Below are positions 1 to 64,000 of a stretch of 64,000 nt of DNA, piece by piece. The notes under the pieces were generated by a model. It saw nothing but the letters and a program-made list of their open reading frames with translations. It ran no database searches and was not told the DNA's origin. The translations under genes were made by a program, and so were the position numbers. The stretch comes from a virus. Each line of letters begins with the position of its first letter. The first letter of the stretch is position 1. The stretch lies in the IMG/VR virus record IMGVR_UViG_3300013233_000093, positions 62,001 to 126,000 of that record. One strand, 5' to 3'.

Positions 1-52
1 AAATGAGGAACAATCGTTTGATTCTGGTTATGACCCGGACTATGAACTGTGA
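1..52 (+). CDS. C-terminal tail of an upstream gene (partial)
   Basis: Only the last 16 codons are present, read in the frame beginning at base 2 and closing with TGA at 50-52. The tail is acidic and ends DPDYEL. The TGA overlaps the GTG start of the next gene (GTGA), the usual sign of translational coupling in this genome. Nothing about function can be said. Confidence 0.6.
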   Translation, partial: NEEQSFDSGYDPDYEL

Positions 53-432
53 TCCCGCACGGATGGAGCAATCTATCCGGCATTGTCTTATCGGAGAGTT
101 CGGTATGGCATTTACAGGACATACTAGACGACAGTGAGTACGCACCGTTTGCAGAGTGGTTGTATCATGGGTTGTTCTCAGGGCTAGTGGGGTCAAGTGT
201 GGACGAGATGTATACGTACACCGCAGTAAACACACAGCCCGAAGAACTGGCAGAAATAATGGAGGACGAGAACATCTTATCGGTGATCTCTACCATCTCC
301 ACTAGGTTTGTCGCGTCTAGATCATTGCCGTGGACCACCACGGAGTTTGCACTTTATGGCCAGGTCACTGTACGCCTGCCAGGCAGCTTACTGCTAGAGT
401 GCGAATTACAACAAGCACACACGAGGTTTTAG
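49..432 (+). CDS. hypothetical protein, 127 aa
   Basis: Small, mostly acidic soluble protein with no motif I recognise and no membrane segment or signal peptide. It starts at a GTG that overlaps the stop of the gene before it and ends three bases before the next start, so it belongs to a tightly coupled string of four to five genes running to 2146. Function unknown. Confidence 0.6.
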   Translation: MIPHGWSNLSGIVLSESSVWHLQDILDDSEYAPFAEWLYHGLFSGLVGSSVDEMYTYTAVNTQPEELAEIMEDENILSVISTISTRFVASRSLPWTTTEFALYGQVTVRLPGSLLLECELQQAHTRF

Positions 433-434
433 TC

Positions 435-911
435 ATGATGCCACCGGCTGGTGTTGTAGTAGAGCACAGGGGTGTACGAGAGGCCGTGACGTACATAAAC
501 AGCGTTATCTCACATGTCTCTAATGACTTTGAGGTGGACGAAGATGGAAACCGTACAGAGACCGTATGGACGTACAGCGGAGAAAGCTTACTGGTGGATA
601 TGTATAACCAGTTTATCGATCTACGTAGAATACCGCAAGTAGAAGAACTTGCTGATTTCATATACAGTAAGTCAGCATTACTACAGTCTCTTGAGCACCA
701 TGAAAGGATTGTAAGCAACACGGGCATGACTGTTCCTATGCTACCAGAGTCGAATCAATACGATGCGATCTTCTGGTTCTCGCAGTTCTTTCTAAACACC
801 TTTAACCCACGCATGCCTATCCTGGATGTATTCAGAAGACATGGCTTACGCTTAACAGATGTATTACTGCATGGCAATCATTCTATTGCATGCAGTCTAA
901 AGAGGATATGA
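435..911 (+). CDS. hypothetical protein, 158 aa
   Basis: The reading frame is open further upstream, to an ATG at 330 inside the preceding gene, but the start chosen is the ATG at 435 (a second ATG follows at 438). It is preceded by GAGG at 423-426 at good spacing and sits directly after the neighbouring stop, whereas a start at 330 would overlap it by about 100 bases. The product is a soluble acidic protein with aromatic residues in the C-terminal half. No family recognised. Same operon as its neighbours. Confidence 0.6.
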   Translation: MMPPAGVVVEHRGVREAVTYINSVISHVSNDFEVDEDGNRTETVWTYSGESLLVDMYNQFIDLRRIPQVEELADFIYSKSALLQSLEHHERIVSNTGMTVPMLPESNQYDAIFWFSQFFLNTFNPRMPILDVFRRHGLRLTDVLLHGNHSIACSLKRI

Positions 912-915
912 TAAA

Positions 916-1335
916 ATGAGCACGAAAGATTTAGTACCCGGCGATACAGTAAACTTCGTAACCTATGCACCCATCGGCGGTAGAACGTCTATAAGTGGCA
1001 TTGTCCAAGGCGTTACGCTACCGGGTGGATTGCCACCTAATAACACAGCAGCAGCGGATCACGTTAATGTGTACCGTGAGTTACCTGAAGTAGTGACGTC
1101 TGTCACACGCGATGCGTTTGATTCGTACAGCTATCTGGTCGTGGCCACATCTGCGGGAGAGATCTTGCATATTGGCTTACCATGGATAGTGGAGGCGACC
1201 TTGCAGGTTAATGTGCAACGGACTGCCACCATCACAATACAGCCGCTGTTGGAACACACCGAAGAGGATCTTAGAAAGATCCTTACTTTAAACGGCATTA
1301 CTGAAGGCGTGCATATCGCCATTCAAGAAGGATGA
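916..1335 (+). CDS. small beta-rich protein, SH3-barrel-like, 139 aa
   Basis: The first 35 residues have the look of an SH3-type small barrel: a polar turn followed by short beta strands (DLVPGDTVNFVTY, then a glycine-rich loop and a second strand). Proteins described as SH3 beta-barrel fold proteins are common small conserved genes in phiKZ-like phages, but this assignment is by impression only. It starts four bases after the previous stop and ends four bases before the next start, so it is co-translated with them. Function unknown. Confidence 0.6.
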   Translation: MSTKDLVPGDTVNFVTYAPIGGRTSISGIVQGVTLPGGLPPNNTAAADHVNVYRELPEVVTSVTRDAFDSYSYLVVATSAGEILHIGLPWIVEATLQVNVQRTATITIQPLLEHTEEDLRKILTLNGITEGVHIAIQEG

Positions 1336-1339
1336 TGAA

Positions 1340-2146
1340 ATGAGAAAGTTACGTTTTGAAGAGACCCGTCATCGGGAGATCGGCGCATACATGCCATACA
1401 CTGATGCAATCATCGTGTTTGGTCGCATCGGATGTACCCTGAAACTCACCGAGGATTTAGAATACGGTGAAAGTGAACTGACCATCATATCAGAGCACGG
1501 CTTAGCGTCTACCAGACGATTCAACCCAGAACGTTGTCCAGAGGGTTATGTACCATCGTCTAACTTCACGGATGATGGCAAGTTTATGTTATCGTTCTCA
1601 GACAGCGGTAATTCCATAAGCCTACATCGTGTAAAGGTATCACAACCAGAGACATTGCATTTTAGCGAGTGTCTGGCCAGATACTACATTAAGGATATGG
1701 GAGATCCATTGACTTGGGATATGTGCGAAGACTTCGCTAATATCGTATACGACGCAATCCATCGTAACACACAGGCATCGGATGTCGTGGATATGTTTTC
1801 CGTGCCAGTAGACAAGCGTCGTAACGTAGATGCTTATCGCATAGACTGTCGGGTAAACAATCGCACAGAACGCGTGCAGCATGTGTTGTTCTATGATAAC
1901 AAGTTTATCTGGAGCACCGATGCAAACAGCGAGATAACTCGTCGCTATGCCATCCATGATAACACTGTGGTTTCTACGATCATTCCGCCAGTGGGTAATC
2001 GCAGTTGTGCACGGATGAGCAGTGTTACATTACACGAAGGCGCTGTAAGTGAACTGATGTGGCGCAAGCCCATCTTTGAACTTACACGAGATATGATGTC
2101 TGCACGAGTCACCGCACATCACCTGCTTAATAAGGCGTTTGAGTAG
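1340..2146 (+). CDS. hypothetical protein, 268 aa
   Basis: Soluble protein of mixed composition with no membrane segment, signal peptide or catalytic motif I can name. It begins four bases after the previous gene, with AAGGATG just ahead, and is the last gene of the operon: a 16-bp perfect stem-loop follows at 2150-2184. Function unknown. Confidence 0.6.
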   Translation: MRKLRFEETRHREIGAYMPYTDAIIVFGRIGCTLKLTEDLEYGESELTIISEHGLASTRRFNPERCPEGYVPSSNFTDDGKFMLSFSDSGNSISLHRVKVSQPETLHFSECLARYYIKDMGDPLTWDMCEDFANIVYDAIHRNTQASDVVDMFSVPVDKRRNVDAYRIDCRVNNRTERVQHVLFYDNKFIWSTDANSEITRRYAIHDNTVVSTIIPPVGNRSCARMSSVTLHEGAVSELMWRKPIFELTRDMMSARVTAHHLLNKAFE

Positions 2147-2149
2147 ACT

Positions 2150-2184
2150 GTCTATACAGTACCGCACTGCGGTACTGTATAGAC
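2150..2184 (+). terminator. strong hairpin terminator
   Basis: Perfect 16-bp stem (2150-2165 with 2169-2184) and a 3-base loop, directly after the stop at 2146. It is followed by TTATGTC and a mixed T/C stretch rather than a clean T-run. The TATG after the stem recurs at many terminators in this window. Confidence 0.8.
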
Positions 2185-2201
2185 TTATGTCTTCTTTTCT
2201 C

Positions 2202-2318
2202 TATTTCTGTGTTCGTCGTAATTATCGGTCTATATTACTTTAGTGATACTTAGGTAATAATACTTAGGTGCACTGTTATAACTAATAGATCTCTAATATG
2301 AGATCAAAGGATTTAAAG
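2202..2318 (+). promoter_or_regulatory. conserved leader, copy 1: early promoter, tandem decamer, RBS hairpin
   Basis: First of three near-identical leaders of about 115 bases (others at 36426 and 59423). In order it holds an AT-rich promoter with TATATTAC at 2231-2238 (the core described for phiKZ early promoters), two direct copies of ATACTTAGGT at 2246-2255 and 2260-2269, a hairpin GATCTC/GAGATC at 2288-2305, and the ribosome site AAAGGA directly after it. Between copies the hairpin stem is kept while the loop changes. Confidence 0.8.
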
Positions 2319-2576
2319 ATGAAACTGATTAAAGAATTCTCGTTTGGCGATAAATTTTGCTATAACCACGAGACCGGCTCTGTCGAAGTCCTCGACTTCG
2401 ACAACGAGGTGCTGGCTGAGGTTAAGTTCCCAGCAGATCCATTGATAACCACCATCGAGGTGGTGTCCCCGGGCACGCGGATCATTAAGGGGGTCATTCA
2501 CAGCGATCCATACTGGCTGTGCGTACCAAACCCAGGCGAAAACGCCGGGGAGGGGATATACGAGCTACCGACATAG
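2319..2576 (+). CDS. hairpin-chain small protein 1, 85 aa
   Basis: Start taken at the ATG at 2319, after AAAGGATTTAAAG, because the two paralogs at 36543 and 59538 start at the same point of the shared leader. An in-frame ATG at 2298 lies in the loop of the leader hairpin and is rejected. The family has a fixed N-terminus (MKL[VI]K) and a fixed C-terminus (G[IVF]xYE) with a variable middle. The mRNA is remarkable: perfect hairpins at 2381-2403 (10 bp), 2448-2464, 2499-2521, 2531-2549 and an 18-bp one at 2550-2591 that contains the stop codon. Protein function unknown; the RNA structure may matter as much as the peptide. Confidence 0.7.
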   Translation: MKLIKEFSFGDKFCYNHETGSVEVLDFDNEVLAEVKFPADPLITTIEVVSPGTRIIKGVIHSDPYWLCVPNPGENAGEGIYELPT

Positions 2577-2587
2577 CTCGTATATCC

Positions 2588-2621
2588 CCTCCCCCTTCGG
2601 GGGAGGTTTTCTTTTTTTTTT
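2588..2621 (+). terminator. intrinsic terminator of hairpin-chain locus 1
   Basis: CCTCCCCC and GGGGGAGG arms around a short TTC loop, followed by a T-rich run (2607-2621). Its left arm shares four bases (2588-2591) with the right arm of the 18-bp stop-codon hairpin, so the two structures compete at their junction. Equivalent terminators close the loci at 36789 and 59818. Confidence 0.9.
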
Positions 2622-2664
2622 CAGTCCATGAGGTATTGCATGTACTAGACAGGAGTGATAAGAA

Positions 2665-4854
2665 ATGAATGTAAATCCGTTTATAAGAGAAGCCAAAGAG
2701 TATGTACGCACGCTGGACATCGTCGGTGAATACGTAAAAAACCAAACCACGTACATCTCCACGGTTACAGGAGATGCACCAGAGAAAGTAGAGTCTTTCG
2801 TAAAGGAACACATCGAACCTAAGTCCCCCATGATGCGTGTGTTGAAAAAGATACCTGGAGGCGATCGCGTAAAGGCCACTCAAGATCTTACTTCGTTCTT
2901 AAGTGAGGCAGATCACACAGGACGTTTTGTAAGCCCCAGTCTCGTGATGTATGAAAACCCTAAAAAGGAAGTCAGCTTCATCTCAAAGTTTGCACAGCAA
3001 GGCATGGATGCTCGTGACATACTTAAGGATAAAATGAAAGACGCTCGTGCTAACAAGGATAAAGAAAAGACCACGTTCTATCATAATGCACAGTGGTCTA
3101 AAAAGATCCTGAATAACATCATCTCCGGTGCAGGATCGTCGCCTTATAATCCCATCTACAATGCCAGTACACACACCACGTTGACATCCACGTGTCGTTG
3201 TGCTACTTCTTATTCCAACGCCACATGTGAGAAGTTCCTGGCGGGTAATCGTCATTACTACAATGAAGAGATTACTTTGTCAGACATGGCGGGACTTATT
3301 CGTATTACTGATTTAGTAAAGCTGGAGGCAGCTATGACTAAATACAAGTTGGATTATCCCACTCCAGAGTTCTTATATGGACACATTGTAAGATCTGTAC
3401 GTAAGTATTGGCGTAGAGCGGATGACAATTACGCAACTGTAAAAGAGTTCATCTTTGCGATGTCTCCTATTCAGAGAGCGGCAGTGGCATTTGTGAGTGA
3501 CTTGGAAGCACTATACCAAGTAAACCCTAAGTTCGTAGCTACAATGTTTAACACCATGTCTACGCCCACGACACACGAAGTCAAAGATCCTGACAAGTAT
3601 GTAAAGGCAATGAACGAAGAGATGGTAAGTCACGTAGGCTTGGTAATGAAACGCGTAGTAAACCATCGTAGGATCTTTAAGTTCAAACAAGAAGATCCTA
3701 AAGGGTACGCGCAATACGCAGGTTTTGCCGAGCACATGTTTAAAGCCTTGGATTACTACGGAGACTTTATACGTGCCACGCTGGTGACCGACTCATTGCC
3801 ATCGGGTATATATGCGTATCTGTTTTCGTTGCGTGATGTAGTGGTGGTGTCTGATACCGATTCCACGATCTTCACTACGGACGACTGGGTACAGCGTTTA
3901 GGTGACGGTTCTTCCTTTAGTGACCTAGGCGTATCCGTAGGCGCCACAGCTACGTTCTTGTTCTCATCTCATTTAGCACATAACCTGGCGCTGTTATCCA
4001 GACACTTAGGTGTACAAGATGATAAACTCTTTATGCTTACTATGAAAGGTGAGTTTTATCAGCCTGTGTTGGGCGTGACCAGTATGACCAAGCATTACTT
4101 CTCTTACACAGGAGCTTGTGAAGGCGATGTCTACGAGAAGTACGCGTTTGACGTCAAGGGTGTAAATCTTAAGAACTCTACACATCCTAAGGAGCTAACT
4201 GAGGGCAATGCTGCGTATATTAGACTGCTGATGGATGCAGTAGTGGAAGAACGCAAACTGAGTATGCTGGAGATCATGGAACTACCCATGCTAGCCGCTA
4301 ATAAGGTACGCCAGTCGCTGCTTGCGGGAGAAACGAAATATCTAACAGGACGTGAGGTAAAGCCCGCCACCGCGTACAAGAATCCAGACTCGTCCGTCTT
4401 TATACAGAAGAAGCTCTGGGATACCGTGTACGGCAAGGAACTTGGTCTAGCCGATACACCTCCTTATCGTGTGGTAAAGGTACCGCTGGTATTTGGACCT
4501 AGTAAAGCTAAGTTCGAATCGTGGCTACTTACACTACCCGATGAAAAGCAAGAGTTGTTCCGCAAGGCGTTGTCGCAAGCAGGCAAGACCTCCCTTACTT
4601 CGATATACCCACCACATGCAGTGGTAAACGGAGTGGGTGTGCCAAAAGAGTTGGTGTCTGTAATGGATATTGGTAAGTATGAATGCGAACTCATGACGGG
4701 CTATCTATCCGTGCTAGAGACCATTGGCATATTCATACGCAATAACAAGAATACACGTCTGTTGTCACAGGAGTTAAACTGGCAGACGTTTGTGGATAAC
4801 GGCAGTAAGCAATGGAACTTCATGGATCCTAAATTACAACTAGAGGCGGTGTAA
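2665..4854 (+). CDS. family B DNA polymerase, catalytic C-terminal part (motifs B and C), 729 aa
   Basis: The palm motif C is clear as VVVSDTDSTIF near residues 392-402; the DTD aspartates coordinate the catalytic metals. A motif-B-like fingers segment (KKILNNIISGAGSSPYN) is near residues 147-163. The 3'-5' exonuclease motifs and palm motif A are absent; they lie in a separate 550-aa gene on the minus strand at 38461-40113. The two parts (729 + 550 aa) together would make a long family B enzyme, so the polymerase is expected to work as a two-chain complex replicating the phage genome. Start ATG 2665 has AGGAGTGATAAGAA ahead of it. No frameshift is visible here. Confidence 0.8.
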   Translation: MNVNPFIREAKEYVRTLDIVGEYVKNQTTYISTVTGDAPEKVESFVKEHIEPKSPMMRVLKKIPGGDRVKATQDLTSFLSEADHTGRFVSPSLVMYENPKKEVSFISKFAQQGMDARDILKDKMKDARANKDKEKTTFYHNAQWSKKILNNIISGAGSSPYNPIYNASTHTTLTSTCRCATSYSNATCEKFLAGNRHYYNEEITLSDMAGLIRITDLVKLEAAMTKYKLDYPTPEFLYGHIVRSVRKYWRRADDNYATVKEFIFAMSPIQRAAVAFVSDLEALYQVNPKFVATMFNTMSTPTTHEVKDPDKYVKAMNEEMVSHVGLVMKRVVNHRRIFKFKQEDPKGYAQYAGFAEHMFKALDYYGDFIRATLVTDSLPSGIYAYLFSLRDVVVVSDTDSTIFTTDDWVQRLGDGSSFSDLGVSVGATATFLFSSHLAHNLALLSRHLGVQDDKLFMLTMKGEFYQPVLGVTSMTKHYFSYTGACEGDVYEKYAFDVKGVNLKNSTHPKELTEGNAAYIRLLMDAVVEERKLSMLEIMELPMLAANKVRQSLLAGETKYLTGREVKPATAYKNPDSSVFIQKKLWDTVYGKELGLADTPPYRVVKVPLVFGPSKAKFESWLLTLPDEKQELFRKALSQAGKTSLTSIYPPHAVVNGVGVPKELVSVMDIGKYECELMTGYLSVLETIGIFIRNNKNTRLLSQELNWQTFVDNGSKQWNFMDPKLQLEAV

Positions 4855-4868
4855 CTAAATCACATACA

Positions 4869-4893
4869 GATCAGCTCCGTAAGGAGCTGATCT
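4869..4893 (+). terminator. hairpin of the repeated inner-head upstream block, copy 1
   Basis: AGATCAGCTCC and GGAGCTGATCT arms around GTAA, followed by TTATGTC. Nearly the same block, including the following TATATTAC, occurs before the paralogs at 6622 and 29497. Confidence 0.75.
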
Positions 4894-4900
4894 TATGTCG

Positions 4901-4908
4901 TATATTAC
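4901..4908 (+). promoter_or_regulatory. promoter-like TATATTAC before inner-head paralog 1
   Basis: TATATTAC, the core reported for phiKZ early promoters, sits 18 bases before the start codon and about ten bases after a TTATG. A head protein would be expected to be late, so the TTATG (phiKZ late promoters are reported to contain TATG) may be the functional part. The same arrangement precedes 6622 and 29497. Confidence 0.45.
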
Positions 4909-4925
4909 ATTTAGAGGATAGTAAG

Positions 4926-6527
4926 ATGGATAGTCGTGTGGTGGGTGAGTTGGAGTATGCTGAGTTGGTGTTGGATGGGGTGCTTAGTGGTCGTGTTATT
5001 AAGATCTATGAGGAGTCTGATAGTATTGCCGGTATGCTTTGCCTAGACAAAGACCGTGTGAAGTGGGTGTCTGGCGATAGCATCGCTGCAGACACTGTAG
5101 CAGGCATGCAGTTTATAGGACGTGCTTTTAAGGCTGTGTGGCGGCTCATAGTCCGTGCAGTCATGGCGGTAGTAAGTGGTCTTAAAAGACTCTGGGAGTG
5201 GCTTACCGGAGGCAAGGGCAGTACTAACCCTGATACTCCTGGTGCTACTTATCAGGATACACCTACTCCAGTAGGAGGTAAGATAGGTAAGCAAATGGCT
5301 CGTGAGGATAAGGCCGTCGTAGAGACTGCACTCATCGTAGCAGAGCTAGAAGAGAAGGGCGTAGATATAGAAAAGGCAGTAAGCGAAGTCACTCCTGAGA
5401 TGTTAGAAGCAGCACATCGCGAGAATAATACTCGGGACGAAGCACGGATATCTAAAATAGAGAAGGACGCGGAGGACGCTGAGGAGTTCAACAAGCGTGA
5501 GCGCGAAAGGTTAGACGGCATCACATCAAGGTTTAACGCAACCGCCAAGCAAGAAGCCGCTAATAAAAAGGAAGCCGAACGCATCGCAGCAGCAGATAAG
5601 GAGGTGAGGGAACGCGCAGCAGCAAGGGACGATGCAAGGATTAACGTATTGCGTAAACAACGCAGCGGGTTCACTCGTATAAAGATCACCAATGCCATAC
5701 GCGCCGCATACGCAGAAGAAGTTGGAAAAATCGAGAATAACGCAATCTTAACTTCCGGCGGCATAGACAAAGATAAAATGCGAAGAGCTGTGTATAAGGC
5801 GGCGTCAGGAAGCCAAAACATAAGCCGTATAGATCTAGCTGACTTGCGTTTTAATATTAAAGAAGTCGCTACAAACGGGCCGTCTACCGAGCGGACAAAG
5901 AGGGATGTTGGAGATGCATATAAACGCCTTATTGCTAAAGTTGTACTGCGTACAACCGAGAACGTGTACGAGATTTTTAATATGCCGGAGGGCTACGCGA
6001 GCGCGTTAATCGACGGCATGGTTGATGGCGTGGATGAAGATGAACTGGGCGGTGCGTTAGTATCACCCGACACCGGCGGGGGTAGAGTATTTACACTGAC
6101 CATGGGACGTACGGGCAAGCACACACCGAAGTTTACACTAGCCGTCACCTCACCCAGTACTCCGCCTACGTTGGAACACCTCGACATACCAGGCTTTAGC
6201 GCGGTCAGTGAGGAAATGCAGGAATATCACGAACATGTTTCCAAAACGTCTAAGGCATTCGAGCCGGCGCAAAAGCAAATCCTCGCTAAAATAAAGAAAG
6301 CGCTTAGAGTGCTGGACGAAGAAGCTTCTGCGTACAAGGATCATCCAGACGTGGAAAACATCCACTCCGTTATAGAATCCATAGGAAACGAGTATGCAAA
6401 CGTAACCAAGGCATTAAAGTTTGTAACGCATATCCTGAACGGTTACCAAGATGCGTACACATCCAGAGCCACATTGGCTAGGGAAATCGTGGGATTAGTA
6501 ATAAATAGCCCATCCCGGGAGAAGTAA
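4926..6527 (+). CDS. candidate inner-head (ejection cargo) protein, paralog A, 533 aa
   Basis: The N-terminal ~100 residues are nearly identical to the products at 29497 and, less closely, 6622. Layout: acidic propeptide-like segment 1-62 ending in VAGMQ, then a Trp-rich amphipathic or hydrophobic stretch (~63-95, residues W72, W90, W92), then a long charged coiled-coil-like region rich in Lys, Glu and Ala (~130-240), then a globular C-terminal part. Processed inner-body proteins in paralogous sets are known in phiKZ; the assignment rests on that analogy plus the shared G-[ML]-Q site also found in the capsid protein. The first ~105 bases of the gene are strikingly poor in C. Start ATG 4926 follows TTAGAGGA. 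Confidence 0.65.
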   Translation: MDSRVVGELEYAELVLDGVLSGRVIKIYEESDSIAGMLCLDKDRVKWVSGDSIAADTVAGMQFIGRAFKAVWRLIVRAVMAVVSGLKRLWEWLTGGKGSTNPDTPGATYQDTPTPVGGKIGKQMAREDKAVVETALIVAELEEKGVDIEKAVSEVTPEMLEAAHRENNTRDEARISKIEKDAEDAEEFNKRERERLDGITSRFNATAKQEAANKKEAERIAAADKEVRERAAARDDARINVLRKQRSGFTRIKITNAIRAAYAEEVGKIENNAILTSGGIDKDKMRRAVYKAASGSQNISRIDLADLRFNIKEVATNGPSTERTKRDVGDAYKRLIAKVVLRTTENVYEIFNMPEGYASALIDGMVDGVDEDELGGALVSPDTGGGRVFTLTMGRTGKHTPKFTLAVTSPSTPPTLEHLDIPGFSAVSEEMQEYHEHVSKTSKAFEPAQKQILAKIKKALRVLDEEASAYKDHPDVENIHSVIESIGNEYANVTKALKFVTHILNGYQDAYTSRATLAREIVGLVINSPSREK

Positions 6528-6561
6528 CGCGAATGTACGTGGCTTCGCTTAACTAAATCAC

Positions 6562-6591
6562 ATACAGATCAGCTCCTTAAGGAGCTGATTT
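6562..6591 (+). terminator. hairpin of the repeated inner-head upstream block, copy 2
   Basis: ATCAGCTCC and GGAGCTGAT arms around TTAA, then TTTATGTC. It separates the first two inner-head paralogs and is nearly the same sequence as at 4869 and 29441. Confidence 0.7.
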
Positions 6592-6598
6592 TATGTCG

Positions 6599-6606
6599 TA
6601 TATTAC
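6599..6606 (+). promoter_or_regulatory. promoter-like TATATTAC before inner-head paralog 2
   Basis: TATATTAC after hairpin and TTATGTCG, 16 bases before the start codon at 6622, in the same arrangement as before 4926 and 29497. Confidence 0.45.
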
Positions 6607-6621
6607 TTAGAGGACAACAAG

Positions 6622-8121
6622 ATGGATGTGTATGGTGAGTTGGAGTATGCTGAGTTGGTGTTGGATGGTGTGTTGAGTGGTAGGGTGAGTCAGATCTATG
6701 AGGAGTCTGATACTATTGCTGGTATGATGGGTATGTGTGGTGATAGAGTGGAGTGGGTGTCTGGCGACTCCATAGGCGCAGACACTGTAGCAGGCATGCA
6801 GTTTATAGGTAAGGCAATCGGGGCAGTTTGGAACTTGATCTGGAACGCCATTAGCGCAGTGCTGATAGCTATAGCTAAATTATTCATTTGGTTGTTTACA
6901 GGCGGCAGTCCTGGTAAATCGGGTATAGCGGGCACGATCTATGAAAAGAAGATCACGCCCGCAGGTGGCTGGTTTGGCAAGCGGCAGGTGAAAGAAGATT
7001 ACCATGCGTTACGCATGCGACGACTAGCCGAGCACTCAGTGGCCGTAAATAACCTTACAGCAAGTCTTATTGAACCGGGTAATGCGATAAAGAAGGAACT
7101 CGCTTCTGCGAATGAACTGATTAAACAGCTAGACAAGATTAAGAAAGATCAAGATGCTGACAATAAGACGCTTGACAAGATGACCGACGATATGAAAGCC
7201 TTGCTTAAAGCCCAGGCCGACGAAAAGAAAGATATAGTTTCAGGCAAGACGGTAGCTGTTAACACACCCGCGAAGTCTGATTTCTCAGCCACCATTAAGG
7301 TTACCGATGAGTTGCGCGAAGCGTTCAAGTCGGATTTCGAATACTTGGATAAACATGCAGTGGCCAATAAGGGCACTGTAAGACCAGAAGAAAACCGCAA
7401 GGTAATGCATGACCTCACAGGATTTTCAAAGAAGGCACTGACTGCCGCAGGGGCATTAAAGGACATTCCAAAAGACTTTGACCGCATTATAAAATCCATC
7501 GAGGCTAAGAAATTCGAGAGTGCCGGTAAAGATCAAAAGGCGTTGGTTGATAAGGTGTCTTCTGTGTCAACTGGCATTGCTAACGCAGTCGGACTTGACC
7601 TCGATAATGCAGGTGAGATAGCCCGGTACGCGGATAAACGTGGGGGTTTGTCAAGCACAGATCTAGGTGGCGGCAAGTTTGTGCGGGTGTCTAGCGAAGA
7701 AATAAAAGCCATTCCCGGTCTTTATACATTCAGCGTTAGTGTCATAGAACCCAAAGACATCATCAAAGTAAAACAGCTGATAATCGAAAAGGGCGACTTT
7801 GACGAAGATGTAATAAGCAAGCGTCATCAAGATATGGCGAAGGATTTAAAGATCCACGCAGATGGCTTTGAAGCAGTTAAAAAGCTCGTTAAGGAAACTA
7901 ACGATAAGCTGACCGCTTACACAAAGGGCATGGAAAAAGACGGAGACGTTCCGCTTAGCCCTCTTTTACGTGCAGTCGGTAATAACGTCAAGGAGTACGT
8001 TAACACATACCCTAAGTTATCCAAGGTACTTACTCAGATAACGACGGCAATGCAGCACGATGGAAACATTAAACTTGGTTTACTGTCCGCCATAGCGGCA
8101 GATGGTAAGAAGGATAAATAA
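6622..8121 (+). CDS. candidate inner-head (ejection cargo) protein, paralog B, 499 aa
   Basis: Same architecture as the preceding gene: acidic segment 1-60 ending VAGMQ at residues 56-60, then a hydrophobic Trp-containing stretch (W68, W72, W87) that here is long and apolar enough to suggest membrane affinity, then a Lys/Asp-rich helical middle and C-terminal domain. The first ~140 coding bases are G/T-rich with only about seven C, then composition becomes normal. Similarity to its paralogs fades after the Trp-rich stretch. Start ATG 6622 follows AGAGGAC. Confidence 0.65.
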   Translation: MDVYGELEYAELVLDGVLSGRVSQIYEESDTIAGMMGMCGDRVEWVSGDSIGADTVAGMQFIGKAIGAVWNLIWNAISAVLIAIAKLFIWLFTGGSPGKSGIAGTIYEKKITPAGGWFGKRQVKEDYHALRMRRLAEHSVAVNNLTASLIEPGNAIKKELASANELIKQLDKIKKDQDADNKTLDKMTDDMKALLKAQADEKKDIVSGKTVAVNTPAKSDFSATIKVTDELREAFKSDFEYLDKHAVANKGTVRPEENRKVMHDLTGFSKKALTAAGALKDIPKDFDRIIKSIEAKKFESAGKDQKALVDKVSSVSTGIANAVGLDLDNAGEIARYADKRGGLSSTDLGGGKFVRVSSEEIKAIPGLYTFSVSVIEPKDIIKVKQLIIEKGDFDEDVISKRHQDMAKDLKIHADGFEAVKKLVKETNDKLTAYTKGMEKDGDVPLSPLLRAVGNNVKEYVNTYPKLSKVLTQITTAMQHDGNIKLGLLSAIAADGKKDK

Positions 8122-8123
8122 AG

Positions 8124-8157
8124 GCATAAGACAGGTCCGGCTGGACCTGTCTTATGC
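8124..8157. terminator. bidirectional hairpin between convergent genes, TATGC on both strands
   Basis: 15-bp perfect stem (8124-8138 with 8143-8157) with loop GGCT. It begins GCATA and ends TATGC, so both strands read TATGC at the 3' side of the stem. It separates the plus gene ending at 8121 from the minus gene ending at 8165. Confidence 0.8.
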
Positions 8158-8164
8158 TGTACAT

Positions 8165-9391
8165 TCATTTTACAGATTCACCTAGTAACGTAATAATCTC
8201 TTCAGCTTCTTCCCGTAAGACATCGCTGGGTAGCTTATCTATCGTACGCAACATACGAATGCGTCTGCGGATCCTACGATACTGATTATACAACAAGTTA
8301 GGACTGGTAAAGAATACCGTCAGGAAGTAAAGGCTGATGTGCAATCGCAAATGCGCAATGAACAAGACCGTGTAATTAGCCACCGATTCTCGTATTTTCA
8401 TCTGTGGATGATTCACATACAGACTCACTCCAGGCACAGAACTTGGCAAGTTATTAAGCAGTCCCATGCCGCTGATGTCCTTTATAGATAAGTCGTCTAC
8501 AAGTTTACGCATCTTGACAAAGACTTCTTTGTTTCGATTTACACTCACGTACAAAGGACGTTGATTGATCGTCGGTATAGACACACCACCGTTCATTTCT
8601 ATTAACACGTTTTTGTACACACTGTCGATCTGGCTTAAGCTCATGCCGGGTAATACATACCTTCCTATAAACTCGTTAAGAGTCTCACGTTCAAGCTCTG
8701 GTTTCTTATTGTTACGCTTAGACCAGTAGTAATGCATTACTGCAAACGCAGTCACGGACAAACCAATCACAGAGTACCTATCATTAGATGTCTTTCCGTT
8801 ACCGTGAGGTATGTGCCATGGATTAAGTATGTATGGCTGTGTTACCACTGTGCACGGAGCCATGTCCATCCAGTTATCTTCATTGATGTCCAGCGAGTCC
8901 ATGTAACTGAAGCTGTCTAGGCGTAATAGATAATCGTAACTGTCGTCGTAAAAGACACCCTTCAATGGAGCCGCCAACATTATTGGCGTGGTGCCACCTA
9001 TTTGAGTAGCTAACGTATCTTCCAATGATCGTACGCGCTCATAAACTTCAGTGGCGTTATTAAGCGTGTACGTCTTAGGCAGCAGATGCACCAGTCGTAG
9101 TAAAGGATGATTCGAGCGAACCGGCTTACCGTACATAGCCGCATAAACACGCATGCCTTCCATGTCTTCGTATTGTAGATCTATTAGTCTGTCTAGGTTA
9201 AAATCGCTTTTGTGTACCGAGTCCACAGGTACAGTAGAGAATAGGTTTTGCATGGTAAGTTCCAGGGGTAAGTTCGGCGTCATAGAATCGCATAAAAGTT
9301 TAGAACGTGTGCTATAGTTATGTATAACAACGAATGCGCAAGCGTTCGTCAGTACCAGCGTATATTTAACGGACGTAAAAATACGTTTCAC
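8165..9391 (-). CDS. hypothetical protein with hydrophobic segments, 408 aa
   Basis: Unrecognised protein. It has a hydrophobic stretch near the N-terminus (residues ~10-23), a possible membrane segment in the middle (~205-222), and near the C-terminus a hydrophobic stretch followed by a very basic run (RRIRRRIRM). These suggest membrane or nucleic-acid association but give no function. The start is uncertain: the longest form begins with GTG at 9391 without a clear ribosome site, and an ATG at 9283 would remove the first 36 residues. It is transcribed divergently from the chimallin candidate. Confidence 0.6.
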   Translation of the reverse strand: MKRIFTSVKYTLVLTNACAFVVIHNYSTRSKLLCDSMTPNLPLELTMQNLFSTVPVDSVHKSDFNLDRLIDLQYEDMEGMRVYAAMYGKPVRSNHPLLRLVHLLPKTYTLNNATEVYERVRSLEDTLATQIGGTTPIMLAAPLKGVFYDDSYDYLLRLDSFSYMDSLDINEDNWMDMAPCTVVTQPYILNPWHIPHGNGKTSNDRYSVIGLSVTAFAVMHYYWSKRNNKKPELERETLNEFIGRYVLPGMSLSQIDSVYKNVLIEMNGGVSIPTINQRPLYVSVNRNKEVFVKMRKLVDDLSIKDISGMGLLNNLPSSVPGVSLYVNHPQMKIRESVANYTVLFIAHLRLHISLYFLTVFFTSPNLLYNQYRRIRRRIRMLRTIDKLPSDVLREEAEEIITLLGESVK

Positions 9392-9422
9392 CGTTTATTC
9401 AAAACTATATCACTATTATGAT
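9391..9422 (+). promoter_or_regulatory. early-type promoter, copy 1, before the chimallin candidate
   Basis: CCGTTTATTCAAAACTATAT begins a 30-base element that recurs at 36840, 56547, 62770 and 63493. Its core TATATCAC resembles the TATATTAC of phiKZ early promoters. The position, about 75 bases ahead of the start codon, fits strong early expression of a nucleus-shell gene. Confidence 0.7.
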
Positions 9423-9468
9423 ACACAGCTTGTGTGTCATACGAAGTGTTATACTCGAGTTAACACTT
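9423..9468 (+). promoter_or_regulatory. two 5'-UTR hairpins before the chimallin candidate
   Basis: ACACA/TGTGT at 9423-9435 and an 8-bp perfect stem AAGTGTTA/TAACACTT at 9444-9468 lie between the promoter and the ribosome site GAAAGGAAG (9481-9489). They may stabilise an abundant mRNA; this is inference. Confidence 0.5.
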
Positions 9469-9496
9469 ATCACTTACGAAGAAAGGAAGTAAAAAG

Positions 9497-11398
9497 ATGG
9501 CGATTGTAAACAACAAAAGCAAAACCGCAGCCCCTACCGCCCCTGCACAGCAAGCTCCTGCGGACCATGCCGCACCAACACAGCCAGCTCAGGCACCCGT
9601 TACCCCTGGTGATTTATTCGGATTCACAGTGCCAACCCAGTCAGGTGGATATAACGTAGAAGATCTAGCTAAGTTTGTCAAGGCGATTAAAGAAACTGCT
9701 GCAGCTGCGACTGCAAACAAAACCGGCAACTTTAAAATTGTCGTTGCCAACAGCAGCGAACTGCTATTACCCATCGTTTGTGTGGTCAACTTGACACCAC
9801 AACCCGTGGTATACGCGCTGCTGATCGAGGGTCTTATGTCCACCAAGCTTACTCCCCGTAAGCGGAGTGTCTTCAATCCCGCCGTAGGCGGTCAAGTCGA
9901 ATTGACAATCGACATGTTCTCGGGTCGTTGCTGGGACGAGACCGGCCAGAAAGCTGCGCGACGTGCCGTTGCTAACGACCTCAATGTGGCAGAAGGCGAT
10001 GTGAGTCTGCGCCATCACATGACCGTTCCCGGTTCAGTCGAATGGGCTACCGAGTCCATGGCACAGTTGTGCTTTGAACTTGCCATGTTCCCACTCTTCG
10101 ATAAGGCGCGTGACGAGTCACGCCGTTTGAACCATGCAGCGTTGACCAATTCAGCAGGCAGCTTGGTGATGACTGCGCGTTATACCCAGGGTTCTGGTAC
10201 TGAGTTAAACGTCGTTGGGGAGCGCATTGCGTGTGATGTGATTGTGTCCACCTCCTTAGAACGTAAGAAGGTTAACAACGCAACAACCAAAGCCACCGAT
10301 GCACATCGTGTAGCAGAATCTTTCGCAGTAGCGAATACCAAGATCTTGGCAGATTTCTTGCCACTGGCCAAAGATCCAATGCAGCATGGCATCGCGTCCC
10401 CGGGCGCACAGGCCAAGCCTGGGTTTGTTCCGCAGCTCATCATCACTGATTTCGATGGTGCAAGTGAGGGTGGCGCTTCTATGGATCTGCGTACACTGGT
10501 GATGGCGTTCTTGAACGTCATGCCATTGGCATCCAATTACGGTTGGGTTAACCTGTACGCAGGACACAATAACAAGAAGTCTTCCCTGGCACAACTGGGC
10601 CTGTTGCACGATCCTTGGGCAGAAAGCCGTGGTAAGGCAGAGTTGGGACTGATTGACATTGACCACACACCCTTCGGAAATCAAGCTGAAGGAAAGCTTA
10701 CAAACATGCAAGTAGCTCAAAGCTGGTGCACCAAGGGAGTTATGGTCGGTATTGATATTGACCAGGCACGTCCGAATGCATGGGTAGGTGACGTTGTCAC
10801 CATGATCGGTAACGGTAACGTGAAAGCAAACATTGCGTTTGCTAATGCGTGCGATGCCTTGACTCAAGGTGCCTACTCCCGCATTGCTTCACAAAGCAAC
10901 GGTGGCAAACTGCCGATGGCGTTCATGCAAGAGCAAACCGGGCTGTTGACCGCCACGTACACCGGCACTGACGGTGAACTGGCGGATAGTCGCCGTAGTA
11001 CACTGACCACGCTCATCGAATCCTTTGGTGGAGATCAAGCGGTAATCACACCTTTCATTAAAGGCCGGTTGCCTGGCGCTACAGAGTTTGATCATGAAGA
11101 CATGCGTAGAGCATGGATTGATGCCACCCCTGGGTTCGAAGTCAATGGCGTTGGCATGCGCACCTTTGCAACACCTGCGTTCTTGAGCAACCTGACACAG
11201 GCATTCATCGAAGCAGGTGTACGTATTGTTCCTGATGCGTCTTTCTGCTTCACTGAAGGCGGCACGGTTGGTGTCACTGGCAACTACGGTGAAGTGTTGA
11301 ATGTCAATGGCATGTATGCACAGAACCAAGCCAGCGGCGCAGGCTTTGGTAACCACTTTGGGGTAATGCCCACCTTTACACCAGCAGTCTACTACTAA
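9497..11398 (+). CDS. chmA: candidate chimallin (phage nucleus shell protein), 633 aa
   Basis: Chimallin assembles the protein shell that encloses phage DNA in nucleus-forming jumbo phages. The evidence here is context and size: the phiKZ chimallin gp54 is immediately followed by gp55, the beta-prime N part of the non-virion RNA polymerase, and here the next gene is exactly such a protein; known chimallins are about 600-630 residues. The gene has its own early-type promoter and a structured leader, fitting an abundant early product. The first ~40 residues are Ala/Pro/Gln-rich and probably disordered; the rest is globular, and the C-terminus is Gly/aromatic-rich. I did not recognise the sequence itself, and another abundant structural protein is possible. 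Start ATG 9497 follows GAAAGGAAG. Confidence 0.65.
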   Translation: MAIVNNKSKTAAPTAPAQQAPADHAAPTQPAQAPVTPGDLFGFTVPTQSGGYNVEDLAKFVKAIKETAAAATANKTGNFKIVVANSSELLLPIVCVVNLTPQPVVYALLIEGLMSTKLTPRKRSVFNPAVGGQVELTIDMFSGRCWDETGQKAARRAVANDLNVAEGDVSLRHHMTVPGSVEWATESMAQLCFELAMFPLFDKARDESRRLNHAALTNSAGSLVMTARYTQGSGTELNVVGERIACDVIVSTSLERKKVNNATTKATDAHRVAESFAVANTKILADFLPLAKDPMQHGIASPGAQAKPGFVPQLIITDFDGASEGGASMDLRTLVMAFLNVMPLASNYGWVNLYAGHNNKKSSLAQLGLLHDPWAESRGKAELGLIDIDHTPFGNQAEGKLTNMQVAQSWCTKGVMVGIDIDQARPNAWVGDVVTMIGNGNVKANIAFANACDALTQGAYSRIASQSNGGKLPMAFMQEQTGLLTATYTGTDGELADSRRSTLTTLIESFGGDQAVITPFIKGRLPGATEFDHEDMRRAWIDATPGFEVNGVGMRTFATPAFLSNLTQAFIEAGVRIVPDASFCFTEGGTVGVTGNYGEVLNVNGMYAQNQASGAGFGNHFGVMPTFTPAVYY

Positions 11399-11413
11399 GT
11401 AGATTGATTTGGC

Positions 11414-11440
11414 AGAAGCGGCCTTCGGGTCGCTTCTTTT
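11414..11440 (+). terminator. intrinsic terminator after the chimallin candidate
   Basis: AGAAGCG/CGCTTCT stem with a GC-rich top around TTCG, followed by TTTTATTTG. It probably limits read-through into the RNA polymerase gene that starts at 11462. Confidence 0.75.
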
Positions 11441-11461
11441 ATTTGTCTTTAGGGAGACGTA

Positions 11462-12913
11462 ATGGCTAAGGCATTAGAGTTAACCGATTACGACGAGATG
11501 TTTCATAGTCTCGATTTTAATCCAATATTGCTGAACGATCTAAAGTTAGACACAGCGGAAGACAGAAAATGGCTGAATTCTCTGTTGATCACGTCGTATA
11601 ATGACGATGACTCGCTATCGACTATTCCGAGCTGCCTTTGTGGGGCAACGAGTATCGGTCATGCCGTTGGGGAACGGTGTGGTGAATGTGGTCAGCTGGT
11701 GGCATCGCCTACCGACACAGCGATTGTGCCCAATGTTTGGTTTCGTGCACCAGAGGGCATTCAATCGTTAATCAGTCCACATCTTTGGTTAACTGTTGGA
11801 CAGGTAATGCGCAAGGGCAGGTTTAACGTCCTGCGATGGTTTTGTAATCCGTATGCTCCGGACCCTCTTGCTAAAAACAAAGTGGCATGGAGTCATATTA
11901 GAAAGCTTACCAACTCTGGGATTCCTCGGGGACTGAACAGCTTTGTGCAGAACTTTAACCAGCTTATACCCATCATTGTTTCGATGGTGCCTCATAAACC
12001 TGCGCGGGCAGAGATGGAGTTGTATCTGAACATGTTCCAAAACAGGTTCTTTCCTAGACACTTGTTTGTTCCTAACCGAATAGCAGTGATCATGGAGAAC
12101 ACCCCAACTGGGACGTATGTGGATAACAGCTTCATCGCGGCAGTGGACGCGGCTAAAACGATCTGCGCTAACGTGGGTACCGATGTATCCGTGAAACGCT
12201 TAGAGAGTAAGTTTACAATAGCCATTGATACATTGTCTCAGTATTACCACGACTTACTGGGTAAGCCGTTTACAGAGAAAGAAGGTTGGTTGCGTCATGT
12301 AATGCTAGGGGCTAGAATGCCCTTCTCTTACAGAACCGTGATCACCTCTAGATCTGAGGTACATGAATACGACACGATTAAGATTCCGTATACGGAGTTT
12401 GTTAACATGTTTAAGATTCACCTTATGGGGATCTTACGCAATCGTGGTTATAGCAAACGCAAGTCATGGGATTTCATTTCAGCGTACACAGTCCGTCGGT
12501 GTGATGAGATGTATTCTGCAATGCACGAGCTACTGGATCAATCTGGCGAGGGTATTTGGTCGTTACTGATTCGATATCCTACGTTGAATAGAGCTTCGGT
12601 TCAGGCATTCAGAATCGTTGGTTGGAGCGATGCCACTACTGAGATCTCCGTGTTGTCTATCGTGGGCAGTAATGCTGACTTTGATGGCGATCAGTTGTCG
12701 GGGCACATTGCATGCTCCAAGGTGCAGGCAGAGTACTTCAAGTGGTATCAACCTCATTATGCAATCTTTGCGTATAACGACCCCGGCAAGTTAACAGGGC
12801 AAATCAAACTCCCTGATAATACGGTCGGGGCAATCGCAGCATGGTTTGAAGACGAAGAAAATCAAATTATGGAAAAGGAGGGCGTTGAGTATGGTGAGTT
12901 ATGGAAGCGTTGA
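11462..12913 (+). CDS. phage RNA polymerase beta-prime subunit, N-terminal part (catalytic loop), 483 aa
   Basis: Contains NADFDGDQ near residues 404-411, the universal metal-binding loop of multi-subunit RNA polymerases. A zinc-ribbon-like cysteine set lies at residues ~58-77 (CLCG ... CGECG). The protein ends about 70 residues after the catalytic loop, so the bridge helix, trigger loop and the rest are in another gene, best matched by 23977-25950. In phiKZ the corresponding split subunits (gp55 and gp74) belong to the non-virion polymerase that transcribes middle and late genes. Start ATG 11462 has AGGGAGACGTA before it. The 3' end overlaps the next gene by 23 bases. Confidence 0.85.
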   Translation: MAKALELTDYDEMFHSLDFNPILLNDLKLDTAEDRKWLNSLLITSYNDDDSLSTIPSCLCGATSIGHAVGERCGECGQLVASPTDTAIVPNVWFRAPEGIQSLISPHLWLTVGQVMRKGRFNVLRWFCNPYAPDPLAKNKVAWSHIRKLTNSGIPRGLNSFVQNFNQLIPIIVSMVPHKPARAEMELYLNMFQNRFFPRHLFVPNRIAVIMENTPTGTYVDNSFIAAVDAAKTICANVGTDVSVKRLESKFTIAIDTLSQYYHDLLGKPFTEKEGWLRHVMLGARMPFSYRTVITSRSEVHEYDTIKIPYTEFVNMFKIHLMGILRNRGYSKRKSWDFISAYTVRRCDEMYSAMHELLDQSGEGIWSLLIRYPTLNRASVQAFRIVGWSDATTEISVLSIVGSNADFDGDQLSGHIACSKVQAEYFKWYQPHYAIFAYNDPGKLTGQIKLPDNTVGAIAAWFEDEENQIMEKEGVEYGELWKR

Positions 12914-13544
12914 TGACATAGCTTCGGCTGTCTACGCACGACCCACGCAGATGACAATGAATTCGATAAGCCAGTCGGTGAATCAGTTCATGCAGCGAAG
13001 TCAGTATATCCCACAGCAAGTGATGTCTGCAGTACAGGCGAACTACAATACATTTGTACAATCACAGGTGGGACGTACTGTAAACGCAATGCGTCACAAG
13101 CTTAACCACTATTGGGATCCAGACACAATCACACGCATTACAACCCTAGACGGCTTTCAGCAATCTGGAGATGGCATGTCGCGTTGGTTGATGACAGATC
13201 CCAGATTACGTGAAATGCGCAACAGTCAAGCCATCTCTGGATGGAAAGACACGTACGTGGATCCCACGCCTAACGCCGTTGGCGTCAAGCATCGGGATTA
13301 CAGGTTATTGAATTCAGGACAGATATTGCATCCTGAAGGAAAGAAACCGTTAATGCGCAGATATATTGAGCCATGGGGTGATCAAGTAGCGTTAACAACG
13401 CACGACAAGGTTGCGATTAAACTGAGTCTGGCTACGATAAACGACTACTTAGATGACGGCGAAGACGATCCAACGTCAGAGTGGAATTCAACCATTAATG
13501 TCCCTGACAATGGTGTTTTACCAAAGCGTTACGTGATGAAATAA
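12891..13544 (+). CDS. hypothetical protein, 217 aa
   Basis: An in-frame upstream start at 12846 lies deep in the polymerase gene; the start at 12891 is chosen because AAAAGGAGG (12874-12882) lies eight bases ahead of it. Gln/Asn/Ser-rich N-terminal third, then a charged part. Translationally coupled to the RNAP beta-prime N gene, which hints at a linked role, but no motif is recognised. Confidence 0.65.
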   Translation: MVSYGSVDDIASAVYARPTQMTMNSISQSVNQFMQRSQYIPQQVMSAVQANYNTFVQSQVGRTVNAMRHKLNHYWDPDTITRITTLDGFQQSGDGMSRWLMTDPRLREMRNSQAISGWKDTYVDPTPNAVGVKHRDYRLLNSGQILHPEGKKPLMRRYIEPWGDQVALTTHDKVAIKLSLATINDYLDDGEDDPTSEWNSTINVPDNGVLPKRYVMK

Positions 13545-13562
13545 GCACGTGTTTTATTGTAT

Positions 13563-13590
13563 CCGCAGGTATGCTATGGCGTACCAGCGG
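13563..13590 (+). terminator. imperfect hairpin after 12891-13544
   Basis: CCGC/GCGG and GGTA/TACC pairs with single mismatches around a TAT loop, followed some bases later by a T-run (TTTATTTTTT). Likely a terminator for the chimallin-RNAP segment, or a leader structure of the next gene. Confidence 0.45.
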
Positions 13591-13620
13591 GTAACTTTAT
13601 TTTTTACCGTAGGATGAACA

Positions 13621-14016
13621 ATGACACTACCGATACTTGGAAATGAAAACTGGGTGGAAGATCCTGAACGAATCATGTCACACTTATTTAAGCTGATGTT
13701 TATAGTGGAATACTCGTACAGTAATATCTTTAAGGACCGGGTTATATCTGTACCGTATTTGATTATGCGTTACGGGGGAGATCCTCTTGAGTTTAAAGCA
13801 CAAATGGTAGACGCACTCACCGATTTGTTTAGCAGATACTTTACAGAAGTGAACGTGGCCTTTACATTAATAGAGCCTCCGATTCCCACACCTAAGGACG
13901 AATATGATTTACAGATAACAGGCGTCATGAACGACATCAGGTACGGGTTGCAGGAATCCATTTCTAACGATTACAGCGAGGCGCAGAGTAGGTTTACAGC
14001 TGCGATGAATGAATAA
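13621..14016 (+). CDS. hypothetical protein, 131 aa
   Basis: Small acidic, mainly helical-looking protein. Start ATG 13621 after AGGATGAACA. Its stop overlaps the start of the next gene by one base (TAATG). It heads a run of five coupled genes (13621-17125) that includes a nuclease and an ssDNA-binding candidate, so a role in DNA metabolism is possible. No motif recognised. Confidence 0.6.
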   Translation: MTLPILGNENWVEDPERIMSHLFKLMFIVEYSYSNIFKDRVISVPYLIMRYGGDPLEFKAQMVDALTDLFSRYFTEVNVAFTLIEPPIPTPKDEYDLQITGVMNDIRYGLQESISNDYSEAQSRFTAAMNE

Positions 14017-14504
14017 TGAGCGACATAAAGGAAATGGCGGAGGTCTTCACATCACCGCCTGAGATCAACGTGCGTATCTTTGAACGATACGTAGAAGCCA
14101 TATTGGATAGAAGCGACGATCCTGAAATGGAAGCGCTGCGTAAAGAATGGGCAATAGATGTTTGCATCGACTTCAGATTAGCATGCAATGTGGTGAACGA
14201 CAAGGGAGAGGTCCTCTTTAGAGTACCGCCCATCAAAACACCCATCGCTGAATTGTTCGATAAGAACATTACAGGTTTGTTTGAACACATCGACAAGCTA
14301 AACAAGGTAGATCCTAGACTGGCGATGCCGATGATTAATGAGGAGGTGACGTCAGATCTTTACCGTGGTGTAATCACTGTGGAAGATGTAGATTGTTGGA
14401 AGTACATCATTTCCAAATACGGGAAGGATCAGCCCGCGGTACCTACCGGATCTAATCCAATAGAAGAAATGTCATTTACACAAGGTGATGACGATGACTG
14501 GTAA
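14016..14504 (+). CDS. hypothetical protein, 162 aa
   Basis: Acidic protein ending in a run of aspartates and a terminal Trp (GDDDDW). Acidic tails with an aromatic end are typical of proteins that dock onto or mimic DNA-binding partners, but this is only suggestive. It overlaps both neighbours (one base upstream, eleven downstream). Confidence 0.6.
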   Translation: MSDIKEMAEVFTSPPEINVRIFERYVEAILDRSDDPEMEALRKEWAIDVCIDFRLACNVVNDKGEVLFRVPPIKTPIAELFDKNITGLFEHIDKLNKVDPRLAMPMINEEVTSDLYRGVITVEDVDCWKYIISKYGKDQPAVPTGSNPIEEMSFTQGDDDDW

Positions 14505-15639
14505 AACCTGGGGAAGTCGTGATACGCTTAACATACTAAGCACATCTGACATACACTTCGCGCACCCACGTGTTCCAACCGCAACCGTGGTGGACTCGTT
14601 AAACCGGTTAATACCGGATAATGAAGAGACCGGCAAGTTAGATTTGATCGTTATCCCGGGCGACATGACAGAACGTGGAATCAGTCTTCATGAGTACGAC
14701 ACGATACTAATAGACCGTTGGATGATACGGCTACTTAGATTGTGTAAGAAATGGAGCATCGTTTTAAGGGTCTCCGAGGGCACCGGGTCGCACGATCGCA
14801 AACAGGCTGCCCGTATCATGCATCTTAATAAGATCTCTGGTATAGGCGCTGATGTGCAGTATTGGGAGACGCTAACCATAGAACACATTGATGTATACGA
14901 CATCGACGTGCTTTATGTACCGGATAACTACAAGGTGGATCCGGAAGATACATGGGTCGACGTGCAGGCCGCGTTGAAAGCCAAAGGACTGGAGAAGGTA
15001 GACTTTGCATTGATGCACGGTTTCTTTGAACATCAAGTACCTTCTATGTCCCACGGCACACCTCACAAGAACGATCGTTACCTTTCTATAGTACGTAAGT
15101 ACATCTTTAACGGACATCACCACACGCCAGTGGTGAAAGACCGAATAATTGTACAGGGATCCCCAGAGAGACTGGGGTTTGGACAAGAGGAACCGAAAGG
15201 ATGTTTCTTAGTGGAGTGCATGTCGCGCACTGATGCTGCGAATGATACCGTTAAGTTTGTGGAGAATAAACTGGCGGTCATCTTTAACACGTACATTGTA
15301 GACGACGATACTACTGAAGCGGCATTGGGGGTTATCTTAGACGCAGCAGGTAGCCTTGCAAAGGGTTCTAACGTTTGGATCAAGATATCCAGAGGCTCTA
15401 AACACATGCCCGCTGTGGAGGTCGCTGCTGCCCGTCACAAGGACATCCGTTGGAAAATCGAACCTGGAGTAACTAAGAAAAAGATAAGCAGAGAAGTAAT
15501 CAACATCACCCCCTCTAAAACCGTCCGTGAGATTACGGGCGAAACGGTGATGGAACTTGTGAAAGAGCGGCTTGTTATAGACGCAGTCAGTGAAGAAGAC
15601 GCAGCATATGCACTTAAACTACTAGGAGGACTTGCATGA
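14494..15639 (+). CDS. SbcD/Mre11-type metallophosphoesterase (nuclease), 381 aa
   Basis: Carries the ordered metal-binding motifs of calcineurin-like phosphoesterases: SDIHF (~17-21), GDMTERG (~55-61), GSHDR (~97-101), MHGFFEH (~173-179) and NGHHH (~205-209). This layout is that of SbcD/Mre11-type DNA nucleases, which process ends and recombination intermediates. The C-terminal ~150 residues lack these motifs. Three possible starts lie close together (GTG 14485, ATG 14488, ATG 14494); 14494 is chosen because AAGG at 14482-14485 is then at good spacing. Overlaps the next gene by four bases. Confidence 0.8.
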   Translation: MTGKTWGSRDTLNILSTSDIHFAHPRVPTATVVDSLNRLIPDNEETGKLDLIVIPGDMTERGISLHEYDTILIDRWMIRLLRLCKKWSIVLRVSEGTGSHDRKQAARIMHLNKISGIGADVQYWETLTIEHIDVYDIDVLYVPDNYKVDPEDTWVDVQAALKAKGLEKVDFALMHGFFEHQVPSMSHGTPHKNDRYLSIVRKYIFNGHHHTPVVKDRIIVQGSPERLGFGQEEPKGCFLVECMSRTDAANDTVKFVENKLAVIFNTYIVDDDTTEAALGVILDAAGSLAKGSNVWIKISRGSKHMPAVEVAAARHKDIRWKIEPGVTKKKISREVINITPSKTVREITGETVMELVKERLVIDAVSEEDAAYALKLLGGLA

Positions 15640-16421
15640 TAGAGCGCGAACTTGGGGAGGAGATAGCGGTATCCATAGCCACTGCGGAGGCACTCTCCAA
15701 AGCAGTGCTTGTGGAGAAGCCAGAGGCACCCAATCTCTGGTTTAACGTACGTACATTGTACCGTAATCTATACGGTGCATTGCATGAGCCAGACAGGGTA
15801 TCTGTGAGCGGGATCTCGGAATTGCTTATGGAAGAGATGGGTTTGATTACTGCGCTACTGGACGGCGTGGTAAAGCTACAATGGTACACCACTTCGGATA
15901 AAAACATGGTGCGTCATTTCCCACTGGCTAAGGTAAAGGTGCCTAGGACAAAAAAGCAAATCGCTTACGCTGATGTGAAGCGCCGGGCTGTGCGAGCCAC
16001 AATGTCCTTAGGAGGCGTACGAAAGTTTGAACAGAAGATCACAGGTAACCACCCGAAGTCTATGATCATCACCCACCTTCCATTAGACTTGTTATCTGAG
16101 TACAGTTTCAGTGAGCTTTTGTTACTGGAATCACACACAGGTAACGTCAAGAAAGCCAGACAATGGAATACAAAGTTAACCAAGGGTAGAGAAAGAGATC
16201 GTATACCTTTTAATGTTTTAACATTGCAGGTATTTGGTGACAACAGTACGCAATTTTACGCCTTACCTCATAAGGTAAAACAGGCAGTGTTGGATATGTC
16301 GGTCAAGTATAAGTGGAATCCCACCACATCAATGGCCAAGATAAAAGACAACCTGAAGGGTGTAGAGGACCTTGAGGTCCGTGCGTTATTAAACAAACTA
16401 GCAAACATAAAGGTGAGGTAA
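15636..16421 (+). CDS. hypothetical protein, 261 aa, in the nuclease operon
   Basis: The start codon overlaps the stop of the nuclease gene (ATGATAG), with TAGGAGGACTTGC ahead of it. Composition is Lys/Arg-rich and helical, with a basic region around residues 105-135 that could bind nucleic acid. No recognised motif. The coupling to an SbcD-type nuclease and to the ssDNA-binding candidate suggests a replication or recombination accessory role, by inference only. Confidence 0.6.
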   Translation: MIERELGEEIAVSIATAEALSKAVLVEKPEAPNLWFNVRTLYRNLYGALHEPDRVSVSGISELLMEEMGLITALLDGVVKLQWYTTSDKNMVRHFPLAKVKVPRTKKQIAYADVKRRAVRATMSLGGVRKFEQKITGNHPKSMIITHLPLDLLSEYSFSELLLLESHTGNVKKARQWNTKLTKGRERDRIPFNVLTLQVFGDNSTQFYALPHKVKQAVLDMSVKYKWNPTTSMAKIKDNLKGVEDLEVRALLNKLANIKVR

Positions 16422-16426
16422 CTATC

Positions 16427-17125
16427 ATGGCAGGTCAGCAATTCCCACAAGCAGATAAAAACGCAAGTGAAAACACAAAACTTCAGATCCAGGGCGAGCC
16501 TTGGGATGCAAGTAAGCCAGCTAAGCGCCCAGGCGGAATCTTTCGTATCCATAAAGGCGAGGCATGGTTTTCTATCTACGCTAACAACCCCAGCGAAGAT
16601 GATAAGGCAAAGCGCATCAACATCAAGTTTGGCATCCAGGACGCGTATAGCATCCTAGCCGCTATTCGTCGATGTATTGCAGATCCAGGTGCGGAACGCA
16701 TTACCTTCGAGGCATGGAACTATACCTTCATGAACCGTCAACGTTCGGATAAACCGTCTGAACAGGGCAAGATCACCATCGGACGTAACGGCGAAGGCTG
16801 TGTTATGCTTGTAGCACAGTTCCCACAACGCCCTGCATGTCAGTTTATCTTCGGTGGTACATACTGGACGCGTATCTTAAACTCCGCGGGCGCTCCTCTG
16901 GATAAGAAGACCGCGTCAGAAGTTGTGGCACAGGGTTGGTCAGATGCATTGTCTCACATCCTAGCCATTGTTGGCGTGGATACCTTTGTTGATTACGCTG
17001 CAGAGAAGCGTAAGAAAGAGGCAAGTCAGGGCGGTGGCCAAAGTAATAACGGTGGCGGTAACTACGGCGGAAACTCCAATACAGATTCCGGCACCACCAC
17101 AAACGCGGATGCTTTATTCGGATAA
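16427..17125 (+). CDS. candidate single-stranded DNA-binding protein, 232 aa
   Basis: The body (residues ~30-190) is a compact mixed alpha/beta region. The last ~45 residues are a Gly/Asn/Gln/Ser-rich flexible linker and the protein ends in DALFG, a short acidic-hydrophobic tip. This resembles the tail organisation of bacterial and phage SSB proteins, where the tip recruits partners. No OB-fold signature was identified, so the call rests on tail architecture and on the operon with an SbcD-type nuclease. A strong 16-bp terminator follows. Confidence 0.45.
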   Translation: MAGQQFPQADKNASENTKLQIQGEPWDASKPAKRPGGIFRIHKGEAWFSIYANNPSEDDKAKRINIKFGIQDAYSILAAIRRCIADPGAERITFEAWNYTFMNRQRSDKPSEQGKITIGRNGEGCVMLVAQFPQRPACQFIFGGTYWTRILNSAGAPLDKKTASEVVAQGWSDALSHILAIVGVDTFVDYAAEKRKKEASQGGGQSNNGGGNYGGNSNTDSGTTTNADALFG

Positions 17126-17141
17126 GTAACACAACGGTACA

Positions 17142-17176
17142 TAGACCATCACCTGCTATCAGCAGGTGATGGTCTA
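17142..17176 (+). terminator. strong hairpin terminator
   Basis: 16-bp perfect stem (17142-17157 with 17161-17176), 3-base loop, followed by ATTTAT. Ends the nuclease/SSB operon. Confidence 0.8.
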
Positions 17177-17217
17177 ATTTATCAGCCTTGTTACAACACT
17201 ATGTGGACTGAAGATTA

Positions 17218-17231
17218 TTTCAGGCATATAT
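17218..17231 (+). promoter_or_regulatory. shared upstream element TTCAGGCATATAT, copy 1
   Basis: TTTCAGGCATATAT lies about 40 bases before the start at 17270. The 13-base core recurs exactly at 21837 in front of the RNAP beta C gene. It differs from the early promoters and may be a separate promoter class. Confidence 0.45.
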
Positions 17232-17269
17232 CATTAGTAAGATGAGCTTATTAACGCAAAGGGAGATGT

Positions 17270-18706
17270 ATGAAATTCGCAATAACAAACGACCATGGCG
17301 CGGGTAGAAAGATACTCATATCGCACAACGAGGTGGAGCTTGCTTGGCATAGCACTAAGTTGTTCGCTAAACTGATGATGCAGCCTGAGGAAATAGTGTT
17401 CGGCACGTTAAACCGATATCTTGCATCTTTACCGACTGGTAAACAGGATGCCATTTTCGGATCGTACGTAGCTGCGTATCAGATTATTGAAGATCCCAAG
17501 TTAGGCAGTACCAGAGAACAAGTGATCTCAGACTGGGCACGGGGTTTTTATAAGCTGGTGGACGTTAACCATATTAAAGCTTGGTTAGCCGACAACGGTG
17601 AAACGGTATACAACGAGCAGATTCAGAACTCGTATGTGCCAGACCAGGGTGCAAGGGAAACGACTTACTTGCGTCACGAGTACGACGAGCTTGTCGAGCT
17701 TATGTTGTTGGTTAAAATGACTATGCATGTGATGTCATCGTTTGCACAGTACCTGCATGAAGTGAACAGCAAGTTCCCCGAGTCCAGAGTGTTGGATTGC
17801 TTATCTGGATCTAAGGTCTGCGAGCATCCCGCTTACAAAAGACTCGAAGCGTACTGCACGTTCAAGGCAGAAGAACTCACAGCCAAACCATCCAACATCG
17901 CGTCCAGCGTGTTAGATTCGCTATGCAGTGTAGAAGTACCTAGGCATTTCTTAGCACGTACACTGGTACGAAGTCTGTCTATGGGTTCTAATCAAAACCC
18001 ACAACGTACATTGGTACAGGGTTTATATCGGTCGTTACACACTGAAAGTAAATCACTTGCTTCTGGCACAGTGGAAAAGCCACGCACCCGAGATGGCGAC
18101 GGTAATATGGAATGTGTGGCTGGGCGGTTCCGGACTACACAGGACATCCCAGATTACAATTACGTGACTGCTGGTGACTATCTAAAAGACATCACCGGTG
18201 TAGTAAAACACGTGTGTCCAGATGGTGATGTGGATAAGGCGAAGCACTATCATCACATGATCTCACAATCCAGTGATTACACGATAGCGCCGTATCAAAC
18301 GCCACTCACCGCACTTGTATTAAAGAGGGTAATTCACATGCAAGACGTGAATTACATAAACCTTGAGAGCATGTACTGTGCCATCGCTATAAGTGCGGCT
18401 TGGTATTCAGACAAAGGCTTTCAAGAGATTGCAAACCTAATGCTATCCCCGTATACAAAGTCAAACTCGGACGGCTATGCCGGCGGGTACGCATTTAATG
18501 GACTTACCAAGGAGAACACAGATATACTGGCTAAACTGTTCCCGTATTTAAAGCGGGACAAAAGAGGGAGAGCGATCTCTAATCCCTGTGTCGTCATGAC
18601 GACACAGATCATCGAGCAGATAAATGAATTGGACTACGCATCTGCTGAGTCTATTCCGTTAAACATCCGTAACGATCTTGTTACGGCATTGAAAATCACA
18701 CAGTAA
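17270..18706 (+). CDS. candidate fifth subunit of the non-virion RNA polymerase (phiKZ gp68-like position), 478 aa
   Basis: No motif is recognised in the sequence. The proposal is positional: in phiKZ the unique fifth subunit of the non-virion polymerase, gp68, lies a few genes upstream of the beta C part (gp71-73) and the beta-prime C part (gp74). Here the same spacing is seen, with two genes between this one and the beta C part. The length is near that of gp68 (about 520 residues), and it shares an exact 13-base upstream element with the beta C gene. It contains scattered Cys and His but no clear zinc site. Start ATG 17270 follows GGGAGATGT. Confidence 0.55.
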   Translation: MKFAITNDHGAGRKILISHNEVELAWHSTKLFAKLMMQPEEIVFGTLNRYLASLPTGKQDAIFGSYVAAYQIIEDPKLGSTREQVISDWARGFYKLVDVNHIKAWLADNGETVYNEQIQNSYVPDQGARETTYLRHEYDELVELMLLVKMTMHVMSSFAQYLHEVNSKFPESRVLDCLSGSKVCEHPAYKRLEAYCTFKAEELTAKPSNIASSVLDSLCSVEVPRHFLARTLVRSLSMGSNQNPQRTLVQGLYRSLHTESKSLASGTVEKPRTRDGDGNMECVAGRFRTTQDIPDYNYVTAGDYLKDITGVVKHVCPDGDVDKAKHYHHMISQSSDYTIAPYQTPLTALVLKRVIHMQDVNYINLESMYCAIAISAAWYSDKGFQEIANLMLSPYTKSNSDGYAGGYAFNGLTKENTDILAKLFPYLKRDKRGRAISNPCVVMTTQIIEQINELDYASAESIPLNIRNDLVTALKITQ

Positions 18707-18721
18707 CTGAGGATTAGAAAT

Positions 18722-20200
18722 ATGAACCGTCAACAACCACCGTTAAACATGGGCACTGTACAGCGCGCCAGCATCGAACTGGTAAGCTTTGTAATGGCCG
18801 AGGTACCCATGACACACAACGTACATTTTCGTCCGTACGAAACACGTGCGGATGCTGAGTCCATTCAGGCTTTAGACAGCGCCACCAAGGGCGGTACTGC
18901 CGTTTCACCACTGGCCTTGGCGGGCGTAGTGGGAAAGATCATCGCACCCGCCACACAGTCCAAAGGCGTCTTAACTGTACCAGGAGGTTGGCAGTCTAAG
19001 CGTATGTCTGTAACCGCCACGTTCATACTGCGCGATGCGTTCGGTAACCAGAAGCGTGAGACTCTACAGGCATACACAGACCATGTGGGGGTCGCCGGAC
19101 AGTCAGGTGCATTGGCTCCGAACATGCGTCTGTTCTTTGGAACGCATACCTCCGCAACGCCCGTGCGTCGCGGCGCACAGATGGTTTACGGGCAATCTGC
19201 CAGCAGCCATGTAATGGCGCCTGTGGCTTACGTGAACACCAATAAGACTCAATGCATTGCCAATCAACCAATGCGTCCTAAAGACGCAATGGCAAGCGCA
19301 GAGATCCGCATGATGGGTGGCATGCCTTCCAATCACATGGATGCACGCACCACCATGCTTGGCGGGTGTACTCCGTCAAGAGTGGTTAACGCGTCACCAG
19401 CACATTACCTGGAACGCACGATGAATACTTATCGCGCTGCGGTGTCCACCAACATGCAGGGTAACGAAGCAGGCGACTTGTATAACGTACAAACTGCGGC
19501 AGAGGCACCAACACTATCAGAAGATTTGGTAGAAGCATCGCCCTTGTTTGCAGCTATCAAGGCAGCAAGTCAATTTGACACGAACCACTCTGTAACCATT
19601 GCTGAATTCAGAGCGGCCTTTCCAAACCTTGATGCAGTAAAGCACATTAACTTGATTGGCAAATCAGGCGTGTCTGACCTGACACAGTACAACCAGCATC
19701 TCGGCGGGTCTAATGTAGCCACGTCCATTTCCACAATGATCTCACAAGCGTTACCTGCGCTCATGAAGTCACTCAATGTCGGTATCTTTGGGTTTGTGGT
19801 GGATAATCATGCTCGCTTAGGTGATCCTAATGCACGCGCAGGTGTGTTTAACGTGGTAACCACTAACTTCCAGCTTACGATGGCACTTACCGATGAGAGT
19901 CAGCGTAAGGTCGTGCTAGAAGAAAACCTACGCACGCTCATTGCACCGCAGATTGTGGCGTACGGCGTAAGTGACTTTGTCGTCTCTGGTACGATTAACC
20001 TTATGGGCAGTTGTAGCTTGGGGATTTCCATCAACGGCGGAAACCCCATCCCGTATTCTACACCAATGTACACCGCAGTGACGCCCGTGGTAGGTGCCAC
20101 CGGACTTGCATTAGAAACCGTGTCTAACGACATCACAGCCTTAATGGCAAACACCATCAAAACCCCAGCTGCGGTAGACAGCGCGTACCCAACCTTTTAG
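18722..20200 (+). CDS. conserved phage protein, positional candidate for the phiKZ gp69 (Imp1/PicA) nuclear-import factor, 492 aa
   Basis: Ala/Thr/Met-rich globular protein with no membrane segment and no recognised motif. It lies directly after the gp68-position gene and two genes before the beta C part. In phiKZ that slot is gp69, which from memory is the protein reported as the nuclear import factor Imp1/PicA. The identity is therefore only a synteny-based hypothesis, and an abundant structural protein is an alternative given its composition. Start ATG 18722 follows GAGGATTAGAAAT. Eleven bases separate it from the next gene. Confidence 0.55.
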   Translation: MNRQQPPLNMGTVQRASIELVSFVMAEVPMTHNVHFRPYETRADAESIQALDSATKGGTAVSPLALAGVVGKIIAPATQSKGVLTVPGGWQSKRMSVTATFILRDAFGNQKRETLQAYTDHVGVAGQSGALAPNMRLFFGTHTSATPVRRGAQMVYGQSASSHVMAPVAYVNTNKTQCIANQPMRPKDAMASAEIRMMGGMPSNHMDARTTMLGGCTPSRVVNASPAHYLERTMNTYRAAVSTNMQGNEAGDLYNVQTAAEAPTLSEDLVEASPLFAAIKAASQFDTNHSVTIAEFRAAFPNLDAVKHINLIGKSGVSDLTQYNQHLGGSNVATSISTMISQALPALMKSLNVGIFGFVVDNHARLGDPNARAGVFNVVTTNFQLTMALTDESQRKVVLEENLRTLIAPQIVAYGVSDFVVSGTINLMGSCSLGISINGGNPIPYSTPMYTAVTPVVGATGLALETVSNDITALMANTIKTPAAVDSAYPTF

Positions 20201-20210
20201 GAGATTGTAA

Positions 20211-21449
20211 ATGAGTAATTTGTTGAAGTTTTACAAGGCCGTGTTAGCAGACCTTGGCATGACTGTGGATAAGAAGGGCGACGTATACATCGACGTCACT
20301 GGTGAATCACAGCGAGTGAAGGTGAAGGTGGCGCGGGATGATAAACGCGTTACACTCCCACTGTCCTTACCGACAGAGGAGTACATGGCTGAGGAGGATA
20401 ATACAGTGCGCGCGTATTTCCATCCTGCCAGCGAGTGCTACACACGCGGGCAACCCGAGATCCTAAACGCGGTAATCCGTCTATCAATGGTCAACTTGTA
20501 TGTAGACGCACAACACCTGACCGACACGATCCTGCAAGTAGCAGGAGATAAGGATAAACACGCTAACTTATCTCAGGCAGTGATCTCGCTGATTAACGAT
20601 ATTCCAGACGTAACCAACAACACACTTAAGGTGTGGAAAACGTTCCGGAACAAGTTAACCGGCACAGCACGACCACGTCCATTGCTTCAAGCGGCTTTAC
20701 GTCGTAACGAAACAGTAGACGGCACCGAATATCCACGGGTGTGTCGTATCTCGCATACTGCGGTAGAGTCTGATCTCTTTGGAGATAAGATGTCTAACGT
20801 GGCACGAGAGGCCATTACATCTGTGTACAAACGTGTACTGGGTGACGAACGAGTGGTATTCTGTTCTTCATCGCAATACGCGCCGTACATGATGGCGTTC
20901 TTAAATGCATATCACGAACAGATGACTCAGATCTCGGCAGTGTATCGTGTTATGCGCAAGCATTGTTCGCCCTCTATTAAGTTCAAAGGTGCATGGCTGG
21001 CCGATCTTAATAAGGTTAAGAAGTGGTATAACACCGAGCTGTATGTGCAATTGGAAGGTAATGTTGGCATGGGTGGTGTAGATGAGTCGGAAGACGATAG
21101 CACAGCCTCTGTTACACGCGTGGGTAAACGGGATACTCCTGCGTCTAAACCGGTCAGTCGGTCACCCGCTCCACGGGCAACCCCAACACCGAAGAAGACC
21201 AAGATGTTCCAGCCACCTGCACAACAAATGCAGCAGCCCATTCCGCCGCGTCCAATGTACGCACCACAGCAACCGGTAATGCAGCCGCCTCCTCAGCCAA
21301 TGTACGCACCTGCACCGCAAATGCAAATGCAAGGCGTTCCAGGCATTCAACAAAGCATGCCAATGCAAGCCCCTGTTGACGCTTACGGGCGTCCGTTACA
21401 ACAGGCCGTTCAACCACCACAACCCGCACGTCGTTACCAGATGAAGTAA
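20211..21449 (+). CDS. hypothetical protein with Pro/Gln/Met-rich disordered tail, 412 aa
   Basis: Residues 1-~285 look globular. From ~285 to the end the chain is basic and then rich in Pro, Gln and Met with repeated PMYAP and PQQP-like units, a low-complexity, likely disordered region. Such tails often mediate multivalent binding or condensation, which would suit a factor working in or at the phage nucleus, but that is inference. Position corresponds to phiKZ gp70, between the gp69-slot gene and the RNAP beta C part. Start ATG 20211 follows AGGAGATTGTAA. Confidence 0.6.
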   Translation: MSNLLKFYKAVLADLGMTVDKKGDVYIDVTGESQRVKVKVARDDKRVTLPLSLPTEEYMAEEDNTVRAYFHPASECYTRGQPEILNAVIRLSMVNLYVDAQHLTDTILQVAGDKDKHANLSQAVISLINDIPDVTNNTLKVWKTFRNKLTGTARPRPLLQAALRRNETVDGTEYPRVCRISHTAVESDLFGDKMSNVAREAITSVYKRVLGDERVVFCSSSQYAPYMMAFLNAYHEQMTQISAVYRVMRKHCSPSIKFKGAWLADLNKVKKWYNTELYVQLEGNVGMGGVDESEDDSTASVTRVGKRDTPASKPVSRSPAPRATPTPKKTKMFQPPAQQMQQPIPPRPMYAPQQPVMQPPPQPMYAPAPQMQMQGVPGIQQSMPMQAPVDAYGRPLQQAVQPPQPARRYQMK

Positions 21450-21452
21450 CAG

Positions 21453-21484
21453 CATAGTCCCCACTCCAATTGGAGTGGGGTATG
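21453..21484. terminator. bidirectional hairpin between convergent genes
   Basis: CCCCACTCC/GGAGTGGGG with loop AATT (21459-21480), flanked by CATA on the left and TATG on the right, so both strands read TATG after the stem. Confidence 0.75.
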
Positions 21485-21823
21485 TTACATTTGTCTTTTT
21501 ATGGATAAATACCGTTTAACAATACCGTCCACATAAGAAGGATCAACCGTGTATATAACGCGCTCTTCACGTAATAGATCTTGTGGCGTGCTAAGTCCGT
21601 TTACCCTCATGGTAACCCAAGCTAAATGTGCAGGTACGTTAAACATCAACAGAAGCCCGTTTAAATCGCCTCTGTATTTATCCACATCCACAGCGGTGGG
21701 GCGTTCTACACCAGCAATAGCGTCTGCGATTAATAGCGTCATGTGATCTTCCATCAATTGCCGATACTCAGCTGTATAGTAAAACGCATCTCCCCAATCA
21801 CCGTATAGTCTACTCACTTTCAT
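21485..21823 (-). CDS. hypothetical protein, 112 aa
   Basis: The frame stays open upstream to 22174, but the start is placed at the ATG at 21823 (MKVSRLYGDW), because GAAGG lies just ahead of it and longer forms would run through the start of the RNAP beta gene on the other strand. Small soluble protein without recognised motifs, lying alone on the minus strand between two polymerase-linked genes. Confidence 0.6.
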   Translation of the reverse strand: MKVSRLYGDWGDAFYYTAEYRQLMEDHMTLLIADAIAGVERPTAVDVDKYRGDLNGLLLMFNVPAHLAWVTMRVNGLSTPQDLLREERVIYTVDPSYVDGIVKRYLSIKRQM

Positions 21824-21836
21824 GTTTGAAAAAACC

Positions 21837-21849
21837 TTCAGGCATATAT
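21837..21849 (+). promoter_or_regulatory. shared upstream element TTCAGGCATATAT, copy 2
   Basis: Exact match to 13 bases at 17219-17231. It lies about 33 bases ahead of the RNAP beta C start. The two copies precede the two rightward polymerase-linked units, suggesting common timing. Confidence 0.45.
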
Positions 21850-21881
21850 GACTATTACCCAGTAGAAGAAAAGGAAAATGT

Positions 21882-23975
21882 ATGACGGATGTAAACATAC
21901 GACCAGAGTTCCAAGGCGTGCCAGCCACAAGAACCCCGTTCGGTAACTTTGATTCATCTGGTAGATCCCAGATGTCTTTCGCAATGGATGCACAGGCAGT
22001 CGTGCCTGTAAAGCCAGAAATCCCCAGATCGCTAACAGGCTTTGAGGACCAGTTAGCCACGTTCACCACCGCGATTATCTCACCGTGTAATTGCGTCGTC
22101 GTAGAGGTGATTACGAAATACACAGGCGGTGAAGGCGCGGGTGCCATCAAAAGCAATCCCTTAGCCACCCTCATATACCAAGCAGACGAGACAGGCGAGT
22201 ATGGAGTAATCCACCTTATTCAATACCAGAATCAACTGGAGAGAATGCACGAGGTGTTCAGTTATGAATACCAACTCACATCATTGGGGAAGGCAGCGTG
22301 TCGCAAAGGTGCACGGTTACGCATGGGGGATATCTTATCCAAGCCACCGACTATTACCGATGAGGGTATTTACACAAATACCCTTAACGCTAACATGATT
22401 TACCTTTCATCGCCACCGACCATTGAAGATGGTTATGACGTGTCCGATGAGTTTCTTGCAAAGTGCAGTCCATGGGCTACCGAAGCACATGTGGCGGAGC
22501 CGGGAGATAAGTACTTCCCTGTAAACCTTTACGGAGATGCGGATAATTACCAACCGTTTCCTGAGATCGGTCAGAAGATTCGGGAAGATGGCCTTGTGTT
22601 TGCCATGCGTCCATTTAATGAAACGTTTAACGGGTTGAACATGACGGTCAACGAGTTAATGATCCCTGACTTAGTGCACGACGTTTGTACGTTTGCCAGC
22701 CCACATGCCATAGACGCGACGGTGTTTGACGTCACTGTGGAAACTACGAGTGGCGAAGGCAACCACGTTTCCAACATACCTGCTGGTATGGAAACGCAAA
22801 TGCGGAAGTACAGCAACTCACTGTCTGCTTATCACGCACGAATAGCAGACTTCTATAACCGTGAACGGGCAAACACACGGAGGATGCAACAGCCGTTTAA
22901 CATCACACCAGAACTACAGACATTAGTCACGTATGCTTTAGGTGATCGTCCCAACACAGTACTGCGGGGAGGTGCTGGCGGCAACGCACGCCGCAACTCT
23001 GTGAATAAAACATATCGTGCTAAACCGTTAAGTGAGTACCGAGTAGAGATTCACTTAAAGTATCGGTATGCGGTAGAGAACGGTGGCAAGGTCACCAACA
23101 AAGGCGGTGGTAAGGGAGTGGTGTGTAATCGTAAACCTGCCAGTGAGATGCCCGTGGACGAGTTTGGTAACGTGGCAGACATCGTGGGCTACTATCGTGG
23201 TGTGGTCGGTCGATTGAATCCAAGTCAGTTGTACAGCCAGTTCGTGAATGCGTTTACCCGAGACGTAGAAGGTGACATTGTTAAAATGCTTCAGTCAGGT
23301 AGTCGGCAGGAAGCATGGGATCACTATTTGGGGTTTGTGAAAGCATTGACCCCAGAGGCTTTGGAGTTTATCATCGATACCCCAGATGAGCGCAACCAGA
23401 TCCTAGACGGCATACAACTATCAGGCCTTTATCACATTTACGACAGCGCAGCTGATTCTTTCAGCGAGGACATGTGGTTTCGTTGCATGGAGTTCCGTCC
23501 ACCTAATAAATCCAGGGTCAAGTACGTAGACCAGAATGGAAATCTTAGACATCCCATTGAACCTGCTTTGATAGGTGAAGTGGAGATCTGGGTACTGGAT
23601 AAGATCTCGCATAAACCAATGGCGGTGAGTGGTGTGACTCGTCAACACTACGGCTTAGCAGCTGCACCTGGTAAGTCAACTAAGTACCAGGTGCCGGGAA
23701 ACCAAAAGCCGGCCCGGGTGTTTGGGGAAACCGAAACCCGTCAAGGTTGCTGTGTTATGGGTGGTGCCGCCATGGCTGAGATCTTAAGGATGTCAACCGA
23801 TCCTGAAACGCATCGTGAAGTGTGCTCTAACGTCTACACTGCGGAGCATCCCGGAGCGGTGGAGGACGTCATCGATAGGGATAAACAACACGGACTAGGG
23901 AGACCTGTAGAGTTTGTAAGACACATCATGTCGGGCATTGGCCTGCAAATCGTGGACATTGAGGAGCAATCGTAA
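21882..23975 (+). CDS. phage RNA polymerase beta subunit, C-terminal part, 697 aa
   Basis: Two conserved beta-subunit regions are visible. The Lys/Gly-rich segment near residues 397-412 (ENGGKVTNKGGGKGVV) corresponds to the GDK...GxKG active-centre region. About 30 residues later VVGRLNPSQLYSQF corresponds to the SRMNIGQ-type region. The N-terminal half of beta is missing and should be a separate gene outside this window. In phiKZ the equivalent is gp71-73 of the non-virion polymerase. The downstream neighbour is the beta-prime C part, starting two bases after this stop. Start ATG 21882 follows AAAAGGAAAATGT. Confidence 0.75.
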   Translation: MTDVNIRPEFQGVPATRTPFGNFDSSGRSQMSFAMDAQAVVPVKPEIPRSLTGFEDQLATFTTAIISPCNCVVVEVITKYTGGEGAGAIKSNPLATLIYQADETGEYGVIHLIQYQNQLERMHEVFSYEYQLTSLGKAACRKGARLRMGDILSKPPTITDEGIYTNTLNANMIYLSSPPTIEDGYDVSDEFLAKCSPWATEAHVAEPGDKYFPVNLYGDADNYQPFPEIGQKIREDGLVFAMRPFNETFNGLNMTVNELMIPDLVHDVCTFASPHAIDATVFDVTVETTSGEGNHVSNIPAGMETQMRKYSNSLSAYHARIADFYNRERANTRRMQQPFNITPELQTLVTYALGDRPNTVLRGGAGGNARRNSVNKTYRAKPLSEYRVEIHLKYRYAVENGGKVTNKGGGKGVVCNRKPASEMPVDEFGNVADIVGYYRGVVGRLNPSQLYSQFVNAFTRDVEGDIVKMLQSGSRQEAWDHYLGFVKALTPEALEFIIDTPDERNQILDGIQLSGLYHIYDSAADSFSEDMWFRCMEFRPPNKSRVKYVDQNGNLRHPIEPALIGEVEIWVLDKISHKPMAVSGVTRQHYGLAAAPGKSTKYQVPGNQKPARVFGETETRQGCCVMGGAAMAEILRMSTDPETHREVCSNVYTAEHPGAVEDVIDRDKQHGLGRPVEFVRHIMSGIGLQIVDIEEQS

Positions 23976-23976
23976 T

Positions 23977-25950
23977 ATGGGCATGGCACTATCGACAAAA
24001 CCGTACGCGGTAAACGCAGACGACTTGCTAAAGATGACAACCGCTCAACTGAGTAAGCTTCCCGAACTGTATTGGGACGTAACGTTCCATAACGGCGAGG
24101 TACTGCATACCACTAAGCGTCGTACCATGTACAGTCATATGTACTGGAGATTACACGCACTGTATCCGGGTGCGATTGTCAGACCCACTCACCATGTGGG
24201 TAATGGTAAGATGCGCCAGGGGATGGAACTGGATTTGATGGAAGTCATCTTCTGGGACGTCTGGCGTGATCACGTTGCACATGCACACGTGGACAAGTAT
24301 GAACTTGTTTGGGACATGGCGAAAGAGCTATACAAGACGCATAACGGCGTGTATAACTTTTACGTCACCGACCTTGGCGACTATCTACTGACAGGGGACT
24401 TAGGAGACCTCGTCACAATGATGCACCATCCTGAAATCAAAGAAGCCAAACGGCTTGTTATGGAAGAAGGCATGGAAATGTCGGATGGATACGATCGCAT
24501 CATTGACGTGATGCGTGGAGACGATCCTGCATTACGACATAACGCAATTGGGATGTTGGCGAGAGCAGGACTGGTGAATCTGAGCCAGATTGTACAACTC
24601 GTCAGTATGCGCGGTCGGGTATACTCCACCAGTGGCCGTATCTACGACGAACCCATCTATGAAAGTTATGGCGGTGGGATTAAAACCCTAGCTGCGTCTG
24701 CCATGGAGACGCGTCAAGCTGCATTTGCTTTGTATATGAATACAGAGCCGTTGCAGCAGACCGAGTACCTTAACAGACGCATGCAACTGCATTGCGAGAT
24801 CATTGATCGCGTGGAAGGGCATGATTGTGGTACAACGCATTACGCAGACTGGCTCATGGGGGATCACGAGTTACACCAGTTCTCGGGCAAGTACCATTTC
24901 TACGACGGTGAGTTGCGCGTTATAAGAAAGACGGACACTCACCTGATCGGTAAACGTCTGAAGATCCGCACGTTTGCTCACTGTGAGAACCACGATCCCA
25001 CCACAGTCTGTGCTACATGTCTAGGCGAGACGTCTCTGATTATGCCAGAGAACACCAACTTAGGTCATTTCCTTACGGTGTACGCGCTGTCGTTAATGTC
25101 ACAACTGATCTTGTCAACAAAGCACGTGGTGGCTTCACAGGAATCGTTGTTCCTGGATTTGATTGATTCGGTGAATGATATTCTGAAGCTGAATCCTAAG
25201 AACAAGTCTGAGGTAATGGTTAAGGGCGCCGGTATTCAACGTTTTGTCATACGTATTAAGACAGACGAGTTCCATGGTAGAAACAGGGTAGTAAACTCCA
25301 ATGTCCCCGCACGCAATCAACTGGCTTCTAGACTGAGTAACATCAGTCAGTTAATGATTGCAGGTGCAGACGAAGACGGTAATCGCTTCGGAGATTGGGC
25401 GGTTATTGACACCTCATTAGGTGGTGATGGATCGTCCCTATCACTGGACGTGCTAGAGGTGGTGCAGGATAACGGGTGGAAAGAAGTGGATGAGTACATG
25501 GACGTCTTCCTGGATGACTTTAAGGGCAAGTCTATCTTTGTAACACCTAAGCGTAACGAGTCTGTAATCGATTACGTAAACCGTGCACGGCATTTCCTGT
25601 TTGCCTCTCAGAGCGAGAAGTCCACTACGGGAGATGTAATCACTAACCACCACACCGCAACAGAAGCAATGGCTGCACTTAAAGACTTGTTCGATAAGCG
25701 CATGCCTAAAGCGAACTTCACCACAGTGGAGATCTTCATCCGCGCGTCAATGACTGTAAACGGTCTGCAAGACGTACGACTGCCAGTGGGAGGCAGAACC
25801 TTTATCCCACTCGATGCCCGTCAGATCATCCAACGTCGTACTGTGTCAGCAGCATTGGCATACGAACGACAACGTGGTCCTTTACTGGAACCGTCTGCGG
25901 TACTGAATACCAACAGACAGAACCATCCAATGGATCGTATCTCGGGATAA
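23977..25950 (+). CDS. phage RNA polymerase beta-prime subunit, C-terminal part, 657 aa
   Basis: Trigger-loop-like region near residues 228-268: a glycine-rich turn (SYGGGIKT) followed by helix and LNRRMQL, matching the GLIDTAVKTA...YLTRRL pattern of beta-prime. A zinc-binding-like set CENHDPTTVCATC follows at ~335-348. It complements the catalytic-loop part at 11462-12913, about 11 kb upstream, with several genes between them. Equivalent to phiKZ gp74. ATG 23977 is preferred over an upstream start inside the beta gene because GAGGAG (23961-23966) lies ahead of it. Confidence 0.75.
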   Translation: MGMALSTKPYAVNADDLLKMTTAQLSKLPELYWDVTFHNGEVLHTTKRRTMYSHMYWRLHALYPGAIVRPTHHVGNGKMRQGMELDLMEVIFWDVWRDHVAHAHVDKYELVWDMAKELYKTHNGVYNFYVTDLGDYLLTGDLGDLVTMMHHPEIKEAKRLVMEEGMEMSDGYDRIIDVMRGDDPALRHNAIGMLARAGLVNLSQIVQLVSMRGRVYSTSGRIYDEPIYESYGGGIKTLAASAMETRQAAFALYMNTEPLQQTEYLNRRMQLHCEIIDRVEGHDCGTTHYADWLMGDHELHQFSGKYHFYDGELRVIRKTDTHLIGKRLKIRTFAHCENHDPTTVCATCLGETSLIMPENTNLGHFLTVYALSLMSQLILSTKHVVASQESLFLDLIDSVNDILKLNPKNKSEVMVKGAGIQRFVIRIKTDEFHGRNRVVNSNVPARNQLASRLSNISQLMIAGADEDGNRFGDWAVIDTSLGGDGSSLSLDVLEVVQDNGWKEVDEYMDVFLDDFKGKSIFVTPKRNESVIDYVNRARHFLFASQSEKSTTGDVITNHHTATEAMAALKDLFDKRMPKANFTTVEIFIRASMTVNGLQDVRLPVGGRTFIPLDARQIIQRRTVSAALAYERQRGPLLEPSAVLNTNRQNHPMDRISG

Positions 25951-25957
25951 CCTAATA

Positions 25958-25980
25958 GACCACGCCAGTCTGGCGTGGTC
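25958..25980 (+). terminator. hairpin terminator after RNAP beta/beta-prime genes
   Basis: GACCACGCCA/TGGCGTGGTC, 10-bp perfect stem with loop GTC, followed by ATTTGC. The next gene begins 21 bases later. Confidence 0.7.
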
Positions 25981-26001
25981 ATTTGCACTCTAGGAGCTAC
26001 A

Positions 26002-26739
26002 ATGAACAAAGCAGAAATATCGCATAACGATTACTCGCACCATCCGTATGACGGCAGTATGGATGTGGTGATTGCATCAGGTCGTATTGAAAACGTTTAC
26101 TGCCAGGTGTATCATAACACACATCCTCTTGCGCATGGCATTACTGCAAATGCATTACGTAAAACCATGGATCGCTTGTTACAGGCGGGCACTCCAACGG
26201 ATTACAATTATCCATTGGGTAGCGTAAGCGGGCCTAATGACGATGGTAATCGACGCTTTACATTCGAGACACCAGCAACCCCACATGAATATACTTGTGG
26301 ACCATTTCGCGTTATCCGTAATACCGGTCCGTGTAAAAAACCTAATCCATGCTTTAGCCATGCGAGTCACACCGCTCTGCATAAAACCGTAAACGGGGAA
26401 GAAAAACGGCTTTATCGTGCGTTGTATAACATGACCATCGTGCCGGAACAACTAACAATTGGACCTGTGCACGACAACTACGCTATTCTAGAAGACGGAA
26501 CGGGCAGATACATGGCAATGTGTGTAACTACTAAGTACGAAGACACATGCTTAGAGTTCACGTATATAAACAGTGACGAGATTCCTCGCCTTATGGCTAA
26601 AATTACATACCCTCGTGGCACGGTCTTCACAGAGCAGACGTTAGTGTCCATTGCATTTGGTGTGCTCGACATCTACGAGGAACAGATTCACGTACATCAG
26701 AACTGTCGTATTTTACCATTCGAACCAGACGTCTTGTAA
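26002..26739 (+). CDS. hypothetical protein, 245 aa
   Basis: Start at ATG 26002 after TAGGAGCTACA; the frame opens earlier but inside the terminator. His/Cys/Tyr-rich N-terminal half and an acidic C-terminal half, no recognised motif. Lies between the RNAP beta-prime C gene and an SF2 helicase. Function unknown. Confidence 0.6.
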   Translation: MNKAEISHNDYSHHPYDGSMDVVIASGRIENVYCQVYHNTHPLAHGITANALRKTMDRLLQAGTPTDYNYPLGSVSGPNDDGNRRFTFETPATPHEYTCGPFRVIRNTGPCKKPNPCFSHASHTALHKTVNGEEKRLYRALYNMTIVPEQLTIGPVHDNYAILEDGTGRYMAMCVTTKYEDTCLEFTYINSDEIPRLMAKITYPRGTVFTEQTLVSIAFGVLDIYEEQIHVHQNCRILPFEPDVL

Positions 26740-26803
26740 CCTTTAACTAGGCTATATCTTTCTATCAATGATGGTATTTTTTGTACCATGTACGGAGAGT
26801 GAG

Positions 26804-28321
26804 ATGAAAGCTTTTGTGTTTAACATATACAGTCACTGTTTTACAGTAGCTGTTGAGGGAGAGAAGGCTAGACGTGCCGTCATGGCATACTACGATGGAT
26901 TAAAGCTGTACGATGAGGTATGGTCTCAGGTACATCGTAGAAAGATAACCACGCTTAAGGCTGTGTTTGCAGTGGGGTATCCAGACGGTAAAACGTTTGC
27001 GTTCCCCATTCAAGATCATGAGATGCTGATGGCTAAGCTGGCGTTGCACGGGTTCTGCGAAGAGTCTTACAGCGTACAGATACATCGTCCATCCGACGGT
27101 GTGGCGGTGGATACAAAGCTGAAGGAAGGCGTGGCTCCAAGGGAAGAACAAGTTCCGATCATTAAGTTTATGACGGATCCAGGTAAATCCCTTAGAGTAT
27201 TGCCGCTACGTACCGGCGGCGGTAAGACCATATCCACGTTACTTACAGTAAAGCAGTTGGGCAGACGTGCTGCGTTCACGATGGGTGCACAGCACATCAT
27301 CACATGGCTTCGATCTATCGAAGACTTCTTAGATATAAAGAAAGACGATATTTGCGTGGTGCGGGGATCGGCTGCTCTGGCTAAGCTTATAAAGTTATCC
27401 AAGGCAGGTGAAAACACGTACACGCATATCTTTATATCACAGACGACCATCCGTGACTTCATTAAGGCTAATATGGCCACTGGGTACACGGTAGAGGGCG
27501 TGGGGCCAAGAGAGCTGTATCAGGTACTTGGTGTGGGGATCGTCGCTACAGACGAAGCACACGAAGCCGTACACGCAGTCACGTTACACGCCATCCACAC
27601 GCATGTATCTCGAGTGATCTATCTGTCCGCTACTTTGACCACGGATGACGGATTTATCCAGAATCAGTACGATAAGATCTTTCCATTAGCAGACAGATAC
27701 ACAGGCGGTAAGAGTAACAATCACGTCGATGTGTATCCGGTATATTACCGATTACACGAGCCAAAGAAAGCCAAGTTCAAAGGGTTTCGCGGGTACAGTC
27801 ACATTGTCTATGAACAGTGGATTGGAAAAGACCCAAAACGTTTTGAGAACTACTACCAATTGATCAAACATCTGATCGATTTGACGTATGTAAAGAACTA
27901 CAAGGAGAAACAAGTATTACTCGTGTACGCAGCGCAAGTTTCATTCTGCGAGCGTTTAGCGGATCGCATTACACTGGACTACCCAGATCTTAACGTTTCG
28001 TCTTATACCGCCTCTAACGAAGAGTCGGTGTTATTTGATAACGACGTTATTGTTTCCACGGTAGGTTCGTGCGGCACAGGAAAGGACATTCCCAACATAA
28101 GCACAGTCGTGGCCACAGTGGCGATTATGTCTGTACAGAAAAACTTACAGATGCTCGGTCGTCCAAGACCCATGGTGAACTACCCGGGTCAAAACCCTAA
28201 GTATCTGTATCTAAACTGTCGGGACATTAAGAGCCATAGCGACTACGACAAACGCAAGCGTCAGATATTTCCGGGTAAGTGTAAGTCCATTCGTGGATAC
28301 GACACCGGCATATACGTTTAA
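26804..28321 (+). CDS. SF2 DNA/RNA helicase (DEAH-type, UvsW-like), 505 aa
   Basis: Walker A LRTGGGKT at ~137-144, motif II TDEAH near 248-252, motif III SAT, and motif VI QMLGRPRP near 446-453, in the right order and spacing for an SF2 helicase. The ~110 residues before Walker A form an N-terminal domain as in UvsW-type enzymes, which remodel recombination and replication intermediates. An ATG at 26768 is in frame, but 26804 has GGAG six bases ahead. In phiKZ a helicase is also found right after the RNAP beta-prime C gene. A T-tailed terminator follows. Confidence 0.8.
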   Translation: MKAFVFNIYSHCFTVAVEGEKARRAVMAYYDGLKLYDEVWSQVHRRKITTLKAVFAVGYPDGKTFAFPIQDHEMLMAKLALHGFCEESYSVQIHRPSDGVAVDTKLKEGVAPREEQVPIIKFMTDPGKSLRVLPLRTGGGKTISTLLTVKQLGRRAAFTMGAQHIITWLRSIEDFLDIKKDDICVVRGSAALAKLIKLSKAGENTYTHIFISQTTIRDFIKANMATGYTVEGVGPRELYQVLGVGIVATDEAHEAVHAVTLHAIHTHVSRVIYLSATLTTDDGFIQNQYDKIFPLADRYTGGKSNNHVDVYPVYYRLHEPKKAKFKGFRGYSHIVYEQWIGKDPKRFENYYQLIKHLIDLTYVKNYKEKQVLLVYAAQVSFCERLADRITLDYPDLNVSSYTASNEESVLFDNDVIVSTVGSCGTGKDIPNISTVVATVAIMSVQKNLQMLGRPRPMVNYPGQNPKYLYLNCRDIKSHSDYDKRKRQIFPGKCKSIRGYDTGIYV

Positions 28322-28328
28322 CCTTTTC

Positions 28329-28358
28329 AGGGTGTCTATCTAGACACTCTTTTTTTTT
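28329..28358 (+). terminator. intrinsic terminator after the SF2 helicase
   Basis: Stem of about ten pairs (AGGGTGTCTA with TAGACACTCT, one G-T pair), two-base loop, then eight or more T. Confidence 0.9.
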
Positions 28359-28373
28359 CATGAGGATATAAAG

Positions 28374-29432
28374 ATGCAATCAGTAGTGGTCACCAAAGCC
28401 CTGGACGTGATACAGGCATGTGCAGAACACAACCAGTTTAACGAAGTCACAGGGCTGAAGAAAATGATCCGGCTTATTCCGGGGGCAGAGTTAAACGCAT
28501 ACGTGGCGTTGCGTATTCGGGATGCGATTAAACTGTTCAGTCCCAGCATCGATTTCTACGTATACTTCTACGGAGATATCAGTCTGCACGACTTGTGCGC
28601 GTATTCATTAGTGCCATCTGAAAATCGCTTTATAGGTAAAGACGCGATCCTGTCATTCGAGACTTCCCATCGTACGTTTAAAGACGTGGAGTTTAGTAAT
28701 TTTGCTGCGTATGCTTCTCTAGATGACGATGTCACCTCCAGAGCTCTGTCAGCGGCCGCTATGGGCTTTAACTACCCAGCAGAGACCTTACGCAAGTTCG
28801 CAGTGAACTCCATTGCTACGGGCGCTAAGGAGCTCCTTAATGAAGGCATCTTCACGCGTTACATTGGCATACACGAGCCACGTTTTAACGAAGTCACAAT
28901 GCTAGATAAAGAACGCACTGCCTCCGACCTAATTATACCCAGTAGCGAGCATAACTGGTATATCGACGGGGAGATCACACCGGATGTCTGTGCTGACACA
29001 TTACAATGGCTGGAGTCTGTAAGGTCGTCCGGTGATACGGAAGTGACCATTTGGTTTAACTCGCCACACAACACGCATATGAAAGACGGCATGTTGCTGG
29101 CATCTATCTTTGAGTCTGTGAACTTAAAGATCGTGGGCATAGCAGCTGGTGAATTAGCTGGTGGGTCTGTAATGGCATTTGCTGGTTGTAATAACGGTGA
29201 TCGTTTGACGCTTACTAATACGGAGTTTCTGTTGTCTCCGTACAAGATCGATCAATTGACCAGTCGGCAATCTGACTTGTTAAAACATATACAAGCCGGT
29301 AAGTTATGGTACGAACGTCTGGCTAAGTTTACATTAAACAAGAAAGACGCCTTACGTGACGTTTTAAATCAAGAACCAAGGATCTTAGGTTCTGACATCA
29401 TTAACTACGGCATTGCAGATGCAATGATTTAA
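28374..29432 (+). CDS. ClpP/crotonase-fold protein lacking ClpP catalytic residues, 352 aa
   Basis: The second half follows ClpP: YIDGEIT (~196-202), IWFNSPHN, a glycine-rich stretch GELAGGSVMAFAG, then GDRLTLTNTEF, and an ending SDIINYGIADAMI like the EAxxYGLID end of ClpP. Aligned by eye to E. coli ClpP, the nucleophile serine of GxAAS falls on Gly and the histidine of the IHQP motif falls on Ser, so a ClpP-type peptidase activity is unlikely. The first ~190 residues may be a further degenerate copy or an added domain. It could act as a scaffold or subunit. Start ATG 28374 follows GAGGATATAAAG. Confidence 0.6.
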   Translation: MQSVVVTKALDVIQACAEHNQFNEVTGLKKMIRLIPGAELNAYVALRIRDAIKLFSPSIDFYVYFYGDISLHDLCAYSLVPSENRFIGKDAILSFETSHRTFKDVEFSNFAAYASLDDDVTSRALSAAAMGFNYPAETLRKFAVNSIATGAKELLNEGIFTRYIGIHEPRFNEVTMLDKERTASDLIIPSSEHNWYIDGEITPDVCADTLQWLESVRSSGDTEVTIWFNSPHNTHMKDGMLLASIFESVNLKIVGIAAGELAGGSVMAFAGCNNGDRLTLTNTEFLLSPYKIDQLTSRQSDLLKHIQAGKLWYERLAKFTLNKKDALRDVLNQEPRILGSDIINYGIADAMI

Positions 29433-29440
29433 CCACATAC

Positions 29441-29468
29441 AGATCAGCTCCTTAAGGAGCTGATCTTA
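29441..29468 (+). terminator. hairpin of the repeated inner-head upstream block, copy 3
   Basis: AGATCAGCTCC and GGAGCTGATCT around TTAA, followed by TTATGTC. Nearly the same block as at 4869 and 6562. Confidence 0.75.
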
Positions 29469-29473
29469 TGTCG

Positions 29474-29481
29474 TATATTAC
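29474..29481 (+). promoter_or_regulatory. promoter-like TATATTAC before inner-head paralog 3
   Basis: TATATTAC after the hairpin and TTATGTCG, 15 bases ahead of the start codon at 29497. The whole upstream block travels with this gene family. Confidence 0.45.
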
Positions 29482-29496
29482 CTAAAGGATAGTGAG

Positions 29497-31053
29497 ATGG
29501 ATAGTAGTATGGTGAGTGAGTTGGAGTATGCTGAGTTGGTGTTGGATGGGGTGCTTAGTGGTCGGGTTATTAAGATCTATGAGGAGTCTGATAGTATAGC
29601 TGGTATGCTTTGCCTAGACAAAGACCGTGTGGAGTGGGTGTCTGGCGACTCCATAGGCGCAGACACCGTAGCTGGCATGCAGTTTATAGGTAGAGCTTTT
29701 AAGGCTGTATGGCGTCTGATAGTCCGTGCAGTGATGGCGGTAGTAAACGGCCTTAAAAGACTCTGGGAGTGGCTTACCGGAGGTAAGGGCAGCACTAATC
29801 CGGATACTCCTGGTAGTGTGTATGAAGAGAAGCCCACTCCTGTGGGAGGAGTCATAGGCAAGGAAATGGCTAAGGAAGACAAGGCTAACGTAGAGACCGC
29901 GCTCGCCGTAGCAGAGCTAGACGAGAAGGGAGTGGATATAGAAAAAGCGGCGGAAGAAGCGGCAAGACAAGACGCCGCCAAAGTTGAACGTCGTAAGGCT
30001 GAAGCTGCCGAGGAGGCCAGACGTCGTAAGGACGGGGCGCGTGCAGCGCGCGATAAACAGGAGGCTGAATCAAAAAGGATCAATGATGAACGTATGGCCA
30101 GGGAAGAAGAAGAGGCCAAAATAGCACTGAAGCGTCATCGCAAGGAAGCACTGGCCGCAGAACTAAAAAGGAAGGAAGAACTGCTGCAACGAGCTAGGAA
30201 ACTCGACGGGCTATCGTTCACTATTGAAATACCTGACACGATGAGAGTATTTAAACAGTCTGATATTGCCAGCATAGAGCGAGACGCCATTATAACGGAA
30301 AATCGCGTCGATTATGAAACCATGCGGTCATACTTAGCTAAGTCTACTGAAGCAATCATTGCAATGGGCGATGCCGGGCTGAAGTATTTGACGTTAGGCG
30401 TAGCCTCGTTGTATCGGGCATATCCACAAGACGGCGAGTTTACCGATAAGACACGCGATAGTATAAACAGTGCCATATCGAATGTAACCGATGGCTACGT
30501 AAAACATGCAGCCAACACACTGCGCGTATTATTGCATGGTCATGAAAAGACATACCGCACCAGCCTTGTGGTTGGCGAACGCATGACCGGAAACATGGGC
30601 GGGGGCGATGCGTATCTGGTAACGGTTAGCGCAACGCCTGTAGATGGACAGCTGTCCGTGACATCATCCCTTGTGCCAGCTAAGACAAGACCTGCGCTTA
30701 AATATGTAATGTTTAATGGCACCGAGCTGTCAAATAAAAATATGGTGGACTCGCATTACGAGACGAGGGTGTACGTCAGAGACTTAAATCAGGCCAGCGA
30801 GGCACAAGCTGAAGCACTCGCGGATGCCATCCGCGAGTTTAACGGTTACGTAAAGAAGTTAGACGGCAAGCCGGGTGCTGAGGTTATCACGGACGTTATT
30901 AAAAATGTGATATCGCTAGGAACCGTGGGTGGTACTGCAATAGGCAATGTCGTAAAGCGCCTGTCGAAGTATCAAGCAGCGACCGCAAACGAAGCTGTGT
31001 TCCGCAAAGACTTGTTTATAAACATATTAGACAACGAACCCATGCCCAAATAA
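29497..31053 (+). CDS. candidate inner-head (ejection cargo) protein, paralog C, 518 aa
   Basis: Its first ~100 codons and upstream block are almost the same as those of 4926-6527, although the two lie 24 kb apart, and similarity falls off through the coiled-coil region. Architecture: residues 1-62 ending VAGMQ, a Trp-rich amphipathic stretch (W72, W90, W92), a strongly charged Lys/Arg/Glu/Ala coiled-coil (~140-235), and a globular C-terminus. Role inferred as for the other paralogs: cleaved by the prohead protease and packaged inside the head. Isolated from the first two paralogs, it suggests duplication or gene conversion. Confidence 0.65.
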   Translation: MDSSMVSELEYAELVLDGVLSGRVIKIYEESDSIAGMLCLDKDRVEWVSGDSIGADTVAGMQFIGRAFKAVWRLIVRAVMAVVNGLKRLWEWLTGGKGSTNPDTPGSVYEEKPTPVGGVIGKEMAKEDKANVETALAVAELDEKGVDIEKAAEEAARQDAAKVERRKAEAAEEARRRKDGARAARDKQEAESKRINDERMAREEEEAKIALKRHRKEALAAELKRKEELLQRARKLDGLSFTIEIPDTMRVFKQSDIASIERDAIITENRVDYETMRSYLAKSTEAIIAMGDAGLKYLTLGVASLYRAYPQDGEFTDKTRDSINSAISNVTDGYVKHAANTLRVLLHGHEKTYRTSLVVGERMTGNMGGGDAYLVTVSATPVDGQLSVTSSLVPAKTRPALKYVMFNGTELSNKNMVDSHYETRVYVRDLNQASEAQAEALADAIREFNGYVKKLDGKPGAEVITDVIKNVISLGTVGGTAIGNVVKRLSKYQAATANEAVFRKDLFINILDNEPMPK

Positions 31054-31055
31054 CA

Positions 31056-31095
31056 GCATAAGCCATCACCGACTAACGTCGGTGATGGCATCTAT
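31056..31095. terminator. bidirectional hairpin between convergent genes, TATGC on both strands
   Basis: GCCATCACCGAC/GTCGGTGATGGC, 12-bp stem with loop TAAC (31062-31089), flanked by GCATA and TATGC. Confidence 0.8.
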
Positions 31096-31580
31096 GCATC
31101 TTCTAAGTCATCTGGATCGGTGACCAACTGACGTAACTCATTCACGTACTTCTCATAGCACAAGTCATGCAGTACGAAGTAATCAGCCGGATGCATCTCC
31201 ATTATATCCCTCATGGACATATTAAGATACGTTGGCATATTAGCTCCGATGATCTGCTTGGCGATCTGCTTGGCTACCGAGTGTTTCGGTATCTGTGAGA
31301 AGGCATGGTGTGTCACGCCTGGTATTGGGTTCTTAGGGGAGAACCCTTCATGGACACCCATGAGTATATCTAACGTGTTAGAAGCGCTTACACGCGCTCC
31401 TATGCCGTCCATATACACAGGTTGAGATAAGATGTTATCCACGATCGCTTCCGACTGTTCCTTAGTCGGACGATAACTGGGGCTAAGCTGAGGTATGGTG
31501 CGCTTCTCTAGCGTTTTGCTCTTACTCCCTGGGACGTCTTTCTCGACATATGTTGTTCCCGCCTCCATACCATTAAGTCT
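31092..31580 (-). CDS. -1 frame extension of the 539-aa gene, ~162 codons (frameshift product)
   Basis: This frame overlaps the 3' end of the upstream minus gene and is in its -1 frame. An ATG at 31568 could start a free 158-aa protein, but it has no good ribosome site. Instead the slippery heptamer T-TTT-TTA lies at 31586-31580 in the zero frame of the 539-aa gene, exactly where the -1 frame opens, so the segment is best read as the C-terminal part of a ~678-aa fusion. The peptide is soluble, rich in Met, Pro and Asp, with no recognised domain. Confidence 0.7.
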   Translation of the reverse strand, partial: RLNGMEAGTTYVEKDVPGSKSKTLEKRTIPQLSPSYRPTKEQSEAIVDNILSQPVYMDGIGARVSASNTLDILMGVHEGFSPKNPIPGVTHHAFSQIPKHSVAKQIAKQIIGANMPTYLNMSMRDIMEMHPADYFVLHDLCYEKYVNELRQLVTDPDDLEDA

Positions 31581-33127
31581 AAAAAATAGTCAACCACGTT
31601 CACGGGAATGATGCCACGCGCCTTGTCGATTCCTTCAGCCTGTGACTCGCCGCACTTAGGACATTCGTAGTTGGTAAAGCCCGTAAAGCTAAACTGCACG
31701 TCCTCGCGATAGTTGTTGATAAGCCCAGTGATCTGAGACTCCATCTCTTCATCAGCACTGAACTGTTCAAGGTACTCGCCAATGGTGTCCACGTCACTTA
31801 CTGTAATCACTTCGTCGTCATCAGGAGACAGTTTAAACTGCACTGATTCAATCCAACAAGCATGTCGTGACAACGTAAGCGCTTTCTGGTATTGCACCAT
31901 GTACTCGTTACGCTTGGTCTCGCGTTCTTCACCGTCCAGGTCTTCACCCATGTTAAGTGAAACATTGACCATGTTCACCACACCGTTTACCCAATGATTG
32001 CCACGAGACTCGTAGACATCCACGTGAGGGATCTTAAGGTACAGTGAGTAATCCACATCACCACCGCTGACAATCACTTTACGCTCTGAACGATTCACAG
32101 ATTCTTGATACGCCAGAATCTCTTCACCGGTATGGACTTCCATCATGAAGTTACGGTTATCCAGTGTAAGGGAGTTACCGTCAATGAAATGCATGCGCCG
32201 GAAGTAGATAAGGCCAGAGACGTCAAACTCACGACCATCCAAACTGGCTTTAAGTTGTTCTTCAGTGCTGTACGTACAAGTAGTGCCTTCATTCTTACAG
32301 CGTTGGATACTCGGATAGCCGCCTGGGTAGATGGATTCCAAACACGCAGTAAAGATAGAGTGAATGTCAGTAGCCAGTAACAAAGACTTAAGTGTCTGCA
32401 GATCTCCCTGCATCCAGCCTTTGATGTTAGTAGACATAGCGTGACTTAAGCAGAAGTCAAGCAGGTCCATAGTGAGCTTCACGTCACCACCCGAGATCAG
32501 ATACCCAGCAGTGTCGTAACCGATGTCCATACGACGCGAGATCAAGATGTTACTGATAGTCAGCATCTCAGTCAGCTTAAAGTTACCAAAGGTGATGGTA
32601 ATGCCTGAGTGTACGCACTGTACCTCGCCCGGACCACCCATGCCAAGACTGGTCTGCAACGCAGTCACTGCCGCAGCGCCTTTAAGATGCGCCTTACCTT
32701 TAGTCGATACGTTTAGACGCTTGATGCCCACGGCACCTTTACTGCAATCCAAACGCTGCTGCCATTCTGCATCTTCGCGATCAAACACAGAGTTGTATTC
32801 GTCGTGACCCCAATGACCGCGCATGGGACGTAACAGGCCTTGACTGTACGCTTCTAACTCAGATTCAAAGGTATCTTGAGTGGCTTCATTCCATGAAGAC
32901 TTCGCATACTCCATGAGTTGTTCTTCGTACTCTTCGCGAGATGCACGAGACATGGGCACGTCTTTTACACGATAACGAACCTTTGCCACTGCATCGGCAG
33001 GAAACGCTGAGTATGTATCACGGATCTTGGTCGTCTTTGGTTTTGTTTCAATGGTCGGGGCGGTGTCCACCTCGACCTTAACAGCCGCAACTGTTTCGTC
33101 TGACGGCACACTTGATTCGCTACTCAT
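31508..33127 (-). CDS. conserved phage protein with C-terminal zinc-finger-like CPKC, 539 aa (tail/baseplate assembly candidate)
   Basis: Long acidic protein. An N-terminal disordered acidic segment (~1-30) is followed by a large globular region. Near the C-terminus FTNYECPKCGESQ offers one half of a zinc site. Codons 515-516 (TTT TTA) form a slippery site allowing -1 frameshifting into a 162-codon extension. Such paired products are typical of tail-assembly chaperones, and some baseplate-hub assembly proteins have a C-terminal CxxC, so a tail or baseplate assembly role is my best guess; neither is proven. The start overlaps the stop of the upstream 165-aa gene by eight bases. Confidence 0.65.
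   Translation of the reverse strand: MSSESSVPSDETVAAVKVEVDTAPTIETKPKTTKIRDTYSAFPADAVAKVRYRVKDVPMSRASREEYEEQLMEYAKSSWNEATQDTFESELEAYSQGLLRPMRGHWGHDEYNSVFDREDAEWQQRLDCSKGAVGIKRLNVSTKGKAHLKGAAAVTALQTSLGMGGPGEVQCVHSGITITFGNFKLTEMLTISNILISRRMDIGYDTAGYLISGGDVKLTMDLLDFCLSHAMSTNIKGWMQGDLQTLKSLLLATDIHSIFTACLESIYPGGYPSIQRCKNEGTTCTYSTEEQLKASLDGREFDVSGLIYFRRMHFIDGNSLTLDNRNFMMEVHTGEEILAYQESVNRSERKVIVSGGDVDYSLYLKIPHVDVYESRGNHWVNGVVNMVNVSLNMGEDLDGEERETKRNEYMVQYQKALTLSRHACWIESVQFKLSPDDDEVITVSDVDTIGEYLEQFSADEEMESQITGLINNYREDVQFSFTGFTNYECPKCGESQAEGIDKARGIIPVNVVDYFLDLMVWRREQHMSRKTSQGVRAKR
31580..31586 (-). other. programmed -1 ribosomal frameshift site (T TTT TTA)
   Basis: On the coding strand the heptamer TTTTTTA lies with zero-frame codons TAT TTT TTA GAC. 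It is of the X-XXY-YYZ type and is the same heptamer as the HIV-1 gag-pol slippery site. The -1 frame continues open for 162 codons, while the zero frame stops at 31508-31510 after 23 further codons. A stimulatory structure downstream is possible (GGGAAC with GTCCC about 20 bases on) but weak by eye. Confidence 0.75.
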
Positions 33128-33617
33128 TTACAATCTCCTCGTCCGATAATAATTCCACGTCGTCATCGACAACCGGTGTTTCAGCATCACCTGCCTTGCT
33201 TTCTACACGGTCAATCACTACTGCCAGTTCACCCAAGGCACCTACTGCATCGTGCATGACCATTTCGTGCACGTCGGAAATAACGGTGTGCAAGTTTAAG
33301 AACGTGCTCACTTCATGATCCCGTACAGGACCGCGTTTGGCAGGCAACTCTAATTCCGCAATGGCGGTCAGACGTTGGCGTCCGTCAGACAACGCCAGCG
33401 CACCGCTGTGCACCAGCGACTTCTCAGCATCGGTCAACTCACCGGACAATGGCATCGTGGTGTACATGCGGAAACCATTGGCGGTTTCTGTGATCAAGTT
33501 TTCGATGGTACGGATCAGTTGGTTCAGGTCACGCCAAAGCATTCTTTTGTGTTGCTCCTTAGGTTTAATGATCTTTTTCTTACGTTTACAAGTGCGTTTA
33601 TTTTTTAACTTTTTCAT
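33120..33617 (-). CDS. hypothetical protein, up to 165 aa
   Basis: First gene of the minus-strand frameshift operon. The longest form starts at 33617 and has a very Lys/Arg-rich, AT-rich N-terminus of ~25 residues. An ATG at 33542 (MLWRDLNQ) is preceded by AAGGAGC at slightly long spacing and gives a 140-aa protein of normal composition, so the start is undecided. The C-terminus is acidic. No recognised motif. Role probably linked to the 539-aa gene it overlaps. Confidence 0.6.
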   Translation of the reverse strand: MKKLKNKRTCKRKKKIIKPKEQHKRMLWRDLNQLIRTIENLITETANGFRMYTTMPLSGELTDAEKSLVHSGALALSDGRQRLTAIAELELPAKRGPVRDHEVSTFLNLHTVISDVHEMVMHDAVGALGELAVVIDRVESKAGDAETPVVDDDVELLSDEEIVNE

Positions 33618-33707
33618 GACGTATCCTACTGTTGTGTATGTGTAGTATTCCTTAAATAATAATAAATAATGCTTTGATGCTATGTATATTCACAAATAGA
33701 GATTATC

Positions 33708-34529
33708 ATGAACGAACTACCAGAGGTATTGTCGTATTCTACATGGGTATTACCCGTCCCAGTTGTAGAAACCATTGTTAAGATCGAAGCCCTATTCGGG
33801 TTCCTAGATTACACAGGACATCTGACCGAACTGGAAGACACTATGTCTTCATCGGATCTTCCTACGTCTGCATTGTCGCACGACATTAGAGACGCGTATG
33901 CAAAGCACATCCACCTGGTCGCCAAACAGTTTGGTGTGTATCTGACCGATGCCGTGTCGTTAGCAAAGGCGCTGTCCATAGTCACGGCGTTACACGACTT
34001 AGGAAACCCAGAGGTTACAATGGGGTTAGAGGTAGAGATAGATGATCACGATGTCGTGTTCACACTGATGAACTATCTCATTGCTGTATCTGATCTGACT
34101 ACTTCTGATCTGATTGATGCGTTTGAGGAGATCGAGCCTGCATTGGTGGAACGCATAAAAGAATCCACAGATGAAGAGGCGGAAGTAGACGAGATGCATG
34201 ACGTTGCGGTAAACCGATATCGTAAGTACATGTCCACCGTCACCCGCGGTCATGGTTTCGAGTCCATCAAGAACCTTAAAACGTTTCCGTACACTTTAGA
34301 GTACGCCTTGCTAGGACTGAATAAGTCCTACGTAAACACACTATCTCCTGAAGAGTTGACTACTGAGTTGGCAGGACTTATCTTAGGTTCAACACTTAAG
34401 CCGAAAGACTTGATTGTGGATAGCTCTGATTTACTAATGGATTATCTAGGCGTGGTAAAATACGTAACAGTGCAATCCAATCTACGTGCCATCCTAACGC
34501 CGTATACGGAGGAAATATTAAGTGAATAA
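33708..34529 (+). CDS. hypothetical protein in the virion-RNAP operon, 273 aa
   Basis: Acidic, helical-looking soluble protein with no recognised motif. It overlaps the start of the second RNAP beta-prime C gene by eight bases, with the ribosome site of that gene inside its 3' end, so the two are translationally coupled. In phiKZ the gene before gp80 occupies this slot. The upstream 90 bases are AT-rich (33645-33707) and must hold the promoter; I cannot name it. Confidence 0.6.
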   Translation: MNELPEVLSYSTWVLPVPVVETIVKIEALFGFLDYTGHLTELEDTMSSSDLPTSALSHDIRDAYAKHIHLVAKQFGVYLTDAVSLAKALSIVTALHDLGNPEVTMGLEVEIDDHDVVFTLMNYLIAVSDLTTSDLIDAFEEIEPALVERIKESTDEEAEVDEMHDVAVNRYRKYMSTVTRGHGFESIKNLKTFPYTLEYALLGLNKSYVNTLSPEELTTELAGLILGSTLKPKDLIVDSSDLLMDYLGVVKYVTVQSNLRAILTPYTEEILSE

Positions 34530-35892
34530 ATACGAGATGTTTGTCGCAGCGTACAAGTCCAAACTCGTCTATAACCGGACATGGCTGCTGCGTGCGTTTA
34601 CAGTGCCGCATCCCACCGATAACGAGGACTTAAAGGATTTCCTATCACTGAGCATAGAAGATCGCGTAAAGGCCTCTACGGGCAGTCACGGCAGCGACGA
34701 TGCATTCTACTTCTCAGACATATACTTGCGTGCCCGCTACGACGAGTTCAAGCCCGGGTATATGTACACCGATCAATCCGGCACGGTAATGTCTTTGACG
34801 CCGTCTATGGAGTTTACGGCAGTCACGGGACTGACTGCAAACGAACCTGTATACACAGTCACAGAACCGGTCAATGTAAAGGCAGATGACATATTGATGG
34901 TCAAGGAGGACACAAAGTCATATTACAGTACGTTAGTCACCAATCTACTGTTGTTTGAATTTGCCTTCGGTGATAAGTTCCCGTACTGGAATAAAGCGTT
35001 TGACTCTCGGTCACTGGACTCTGCTATCGCAGCAGCGCTAAAGGACGGAACTATCGATGTGCCGGAACGACTTAAACATTCGGTAGGCGTGGGAATGTTG
35101 TACATATTCACCGTGGTGGCTGTGCCGTCGGCTTCGCCTAAGTCTGCGACATCCAACCCCGAGTCACGGGTGCTGCGTGCTAAGCTACTCGAGAAGTATA
35201 AGGACGAGTTAGACAATCCGGTGATCCAGTCTAAGATCGAGGCGGAACTCATTAAGTTGGACAGGGAGTGGCTTAAAGGTGATGATTCGGAAGGCTTTCA
35301 AACTAAGAAAATGTTTAACGTTACCCGTAAACGCATGTTCGGGATCTTTGGTGGTGAACCGACTTTGGAAAACCCGGGTAAATATGATTTGGCCGTGCCG
35401 TCGCTTGAAGAAGGGGTGGAGATCAAAGATCTACCTATGGCGGTAAACTCCCTGCGCATGGGTTCGTATAACCGTGGTGCAGCGACTGCACTGGGTGGTA
35501 CTGATGCTAAGTTCGGTGGTAGGATGTACCAGAACACGTCATTGATAGAAGAAGATTGTGGATCAGTTATCGGATTGCCCACGGTAGTGACGTCCTTTAA
35601 TAAGTCTAAACTAACGGGCAGGTACGTGGTCGTTAAAGGCAAAACAAAGAAGATTGGAGATACTTCTAAACTTGTAGGCAACCACGTTATGTTACGCGCA
35701 CCCGCACGCTGTCGCGCAGCTGACGGCAACTACTGTCCCACATGCATGGGCGATTCCGTGGTGGATTCTAAGATCGGTCCAGGGCCACAGGCGTTTTCTG
35801 TAGGTAATAACTTCCTGCAAATCTCACTGTCTCTGTTTCACGGCAGAGCCATGGAGTCTGCTCGATATAAGTACAAAGAGGCGATCCAGTGA
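34522..35892 (+). CDS. second phage RNA polymerase beta-prime C-terminal part (virion-type, phiKZ gp80-like), 456 aa
   Basis: Beta-prime features: RGAATALGGTDAKFGGRMYQ followed by EEDCGS near residues 325-348 (the clamp/trigger-loop neighbourhood with the conserved DCG), and a zinc-finger-like CRAADGNYCPTC near ~396-407. It is clearly a different protein from the beta-prime C part at 23977, so the phage encodes two polymerases. In phiKZ the virion-packaged polymerase has gp80 as its beta-prime C piece. Starts with GTG at 34522 preceded by GGAGG at nine bases. The remaining virion-polymerase pieces are not in this window. Confidence 0.7.
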   Translation: MNKYEMFVAAYKSKLVYNRTWLLRAFTVPHPTDNEDLKDFLSLSIEDRVKASTGSHGSDDAFYFSDIYLRARYDEFKPGYMYTDQSGTVMSLTPSMEFTAVTGLTANEPVYTVTEPVNVKADDILMVKEDTKSYYSTLVTNLLLFEFAFGDKFPYWNKAFDSRSLDSAIAAALKDGTIDVPERLKHSVGVGMLYIFTVVAVPSASPKSATSNPESRVLRAKLLEKYKDELDNPVIQSKIEAELIKLDREWLKGDDSEGFQTKKMFNVTRKRMFGIFGGEPTLENPGKYDLAVPSLEEGVEIKDLPMAVNSLRMGSYNRGAATALGGTDAKFGGRMYQNTSLIEEDCGSVIGLPTVVTSFNKSKLTGRYVVVKGKTKKIGDTSKLVGNHVMLRAPARCRAADGNYCPTCMGDSVVDSKIGPGPQAFSVGNNFLQISLSLFHGRAMESARYKYKEAIQ

Positions 35893-36386
35893 TCATTTCT
35901 GACTACATGCATTTAAGCTTCAATGGTACACTAGAGGGCATATGGGAGCCACAAGACCCAGCTGGAGAGGATGTCGTCGAGGTGTACGAAGGTGATGAAG
36001 AAGCAAGCAGTATCTACTTAGAACCTTCCATGCCACGGATCTCACTCGGACCAACCGTAGAACTCTGCTTTCTGGCGATCTACCCTAATGTGTCAAAGTA
36101 CTTCGAAGAGCATGATTACCCGTATTTGCAGTTTCACGTATACAGGCCAGTCATAACAGGAAAGACGGTTGTGGTTACGCATGAGGAGTTAACTGCTAGA
36201 AGGTTGGTGCACGACGCCCATGTTACAAAGGAGTGCGTTATAACCACACCCACTAAGATGGTGCATGACAGAGTAGTTAAGGTAATGAATACAAACAAAA
36301 GCAAAGATCTTTATTACCGTCCCTTTAACGACACGCAGTATCCTCGTAAGTATCTTGGACCTAAGAGCATAGAAGTGGTGGATTAA
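35889..36386 (+). CDS. hypothetical protein, 165 aa
   Basis: GTG start overlaps the TGA of the RNAP gene (GTGA). Acidic N-terminal half, basic C-terminal third. No recognised motif. Last gene of the three-gene operon; a 14-bp hairpin follows directly. Confidence 0.6.
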   Translation: MIISDYMHLSFNGTLEGIWEPQDPAGEDVVEVYEGDEEASSIYLEPSMPRISLGPTVELCFLAIYPNVSKYFEEHDYPYLQFHVYRPVITGKTVVVTHEELTARRLVHDAHVTKECVITTPTKMVHDRVVKVMNTNKSKDLYYRPFNDTQYPRKYLGPKSIEVVD

Positions 36387-36388
36387 CT

Positions 36389-36421
36389 ATATAGACTATC
36401 CCGTAGTGGGATAGTCTATAT
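36389..36421 (+). terminator. strong hairpin terminator
   Basis: ATATAGACTATCCC/GGGATAGTCTATAT, 14-bp perfect stem with a five-base loop, running into ATGCTC, i.e. TATATGC at the end of the stem. Confidence 0.8.
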
Positions 36422-36425
36422 GCTC

Positions 36426-36542
36426 TATTTCTGTGTTCGTCGTAATTATCGGTCTATATTACTTTAGTGATACTTAGGTAATAATACTTAGGTACGTTGT
36501 TCTAAACTATTAGATCTCTTATTAGAGATCAAAGGATTTAAA
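36426..36542 (+). promoter_or_regulatory. conserved leader, copy 2: early promoter, tandem decamer, RBS hairpin
   Basis: Near-identical to 2202-2318. TATATTAC at 36455-36462, the ATACTTAGGT pair directly after, hairpin GATCTCT/AGAGATC at 36513-36530 with loop TATT, then AAAGGA. Compared with copy 1 the stem is one pair longer and the loop is different. Confidence 0.8.
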
Positions 36543-36782
36543 ATGAAATTAGTAAAAGAGTTCGAAAATGTCACACATGTGATTTTCAGTGGTACCGATC
36601 TCTTTGTCATGATGTGCGACGGCGAGGAAGACACCAGTGGTAATCTTCCACTTCCCACTGGTGTCTGCGAGCGGTTCACACTGTCAAGCCATGGCATGAC
36701 AGTCGAGTTTTCAGGCTCTAAATACGAATACATCGCCGAAACCGACGAGGAGTCGGGATGGGTAGGGATCTACGAGAAGTAG
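36543..36782 (+). CDS. hairpin-chain small protein 2, 79 aa
   Basis: Paralog of the small genes at 2319 and 59538: same leader, MKLVK N-terminus and VGIYEK C-terminus, divergent middle. The mRNA is a chain of hairpins: 36564-36587, a 12-bp perfect stem at 36629-36666, 36681-36702 (6 bp plus 3 bp), 36742-36756, and a 9-bp stem at 36765-36787 that includes the stop codon, followed by the terminator. The stems differ in sequence from those in the other two loci while their number and order are similar. Protein function unknown. Confidence 0.7.
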   Translation: MKLVKEFENVTHVIFSGTDLFVMMCDGEEDTSGNLPLPTGVCERFTLSSHGMTVEFSGSKYEYIAETDEESGWVGIYEK

Positions 36783-36788
36783 ATCCCG

Positions 36789-36821
36789 CCTCCCCTTCGG
36801 GGGAGGTTTTCTTTTTTCTTT
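36789..36821 (+). terminator. intrinsic terminator of hairpin-chain locus 2
   Basis: CCTCCCC/GGGGAGG stem with TTCG-type loop and T/C-rich tail, almost the same as the terminators at 2588 and 59818. Confidence 0.9.
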
Positions 36822-36839
36822 ATTAGGACTCGATAGATA

Positions 36840-36883
36840 TTCAAAACTATATCACTATTATGATGGACAACGTGTTGTTGTCT
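36840..36883 (+). promoter_or_regulatory. early-type promoter, copy 2, with 5' hairpin
   Basis: TTCAAAACTATATCACTATT element at 36840-36864, followed by a 6-bp hairpin GACAAC/GTTGTC. The same promoter-hairpin unit occurs at 56547 and 62770. Confidence 0.7.
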
Positions 36884-36905
36884 TTAGACTAGAAGAGAAT
36901 AAATT

Positions 36906-37673
36906 ATGTCATACGTAGATAAACCGCTGGGAGAGGCATTACACATCTTTTCAGAACCGGGCGTTAAACCGTCATACCACTTCGCATGCAATAAAATGGA
37001 TTCACAGGGTGCTAAAAACTCGGTGGCTTTTGCACCGGCAGAGCTGTACGCAGCATCGTTACGCGCCCGGGCGTGTGTATCAACAGACGACACCGTGATA
37101 CCGATTAGAATTTACACTACTAGGTCACTTGGCGCTAGAGAATGTGTCATCCGGAGATCTAATGCCGCTGTTATGCCATCGCACGTCGATAACTTGGTAG
37201 AGTGGCTAATCGATAACCCTACCGAGTATACAGAGTTAGAATGCATGCACCACGGACAGGCGTGTAAAAATATACCCCGTAATAACCGACCTTTGAACGA
37301 GGTACCGTTAAAGCTTGCGCAGTGGTACAAAGAACAACAGGATGCCTTTAATGCCTTTGCACTACTCAACGCATCTTCTGTTTTTGGATTTACAGACGAG
37401 GCAGGCGTAGATAGATATATCCCACACACCGTAACCGTAACCACAGACACAGTCCCGTTAAATATACTTGTAATGCATGACTCTTTTGGCGATGGATATC
37501 TACGCGTTACAATAAAAAACACAGATGCCGGAGACGTAATCAGAGCGGAATTAATAGACGTGGATCTTATCCATATCACAATGAAAACAAAACACGGTCT
37601 AGTTGTGCAGAAGTGGAGACCTTCTCACGCTTTACGCGCCATGGCGTTTATGCATTCAACTTCACACAAATAG
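36906..37673 (+). CDS. early hypothetical protein, 255 aa
   Basis: Soluble protein, single gene behind an early-type promoter, so probably made soon after infection. Cys-containing middle, no recognised domain. Start ATG 36906 after AGAAGAGAATAAATT. Early phage proteins of this kind often interfere with the host, but nothing in the sequence shows a target. Confidence 0.6.
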   Translation: MSYVDKPLGEALHIFSEPGVKPSYHFACNKMDSQGAKNSVAFAPAELYAASLRARACVSTDDTVIPIRIYTTRSLGARECVIRRSNAAVMPSHVDNLVEWLIDNPTEYTELECMHHGQACKNIPRNNRPLNEVPLKLAQWYKEQQDAFNAFALLNASSVFGFTDEAGVDRYIPHTVTVTTDTVPLNILVMHDSFGDGYLRVTIKNTDAGDVIRAELIDVDLIHITMKTKHGLVVQKWRPSHALRAMAFMHSTSHK

Positions 37674-37725
37674 GAGAAAGCACATTTTACGGTGTTACGC
37701 CATTTAATGAACGAAGAGGAATAGT

Positions 37726-37764
37726 GCATAGACTACCTGCTCCTAGGAGCAGGTAGTCTACTAA
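37726..37764. terminator. bidirectional hairpin between convergent genes
   Basis: TAGACTACCTGCTCC/GGAGCAGGTAGTCTA, 15-bp perfect stem with a two-base loop (37729-37760), preceded by GCA so the minus strand ends TATGC. Confidence 0.8.
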
Positions 37765-37777
37765 GCTGTTTTTATTT

Positions 37778-38392
37778 TTAGCCTTCGATGCCAAAGGACT
37801 TGCGCAGGCGATCGGCGATGATGTCGCGATGTTGAGCCATCAACATATCGGGTACCACAGACCATTCGATTGTGCGGGCACGCTTACCGCGAGTTTCAGG
37901 GACAGAACAATCGAGTGCGATGTTGAGGATGTATTCCATCTCACGACGTGCGACTGCTTTAGGCCACATAGCAGGATCGTCGGCCAAACGGAACAAACCT
38001 TCGATGCGCAACGCACCGGTCTTGTCATCGTTCATGCTGTCCATGAGGTGTTTGTAAGATGCCAATGCCTTGCCTTCGTCTTCCTGGATCAACGCAGACT
38101 TGATCACGTTATGCAAATGCTGCATGGCAGTGATGAGGTTGGCTTTGCTCATGGGTTTGTTCAGAGCAGTCTTCTCGCAGAAGTCAGCGACCGTGGCTTT
38201 AAAGGCAGCGATAGGATCGCGTGACACTTCTTTGGCAGGTGTGGCAACCACTGCAGGTGCAGCCTCAACTACGGGCGCGGGCGCCGCTGCTGCTGGTTTG
38301 GCAGGCTGTGTATCGGCAACCGCCGCAGGTGCAGTTTGTTTGACGGCGTTGTTTGATCCGCCTTGGGCATTGAACTTTTTGTTTTTGGACAT
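37778..38392 (-). CDS. hypothetical protein with Ala/Pro-rich N-terminal linker, 204 aa
   Basis: Start at ATG 38392 (MSKNKKFNAQ), after TAAGGTACTTCAC; the frame opens earlier, but without a ribosome site. Residues ~10-65 are Ala/Pro/Val/Gln-rich and probably disordered; 65-204 are a helical globular domain. It lies 68 bases after the DNA polymerase exonuclease gene on the same strand, with a hairpin in the gap, so it may be a replication accessory protein. No motif recognised. Confidence 0.65.
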   Translation of the reverse strand: MSKNKKFNAQGGSNNAVKQTAPAAVADTQPAKPAAAAPAPVVEAAPAVVATPAKEVSRDPIAAFKATVADFCEKTALNKPMSKANLITAMQHLHNVIKSALIQEDEGKALASYKHLMDSMNDDKTGALRIEGLFRLADDPAMWPKAVARREMEYILNIALDCSVPETRGKRARTIEWSVVPDMLMAQHRDIIADRLRKSFGIEG

Positions 38393-38427
38393 GTGAAGTA
38401 CCTTACATAAGTTTGGTTGGTTTAGGT

Positions 38428-38447
38428 GTGGTGCCGCAAAGCACCAC
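38428..38447 (-). promoter_or_regulatory. intergenic hairpin between polymerase exonuclease gene and next gene
   Basis: GTGGTGC/GCACCAC, 7-bp perfect stem with a six-base loop in the 68-base gap. Could be a weak terminator, processing site or leader structure. Confidence 0.45.
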
Positions 38448-38460
38448 TTCATATAATCAG

Positions 38461-40113
38461 TTATCGTTGTGCACGATACGCTGACAGTAAATCACCCATG
38501 GTGGGTAACTGGTAAAGCTGTGTGCCAAGTAATATGGCATTGTTACGAGTGGCGGTCATATCGATGCCGACTTGTCGTTGCGTCATTTGATCCATCCCTT
38601 GGATGCCGCACACCTCTCGCATCTTAGTGGCCACCGATGCATTAGATATAACGCCCACGGTAGGATACCCACTTTTGATATCCACGTCGTAACAGTTCTT
38701 AAAGATGCGCGTTCCTACTCCTTCGATATCAAGATAGATATCAGCACCCTTTCGATTGATAAGCTTACTGGACACCGTGGCGATCCATTTCTTCATGGAC
38801 GGTGTAAGACGATCCAGCTTCTCGTCGGTCATATTAGGAGCCGTGGTGCAGATCACAAACCCGTCTTTAAGTCTTGCAAAGTGTAGCTCGTCTGCCAGTA
38901 TGCTTGGTCCAGAGAACAGCTTCTGTATATCTGAGATCCCAGATGTCGTTAACAGAGAGTAAGAAAGATCGCCGGTAGCCTCGTTAATCAACTCCATGCC
39001 AAAGCAATCGAAGACGTTGTAAATGCCATACTCGATCTTATAATCCTTCTGCATGGATTTATGCCATTCGATGTCAGGCAGGGAATCGTCTGCTCCGATC
39101 TTCAACTTACCCCGACCTGTTTCTATTTGACAGATGGTGTCAAACTTAAAGTTAGGTGCGTTAGACTCGGACACACGATGGTGCTTATAGAAACTCATCA
39201 TGTCCACAAACTGAAAGGAAGCCATCGTGTAGATTTTGTGCCACAAGTCAGCAAAATGCTTAGAGGTCACTTTACCGCCCGCAGTCTCTTTACGCTGAGG
39301 ATCTTCAATCCATTTGAAGTACTTGTATTTCTTAGGCACAGATGGGTCGGAGAACACCACCGCAGGATCTACACCACACCGATCCATCTCTTCCATCATT
39401 TTGGGCACATCGAATCCAGTCCCCCAAATGCCAACGAGGTCTGGTTTCAGTTTGTGCAGTGAACCAATTAGCGTGCGGATGACGCCCATGGAGTTATCGC
39501 ACACCTTTACATATAACTTACAGCCACGTTCTTTAATGTCCTTTTTAAACTCACGTTTGTAAAGAGCGTACAGTTTTTCGACATCGTCCGGATCATCCCC
39601 AAACCATTTCTTATTCAGGGCAAGTATGTGTTTGTCTTTATACGTCACTGCACCAGAGATGATCTCGCCGTCAGAACTGTACACGTTTGTCTCGAAATCG
39701 AGATAGGCCGCATTAGCCGCTGGCTTGTATGTGGGAAACTTAGTACGATATGCTTCGCGGATAGCCACGGTGGGTGTTAAGTCCAGTCCGTATATATAAG
39801 GACTTTTCTTTAGTTCTCCTAACCATGTCTTGCCATGGCGTCCAAGTGCCTTGCCGACCTTCATAGGCTTCATGGCTTGTGTGCTAGAGAACTTACGCAG
39901 ATGTTCCAGACCCTCGAACTCTTTTTTCTGTTTATGGGTCTTCTGCATAGCGACGTTGCTTACATAATAGTCCAAGGCAAAGTTTTCGATTAAGCGAAGG
40001 TTTGTACGCTCTACACCGTCGGCGTCCATGACGCGCTCGTTAACCAATACAGCGTCGTCATTACTCCCGTCATTTGCCTTTGCGTAACTGGCAATCATGC
40101 ATGCTTTCTTCAT
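38461..40113 (-). CDS. family B DNA polymerase, N-terminal exonuclease part plus palm motif A, 550 aa
   Basis: 3'-5' exonuclease motifs of family B: Exo I as AYLDFET near residues 137-142, Exo II near 225-245 (GIWGTGFDVPK), Exo III near 365 (YNVFDCFGME). Near the C-terminus, YDVDIKSGYPTVG matches palm motif A (DxxSLYPS type). Motifs B and C are missing; they are in the 729-aa gene at 2665-4854 on the other strand. The break therefore falls between motif A and motif B, inside the polymerase core, so the two chains must associate for activity. No frameshift or decay is seen. Confidence 0.8.
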   Translation of the reverse strand: MKKACMIASYAKANDGSNDDAVLVNERVMDADGVERTNLRLIENFALDYYVSNVAMQKTHKQKKEFEGLEHLRKFSSTQAMKPMKVGKALGRHGKTWLGELKKSPYIYGLDLTPTVAIREAYRTKFPTYKPAANAAYLDFETNVYSSDGEIISGAVTYKDKHILALNKKWFGDDPDDVEKLYALYKREFKKDIKERGCKLYVKVCDNSMGVIRTLIGSLHKLKPDLVGIWGTGFDVPKMMEEMDRCGVDPAVVFSDPSVPKKYKYFKWIEDPQRKETAGGKVTSKHFADLWHKIYTMASFQFVDMMSFYKHHRVSESNAPNFKFDTICQIETGRGKLKIGADDSLPDIEWHKSMQKDYKIEYGIYNVFDCFGMELINEATGDLSYSLLTTSGISDIQKLFSGPSILADELHFARLKDGFVICTTAPNMTDEKLDRLTPSMKKWIATVSSKLINRKGADIYLDIEGVGTRIFKNCYDVDIKSGYPTVGVISNASVATKMREVCGIQGMDQMTQRQVGIDMTATRNNAILLGTQLYQLPTMGDLLSAYRAQR

Positions 40114-40180
40114 TGATTTCTTCCATTCTGTTAATGCTCACACCATACCCGCGACATTAAGAATCTAGTGACCTTGAATT

Positions 40181-40194
40181 CTATGAGCTCATAG
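40181..40194. other. perfect palindrome in divergent intergenic region
   Basis: CTATGAGCTCATAG in the 111-base gap between the divergent polymerase exonuclease gene (minus) and the metallopeptidase gene (plus). It contains TATGA on both strands and could be an operator or a divergent promoter element. Confidence 0.35.
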
Positions 40195-40224
40195 ATAAAT
40201 AAACTGTATGATAAAGGGGTAGGA

Positions 40225-41496
40225 ATGAACACCGTAGTCGCAGGTATGGAGAGGCTGAAGTACCAAAGTGGGTCTAAGCTGGCAGAAGAATTAGACGATT
40301 GTTTTGGGGCAATGCGCAGACAGAAACGCGTGGAACTTGATCACTTAAAAGATACTAAGATCGAAGACGTAATCAAGAAACACACTGGAATGAAAATCCG
40401 CTTTAGCGTGTCCAGTGAAGACGAGATTTACAGCTACCCCCCGTTCTTGGATAGGAACCACCCACTCTTACATCACTGGGGTAGAAACATCAGTACCAAC
40501 AGCGAGGCAGAAGAGGCACTGGGGACTAATCCAGTCATCGTAGGCAAGGTCGATTTCGAAAAGGGACGGGTCTCTGGTGTCTATAGCGAAATAGAATATC
40601 GCATTTTCTTACCAGGTGATTTTCTGTCACAGGGATCTCCACTGACCGCTGCACAAGTAACCGCGATTGTGCTACATGAACTGGGGCACGGCTTCCATGC
40701 GTTTGCATTGATGGGGTATACACTCACCACCAGCTTTGTTATTCAGCAAGCGGTGGCCGGACTGCTAAACGAGAAATCCACAGACCGTAAGTACGAAATC
40801 ATGATGGGAATGGAGAAACAGCCTGGGTTTAGAATCTCGGATAAAGACGCGTTGATGACATGTAAGACCAAGGAAGAAATCATCGCGGTGGTCATTACAG
40901 ACAGTGTCTTGGAAAATAAGAGTGAGTTTGGCGCCCCTGTGACTGATAGCCGCAGTCTGGAAATCATGGCCGATAAATACGTGTCGGTGCATGGCCGTGG
41001 TCGTGATCTAGCCACGGCCATCGATACGCTTGTAAACCGTGGCTTTAATTACGATAACGTATATAAGCCTATTCACTGGGTAATCAACCTTTATATCGCA
41101 CAGCGAGGCATTCTACTTACAACCCTAGTGATTTTATTCGTGGACGTAGCCTTCGTCATGTACTTTCTTCTGATAGCGCTGGTGCTTCGGGGACGGTGGA
41201 CGTCGGTCGGTGATTCAACCAAAGAACGATACGGAAACATCAAGAACGACATTGTCTTTTCACTGCGTAACGAAAAGGATAAAGACAGACGCGCTATGCT
41301 ATTAGCGGATTTGGACGCCGTGGACGAGCTGGAAAAGAAGACAAACGATAACCGCTTTTGGATAGGCGTTATGATGGATAATATTTTCCCGGCACTGCGT
41401 GGACGGACTAAGAGCAAGGACGTTCAGCGATCCGTCGAACGACTGATGCAAAACTCACTCTTTGAATCCAAAGAACGATTAGACCAACTGGTATAG
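40225..41496 (+). CDS. membrane-anchored zinc metallopeptidase (M48-like), 423 aa
   Basis: HELGH near residues 151-155 is the HExxH zinc site; EIMADKY near 247-253 provides the third-ligand ExxxD pattern seen in M48-type peptidases. A strongly hydrophobic segment (~295-320) is a likely membrane span, followed by a charged C-terminus. The N-terminus reads VVAGMERL, close to the G-[ML]-Q processing motif of the head proteins. It starts a three-gene operon whose third member is a candidate inner-head protein, so it may be packaged and act on the envelope, or act in head maturation. Start ATG 40225 after GGGGTAGGA. Confidence 0.65.
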   Translation: MNTVVAGMERLKYQSGSKLAEELDDCFGAMRRQKRVELDHLKDTKIEDVIKKHTGMKIRFSVSSEDEIYSYPPFLDRNHPLLHHWGRNISTNSEAEEALGTNPVIVGKVDFEKGRVSGVYSEIEYRIFLPGDFLSQGSPLTAAQVTAIVLHELGHGFHAFALMGYTLTTSFVIQQAVAGLLNEKSTDRKYEIMMGMEKQPGFRISDKDALMTCKTKEEIIAVVITDSVLENKSEFGAPVTDSRSLEIMADKYVSVHGRGRDLATAIDTLVNRGFNYDNVYKPIHWVINLYIAQRGILLTTLVILFVDVAFVMYFLLIALVLRGRWTSVGDSTKERYGNIKNDIVFSLRNEKDKDRRAMLLADLDAVDELEKKTNDNRFWIGVMMDNIFPALRGRTKSKDVQRSVERLMQNSLFESKERLDQLV

Positions 41497-41505
41497 GAGA
41501 TACCC

Positions 41506-42318
41506 ATGCACAAGAGATTAGAAGAAATTGTTTTTGAGTACATCGACTCCGAAATGTCGTTTGGTTTAGAGCAAGAACAAGTCAGTAGAGATTTCCTAAT
41601 GGCATTGCTGGTGGCAAATCGCCTTACGGGCAGAAAGCCGCTGGTTATCCACAGCATGCTTAAACGTCAATGGTCGGACGTATTGTCACACCAAGCAGAA
41701 GAGATTTGTGACCTACTTTACGCCCGTCCTATCCGCTTTAATAAAGCACGCGTAATGACGTTCGTACACAGACACGTTATGTTAAAGGGTTTGGACGTAC
41801 GATGTTCTTACGGAGACGAGGGTTTAATCAGTAAGATGGTGCGTAATTTACATTGCGATGAAGGGGTTGACTTAATCGCAGATCACCCGGATGTTATTCC
41901 TGAGTTAGACAAGCAGTGCACAAAGCTCGAACAGTCGGATACAAGTGAGTTTAACGCAGCCATTGAACTCGCCGGAACCGATCCGCGCCAGTTGCACCTG
42001 TTTTACGGGTCATACCACCAAGCGGTTATAAACTCACCTGTTATGGCGGATCGCACAAAGGTGGCGCATCATGTATTTAACACCATCAATACAGAACTGC
42101 GCGCAGTGTGTAAAGAGAACGCCCGTATTTGCATGTTCATGTACGTGGACCACAATCAATTAGACATCGACTTAAGCGAGCATTCGATGTCCGAGTATGT
42201 ACACGGCATTACAGTAACCAGCCCATCTGTCGCACTAAGCGTCTTAGGGCACTGGACTGCCATGAGTAACCGTATTAAAGCTTTGGGAGATGAGAAATAT
42301 GCAATTACCGGACATTGA
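41506..42318 (+). CDS. hypothetical protein in the metallopeptidase operon, 270 aa
   Basis: Soluble, His/Cys-containing, no recognised motif. Starts ten bases after the metallopeptidase stop (AGGAGATACCC ahead of ATG) and overlaps the next gene's start. Probably works with its neighbours in the head or at infection. Confidence 0.6.
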   Translation: MHKRLEEIVFEYIDSEMSFGLEQEQVSRDFLMALLVANRLTGRKPLVIHSMLKRQWSDVLSHQAEEICDLLYARPIRFNKARVMTFVHRHVMLKGLDVRCSYGDEGLISKMVRNLHCDEGVDLIADHPDVIPELDKQCTKLEQSDTSEFNAAIELAGTDPRQLHLFYGSYHQAVINSPVMADRTKVAHHVFNTINTELRAVCKENARICMFMYVDHNQLDIDLSEHSMSEYVHGITVTSPSVALSVLGHWTAMSNRIKALGDEKYAITGH

Positions 42319-43555
42319 TCTAGACCAAGTAGAAGATCTTGAGATGGGCGATATCGACCTGCCTGAGATGGACGGGTTAAACGTAGCCCGGGTATTACTT
42401 GAGTCGATGACTTCCGTATCAGCCAATGGCATATCCAGAGACGTCGTCACGGGCATGCAATCGCTCGTACCGGGGCTGTTATCGGATTACCCCATCATGG
42501 GGTTTACAGAACAGCCAAGTACCATTAACCTTGTCCCAGGCATGCAGGCATTTCTAGCCAACGTAGCAGGACTTATATGGAAAGCCATTAAGGCCATTTG
42601 GAATATTCAACTGGCCGTCTTAAAGTGGATATGGAAGACAATCACTGCTGGTTTTTCTGGCAAGTCGCGTGACGCGGCTAGGCGTGTTAAAGCGGCTGTG
42701 GAAGACGTTAAGTCCGGCAAGAAGGTGTTTGACATTGAGGAGTACTATTCCAAGGGTACGCGCCTAAGTGAGTTCATCGAGGATGAGCACAAGTCACTGA
42801 TTGACCTAAATGACGCTTACCGTACATGGGGTATTTACGCAGCAATGAACGTCGCACTGGGCGAGGAACTCAAGTCCACGGACAGAGAGATCAAATCGCT
42901 TAGTGAAAAGACCGTGGCTAAGTCGGTCAATGCGTTCGTAGACAGATTCAAGGACGCCGCAGGCAAGGTAGTAAAAGAACATTCCATGTCTAAGGAGCTT
43001 GATCACTTTTACCCAGAGCTGGATAATGCGTATGATAGATACGAACTCATCGCTAAGAAAGAGTTTGTCGGTACCAGTTCTTCTAGCGACAACCCAGGTC
43101 CTGAGAACGGCGACGTTTTTTCCAGCAACAGTGCAACGTGGCGCGCTACACGCATCATTAAAACACGCAGGGAGGTTGCGTTAGGACTGCACAAATCCAA
43201 ACGTCGTTCCACAACAGGGGCACGCCCTAATAAAGATGCGATCATAGAAATCTTAGAATCGGATTTCTTTACTAAAGCGGTCGATCGTTCGATTACGAAA
43301 ACCATCGGTGCTAGCGTTCAAGCCACCGGCGCGTTTTTAAAGATGAACCCGTCGACTCCATCCACGGCGTCGTACAATGATAATGGAACTGCTGCAGCAG
43401 TTAAAGAGTTAACCGATGCGATGAATTCTGTTACAAAAGCGTATAACGTCATGTCCGGTAACTCTAAAGCGTTGTTCGACACCGCAAGGTTACTGAATAA
43501 CGCCAGAACAAAGATGAATATTGCATTCCATACGGCGTGCAAAGCACCCGCTTAA
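42299..43555 (+). CDS. candidate inner-head (ejection cargo) protein, paralog D, 418 aa
   Basis: ATG 42299 is chosen over 42290 because GGGAG (42285-42289) is then nine bases away. Residues 1-83 are acidic and carry VTGMQ (50-54) and VPGMQ (79-83). Then comes a Trp-rich amphipathic stretch (~88-120 with W94, W101, W110, W114), then a charged helical region. The order acidic leader, G-M-Q, Trp helix, coiled coil is the same as in paralogs A-C although sequence similarity is low. Assigned as a processed, packaged head protein by this shared design. Confidence 0.6.
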   Translation: MQLPDIDLDQVEDLEMGDIDLPEMDGLNVARVLLESMTSVSANGISRDVVTGMQSLVPGLLSDYPIMGFTEQPSTINLVPGMQAFLANVAGLIWKAIKAIWNIQLAVLKWIWKTITAGFSGKSRDAARRVKAAVEDVKSGKKVFDIEEYYSKGTRLSEFIEDEHKSLIDLNDAYRTWGIYAAMNVALGEELKSTDREIKSLSEKTVAKSVNAFVDRFKDAAGKVVKEHSMSKELDHFYPELDNAYDRYELIAKKEFVGTSSSSDNPGPENGDVFSSNSATWRATRIIKTRREVALGLHKSKRRSTTGARPNKDAIIEILESDFFTKAVDRSITKTIGASVQATGAFLKMNPSTPSTASYNDNGTAAAVKELTDAMNSVTKAYNVMSGNSKALFDTARLLNNARTKMNIAFHTACKAPA

Positions 43556-43557
43556 CA

Positions 43558-43593
43558 GCATAAGTAGAGCAGGGCAAATGCCCTGCTCTATGC
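43558..43593. terminator. bidirectional hairpin between convergent genes, TATGC on both strands
   Basis: TAGAGCAGGGCA/TGCCCTGCTCTA, 12-bp perfect stem with AA loop (43565-43590), preceded by GCATA and followed by TGCCGTC, so TATGC is read on both strands. Confidence 0.8.
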
Positions 43594-43595
43594 CG

Positions 43596-46448
43596 TCACA
43601 TCTGTTCTGTATAAAAGGATATTTCCACATCGTCGGCTAACGACAACTTACCGTTACTCATTACCACCATTAAGGTTTTAATGGAGTAGGTGGCACCTTG
43701 TTGCCGTAGGGCAGCGTTTGCCCACCCGGCAATCGGGTTATCCACTGTAACATCTAACGCATGCTCGCCTCCTAAGGCCATCAACTTACGTGTAAGGACG
43801 CCCATAGCAATGGTGTCTGTGTTCACCGCTTCTTGTAACGCAGCCTTAGCGGCACGCACAATTCCGTCACGGATCTCACTGGAACCGTAACCGACGTCGT
43901 CCAGCATGTAGTTAAGTCTAAACGACAGTGCAGTATCCACTTCCACAATCGCATTACCGTCCACCTTGGCCATCGTTTTACCGATGGTGTAAATGGGTTG
44001 TAACAGCAACTGTGTGCGTTCCATAAGACCGGTTTTAAGTTCAGCGATGTCGTTAAGGTAGCCTTGTATGTAAACAGGTACCTCATCGCGATACTCGATA
44101 AACGGAGTGTCTGTAACGTACTTATATCGAGCATCTAACATAAGAGGACTGATCTCCCATATCACACGCTCGTGCTCTTCAAGCATAGGCACACCGTTTG
44201 CATCCATCACGACATCACCAGCACGATGCAGATATACCGGATTGTCATTCTCGTCGTAGACGCGTTCGCCTGTGTTATGGAGTACATCAAACACAGGACG
44301 GTTTGTATCCGCATCGATAGACCAGACCAGATTACCGTTACTATCGCGGCGATAGATGGTTTTATCGTAACGACGCTGTACGTCTTCGTGGTACGTCAAT
44401 GGCACAGCAGGAACCACCACAGCTTTAGAACGAGCAGCAAGATCGGTCAGTCGTTCGCCCAATACAAGCTCCAGTCGTTCATGTGCTACGCCAATCGGGT
44501 TACTGAGTTCACGGGTATCCAACAACCCATCGAATGTAGATTCTAAACCAGCCGTGACCGCACCGTCGTTTAATACGTAGTACAAGTCAAAGGTGGAGAT
44601 AATCGGAATACGGCAGGTCTCGACTTTATTGGTTACGCCAAACATGTTAACGACTTCCACACGGTCTTCGTTAGACACATCCAAAGAACTTTGCAGCTCA
44701 AACACTAAGTCAAATACACCACCGTCCCTATTGACTTCTGTAGCCAATGTGTGGTACACATGCCCGTAAAGATCCGTAAAACTAAGTTGGCCTGTAAAGC
44801 CTTCTATGTCGTCAGGGCCTTCCGCCCGTACAGCAATACGATAGACATCGTCTGTAAACGATACACTCACTTCAAACGTAGACACGCGAAAGTCTACCGC
44901 TTTGTTTGTATATTCCCAAGTACGACTTCTGTTTTCACAGGCGTTAAAGTTATACACACGGGTTACAAAGAGCCCCTCTGCGGTGTCCATGACGTAGTGA
45001 TATGGCGTGTACAGATAGTTACCTGCATTAAACTTATCTGCCTTCGCCAGTGCAGGAAGATCGTTTAGCGCCAATACCTCATGGCGAGATAACAGACGTA
45101 CTGTACCAGACTCTTCCACAAACATGGCCTTATCTGTCAGCGTGCCGCCTGTACTGGTAATCCGCAATACCGCAGGATCCAGTAACTTATCTCTAGAGTC
45201 TACGTTAACATAACCACTCCGTACTCCAATAGGAGAAGTAACGCGATCGTCCGTAGGAGCAGGTAGCTCTCGGGTACAGAGAAACATGCGATCCGTGATG
45301 GTGTCTTTGGCTTTCAGTAGCTTATAGCCATAGTCCTGTACTTTAAACCTAAGTTCTTCGTACGTGATTCTGGCACGCTCATCGTTAGCCCTATAGATCA
45401 CCCGGTCACGTAACTCGTCTACGGTAAGCGACGGACGCCCACCTGACACAGGAGTGTCTGAAAACAGCATCAGGTCGGTGGCCTGTGCTAAAGGCAGTAC
45501 GTACTTATTGGACGGGTTGTTTAAGTCTCTCCACGTCGCAACGAAGTCATCTGGTTTATAATCCCCAAAGTTAAAGTCTAGTTCACCGCGGGTGGTATAG
45601 AGATCCACACGGATCTCGTCTCCTATGGTATTCGCTGTGATGTAGATGCTGGGCAGTGTAAATTTAACGTGCGTCTCTAGCACTTTAGCCGTGACGGTGG
45701 GGCGACTCGCGTCATACGTCTGCTCACTGTGCGTTACACGGATCTCGCTCCACGCACCGCCTGCTCTCCGATGATACATCCTTGTATGGTAATACTCGCC
45801 GTCTAATGGCCGCGTCACGTTAAAGCCGGTACTGGGAGACACCGGTTCTGTAAACGAAGTAAGCAGTGTTTGTTGTATGGGAATCACCACTACCAATTGG
45901 ACGCCGTCTCCGTTGTTTACAGTCCAGTTGTCCAACATGTTTGTATTGGTGTTCATTAACGGGGTTTCGTAAGACATGTCGTACACGACCTGCACCGATC
46001 CGTTATTAGACACAAGAAAGTCGATAGGTCTGTGAGTAGCCCAGGTTACACCACCGACTGCAAATGTAGTATGTGACGGAATCGTAAGTTTACGCACACC
46101 CGTGTTTTCGTCTATCGCCAGATCTTGCACGGTCTTAATCGGAATCACCATGGTGATCTGACTTACAGACGGGGATGCAAAACGATCTAAGTAATCTGCG
46201 TCTGACATGTGGTGATAGAGATCACCGTAATCTCTGGCTAGAATCGGATGGGCTTTCCTGGCTTCGGTTTCAGACAGTAGCGCGCTTGCGGTAAACATCA
46301 CCGCATTGCTTTCGAGTAAGAACATAAACGCATTGCCTGGATCAGGAATGTCGACGTTACCCAACATGTTTAATGCCTGGTCTAGCGCAAGCGTTGGGTT
46401 AGCGTAGTAGAGCGACATATCCGCTACAGCTTTACTTCTTTGGTACAT
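43596..46448 (-). CDS. large virion structural protein, baseplate-wedge (gp6/J-like) candidate, 950 aa
   Basis: Long beta-rich protein. The region near residues 110-150 (an IPxxTVxxLxI then IPSHTTFxVGGxTW pattern) resembles the repeated segments of baseplate J/gp6-type wedge proteins. The C-terminal ~150 residues are helical and end in a compact domain. The start is firm: GGAAGGAAG just before the ATG at 46448, with a 17-base overlap with the upstream gene. Very likely a tail or baseplate component; the exact role is inferred. Confidence 0.6.
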   Translation of the reverse strand: MYQRSKAVADMSLYYANPTLALDQALNMLGNVDIPDPGNAFMFLLESNAVMFTASALLSETEARKAHPILARDYGDLYHHMSDADYLDRFASPSVSQITMVIPIKTVQDLAIDENTGVRKLTIPSHTTFAVGGVTWATHRPIDFLVSNNGSVQVVYDMSYETPLMNTNTNMLDNWTVNNGDGVQLVVVIPIQQTLLTSFTEPVSPSTGFNVTRPLDGEYYHTRMYHRRAGGAWSEIRVTHSEQTYDASRPTVTAKVLETHVKFTLPSIYITANTIGDEIRVDLYTTRGELDFNFGDYKPDDFVATWRDLNNPSNKYVLPLAQATDLMLFSDTPVSGGRPSLTVDELRDRVIYRANDERARITYEELRFKVQDYGYKLLKAKDTITDRMFLCTRELPAPTDDRVTSPIGVRSGYVNVDSRDKLLDPAVLRITSTGGTLTDKAMFVEESGTVRLLSRHEVLALNDLPALAKADKFNAGNYLYTPYHYVMDTAEGLFVTRVYNFNACENRSRTWEYTNKAVDFRVSTFEVSVSFTDDVYRIAVRAEGPDDIEGFTGQLSFTDLYGHVYHTLATEVNRDGGVFDLVFELQSSLDVSNEDRVEVVNMFGVTNKVETCRIPIISTFDLYYVLNDGAVTAGLESTFDGLLDTRELSNPIGVAHERLELVLGERLTDLAARSKAVVVPAVPLTYHEDVQRRYDKTIYRRDSNGNLVWSIDADTNRPVFDVLHNTGERVYDENDNPVYLHRAGDVVMDANGVPMLEEHERVIWEISPLMLDARYKYVTDTPFIEYRDEVPVYIQGYLNDIAELKTGLMERTQLLLQPIYTIGKTMAKVDGNAIVEVDTALSFRLNYMLDDVGYGSSEIRDGIVRAAKAALQEAVNTDTIAMGVLTRKLMALGGEHALDVTVDNPIAGWANAALRQQGATYSIKTLMVVMSNGKLSLADDVEISFYTEQM

Positions 46449-47514
46449 TATGTCTTCCTTCCTCAGGTGGCGGGGTGATGTTCAGCTTACCGTACATCTT
46501 GTAATAATCAGACAGTTCTACATACCACTCCAACTCATGCGTAGGTGAGATGTGCGGGTAGCCTTTATAGTTAAACATACGGACTTCTTCACGCAGCAGT
46601 TTGATCATGTGCCTCGGGCGTTGTCGGTCACGCATCGCAGGATTAAAGATGTTCATTACTTGATTGAAGTTAATGATGTCACGCGGATCGTTTACACGCG
46701 TACCATAACACTTCCACCGCACGTTGATGTTTTCAGTACCTTCCGTTTGTGCTTGCTCTGCGCTGTAGTTAAAAGCACTCCCGTCGTTTATGCCGTTAGG
46801 CCATGCAATGGTGGTGATCAACTTACGCACATAAGTCTTAGTGCGATCCAGGATAATCCGATAGACCTTTGTATTGTAATCAATGCGGTTCTGTATAATG
46901 TACTTTGGGTAAGGTGCTATCGTGCCGTATTTTACCAGCGTGGGATAGATGATCCATGCAGTAATAAGACTGGTGACGGGGTCACCGTCGATGTTCTGGA
47001 ATGTGGTGTTTAAGTCCCATTCGCCATAATGCATGTCGTAACCATCCGACCAGCCGATGACTTCACGACGTAATCCTTCCTTAGTGCTAAACGCATCCGT
47101 GCTTGTGTCATTCCACCCGGTGTTGGACAGCATTGTATTTGTCAATATAGGAATAAATGGCATACGGTCATCTACGATCGGAGAGCGTGGCAACTGCGTT
47201 CCACCGTCCAATAAAAACAACTCTCGATCTCGTTGTTCTATGTTAGGAGATAACAGACATCGAATGGAATTCGCCATGTCTTCACGATTGCCATACCCCA
47301 TAAAGGAGAGGCGTCTGCTGGCCAGAACATTATCGTATGTCAGATTAAGGTTAGGCCGGGTGAAAAAGGTAAGTCCTTGTTGGTCGTAATGCCCGGGTGT
47401 TAAATTGCCCACACCTCTATGGTTTATGCCGTTCATGACGTTAAAGACGCCAGATCGACCCGTCCCCATGCCGCTTTGGACATGGAGCTTGTCTACTATG
47501 TCTGCCATACTCAT
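46432..47514 (-). CDS. virion structural protein, 360 aa
   Basis: Asn/Tyr/Arg-rich protein without recognised motif, overlapping the 950-aa baseplate candidate by 17 bases. Composition and coupling suggest a tail or baseplate part. Its start lies only 27 bases from the start of the divergent plus-strand gene, leaving almost no room for two separate promoters. Start ATG 47514 (a second ATG at 47508). Confidence 0.6.
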   Translation of the reverse strand: MSMADIVDKLHVQSGMGTGRSGVFNVMNGINHRGVGNLTPGHYDQQGLTFFTRPNLNLTYDNVLASRRLSFMGYGNREDMANSIRCLLSPNIEQRDRELFLLDGGTQLPRSPIVDDRMPFIPILTNTMLSNTGWNDTSTDAFSTKEGLRREVIGWSDGYDMHYGEWDLNTTFQNIDGDPVTSLITAWIIYPTLVKYGTIAPYPKYIIQNRIDYNTKVYRIILDRTKTYVRKLITTIAWPNGINDGSAFNYSAEQAQTEGTENINVRWKCYGTRVNDPRDIINFNQVMNIFNPAMRDRQRPRHMIKLLREEVRMFNYKGYPHISPTHELEWYVELSDYYKMYGKLNITPPPEEGRHNVPKK

Positions 47515-47541
47515 TTTAGTAATCTCTTAAAGGTTTTTATA

Positions 47542-48615
47542 ATGTCCGAGAAAAAGGAACCAAGTCTGCTTAATCATATAAACGTCGTGCTAAGCAAGAT
47601 CGACGAGCTAGGCACGGACTCGTTATCCGAGGCCAGCAGCAGCACAAGACTTACACCAATGGTGCTTGTCGATCAGGCACTGACTCTGTCCGATGATAAG
47701 GTATTGACCAATGCATTGCAAACGTGCACAGGTATTTACACTGCACATTATCTACAGGCAGTGCAAGTCGCCAACGTAAAAGAGGTGCAGACACTGCACC
47801 TACTGGATCAGTTTGCCACCAACAGAGGCACTGCAAAGAGCGGTGTACTCATGGACGGCGCGTTTGACAAAATGTTATTGCCCATCGGCATGCAGTCTTA
47901 CGATAAGTCGGATAAGTTGCTGTCTTACGATAACGTCTATCCGGGTATGCAGGCCAAGGAAAGTCCCCTAGACGATCACGTCAACTTAGCGGTGGGTCGG
48001 GTAATCAACATTAAGTTGGGCGCCGGTGATACTAAGGTTGATATCCAATGCACCGTACAGATCAACCCAAGGGTCATTCCCTCATCGGTTCTGCCTAGCG
48101 TATTAGCCAATACCGTAAAAGATAAATCGTACATCGGTCGTTGGCATCAATGGCGCGCAGGTGAAATCGAATCGTTTATGGATTATGCGCTTGGCTTAGA
48201 CATCATCGAGCAAGAACGCACGGCAATGATGAATGATCCGTCAGGGTTATATATCGAATTGCGTAATCGCAAGAAAGAAGGTTGGTATCGCACACTGTTG
48301 TCTGGGCGTAAGTCTATGAACACAGCTTCTACCATGGCCGTCATTGCCAAGTCCACACAGGAAGAACTCGAACTTGCTCTCGGCGGTAAGCTCAAGAACG
48401 AGTCTATCATCCGCACGTACTTCGTAGAAACACATTCCATGCTGTTGATGGTGTTGGACATGCGTAAAGAACGGGTGTACTTGTGGCAACGAGGCATAGC
48501 GGGATCAGCCCGGTATACGTTTAGAGACCTCGAAAAGGTCTCTAAGAACTCAAACGGTATGGACATTGAGTCCGTAATGAAAGCGTACGCCCTCGGCGAC
48601 AGCGCACGATTCTAG
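47542..48615 (+). CDS. candidate head structural protein with two internal G-M-Q sites, 357 aa
   Basis: Start ATG 47542 after TTAAAGGTTTTTATA; the frame extends upstream into the divergent gene and is not used. Residues 114-118 (PIGMQ) and 133-137 (YPGMQ) match the processing motif of the capsid and inner-head proteins, here in the middle of the chain with the segment before them mostly helical. This would release a ~120-137 aa N-terminal piece. Otherwise no recognised domain. Followed eight bases later by another structural gene. Confidence 0.55.
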   Translation: MSEKKEPSLLNHINVVLSKIDELGTDSLSEASSSTRLTPMVLVDQALTLSDDKVLTNALQTCTGIYTAHYLQAVQVANVKEVQTLHLLDQFATNRGTAKSGVLMDGAFDKMLLPIGMQSYDKSDKLLSYDNVYPGMQAKESPLDDHVNLAVGRVINIKLGAGDTKVDIQCTVQINPRVIPSSVLPSVLANTVKDKSYIGRWHQWRAGEIESFMDYALGLDIIEQERTAMMNDPSGLYIELRNRKKEGWYRTLLSGRKSMNTASTMAVIAKSTQEELELALGGKLKNESIIRTYFVETHSMLLMVLDMRKERVYLWQRGIAGSARYTFRDLEKVSKNSNGMDIESVMKAYALGDSARF

Positions 48616-48622
48616 GAGCAGT

Positions 48623-49531
48623 ATGATGGCTGGTGGAATTTTATCTGGGTTGACGGCGTTCGTGGACGGCCTTATCCCTTCGTTTAAGAAAAACCGATTG
48701 CCTGAAAAGCTGGACACCACGTTTAAAGGCATGTCTACTGTAGTAGCGATCTACAACATGGATGGCAGAGACCGTACATTGCAAATGACACTCGAGGACA
48801 ATTACCCTACAATGATTCGTGGCATCGAGCGCCGGTGCAATGAATATCGTGGTAACTTTGTAGACTTCGTTTATCGTACTGCGGTGGATCGCATTAACGA
48901 TCGTGCGGATCTCCTGGCAGTCTGCGATGAGGCATTCGGCCCTAAGATCTCTAAAAACGATCTCACGTATCGTCAGACGCAGTTATTGCAATACACCACA
49001 GGACTGGGGTTCTTTGTGTTGTACGCGCGTAAACTGATGATGCAGGCGTATAACGACCTCATCGACGATCCTTCCATTGTATCGCCCATCGATCACGAAG
49101 ACGAAGAGTTCTTAGAGAACGTAGTCAATCAACGTAACTTTGCAATCATCGTGTCTGCCATGCAGCTGTCCGCTAAAGACATCGGCAGAGCCACAGTGAA
49201 TCTAAGCAACTTGATTTACGACGAGTCTACTTACGAGTACGTCAAGCGTGATAACAAAGGCGGTCTGGATCCATTGAAGATTGGCCTGTTACCAATCATA
49301 GGCGATTTGGCGTACGCGATCGGTTCTTCCGTGTCTGAATATTTCGTGAACCAGATCGAACGGGATAAGGCAGAGGCTGAAAAGTTGAAAATCCAGGTGT
49401 TGTTGATGCGCCGTAAACTTGACGGCGTTGTGGATAAAGATTCCATTGAGAAGCTTAAGAAATCCATCGCGTATTACAACGATCGGATTAACAAGCTGGC
49501 AATGGAAGAAGAAGACATTCTAGATAACTAA
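48623..49531 (+). CDS. hypothetical structural protein with C-terminal coiled coil, 302 aa
   Basis: Starts ATGATG at 48623/48626 after TAGGAG; the second ATG has the better spacing. Glycine/hydrophobic N-terminus (MAGGILSGLTAFVDG), helical middle, and a C-terminal coiled coil (~245-300, heptads of Leu/Ile with Lys/Glu). Coupled to the candidate head protein upstream. Function unknown. Confidence 0.6.
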   Translation: MMAGGILSGLTAFVDGLIPSFKKNRLPEKLDTTFKGMSTVVAIYNMDGRDRTLQMTLEDNYPTMIRGIERRCNEYRGNFVDFVYRTAVDRINDRADLLAVCDEAFGPKISKNDLTYRQTQLLQYTTGLGFFVLYARKLMMQAYNDLIDDPSIVSPIDHEDEEFLENVVNQRNFAIIVSAMQLSAKDIGRATVNLSNLIYDESTYEYVKRDNKGGLDPLKIGLLPIIGDLAYAIGSSVSEYFVNQIERDKAEAEKLKIQVLLMRRKLDGVVDKDSIEKLKKSIAYYNDRINKLAMEEEDILDN

Positions 49532-49551
49532 CTGTGGTGTAGGAGTGGCGT

Positions 49552-50028
49552 ATGTTTGTAGTCGGGGAAGGGGATTGGGATGCGTTGTGTAATCTTATCG
49601 CGCGTAAGGAAGTGCTTGGTGATACAAGTCTGTCTGTAGACGATGTGTTGGAAGGCATGGGCATCTTACAGCGATCTGAGTTATGGCGTTGTAACGATAA
49701 CATGACGATGGAGGCGTACGACCTGTCGTTAGACTATCTACACAAGTTAAAAGATCCGAAACGAACGGCGTATCCGTTCTTCTACATATCAGATGAACCC
49801 ACTGTGCTCAGTGAAGATGCGTGCCAAAAAGCCGCAACGCATTTCGATCATGAGATCATCGAGCATTTTGGTGCGGGTAATTTACAACAAGTCATAAGCT
49901 TGTTTAAAATACCGTTTACCTACGAGGCGCTGGTAGACGGCCTTATCCTGATTTATGTTATGGGTCTATTAAGCGGACGTATTCCTCAGGACGCGGGCGG
50001 GTACATCGACATGCTAAAAATAGCTTAA
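49552..50028 (+). CDS. hypothetical protein, 158 aa
   Basis: Small acidic helical protein 20 bases after the previous gene, GGAG ahead of ATG 49552. No motif recognised. Precedes a structured leader and an inner-head gene. Confidence 0.6.
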   Translation: MFVVGEGDWDALCNLIARKEVLGDTSLSVDDVLEGMGILQRSELWRCNDNMTMEAYDLSLDYLHKLKDPKRTAYPFFYISDEPTVLSEDACQKAATHFDHEIIEHFGAGNLQQVISLFKIPFTYEALVDGLILIYVMGLLSGRIPQDAGGYIDMLKIA

Positions 50029-50040
50029 ACGTAATTTTAC

Positions 50041-50125
50041 GCACATCCATTTAGGGTGTGCTTAGTAACGCGCTCCCTAGCGCAAAGTGTGATCACACTT
50101 AAACTTTTACTTAAGGAAATTTCCT
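50041..50125 (+). promoter_or_regulatory. structured leader of inner-head paralog E
   Basis: Three stem-loops in a row: GCACA/TGTGC (50041-50061), GCGC/GCGC (50070-50083) and the 16-base palindrome AAGTGTGATCACACTT (50085-50100). The ribosome site lies in the palindrome AGGAAATTTCCT (50114-50125) just before the ATG. No promoter of the early type is seen. Confidence 0.55.
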
Positions 50126-51439
50126 ATGAACATGATCGCTCAAGATCTTGGTGCTGTAGCTTTTACCGAGTCAGACGAGGTTATCGCTGGTTTGCAATCC
50201 ATGGACTCCGAAGTTGAAATGGCAGAAGCCAATGCTTTGGAAGTTCAACATTCACGCATCGAAGCCGATATCGCTGCGGCGTCCAACGTCTGTGCCGGTC
50301 TGCAATCCTTGCATGACAGCGCTGCACGTGCAAGTGCACAAGGTGGATTAGACGGTAATGGCGGTGACGTACTGCTGGTCGCCGCAGAAGCATTGCTGGC
50401 TACCATCGGTGTCCAAAGCTCCACTGGCCTGCCTGGTATGCAAGCGTATAACAGCAACAGCAAAGGCGCTACTGTCGCGGGCATGCAGTCCTTCGGCGAA
50501 TGGATCAGCGGCATCTGGAATTCCATTGTGAAGGCTGTCAGTAAAGCCACGCAAGCAGTAGCCGCATGGTTTAAGAAATGGCTTGGCACAGTAGAAAGGC
50601 TCGAAAAGGCTGGAAAGAAATTGCGCTTGAATGCACATAACCGCGAAGACACTAAAGGTATTTTAGCTGAACCAACCTTCGAGGTGAGCAATTACTGGCT
50701 GCTAACTGAGAATGGCACGTCCGACGAGGTCAAGCCCGACGATTTCGCCGGTATGGTTGCAGAGGTAGAGGAATACTACGGCAGTGGATTGGTGGATGAT
50801 TTTGTTAAATCTATCGAGGAAACCATGGACGGCATTAAGAGCGATCCGGATAAAAGCGGCAGCCTGACCAGTAAAGACCTCGCGTACGTCAATAAGTTCA
50901 AAAAGATGTACAAAATCAAATCAACCACGGTGGATAGCGATGAGGGAGTTGAAGTGTCCACATCTCAGACGGCATTTAAAGGCGCCGAAGTCTTTGGCAA
51001 CGGTTTCTTCTACGCAATCGATGACAGTGAATCAAAAGGCTTTGACTTTACTGGTAGATTTCATGCTCCGGTTAAAAAGCAATTCGGCGGGGAAAGCAAA
51101 AAAGAAATCGACGCTTACGGTATTTCTGAAATAATATCAGTAGCCACTACAGTTGTAGATGCGTGCTCTTATATCAAAAGAAACGATCCTTTTAAAGATT
51201 TCGACGATGCAAACAAAGTCGTATTGAAAGCCGCCGAGGAAGCTGTCAAGGAAATTGAAAATGCGGAAAGATCTGCCGAAGGTGGTGAGTTTAAATCAAT
51301 TGCTTCTGATGTTACGGCAATGGTGGTTAGCGCCACCACAATGTTGCGCATGGTGAACCGTGACTACATCAAGCATGTCGTAAATGTTGCACAGAACCAG
51401 CACAGCTTCGCTGTCAAGTGTTACAAAAACATCAAATAA
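50126..51439 (+). CDS. candidate inner-head (ejection cargo) protein, paralog E, 437 aa
   Basis: The N-terminal 121 residues hold four G-[ML]-Q sites: IAGLQ (20-24), CAGLQ (56-60), LPGMQ (102-106) and VAGMQ (117-121). A Trp-rich amphipathic helix follows (W126, W131, W148, W152), then a charged, mostly helical domain. Four sites suggest step-wise removal of a long propeptide by the prohead protease. The structured leader resembles that of the capsid gene, so high late expression is likely. Assigned by architecture; no close family recognised. Confidence 0.65.
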   Translation: MNMIAQDLGAVAFTESDEVIAGLQSMDSEVEMAEANALEVQHSRIEADIAAASNVCAGLQSLHDSAARASAQGGLDGNGGDVLLVAAEALLATIGVQSSTGLPGMQAYNSNSKGATVAGMQSFGEWISGIWNSIVKAVSKATQAVAAWFKKWLGTVERLEKAGKKLRLNAHNREDTKGILAEPTFEVSNYWLLTENGTSDEVKPDDFAGMVAEVEEYYGSGLVDDFVKSIEETMDGIKSDPDKSGSLTSKDLAYVNKFKKMYKIKSTTVDSDEGVEVSTSQTAFKGAEVFGNGFFYAIDDSESKGFDFTGRFHAPVKKQFGGESKKEIDAYGISEIISVATTVVDACSYIKRNDPFKDFDDANKVVLKAAEEAVKEIENAERSAEGGEFKSIASDVTAMVVSATTMLRMVNRDYIKHVVNVAQNQHSFAVKCYKNIK

Positions 51440-51471
51440 GACTAAGGTCATATTTGAGCTACTACTGAATG

Positions 51472-51493
51472 GACAGCTGCTAACGCAGCTGTC
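51472..51493 (+). terminator. hairpin terminator after inner-head paralog E
   Basis: GACAGCTGC/GCAGCTGTC, 9-bp perfect stem with TAAC loop, followed by TGTTTATGCCGTC. The TATGCCGTC tail is repeated after the stems at 43565 and 62699. Confidence 0.75.
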
Positions 51494-51546
51494 TGTTTAT
51501 GCCGTCTACTATGTTTTGTATACAACTAAAGTATTAGGATTTTACC

Positions 51547-53097
51547 ATGCCCTTTGTAACGTTGATAGTGCCACAGCACGAAATAACCGTGGGGAGACCC
51601 ATCGCCAATGAGATCATGGAAGACGTTAGGACTGCAATGGGACTTTCATCTGACATGGAGATACAGTTAGCAGATAAGCTTGAAGGTAAACCGCGTCCAG
51701 GCACCACACTCACAGACTCAAACAACGAAGTGGAAAACAGCGCCGCTGTAAAGGCGAATATAATCAGAGCCACTGTAAAAGAGACGTACACAGAAGACGG
51801 CATTATGACTTCTGTGGTGTATCGCCCTGGTCATAAAGCATTGTTTATAGACAGCGCAATAGGCCTTTATATCAAGCCTGTCTATGGCACTACGATGTTG
51901 GAGTTCGACATTACGATAAACTTTCGTAATAGAAGCGATCTGATGGCCTTACGCAGACGTTTACGATTATCTGGTGGATTGCCACAGGCACACGTTAAAC
52001 ACGCCGTACGGTACAACTACGGGCTTCCTGACACGGTAGCGTTATTCCTACATACCACGTGGACACTCAGAGAGAACATGGGCGGGTACGGAGAGACGTT
52101 ACAAGAGTATCTAGATAACCATTTCATCCAGGGACGTATTACAAGATCGTCTATGGACGGCAAGACCAATCGCCTTGCGATAGATGAAATACAAACAGGC
52201 ATCTTTGGTTTATATGGAGATGAAGTCTATTACAATGAAGTGGAGGCCAGTGATAACGTCTTTCAAATGACGTTAACGTATAAAGTACAGTACGAGCAAA
52301 TACTGGGACTGACAATGCAGTATCCGAAAGTCATCCATAACCAGCCTATACCGGCGTACTACGACGAGTGGTGGCAACCTAAGGAAGTCGTGAGTTCCAT
52401 GCCCAGTATGCCAGTTGGCTATCCGTTACCCAAGACCATGCCGCTGATACTAGGACAGACTCCAGAGGGTGGTGGTATACGCATAGATCCCACAGATGAA
52501 TGGTTTCCCACGAACGTCCCGTACAACACACGCTCCATACTGTTCACGCCTTTGTACATTGAACCCGGGAACGAAAATGCGTTGTTTCATATAGACGATT
52601 TTACAGACGCGGAGTTACCGCCCATTGTTAAGTTTTATCTAGAGACGTTTCCAACCCAGATAACAGAACTGGGATCTGGATTACCGTACTACATCCAGGC
52701 GTTTAGAGTGAATGAAATCGAAGAAGAGATTACACTATCCATATCGGACACAGGACATGTCACATCCGTGATACCAATGGATGTTCGAAGACGTAACTAT
52801 CTCCGTGTCAGCATGATGGTGGATTTATCCAGCATTTCTATGGAGCACTCGCTTTACTTATGTAAAAACCCAAACATAGCAGAAGGTGTGTTTAACTTAA
52901 ACTACGGTGAGGTATTCTTAAACACAGATGGATGGCTGACCACCACTCCGGATAAAAGTCAGATCTTACCCACAGAGTTTAAGAAGTCAGTACAGCGTAT
53001 GCCGACCACACACTCCAGATACAAAGAGTCTTCTCGTTATAGAGAACATGCAGTCCAATACGGCAGTGTAACCGTCCACGCCCAACTACCGAGGTAA
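51547..53097 (+). CDS. virion structural protein, 516 aa
   Basis: Beta-rich protein with many Tyr, Pro and Thr and long acidic-polar segments, typical of tail or baseplate parts; no recognised motif. First of four genes in a row (51547-56479) with short gaps or overlaps, forming a structural operon. Start ATG 51547 after TAGGATTTTACC. Confidence 0.55.
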   Translation: MPFVTLIVPQHEITVGRPIANEIMEDVRTAMGLSSDMEIQLADKLEGKPRPGTTLTDSNNEVENSAAVKANIIRATVKETYTEDGIMTSVVYRPGHKALFIDSAIGLYIKPVYGTTMLEFDITINFRNRSDLMALRRRLRLSGGLPQAHVKHAVRYNYGLPDTVALFLHTTWTLRENMGGYGETLQEYLDNHFIQGRITRSSMDGKTNRLAIDEIQTGIFGLYGDEVYYNEVEASDNVFQMTLTYKVQYEQILGLTMQYPKVIHNQPIPAYYDEWWQPKEVVSSMPSMPVGYPLPKTMPLILGQTPEGGGIRIDPTDEWFPTNVPYNTRSILFTPLYIEPGNENALFHIDDFTDAELPPIVKFYLETFPTQITELGSGLPYYIQAFRVNEIEEEITLSISDTGHVTSVIPMDVRRRNYLRVSMMVDLSSISMEHSLYLCKNPNIAEGVFNLNYGEVFLNTDGWLTTTPDKSQILPTEFKKSVQRMPTTHSRYKESSRYREHAVQYGSVTVHAQLPR

Positions 53098-53104
53098 ATT
53101 AAGA

Positions 53105-54334
53105 ATGGCCATCAGACGACCTGGTGCAGCGGCGTCTACGGACGCACCTGCCACAATAAAAGAACGAGACATTGTAAGTGCAGCGCATTACAGTGACGCA
53201 GATAACACGACACGATTGTTAAACGACCTGGAGGGAGATCACTTTGTCACCAAAGCCTGGTATGGACAGCTACTTGTCACCGGGACAGAACCCAGATCGC
53301 TAGACACCACAATCGACGCCACCTTACAGCAGTATGAAAAGGTGATGGAGTTACGACTTGTCATTCAAGATGCCGTATCGTTCTCATCTGACTTACAGAC
53401 GGGATCCTACGAGACCACAGGAGAAGCGTACATCTTCCCAGGTACCGTCACACCCATCGTCGGAGACATGTTTGTCGCATCACTGTCTCCAGCACAGGAA
53501 GCGGTCTTCACAGTCACATCTGTAAACTCACTGTCTGTGTATAAGAGACCCGCATACCAGATCGAGTATAAGGTCTGGGGTGTAAACGATGACATAGCCA
53601 CAGCGAACCTGGAGACAAAATCAGTAGCGCATTACTACTTCTCTAAGGAACGTTTCGTTCGTGGCGATTCCCCAATCGTCACGTATACAGAAGCCAATCG
53701 TGCTGTAAATTACACCGCCACGATCGAGCGCTTAGTGCGGGACATGTACGATCGTTTTTACGATCACGAGAACCGCGTGTTTGTCTATACCCAAGATGAT
53801 CTGTCCATTTACGATCCGACTGCATGTGAGTTCTTTAATGCGATCGTTCCAAAGGCTTTGCGAGCAGGTCGACCTAGAGTGGTAAGCTATGCGGATGGGT
53901 CCCATCCTGCGTATATAAAACGTCCTTCTTTATGGCGTGCACTTATACAACGCAGCTCATACAACATGCATCGTTTTCCAAGAGCGTACTTGCCGGTGAG
54001 AACGGGTGAACTGGCTAAGGCGGAGATTTGGTACAGCATCTCCATGACACAGCTTGATTACATTATGCTGCCCGACACCACCACTCTGGATGGCGCTACC
54101 GCAGATAAGCCGTACGTCGTCAGTAACGAGTGCTATGAAGGCACTGGAGTTACCGATAAGTTCGAGGACGCCATCTTATCAATGATAAGCAATCAGCCTA
54201 TCGACGCACAGGTAATCCTAGATGCCATTAATGCATTGGATGTCACAGACGCAGAGTTACCCGAGCATCGCCGTTTTTACAAGACTATATTACTATTATG
54301 CATGTTAGTCTTTAACTTGCATGAAATCCAATAG
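53105..54334 (+). CDS. virion structural protein, 409 aa
   Basis: Second gene of the structural operon, seven bases after the previous stop. Mixed composition, no recognised motif. Its last ~20 codons contain a good copy of the early-promoter element (54271-54300), so the 3' end of this gene may double as the promoter of the next. Confidence 0.55.
   Translation: MAIRRPGAAASTDAPATIKERDIVSAAHYSDADNTTRLLNDLEGDHFVTKAWYGQLLVTGTEPRSLDTTIDATLQQYEKVMELRLVIQDAVSFSSDLQTGSYETTGEAYIFPGTVTPIVGDMFVASLSPAQEAVFTVTSVNSLSVYKRPAYQIEYKVWGVNDDIATANLETKSVAHYYFSKERFVRGDSPIVTYTEANRAVNYTATIERLVRDMYDRFYDHENRVFVYTQDDLSIYDPTACEFFNAIVPKALRAGRPRVVSYADGSHPAYIKRPSLWRALIQRSSYNMHRFPRAYLPVRTGELAKAEIWYSISMTQLDYIMLPDTTTLDGATADKPYVVSNECYEGTGVTDKFEDAILSMISNQPIDAQVILDAINALDVTDAELPEHRRFYKTILLLCMLVFNLHEIQ
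54271..54300 (+). promoter_or_regulatory. early-promoter-like element inside a coding region
   Basis: CCGTTTTTACAAGACTATAT and the following ten bases (TACTATTATG) differ from the copy at 9391 in only a few positions and carry the perfect core TATATTAC. It is followed by GTTAGTCTTTAAC, similar to the bases downstream of the other copies. It lies within the last codons of 53105-54334, 45 bases before the next start. Confidence 0.5.
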
Positions 54335-54344
54335 GAGTAGTAAC

Positions 54345-55127
54345 TTGAACAAGCAAGAATTAGCGAAACACATCTTTAGACACACTTACCGTTGTGAATG
54401 CACCACTCTGGCGTACGAGTCTATTACAGACGTCGTCCGTATCCAGCGCAAGACCATGAACACCACCGTATTTGATCCTTACGGACAGCGCATCGTCATT
54501 ACAGAAGACCCGTCTGAAATAGAGGCTTCGGTAGCAGCGACATTTAGCCGTGTTTCTAATTACTCTGGCGATGAGGCGGCGGATGCGTTAGCGGCAAAAT
54601 CGCTAATGACATACGACCTGACTATCAACCAGATGATCGAGATGAACGTGGACAACGGTTACGACGTAACATTGCTGGATCTGTCGTCTGCAGAAGAGTT
54701 GATTGGTGTGGTCGCAGACTACATTAACATCGTCCAGGAAGACGTAACCTTATCCGCCCATGGTGCTGGTGTGCCGGATAAAGACATCCGTGCGCTTAAC
54801 GAGTTCTACACCAAGGTACTGCCCTTAAGAAACATGATTGGCAGTGCACGGGGCAGCAGTGATATGTGGGACGCACTGTCTGGCATCTTTGCTACAATCG
54901 GGTTTACCTTAAACGAGTCGAACAATGAGTTGGAATCACTGGCATCCCGCTGGGCAGAACCGGTTCCCACATTCGAAGAAGCACGTTTACTGGTACACGA
55001 AGAAGCAGTTAAACCCTCCATCCGCCCGACGTCACAACGAGGCTGGGGCGGCAACGGCCTGAACACGGGTAAAACACACGACGAGACGATTCGTAGAAGT
55101 GATTCGAATCCGTACGACTTCGGATGA
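54345..55127 (+). CDS. hypothetical structural protein, TTG start, 260 aa
   Basis: An ATG at 54321 is in frame but has no ribosome site, while ATAGGAGTAG (54331-54340) is ideally placed for the TTG at 54345 (MNKQELAK), which is therefore preferred. The protein is acidic in the first two thirds and has a Gly/Asn-rich C-terminal tail. It overlaps the next gene by four bases (ATGA). Function unknown; structural by context. Confidence 0.55.
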   Translation: MNKQELAKHIFRHTYRCECTTLAYESITDVVRIQRKTMNTTVFDPYGQRIVITEDPSEIEASVAATFSRVSNYSGDEAADALAAKSLMTYDLTINQMIEMNVDNGYDVTLLDLSSAEELIGVVADYINIVQEDVTLSAHGAGVPDKDIRALNEFYTKVLPLRNMIGSARGSSDMWDALSGIFATIGFTLNESNNELESLASRWAEPVPTFEEARLLVHEEAVKPSIRPTSQRGWGGNGLNTGKTHDETIRRSDSNPYDFG

Positions 55128-56479
55128 GTGTTCTTAACTCCGCTACGTACGAGGAGATGTTGGAGCTGGTAAAGCGTCCTTCGTATCCAGTGCGTTGGAA
55201 GTATTCCTGTGTGGTGATAACCGACGGCGTGCGTAACGATGTAATCAACTTAAACATCTATCAAGTAAAGAACGATTTCGTAAACGAGTATTACGGATAC
55301 CACTTCTTAACGGTAACGGTAGATGCGGTGGTGCATCGTCGTATGTTGAATAACCTGACTTCTCTGCAGGTGGAACTCACACAGACTCAGGATGAAACGG
55401 CAAGTGTGCCGCAGACAGGTAAGGTAAAGAGCCAACTGTTTAACGCCAAGTTGACAGACCCAACCAATCCTGAGTTGATGTCTATACAGAAGGGCGGGTC
55501 AAGAGACGATCAGCAATCCCAGTTACTGGGACACGCGGAAATCACGTTACAGCTCATCGAACCCTTCATGTCGGACTATCGCGTGATGGAGATAGGTGGT
55601 GTGGTGCGTGACGAGACCGTACAGGACGTCCTAACGGTCTTACTCGGTAGAGGCTTGCCTAAGGTAGCCTCTGCAGATCTCCTCTCTGATCCGTCTTATA
55701 TGGGCTTACGTGGTGTGCATGTGGTAAAGCCAGATAATACGATCGTGCATAAGCAGCTTATCCTAGAGACAGGCACACGCCTGATAGACTTGCCTAGGTT
55801 GTTGCAAGACACTGTAGGTGTGTATACTTCTGGTTTAGGATGGCATGTGCACCGTGGCAGGTGTTATGTGTTTCCTAAGTTGCGATACGACTTGTTTCAG
55901 GAAGACACACGCACACTGACGATTCTTAATGTGCCGGAAGCAGAGATCCCCACCATGGAGAAAACCTTCTTGGTGCGGTCAGGACAGTTGTTTGTTTTCT
56001 CTACAGGAGAAACAGGCCATGCTGATTTGTCTGAGGAAGCCATTGCTAATGTCGGTAACGGACTTAGATTTATTAAGTCCACGGACCTGGTAAACGGGTA
56101 CCATGTAAACACCGAGAACAAAACCAGCTTTACGCGCACCGACTATGTACGAGAGTACTTAATAGACGAACGTGCGCAAGGAGACAATAACGTAAAGTCC
56201 GCTAAGCCGTTCTTCACCGACAACCCGTTTAACGAGTTATCTGAGATGACGGAAGGGCTGGGTTCTAGGCTCCGTGTAAACTGGGATCATGCAGAACCCA
56301 ATCTGCTATACCCGGGCATGCAGGTGCGGTACATGTACGTACATAACGATGAAGTAATCCAGATGTACGGAAGTCTAATCGGACTGCATACGTTCGCAGC
56401 ACCCACTACGGATCGTGTATTGGATAATCAATATACGACATCCTGTTCACTAACCATTCACGTTAAACGTAAGGCATAA
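55124..56479 (+). CDS. virion structural protein, tail-hub-like candidate, 451 aa
   Basis: Two-part beta-rich protein. The N-terminal ~250 residues contain segments resembling the repeated barrels of tail-hub (gpD/gp27-type) proteins, and the C-terminus ends in a strand pattern typical of these (TTSCSLTIHVKRK). This is an impression, not a motif match. It contains PGMQ near residue 405, which I regard as chance because it is far from the N-terminus and inside a strand. Last gene of the structural operon; a 14-bp terminator follows. Confidence 0.5.
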   Translation: MSVLNSATYEEMLELVKRPSYPVRWKYSCVVITDGVRNDVINLNIYQVKNDFVNEYYGYHFLTVTVDAVVHRRMLNNLTSLQVELTQTQDETASVPQTGKVKSQLFNAKLTDPTNPELMSIQKGGSRDDQQSQLLGHAEITLQLIEPFMSDYRVMEIGGVVRDETVQDVLTVLLGRGLPKVASADLLSDPSYMGLRGVHVVKPDNTIVHKQLILETGTRLIDLPRLLQDTVGVYTSGLGWHVHRGRCYVFPKLRYDLFQEDTRTLTILNVPEAEIPTMEKTFLVRSGQLFVFSTGETGHADLSEEAIANVGNGLRFIKSTDLVNGYHVNTENKTSFTRTDYVREYLIDERAQGDNNVKSAKPFFTDNPFNELSEMTEGLGSRLRVNWDHAEPNLLYPGMQVRYMYVHNDEVIQMYGSLIGLHTFAAPTTDRVLDNQYTTSCSLTIHVKRKA

Positions 56480-56482
56480 GCG

Positions 56483-56530
56483 CACATCACACATGGCAGT
56501 GGCCATGTGTGATGTGTCTTTTCTTTTTTG
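56483..56530 (+). terminator. intrinsic terminator of the structural operon
   Basis: 14-bp perfect stem CACATCACACATGG with CCATGTGTGATGTG, six-base loop, followed by a T-rich tail (TCTTTTCTTTTTT). Confidence 0.9.
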
Positions 56531-56546
56531 CTGTGTTGACTAAATA

Positions 56547-56590
56547 TTCAAAACTATATCACTATTATGATGGATAACGTGTTGTTGTCT
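56547..56590 (+). promoter_or_regulatory. early-type promoter, copy 3, with 5' hairpin
   Basis: TTCAAAACTATATCACTATT element at 56547-56571, then a hairpin (GATAAC with GTTGTC, one G-T pair). Precedes a group of small genes. Confidence 0.7.
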
Positions 56591-56610
56591 TTAGACTAGA
56601 GGTTTATGCG

Positions 56611-56886
56611 ATGAAATTAGTAACGACGTATCCCCATGCAGATAATTTTTGGCTTAATAACGCGGAACGTGTACTGCAACTACGAACGCCGGGCATGTCG
56701 GAAACACACCTGCTTATGTTTACAGCAGAATACATTGAACGGGCGTGCGGAACTGCACATGCATTGGGACACCTAGACCCAATAAAGGCGGTGTTGTACG
56801 TACCGGGCGCAGAGTCGCCGTGCAACTGTGTCCTTGCAGTAGCCACCGACAAAGGCGTGTTTATTTACGAGAAGCTGTCCGACTAA
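56611..56886 (+). CDS. small early protein of the MKLV...YE family, 91 aa
   Basis: N-terminus MKLVTT and C-terminus GVFIYEK match the ends of the three hairpin-chain proteins (2319, 36543, 59538), so it is probably a distant relative, yet it has a different promoter and leader and I do not see the chain of perfect hairpins in its mRNA. That contrast suggests the RNA structure is a property of the three loci rather than of the protein. Start ATG 56611. Function unknown. Confidence 0.6.
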   Translation: MKLVTTYPHADNFWLNNAERVLQLRTPGMSETHLLMFTAEYIERACGTAHALGHLDPIKAVLYVPGAESPCNCVLAVATDKGVFIYEKLSD

Positions 56887-56906
56887 CACCACGGAGTTAC
56901 CGATAA

Positions 56907-57065
56907 ATGAGATTTATAGCTACGAAAAAGGCATTATTCTTCACCAAAGAAAAGCCAGGCGCCCTGACAATTAAAAGGATTGAGGGGATGGGGTATGCCG
57001 TGTGTGTAATGGAGAGGTTTGCGGTTGCCCAACCACCGAGCTTACGTTTAAGCTTGGGATGTTAG
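56907..57065 (+). CDS. small open frame, 52 aa, possibly the front part of a frameshifted gene
   Basis: ATG 56907 follows ACGGAGTTACCGATAA and begins MRFIATKKAL, similar in style to the MKLV family. The frame stops at 57065. From 57002 another frame (open to 57238) continues with well-formed sequence, so the two may be halves of one gene broken by a frameshift, or two overlapping small genes. Low confidence either way. Confidence 0.35.
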   Translation: MRFIATKKALFFTKEKPGALTIKRIEGMGYAVCVMERFAVAQPPSLRLSLGC

Positions 57066-57238
57066 ACCCGTCAACAACCATTGTTTTTCTAGAGCCGTGT
57101 GATGAACACCTGGCACAAGAATTACACGTTACATATGCCAATTACAATAGTGACGTAATCACGATTCATCATGCCACATGGCACCGTGGCTACAGTCAGT
57201 CCCACCACAACTTTAACCCAACCACCGAGAGAGAATAG
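57002..57238 (+). CDS. overlapping small open frame, up to 78 aa
   Basis: Begins with a GTG at 57002 without an obvious ribosome site and ends just before the DUF4116-like gene. Contains Cys- and His-rich stretches. It is either a real small gene, or the back part of the frame starting at 56907. The proposed junction would be in the overlap 57002-57065. Confidence 0.3.
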   Translation: MCNGEVCGCPTTELTFKLGMLDPSTTIVFLEPCDEHLAQELHVTYANYNSDVITIHHATWHRGYSQSHHNFNPTTERE

Positions 57239-57242
57239 AACT

Positions 57243-57659
57243 ATGAGTACAAGTAGCATTATTGAGATCACCGACGGGTCTTACCAATCAGAGCTGAGTG
57301 CCATCCCTGAAAGCTGGCGTACATACCGACAGTGCTTTAGTGCTGTAGTAAAAGACGGACTGGCGCTAGAACATGTGCCGGTGAAACATCGAACAGAAGC
57401 AATGTGCGCCGCGGCGTGTGCCGAAAACGGTAATGCGGTTCGTTATATACCCCCTTCCCTGAGTGACCCAACCGCGGTTATCGTGGCAGGATTAAGCAAT
57501 TTTGGATACGCGTTACACCATGTCCCAGAGGAGCAACGCACTATAGAAATGTGTTTCGCTGCAGTATGTCAAGACCGTGAAGCATGGACGTGGGTTCCGG
57601 ATGCCGTGCGTCCGCTCTTACACGAATGGTTGGGCACTAGCACACCTAAAGAACAATAG
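57243..57659 (+). CDS. DUF4116-like repeat protein, 138 aa
   Basis: Three repeats of about 35-40 residues with the pattern FxAVxxDGxALxxVPxxxRTxEMCxAAxxENG, resembling DUF4116-type repeats found in phages and effector-like proteins. ATG 57243 is taken as start; the frame is open earlier. Role unknown; the repeat type is usually a protein-binding scaffold. A terminator with a long T-run follows. Confidence 0.6.
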   Translation: MSTSSIIEITDGSYQSELSAIPESWRTYRQCFSAVVKDGLALEHVPVKHRTEAMCAAACAENGNAVRYIPPSLSDPTAVIVAGLSNFGYALHHVPEEQRTIEMCFAAVCQDREAWTWVPDAVRPLLHEWLGTSTPKEQ

Positions 57660-57695
57660 GTTAGTCAACGCCACATAACCTATTTAAGGATTACT

Positions 57696-57737
57696 CCTCT
57701 GCTTAACGGCAGAGGGATACTCCTTTTTTTCTTTTTT
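57696..57737 (+). terminator. intrinsic terminator after the DUF4116-like gene
   Basis: CCTCTGC/GCAGAGG stem with loop TTAACG, then GATACTCC and a long T-run (57723-57737). Confidence 0.8.
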
Positions 57738-57747
57738 GCATTTACAG

Positions 57748-57778
57748 CATACAGTTTGGGGATATCCCCAGACTGTAT
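57748..57778 (-). terminator. hairpin terminator of the DnaB-like helicase gene
   Basis: ATACAGT-TGGGG/CCCCA-ACTGTAT, about 13 pairs including one G-T, four-base loop. Read on the minus strand it ends ACTGTATGC, again TATGC at the stem end. Confidence 0.7.
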
Positions 57779-57786
57779 ATAGCGTA

Positions 57787-59358
57787 CTACCAATCAACAC
57801 CTGATTCAGTTACAGCTTCGTCTCCAAATGCATCTCCTAGTTCTTCATCGCCTTCCGCTGTGTTACTGAGGTAATCGCTGATGTTGTATATCACACCAGG
57901 AGCAGACTTCTCTACGTCATCCACCAGACCACCTACCTTCTGTAACTCATAAGCAAAGGTACGTAACTTAATATCGGTGACGTCGCCTGTACGATGCTTG
58001 CCACGAGAGAACACCAAGAACGATCTACCGTCCCGCTTATGAATGTGCATCACCCATTCTAAATCTAACTTAGTCTGTAGAGATTTGGTGTTACGGTAAT
58101 AACCCAATTCAGCCACTTGTAACGGTAAGTTAGTCACACCCTCTCTAGCCAAGTCTTGTGCCTGTGTAGACAGTTGATGTGCAGTCGCCACAGTAATGCC
58201 GCGGGGATAGCAATGGTTACGCACCACTTCAAATGCGTTATTGATCGCTTCGTCTAACCGATCCTTAGCGCCGTTCTTAACGATCAGCTCTAGGTAATCG
58301 ATAATAAGAAGATGGATCTCGTATCCCTTAGACTCGTACTCGTTAATTATGTCCAGTAGATCGGTCACCTTAAACTGGTTGGCGTCGTAGTTAAGCATGT
58401 CGAATGTATATCCGTTCACACCCAGTCGCTTAGTGACGTACTCCGCCGCCTTCTTAGAGTCCACGGTTTTAATGTCGACTGTCTCGCCTGTCTCTTGCTC
58501 CACAAGTGCTTTGTAGATCTCAGGTAAATCTTGATCTAACTTGTTCTCAAAGCTTACGCGCAAGATCAACGGCTTCTTAGCCTTATCCCACATAAACGGT
58601 TTATTATACAAAGGTACTGTACGCGCTAAGAAGTTTAACATGCCGGTTTTGAAGTGATGCGATAACGCACCGAAGTTAATCATTTCCCCCCGACGTAACC
58701 CACCGATGCCACAGCCACGGTTCAGCCCCACACAGCCAGTGGTCAACACACCCTCAGGAGAGTTGTTCTCCCTGGCACGATCAAAGGTGATTTCCATAGA
58801 CGACAGATCGGATGTAGATAGCCTGCCTACAAACCCAGGCTTCTCGCCGTCTTCTGTCTCACCTGTATATCCGATTATGTCTTCTTGCAGATCTTGTAAT
58901 ACTTCTTTGTAATCGACAAGCTCGTCTGAATAGTTAATGGCACGATTGGCTTTAGAGATGAGCTTTCTGGCTTGGTCTTTGCGTAACTGGTAGATCAAGT
59001 TAGAGATGGTAGACTGGATGCGCTTCGCGATACGTTCATCGTCTGAGTCGGACATCAGTGCCATCTCAAGCTCTTTTACCAAAGCACCTTCGTCGGGCAT
59101 GTCTACACGCACGCGCATCATGAGATCGGCTTTATCGAACTCTAACGTACCGTGCACACGACACATCCAGTTAAGCATGCTTAGTATGTTACGTCCCGCT
59201 ATTTCCCTATTCGTTTCACCTAGCGCGTTCTCGGGTAACTTGATGTTATTCGTCACGTCGACAATCACATCCCTGGCATTGTCCCAGTTATCCTTAGACT
59301 TAGACGCTAAGTACATTACCGTGACACAGCTCATCATTGTAGCGTAAGGGTTTTCCAT
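57787..59358 (-). CDS. DnaB-like replicative helicase with atypical Walker A, 523 aa
   Basis: N-terminal helical domain (1-~190), then a RecA-like ATPase domain opening with GLNRGCGIGGLRRGEMINFGA as in DnaB/T4 gp41. Walker B is LLIIDYLE near ~350 and an H-loop-type TAHQLS follows. The P-loop reads GALSHHFKTG near ~226-235: the Lys-Thr pair is kept, but the Gly before Lys of GxxxxGKT is replaced by Phe. An acidic C-terminal tail ends the protein. It should be the replication-fork helicase. Start ATG 59358. Confidence 0.75.
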   Translation of the reverse strand: MENPYATMMSCVTVMYLASKSKDNWDNARDVIVDVTNNIKLPENALGETNREIAGRNILSMLNWMCRVHGTLEFDKADLMMRVRVDMPDEGALVKELEMALMSDSDDERIAKRIQSTISNLIYQLRKDQARKLISKANRAINYSDELVDYKEVLQDLQEDIIGYTGETEDGEKPGFVGRLSTSDLSSMEITFDRARENNSPEGVLTTGCVGLNRGCGIGGLRRGEMINFGALSHHFKTGMLNFLARTVPLYNKPFMWDKAKKPLILRVSFENKLDQDLPEIYKALVEQETGETVDIKTVDSKKAAEYVTKRLGVNGYTFDMLNYDANQFKVTDLLDIINEYESKGYEIHLLIIDYLELIVKNGAKDRLDEAINNAFEVVRNHCYPRGITVATAHQLSTQAQDLAREGVTNLPLQVAELGYYRNTKSLQTKLDLEWVMHIHKRDGRSFLVFSRGKHRTGDVTDIKLRTFAYELQKVGGLVDDVEKSAPGVIYNISDYLSNTAEGDEELGDAFGDEAVTESGVDW

Positions 59359-59422
59359 TCGTATCGATCTCTGGTAAGTTTAGTTATCTTCTACAATATC
59401 GGTGCTGTAGTAAACTTTTACA

Positions 59423-59537
59423 TATTTCTGTGTTCGCCGTAAATATCGGTATATATTACTTTAGTGATACTTAGGTAATAATACTTAGGTACACTGTTCT
59501 AACTTAATAGATCTCTAAGAGATCAAAGGATTTAAAG
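59423..59537 (+). promoter_or_regulatory. conserved leader, copy 3: early promoter, tandem decamer, RBS hairpin
   Basis: Near-identical to 2202-2318 and 36426-36542. TATATTAC at 59452-59459, the ATACTTAGGT pair after it, and the inverted repeat GATCTCT-A-AGAGATC at 59510-59524 directly before AAAGGA. Confidence 0.8.
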
Positions 59538-59807
59538 ATGAAATTAGTAAAAATGATCGAAGCATGTACTTCTGTCCTGCATGTAGAATTTGATACCGTG
59601 TTTGACGTGATCCGTATTGAACGGAATGGTGTTCCGTGTGGTGTCTTCGAATTGGGGTTTACCCCCAACGTTAACGGCGTCGGTAACCGGCTTAACCTCG
59701 CCGACGGGGTTAAAACACAATACATCGCCAACCCCCACGGCGATGCTTCCGTCCTTGTCATGGACACCCCAACCGGGGTATTCATCTACGAGATCCCCTG
59801 CGAATAG
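59538..59807 (+). CDS. hairpin-chain small protein 3, 89 aa
   Basis: Third member of the leader-sharing family: MKLVK start, GVFIYE end. Hairpins along the mRNA: 59621-59637 (6 bp), 59652-59668 (6 bp), 59671-59713 (6 + 5 bp), 59723-59745 (7 bp), 59766-59779 (5 bp) and a 10-bp stem at 59790-59815 overlapping the stop codon, then the terminator. The stems are not sequence-related to those of the other two loci. Function unknown. Confidence 0.7.
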   Translation: MKLVKMIEACTSVLHVEFDTVFDVIRIERNGVPCGVFELGFTPNVNGVGNRLNLADGVKTQYIANPHGDASVLVMDTPTGVFIYEIPCE

Positions 59808-59817
59808 GGGATCTCGG

Positions 59818-59852
59818 CCTCCCCTTATCGGGGGAGGTTTTCTTTTTTCTTT
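59818..59852 (+). terminator. intrinsic terminator of hairpin-chain locus 3
   Basis: CCTCCCC/GGGGAGG stem with a TTATC-type loop and T/C-rich tail, same type as at 2588 and 36789. Confidence 0.9.
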
Positions 59853-59887
59853 TTCGATGTTATGACCTACATTAAGGATAAGAGATT

Positions 59888-60334
59888 ATGAACGTCGTTT
59901 ATTTAAACAAAGACATTGTGCGACTGATGGACATCGAAGGAGTCAGTCCCGATCATCCCGGTGTATTGGATTGTATTAAGAACAGATTGGCATACAGTGA
60001 CCGATCCACCGTACTGGGTGAAACGAATGCGTTAGTCAATTCACCCGCTTGGAAGCAATCGGGATTACCACCGGCAAAAGAGTTATCCGAACTGCATAAC
60101 GAAATGTGCATCGGCGTATCGGATTTATCAATACTCCCTTCTATGCTGGAAGTACACGGCACGGCAGACCTTATTGTATTGACGGAGCCACTAAATGGTC
60201 TTACCCGGCTGCATGTACCATTTGCACTTCGCGTGTTCAAACACATGGGTAAATACCTATCAGGAAGTGAACTGTTTGACATGACTGTATTTAAAGAGTA
60301 TCTCAGTAACAAAATGGTCACCGCGGTACGGTAA
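59888..60334 (+). CDS. hypothetical protein, 148 aa
   Basis: Soluble protein without recognised motif. ATG 59888 after AAGGATAAGAGATT. Lies between hairpin-chain locus 3 and the capsid gene. Function unknown. Confidence 0.6.
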   Translation: MNVVYLNKDIVRLMDIEGVSPDHPGVLDCIKNRLAYSDRSTVLGETNALVNSPAWKQSGLPPAKELSELHNEMCIGVSDLSILPSMLEVHGTADLIVLTEPLNGLTRLHVPFALRVFKHMGKYLSGSELFDMTVFKEYLSNKMVTAVR

Positions 60335-60349
60335 TATTATGTTACAGAC

Positions 60350-60499
60350 ATGCATTATAGTGCATGACTTACAATTTTAGCCATTCGTCCATATCCCTAT
60401 TGGCGTGTGGCACCGCATTAGGTGCGGATCGTTTCGCTAGCGCTAGCGACTTTTAGTTCGGCCACGACGATAGCCGAACGTAACTTAAAGGTAATAATA
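60350..60499 (+). promoter_or_regulatory. structured leader of the major capsid gene
   Basis: Four hairpins in 130 bases: ATGCA/TGCAT (60350-60365), CCGCA/TGCGG (60413-60427), the 16-base palindrome TCGCTAGCGCTAGCGA (60434-60449) and a 7-bp stem GTTCGGC/GCCGAAC (60456-60479). The ribosome site TTAAAGG follows. No early-type promoter is seen. Confidence 0.55.
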
Positions 60500-62683
60500 A
60501 TGTCAAGACTTGACTCTACAATCAGTTACGATGCAGCAGCAGACTGCATTTTAACCATCGACCAGACCCTGCGCGCCAAGGAAGATATCTATGGCGAAGA
60601 TTTGGCTGCATCCGTAGCTGGCATGCAGTCCCTGGGTAACGCTGACTTCGCTGACGTGAAAGCCACTCATGACGCCACCACCGACATTTTGAACGTCGCT
60701 GGTTTGCAACAGTTGCTTGTTGATGAGTACGGTGCTGATAATAAAGAAGCCATCCGTATCGGTATGGAAGCAGCCAGCATTCAAATGATGGTTTCTGGCG
60801 GCATGGAAATGGCCACCAACACCCCTGACGATTTGCCTAACCTTGAAAAGGGTACCGTGGTACTGGCAGCAAGCGATGTGGTTCCTGGTTTGCAAGCATT
60901 CCAAAACCAAGATCTTGGTGAATACCGCGCTACTGCCATTGTGATGGCAGGTTTGACAGCTGCTTCTGGTAAAGCCGATGAGCTGTTCTATCCAACCAAA
61001 GTTGTGGAAGCCGGTGCACAGGGACGTAGCGTTTCAGTTCGTATCCCTTACGTGTACAAACGTACCCTGAAATCCACCGACGGTTCCCCAATGGAAATCG
61101 CCATGACCCCTCTGATGGGCGCCATGGAAGATCACACCATTTTGGAAGCAGACATCCTGAAACTTCTGCCTAATGCAGACAACACCGCTAACTCAGCTTA
61201 CTTGGTTGATCCAGCAGTGGTTCCAAATGAAACCATCGTTGTAGATGGCATTGACGTCAACACACGTCCCATCGTTTTCGGTAAGAAGACCGATCTGATT
61301 TCTTTGTCTGGACACACCGGATTGCTTGGTTCTGCAGCACAGTCTGAAACCGACACCATGTCTACCTTGGTAAACTTGGGTCACGTCTGGGCTAAGATCA
61401 GTACCAGTACCACAGACGCAGCAGGCGCCACTGTGGTAAAATCCAGCATTGTTAAGTTCCGCGTAGACGGCACACCTGGCTCTACCTTTACTCGTCCTAG
61501 CGAAGGCAAAGACACCGACCTGTCCATGCTGTACACCGAATCATTGATGCTGGGTGGCGAAGTCACTGGTATCGACGGCGTTACAATTACAACTGCAGGT
61601 CTTGGTATCGACGGCTTGATCGCTGCCGGCGGCAAAGCTTGGACCATTCAGTTGCCTGTCCGTATTTCAGGTTCTTGCAACTTTGAAACCTCCAACATCA
61701 TCGTTGACGGCACCGCTATTGATCTTGGTAAAGTGTTCATCGGTGATACCGAAGTGGCACAGTCCAGTGCTGAATACACCGCACTGAAAGCAGCTATGAC
61801 TTTGGAATTGATCGGCTATCGTCCGTTGGCTACTCGTACCAACAGCACTTTGCGTCAAACCGGTACTCTGATCGACATGGGCACTGCGCGTAACTACTTC
61901 TTTGAAGTGCGTCCTGGTTCTCCTGTTGCTACCCGTAAACCTTCTGGTCCTTACGTCGGTGGTGGTGCAAACTTGGATTACATGAAGAAAGCGCTGCGTA
62001 CACGCACCTCTAACTCCACTGTGACCAACATCCTTGCACAAGAACAAGCGATCATCTACGCAGCAGCCAACAGCGCTCCTGTCGGTGGATCCACCACCAT
62101 CGGTGGAATGTATGTGCGTCCTACCTATTTGGTAGACAACATTGACGCTGCACTGAACGTCGTCTTCCAAAACTCCATCGCCATTGTCGAGAACTTGCGT
62201 TCTGTGATGTACAATGCAATGGGCGTGATGGCTGACACCATGGCCATCAGTTCTGGTTACATCACTGCACTGGGCGAGTTCCCACAGGGCGAGCAAGAGT
62301 ATGACATCATCGCCATCTGCGATCCTCGTCTGGCTCCTTTGTTCATGCGCTCCGGTGACGAACGTACTCTGGGTGCAAACAACAACTTGATCGTCGCATC
62401 GCATTTGGACAAGCGCATGCGCGGTAAAGTATTGTTTTCATTCTCACGTCGTAAACGTGCAGGCGATTCCCAGATTGATCCATTGAGCTGGGGTGCTCGT
62501 TACGTTAAGCCACCTATCGTGCATACCGCGAAAGGCATTGTGCGTAACGATGCGATCTTAGATGAGATCCATGTATTGCCACAAGAGCATCACATCAACG
62601 TGTTGCCTATCCTGGGACGTATCAACGTCACCAACTTAGAGACTGTGTACAAACACATCTCTAAAACTACTGCACCTGCTTAA
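60500..62683 (+). CDS. major capsid protein precursor, 727 aa
   Basis: Length and N-terminal processing fit the phiKZ-family major head protein (phiKZ gp120 is ~747 aa and loses ~160 residues). ATG 60500 after TTAAAGGTAATAATA is preferred to an open upstream extension. In the first 135 residues there are three Q-type sites, VAGMQ (39-43), VAGLQ (66-70) and VPGLQ (128-132), plus GME at 88-90 and 101-103, and no similar site later. Cleavage after Q132 would leave ~595 residues. The rest is a beta-rich capsid-like body with very regular, highly expressed-style codons. Followed by a 13-bp terminator. Confidence 0.8.
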   Translation: MSRLDSTISYDAAADCILTIDQTLRAKEDIYGEDLAASVAGMQSLGNADFADVKATHDATTDILNVAGLQQLLVDEYGADNKEAIRIGMEAASIQMMVSGGMEMATNTPDDLPNLEKGTVVLAASDVVPGLQAFQNQDLGEYRATAIVMAGLTAASGKADELFYPTKVVEAGAQGRSVSVRIPYVYKRTLKSTDGSPMEIAMTPLMGAMEDHTILEADILKLLPNADNTANSAYLVDPAVVPNETIVVDGIDVNTRPIVFGKKTDLISLSGHTGLLGSAAQSETDTMSTLVNLGHVWAKISTSTTDAAGATVVKSSIVKFRVDGTPGSTFTRPSEGKDTDLSMLYTESLMLGGEVTGIDGVTITTAGLGIDGLIAAGGKAWTIQLPVRISGSCNFETSNIIVDGTAIDLGKVFIGDTEVAQSSAEYTALKAAMTLELIGYRPLATRTNSTLRQTGTLIDMGTARNYFFEVRPGSPVATRKPSGPYVGGGANLDYMKKALRTRTSNSTVTNILAQEQAIIYAAANSAPVGGSTTIGGMYVRPTYLVDNIDAALNVVFQNSIAIVENLRSVMYNAMGVMADTMAISSGYITALGEFPQGEQEYDIIAICDPRLAPLFMRSGDERTLGANNNLIVASHLDKRMRGKVLFSFSRRKRAGDSQIDPLSWGARYVKPPIVHTAKGIVRNDAILDEIHVLPQEHHINVLPILGRINVTNLETVYKHISKTTAPA

Positions 62684-62698
62684 GGTATATTAGTGACT

Positions 62699-62736
62699 TA
62701 CACCCACAGGCTTTACGGCCTGTGGGTGTATGCCGT
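62699..62736 (+). terminator. hairpin terminator of the capsid gene
   Basis: TACACCCACAGGC/GCCTGTGGGTGTA, 13-bp perfect stem, six-base loop, followed by TGCCGTC, i.e. TATGCCGTC at the stem end, and further T-rich sequence. Confidence 0.85.
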
Positions 62737-62769
62737 CTTTTCTTTTCTTTTCCCTGTGTTGACCGTTTA

Positions 62770-62813
62770 TTCAAAACTATATCACTATTATGATAGATAA
62801 CGTGTTGTTGTCT
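62770..62813 (+). promoter_or_regulatory. early-type promoter, copy 4, with 5' hairpin
   Basis: TTCAAAACTATATCACTATT element at 62770-62794, then GATAAC/GTTGTC hairpin. Immediately downstream of the capsid terminator, it gives the following small gene its own early start. Confidence 0.7.
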
Positions 62814-62840
62814 TTACTTTAACCAAAGAGAAATAGAATT

Positions 62841-63413
62841 ATGAGTAATTCCACCCAGTCACCTTCCGTCGGTAACCACGTAACCGATATTAAGACAATT
62901 AAGATTCGACTGTCCAACGAGGGCGTGATCGAAAACACATGGTCAGATGTGATGAACCGCAAGGTAAGTCTGCCCGAGCCGTCTGATGCACGCCCGTTCT
63001 TAGGAGATAAGCGGGTGTTCGCCCCGCCCGTGTCGTATAGCGACGAACACCGCGTTACATCACAAGCCATCGCCATCATCGATGACTCGGATCAACTGTC
63101 CACAATTTCCAGCGACCCGGTGCATAATAGTGGGACTTTGATCTACGCGCTAGTTCCGTGGTGGATGGCAGGTCATCGGATCACAGACGACCAAGGTCTT
63201 GTCACCTATACAGCAGCAGACGTAATCAATACACTCACCCTACCACGCCTTGGGGAAATTGTAAAACGTTTTGGCGTGGATGTAATTGTAGTCGGGAAGT
63301 ATACATTCCTAACGCAGTCGGACTACGTTCACGACGGCAGTACGATTTGTCGCACAATCGGTGAAGACGGTAACCCTCATGGCGTGTTCTACGTGGCAAC
63401 GCGCGACCTTTAA
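62841..63413 (+). CDS. early hypothetical protein, 190 aa
   Basis: Soluble protein behind an early-type promoter, closed by a 12-bp hairpin (63437-63462). No recognised motif. Single-gene transcript by layout. ATG 62841 after AAAGAGAAATAGAATT. Confidence 0.6.
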   Translation: MSNSTQSPSVGNHVTDIKTIKIRLSNEGVIENTWSDVMNRKVSLPEPSDARPFLGDKRVFAPPVSYSDEHRVTSQAIAIIDDSDQLSTISSDPVHNSGTLIYALVPWWMAGHRITDDQGLVTYTAADVINTLTLPRLGEIVKRFGVDVIVVGKYTFLTQSDYVHDGSTICRTIGEDGNPHGVFYVATRDL

Positions 63414-63436
63414 TTAGAAGAGGCGTTTAATTAACA

Positions 63437-63462
63437 GCCATCTCCCTCTAGAGGGAGATGGC
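63437..63462 (+). terminator. hairpin terminator
   Basis: GCCATCTCCCTC/GAGGGAGATGGC, 12-bp perfect stem with a two-base loop, followed by TTACCATGTC and a T-run. Confidence 0.8.
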
Positions 63463-63492
63463 TTACCATGTCTTTTTTATTTTCACCGTTTA

Positions 63493-63517
63493 TTCAAAAC
63501 TATATCACTATTATGAA
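63493..63517 (+). promoter_or_regulatory. early-type promoter, copy 5
   Basis: TTCAAAACTATATCACTATT element again, preceded by CACCGTTTA as at 9391. This copy lacks the following GATAAC hairpin. Confidence 0.7.
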
Positions 63518-63542
63518 TGATTAATCAATTGGGATTCTTTTA

Positions 63543-64000
63543 ATGATAAACAGAACTGCGAAATACACCTATGGTGAGATGGACGGTACTGACTATAAGA
63601 GAGAGTTGAGAAACACCACAGACCATGCACTGCGCGTTGTAGATGCAAGTGGGCGTACTCAGATACTATCTCCTATAGCCAGGACTCAGTTCGGTAAAAG
63701 TGACGGTTACTTTACCGTGAAGGAAAAACTGTTAGGCAGGGATGCCGGTTCTTATTTAGACATCCCTAAGTTAGACCCGCCTACTGGCGCGGAAACGTGG
63801 ATTGAGATCAAAACGGCGGTGGACGCCTGTACGGTCCTGCAGTCCACTAATGGCATGTATATCGAAGAAGTGGGTTTACATGTATCCACGGTAGACAGTC
63901 GTTCTAGAACCACACATCCGCGCTTTAGTGCGAATCCGTTTAAACAACTAAAGGACAAGCGCGGTGCAGGACTCTCGTTAGAGCTGCTGGATCCGAACTG
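63543..64000 (+). CDS. early hypothetical protein (partial, cut by window end), 152+ aa
   Basis: Starts at ATG 63543 and stays open through the last base of the window. Charged soluble N-terminal part, no recognised motif. The promoter at 63493 marks it as early. Confidence 0.6.
   Translation, partial: MINRTAKYTYGEMDGTDYKRELRNTTDHALRVVDASGRTQILSPIARTQFGKSDGYFTVKEKLLGRDAGSYLDIPKLDPPTGAETWIEIKTAVDACTVLQSTNGMYIEEVGLHVSTVDSRSRTTHPRFSANPFKQLKDKRGAGLSLELLDPN

Follow-up and report, generated by a model that had tools for sequence, protein, structure and literature searches.

We describe a jumbo bacteriophage in which the head proteins share a recurrent G-X-Q|[S/A/G/F] motif. Very probably, the S80 prohead protease encoded by the phage cleaves at these sites, and its P1 preference has moved from Glu to Gln. 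The sites are predicted to lie within propeptides of the capsid, portal and inner-head (ejection) proteins and of the protease itself. The analysed window of 64,000 nt comprises positions 62001-126000 of the 222,906-base virus record IMGVR_UViG_3300013233_000093 (the genome is hereafter G000; coordinates refer to the window unless G000 is named). Because its capsid protein matches PhiKZ_MCP (Pfam PF25620, E=5e-118) and a gene block from 40225 to 51439 retains the SPN3US order gp45-gp53, this is a phiKZ/SPN3US-type jumbo phage. A search of G000 for SPN3US gp225 detected no homologue. In the absence of virion, host or proteomics data for this phage or for the second one described below, cleavage after Gln remains an inference from sequence.

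Accounts of phiKZ, 201phi2-1, SPN3US and T4 have head proteins cut after glutamate throughout. In the literature—open-access reports only, so that another report is not excluded—we found solely glutamyl cleavage for this group. Head maturation by S80 peptidases is itself known; what is new is Gln at P1, with a single origin and with substrates and protease changed together. Judged from sequence, G000 departs from the published specificity of the family, cleavage after Glu: among its mapped positions, only that in the homologue of SPN3US gp45 lacks Gln at P1.

The major capsid protein precursor (60500..62683, plus strand; 727 aa; PHROG 3231) belongs to the phiKZ gp120/SPN3US gp75 family and passes as a phiKZ-type capsid on both its profile match and an N-terminal propeptide in the 130-163 residue range. 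Positions 60500-60895 span exactly the stretch from the capsid ATG through the last base of the Q132 codon. Two sites on the plus strand are internal to the propeptide, VAGMQ43|S (60620..60628) and VAGLQ70|Q (60701..60709), and a third, VPGLQ132|A (60887..60895), is the maturation site. The latter occupies the column of ATE-130, where cleavage of the SPN3US capsid was mapped by mass spectrometry (PMC10052503). In the final alignment, P1 of this column is Gln only in G000 and L168 and Glu in all 39 Glu-type relatives; the Q43 column is Glu in 37 of the 39, and the Q70 site reads AGLE in L169/L170 and CGLQ in a second Q-type phage (see below). As an earlier note on this DNA had anticipated, a cut after Q132 would leave a capsid protein of 595 aa, comparable to 636 aa in SPN3US and, by alignment, 584 aa in phiKZ. 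The propeptide also holds GME at E90 and E103.

The P1 changes are single-base ones (codons GAR to CAR), as might be seen if CAR were read as Glu in these phages, or if the sites no longer had any function. We regard either as extremely improbable. Conserved Glu columns of the capsid that are not sites, 161 and 689, are still Glu in both Q-type phages, with columns 43 and 132 being Gln, which argues against recoding; the P5-P2 and P1' surroundings of the sites are likewise retained.

The G-[ML]-Q sites listed in the earlier note for the capsid protein, five inner-head proteins designated paralogs A to E and a 357-aa protein were all confirmed in the sequence. Both sites of paralog D exist, yet their numbering shifts: Q57 and Q86, counted from the first ATG, had been given as Q54 and Q83 from the second. 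Composition-preserving shuffles of the seven window head proteins predicted 0.69 occurrences as compared to 14 observed (none of 2000 shuffles scored as high). Since the N-termini of paralogs A, B and C are nearly identical, we also treated them as a single observation, leaving 12 occurrences against 0.53 expected. The remaining 45 window proteins contained the motif at chance frequency (4 observed, 3.54 expected), and the protease and portal, encoded outside the window, contained 3 (0.26 expected; 6 of 2000 shuffles as high). The motif is thus present far above chance, with the enrichment limited to head proteins. No enrichment of G-[ML]-E over shuffles was found, neither in head proteins nor in other window proteins.

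A better notation for the motif is G-X-Q, where X is Met or Leu in most cases, since portals also show Thr, Tyr or Phe at P2 (VGTQ, HGYQ, PGFQ). The earlier note had taken Gly at P3 as a further departure from phiKZ-type sites. This does not hold: Glu-type relatives carry Gly, Ala or Ser at this position, so P3 Gly is not novel and only P1 switched. The sites keep a small P3, a mostly hydrophobic P2 and Ser, Ala or Gly at P1', and P1 is therefore what changed, via single-base GAR-to-CAR substitutions. Outside the window, the motif was located in the C-terminal linker of the protease and in the portal, as the hypothesis predicts, and in further inner-head paralogs; genome-wide counts derive from pattern searches and selected stretches rather than from one continuous reading of the genome. 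Among GMQ codon-pattern matches that lay outside the window and in genes other than these two, three fell in inner-head paralogs with the same N-terminal plan, and the remainder were not in frame or belonged to short or unrelated reading frames. The 55124-56479 (+) protein has a YPGMQ at residue 400 that we do not count as a site, since Glu-type and Gln-type relatives alike have it; unrelated to the protease motif, it provides a useful negative control.

Several inner-head proteins within the syntenic block (all plus strand) can be matched to known substrates. The SPN3US gp47 homologue, paralog D (42290..43555), contains VTGMQ57|S and VPGMQ86|A, which align with the mapped SPN3US sites AVE-75 and ALE-111. 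The 357-aa SPN3US gp50 homologue (47542..48615; PHROG 3239) contains IGMQ118|S and PGMQ137|A, the corresponding columns reading IGTE and PSTE in G005, a Glu-type relative. Paralog E (50126..51439), a phiKZ-type internal head protein homologous to SPN3US gp53/54 (Pfam phiKZ_IP PF12699, E=4e-22), has the motif at Q24, Q60, Q106 and Q121; Q106 aligns with the mapped gp54 site AQE-124, and Q121 with gp53 AQE-125 and gp54 ARE-137. Cleavage of its propeptide is inferred. In the gp47, gp50 and gp53 homologues, alignment places the Glu-to-Gln changes in register with a Glu-type relative. Paralogs A (4926..6527, VAGMQ62|F, directly followed by an amphipathic helix), B (6622..8121, VAGMQ60|F) and C (29497..31053, VAGMQ62|F), also on the plus strand, were assigned solely from the motif and the shared helix. 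The exception is the SPN3US gp45 homologue (40225..41496, +), whose N-terminal site VAGME10|R retains Glu and is hence unswitched. This protein bears an HExxH motif (VLHELGHGF, as compared to IILHEVGHV in SPN3US), which suggests, on sequence grounds, that the phage group has a head protein resembling a metalloprotease.

With SPN3US gp245 as query, a single homologue was retrieved from G000 (260 aa, G000 15362 onward, outside the window). It is a Peptidase_S80 (Pfam PF20034, E=3.9e-49, 226 of 229 positions; PHROG 3014, head maturation protease), and its C-terminal part contains the motif twice, in YHSVGMQ199|SLG and DVVGMQ229|SGH. SPN3US gp245 sheds its own C-terminal propeptide after AQE-203 (PMC10052503); autocleavage of the G000 enzyme is inferred. 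P1 in this linker is Glu in 89 of 90 Glu-type relatives. In an AlphaFold model of one relative (L048), the linker, whose near-invariant P1 Glu is residue 191, is predicted to be disordered (pLDDT <50 at 187-197), as expected of a self-cleaved linker. In the portal (G000 134890 onward, outside the window), the sites are SYGMQ186|S and AVGTQ243|S. Cleavage of the SPN3US portal takes place at ATE-161 and AQE-254, and the G000 sites fall near the mapped ATE-161 and the phiKZ SME, their placement varying with the alignment.

These locations bear on two further explanations, each of which we consider very improbable. The motif could be a prohead-targeting or scaffold-binding sequence instead of a cleavage signal, given that its N-terminal position and repetition resemble capsid-targeting sequences and that the N-termini of paralogs A, B and C are conserved among them; however, in the protease it is found in the C-terminal tail, in the capsid and portal it falls in the middle of the propeptide, and its positions match SPN3US sites mapped by mass spectrometry. 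Alternatively, the sites could be cut by another phage or host protease, for which the window offers the HExxH head protein (40225-41496) and a ClpP-like protein recognised by eye (28374-29432); yet the S80 protease is the one whose own autocleavage linker has the motif and whose sequence varies in step with the switch. The second of these window proteins, of 352 aa (+), resembles a ClpP/SppA-type serine protease in its C-terminal half, by eye only (GGSVMAFAGCNNGDRLTLTNTEFLLSP).

A second phage, G048 (IMGVR_UViG_3300013233_000235), displays the same switch, its capsid being 39% identical to that of G000. It surfaced in a scan of viral contigs with capsid two-sequence alignments; scans with single capsid or protease sequences returned no matches, and a nine-sequence capsid alignment was too diverse for this use. 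No third Q-type phage was detected in the viral contig scans, which is weak evidence of absence given the few short patterns used. The G048 capsid sites read VAGMQ|A, CGLQ|S and VAGTQ|A, its portal has GYQ|G and PGFQ|A, and GxQ is found in the gp45, gp47, gp50 and gp53/54 homologues and in additional inner-head paralogs. Unlike in G000, the gp45 site has switched (VGLQ|A). The first site in the G048 protease is PGMQ|S, while the second, VGLM, has neither residue at P1.

A tree built from 41 capsid sequences joined G000 and G048 in one clade (support 100/100), with the Glu-type G005 (IMGVR_UViG_3300048591_000242) and G050 (3300042255_000023) as sister group (joint support 98/88). As the Q-type phages form one clade, and the sisters and all others on the tree are Glu-type, the simplest history is a single Glu-to-Gln switch in the common ancestor of G000 and G048. 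These closest Glu-type relatives have G-M-E and S-M-E sites and a protease with His106 and NEPG, and G005, where this was checked, has the same syntenic substrates as G000. We consider it reasonably probable that the P1 specificity of the protease changed once and that at least a dozen sites in at least seven substrates switched along with it, leaving one residual Glu in G000 and none seen in G048. The proposal of a Q-type prohead protease site, put forward in the earlier note, finds support in the motif's presence in the S80 linker and portal, in the alignment with mapped SPN3US Glu sites whose columns are Glu in relatives, in the existence of a second such phage and in a protease that differs at near-invariant positions.

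Alignment of the proteases, which the earlier note had proposed for changes in the S1 pocket, uncovered altered near-invariant positions, but the pocket itself was not located. None of the 89 relatives in the first alignment departs from the catalytic residues H79, S154 and D180, and both Q-type proteases keep them. Position 106 is His in 89 of 90 Glu-type proteases (Phe in the other) and Lys or Arg in the Q-type pair (Lys in G000, Arg in G048); position 186 is Gly in all 90 and Ala or Asp in the pair. Both Q-type enzymes further show P185 replaced by Gln and N146 by Asp, with EQD substituting for EPG in G048, and F153, adjoining the catalytic Ser, is Val or Tyr. Positions 106, 146, 153, 185 and 186 may contribute to P1 recognition or to its compensation. 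Which residues set the preference can only be inferred: the changes amount to one event of single origin (n=1), on a long branch, and causal residues hence cannot be told apart from hitchhikers. No solved structure of a relative turned up in the PDB, searched by sequence and by fold, and we therefore make no claim that the S1 pocket is lined by H106. Nor is there a direct analogy to chymotrypsin-fold enzymes, since Glu and Gln specificity there both rely on one histidine (PMC5508998), and it is not obvious how replacing His with Lys or Arg would lead to preference for an uncharged residue. The sole other protease lacking His106 (L116:1501-2271, Phe) has Glu sites nonetheless (GLES, GIEC). A divergent S80 fragment (L100:1501-2283) has His at 106 and reads SPSLQN in the column of the autocleavage site, perhaps a Gln site that arose independently; a capsid gene was sought on this contig and not found.

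Whether the protease is strictly Gln-specific or accepts both residues is undecided. Dual specificity remains possible because of VAGME|R in the gp45 homologue, GME at capsid E90/E103 and VGLM in the G048 protease; the enzyme could take Glu as well, or the GME sites could go uncut. The specificity might accordingly have relaxed rather than switched, with a protease that admits either residue at P1 and substrates that drifted to Gln. This possibility, which we rate as the weaker one but cannot dismiss, draws on the Glu kept at the homologous gp45 site and at capsid residues 90 and 103, and on some viral 3C-like proteases taking both residues (PMC5508998). Relaxation would, however, predict a mixture of Glu and Gln, whereas all mapped positions in window, protease and portal but one are Gln, the gp45 site in G048 is Gln too, and GxE is not enriched in head proteins.

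Under a genuine switch, the protease of the ancestor of G000 and G048 would have changed its P1 preference from Glu to Gln, and P1 codons of the substrates would have gone from GAR to CAR at homologous positions. Upon completion of the prohead, the protease would free its own C-terminal propeptide at Q199, as in phiKZ and SPN3US, make three cuts in the capsid propeptide (after Q43, Q70 and Q132) so that a capsid protein of 595 aa remains, trim the portal and release inner-head proteins with amphipathic, Trp/Phe-rich N-terminal helices (FIGRAFKAVWRLIVRAV and the like).

The SPN3US gp245 system (A-X-E|S) has a homologous protease, capsid, portal and gp45/47/50/53 substrates in the same gene order, and shares the small P3, the favoured Ser at P1', several cuts per propeptide and C-terminal autocleavage; it differs from G000 in P1 (Glu versus Gln) and P3 (Ala versus Gly). 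The type peptidase, phiKZ gp175 (MEROPS S80, S/A-X-E), is of the same family, with an aligned capsid site VGLE163|N (by alignment), and differs in its P1 Glu and in the conserved His at 106 that is Lys in G000. G048 resembles G000 in its Gln P1 in capsid and other substrates. Viral 3C/3CL proteases, too, are a maturation protease family with Gln- and Glu-specific members (PMC5508998), but these are unrelated chymotrypsin-fold enzymes of RNA viruses. The Q-type clade implies that the rule of cleavage after glutamate can be broken, and raises the question of how an essential protease can acquire a new specificity if a dozen sites in essential proteins have to change with it. If true, this amounts to a specificity switch of a whole degradome in nature—an enzyme and its target set changing together—with the nearest unswitched relatives still known as Glu-type sisters. 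It also offers a short list of residues (106, 153, 185 and 186) that may take part in recognising P1, in a family without a solved relative in our searches, and makes cleavage sites predictable in uncultivated jumbo phages.

The arrangement of the inner-head genes differs between the Q-type phages. In G048, at least six GxQ-containing paralogs stand in tandem (L176:15361-20000 and L177:1-3432), more than in G000, which has one locally and the others dispersed. The dispersed G000 paralogs number at least six (G000 38181, 200790 and 202120, all minus strand; window 4926, 6622 and 29497). They combine a common N-terminal module of propeptide, GMQ, amphipathic helix and TGG with divergent C-terminal parts, and give the impression of a single delivery leader fused to various cargos.
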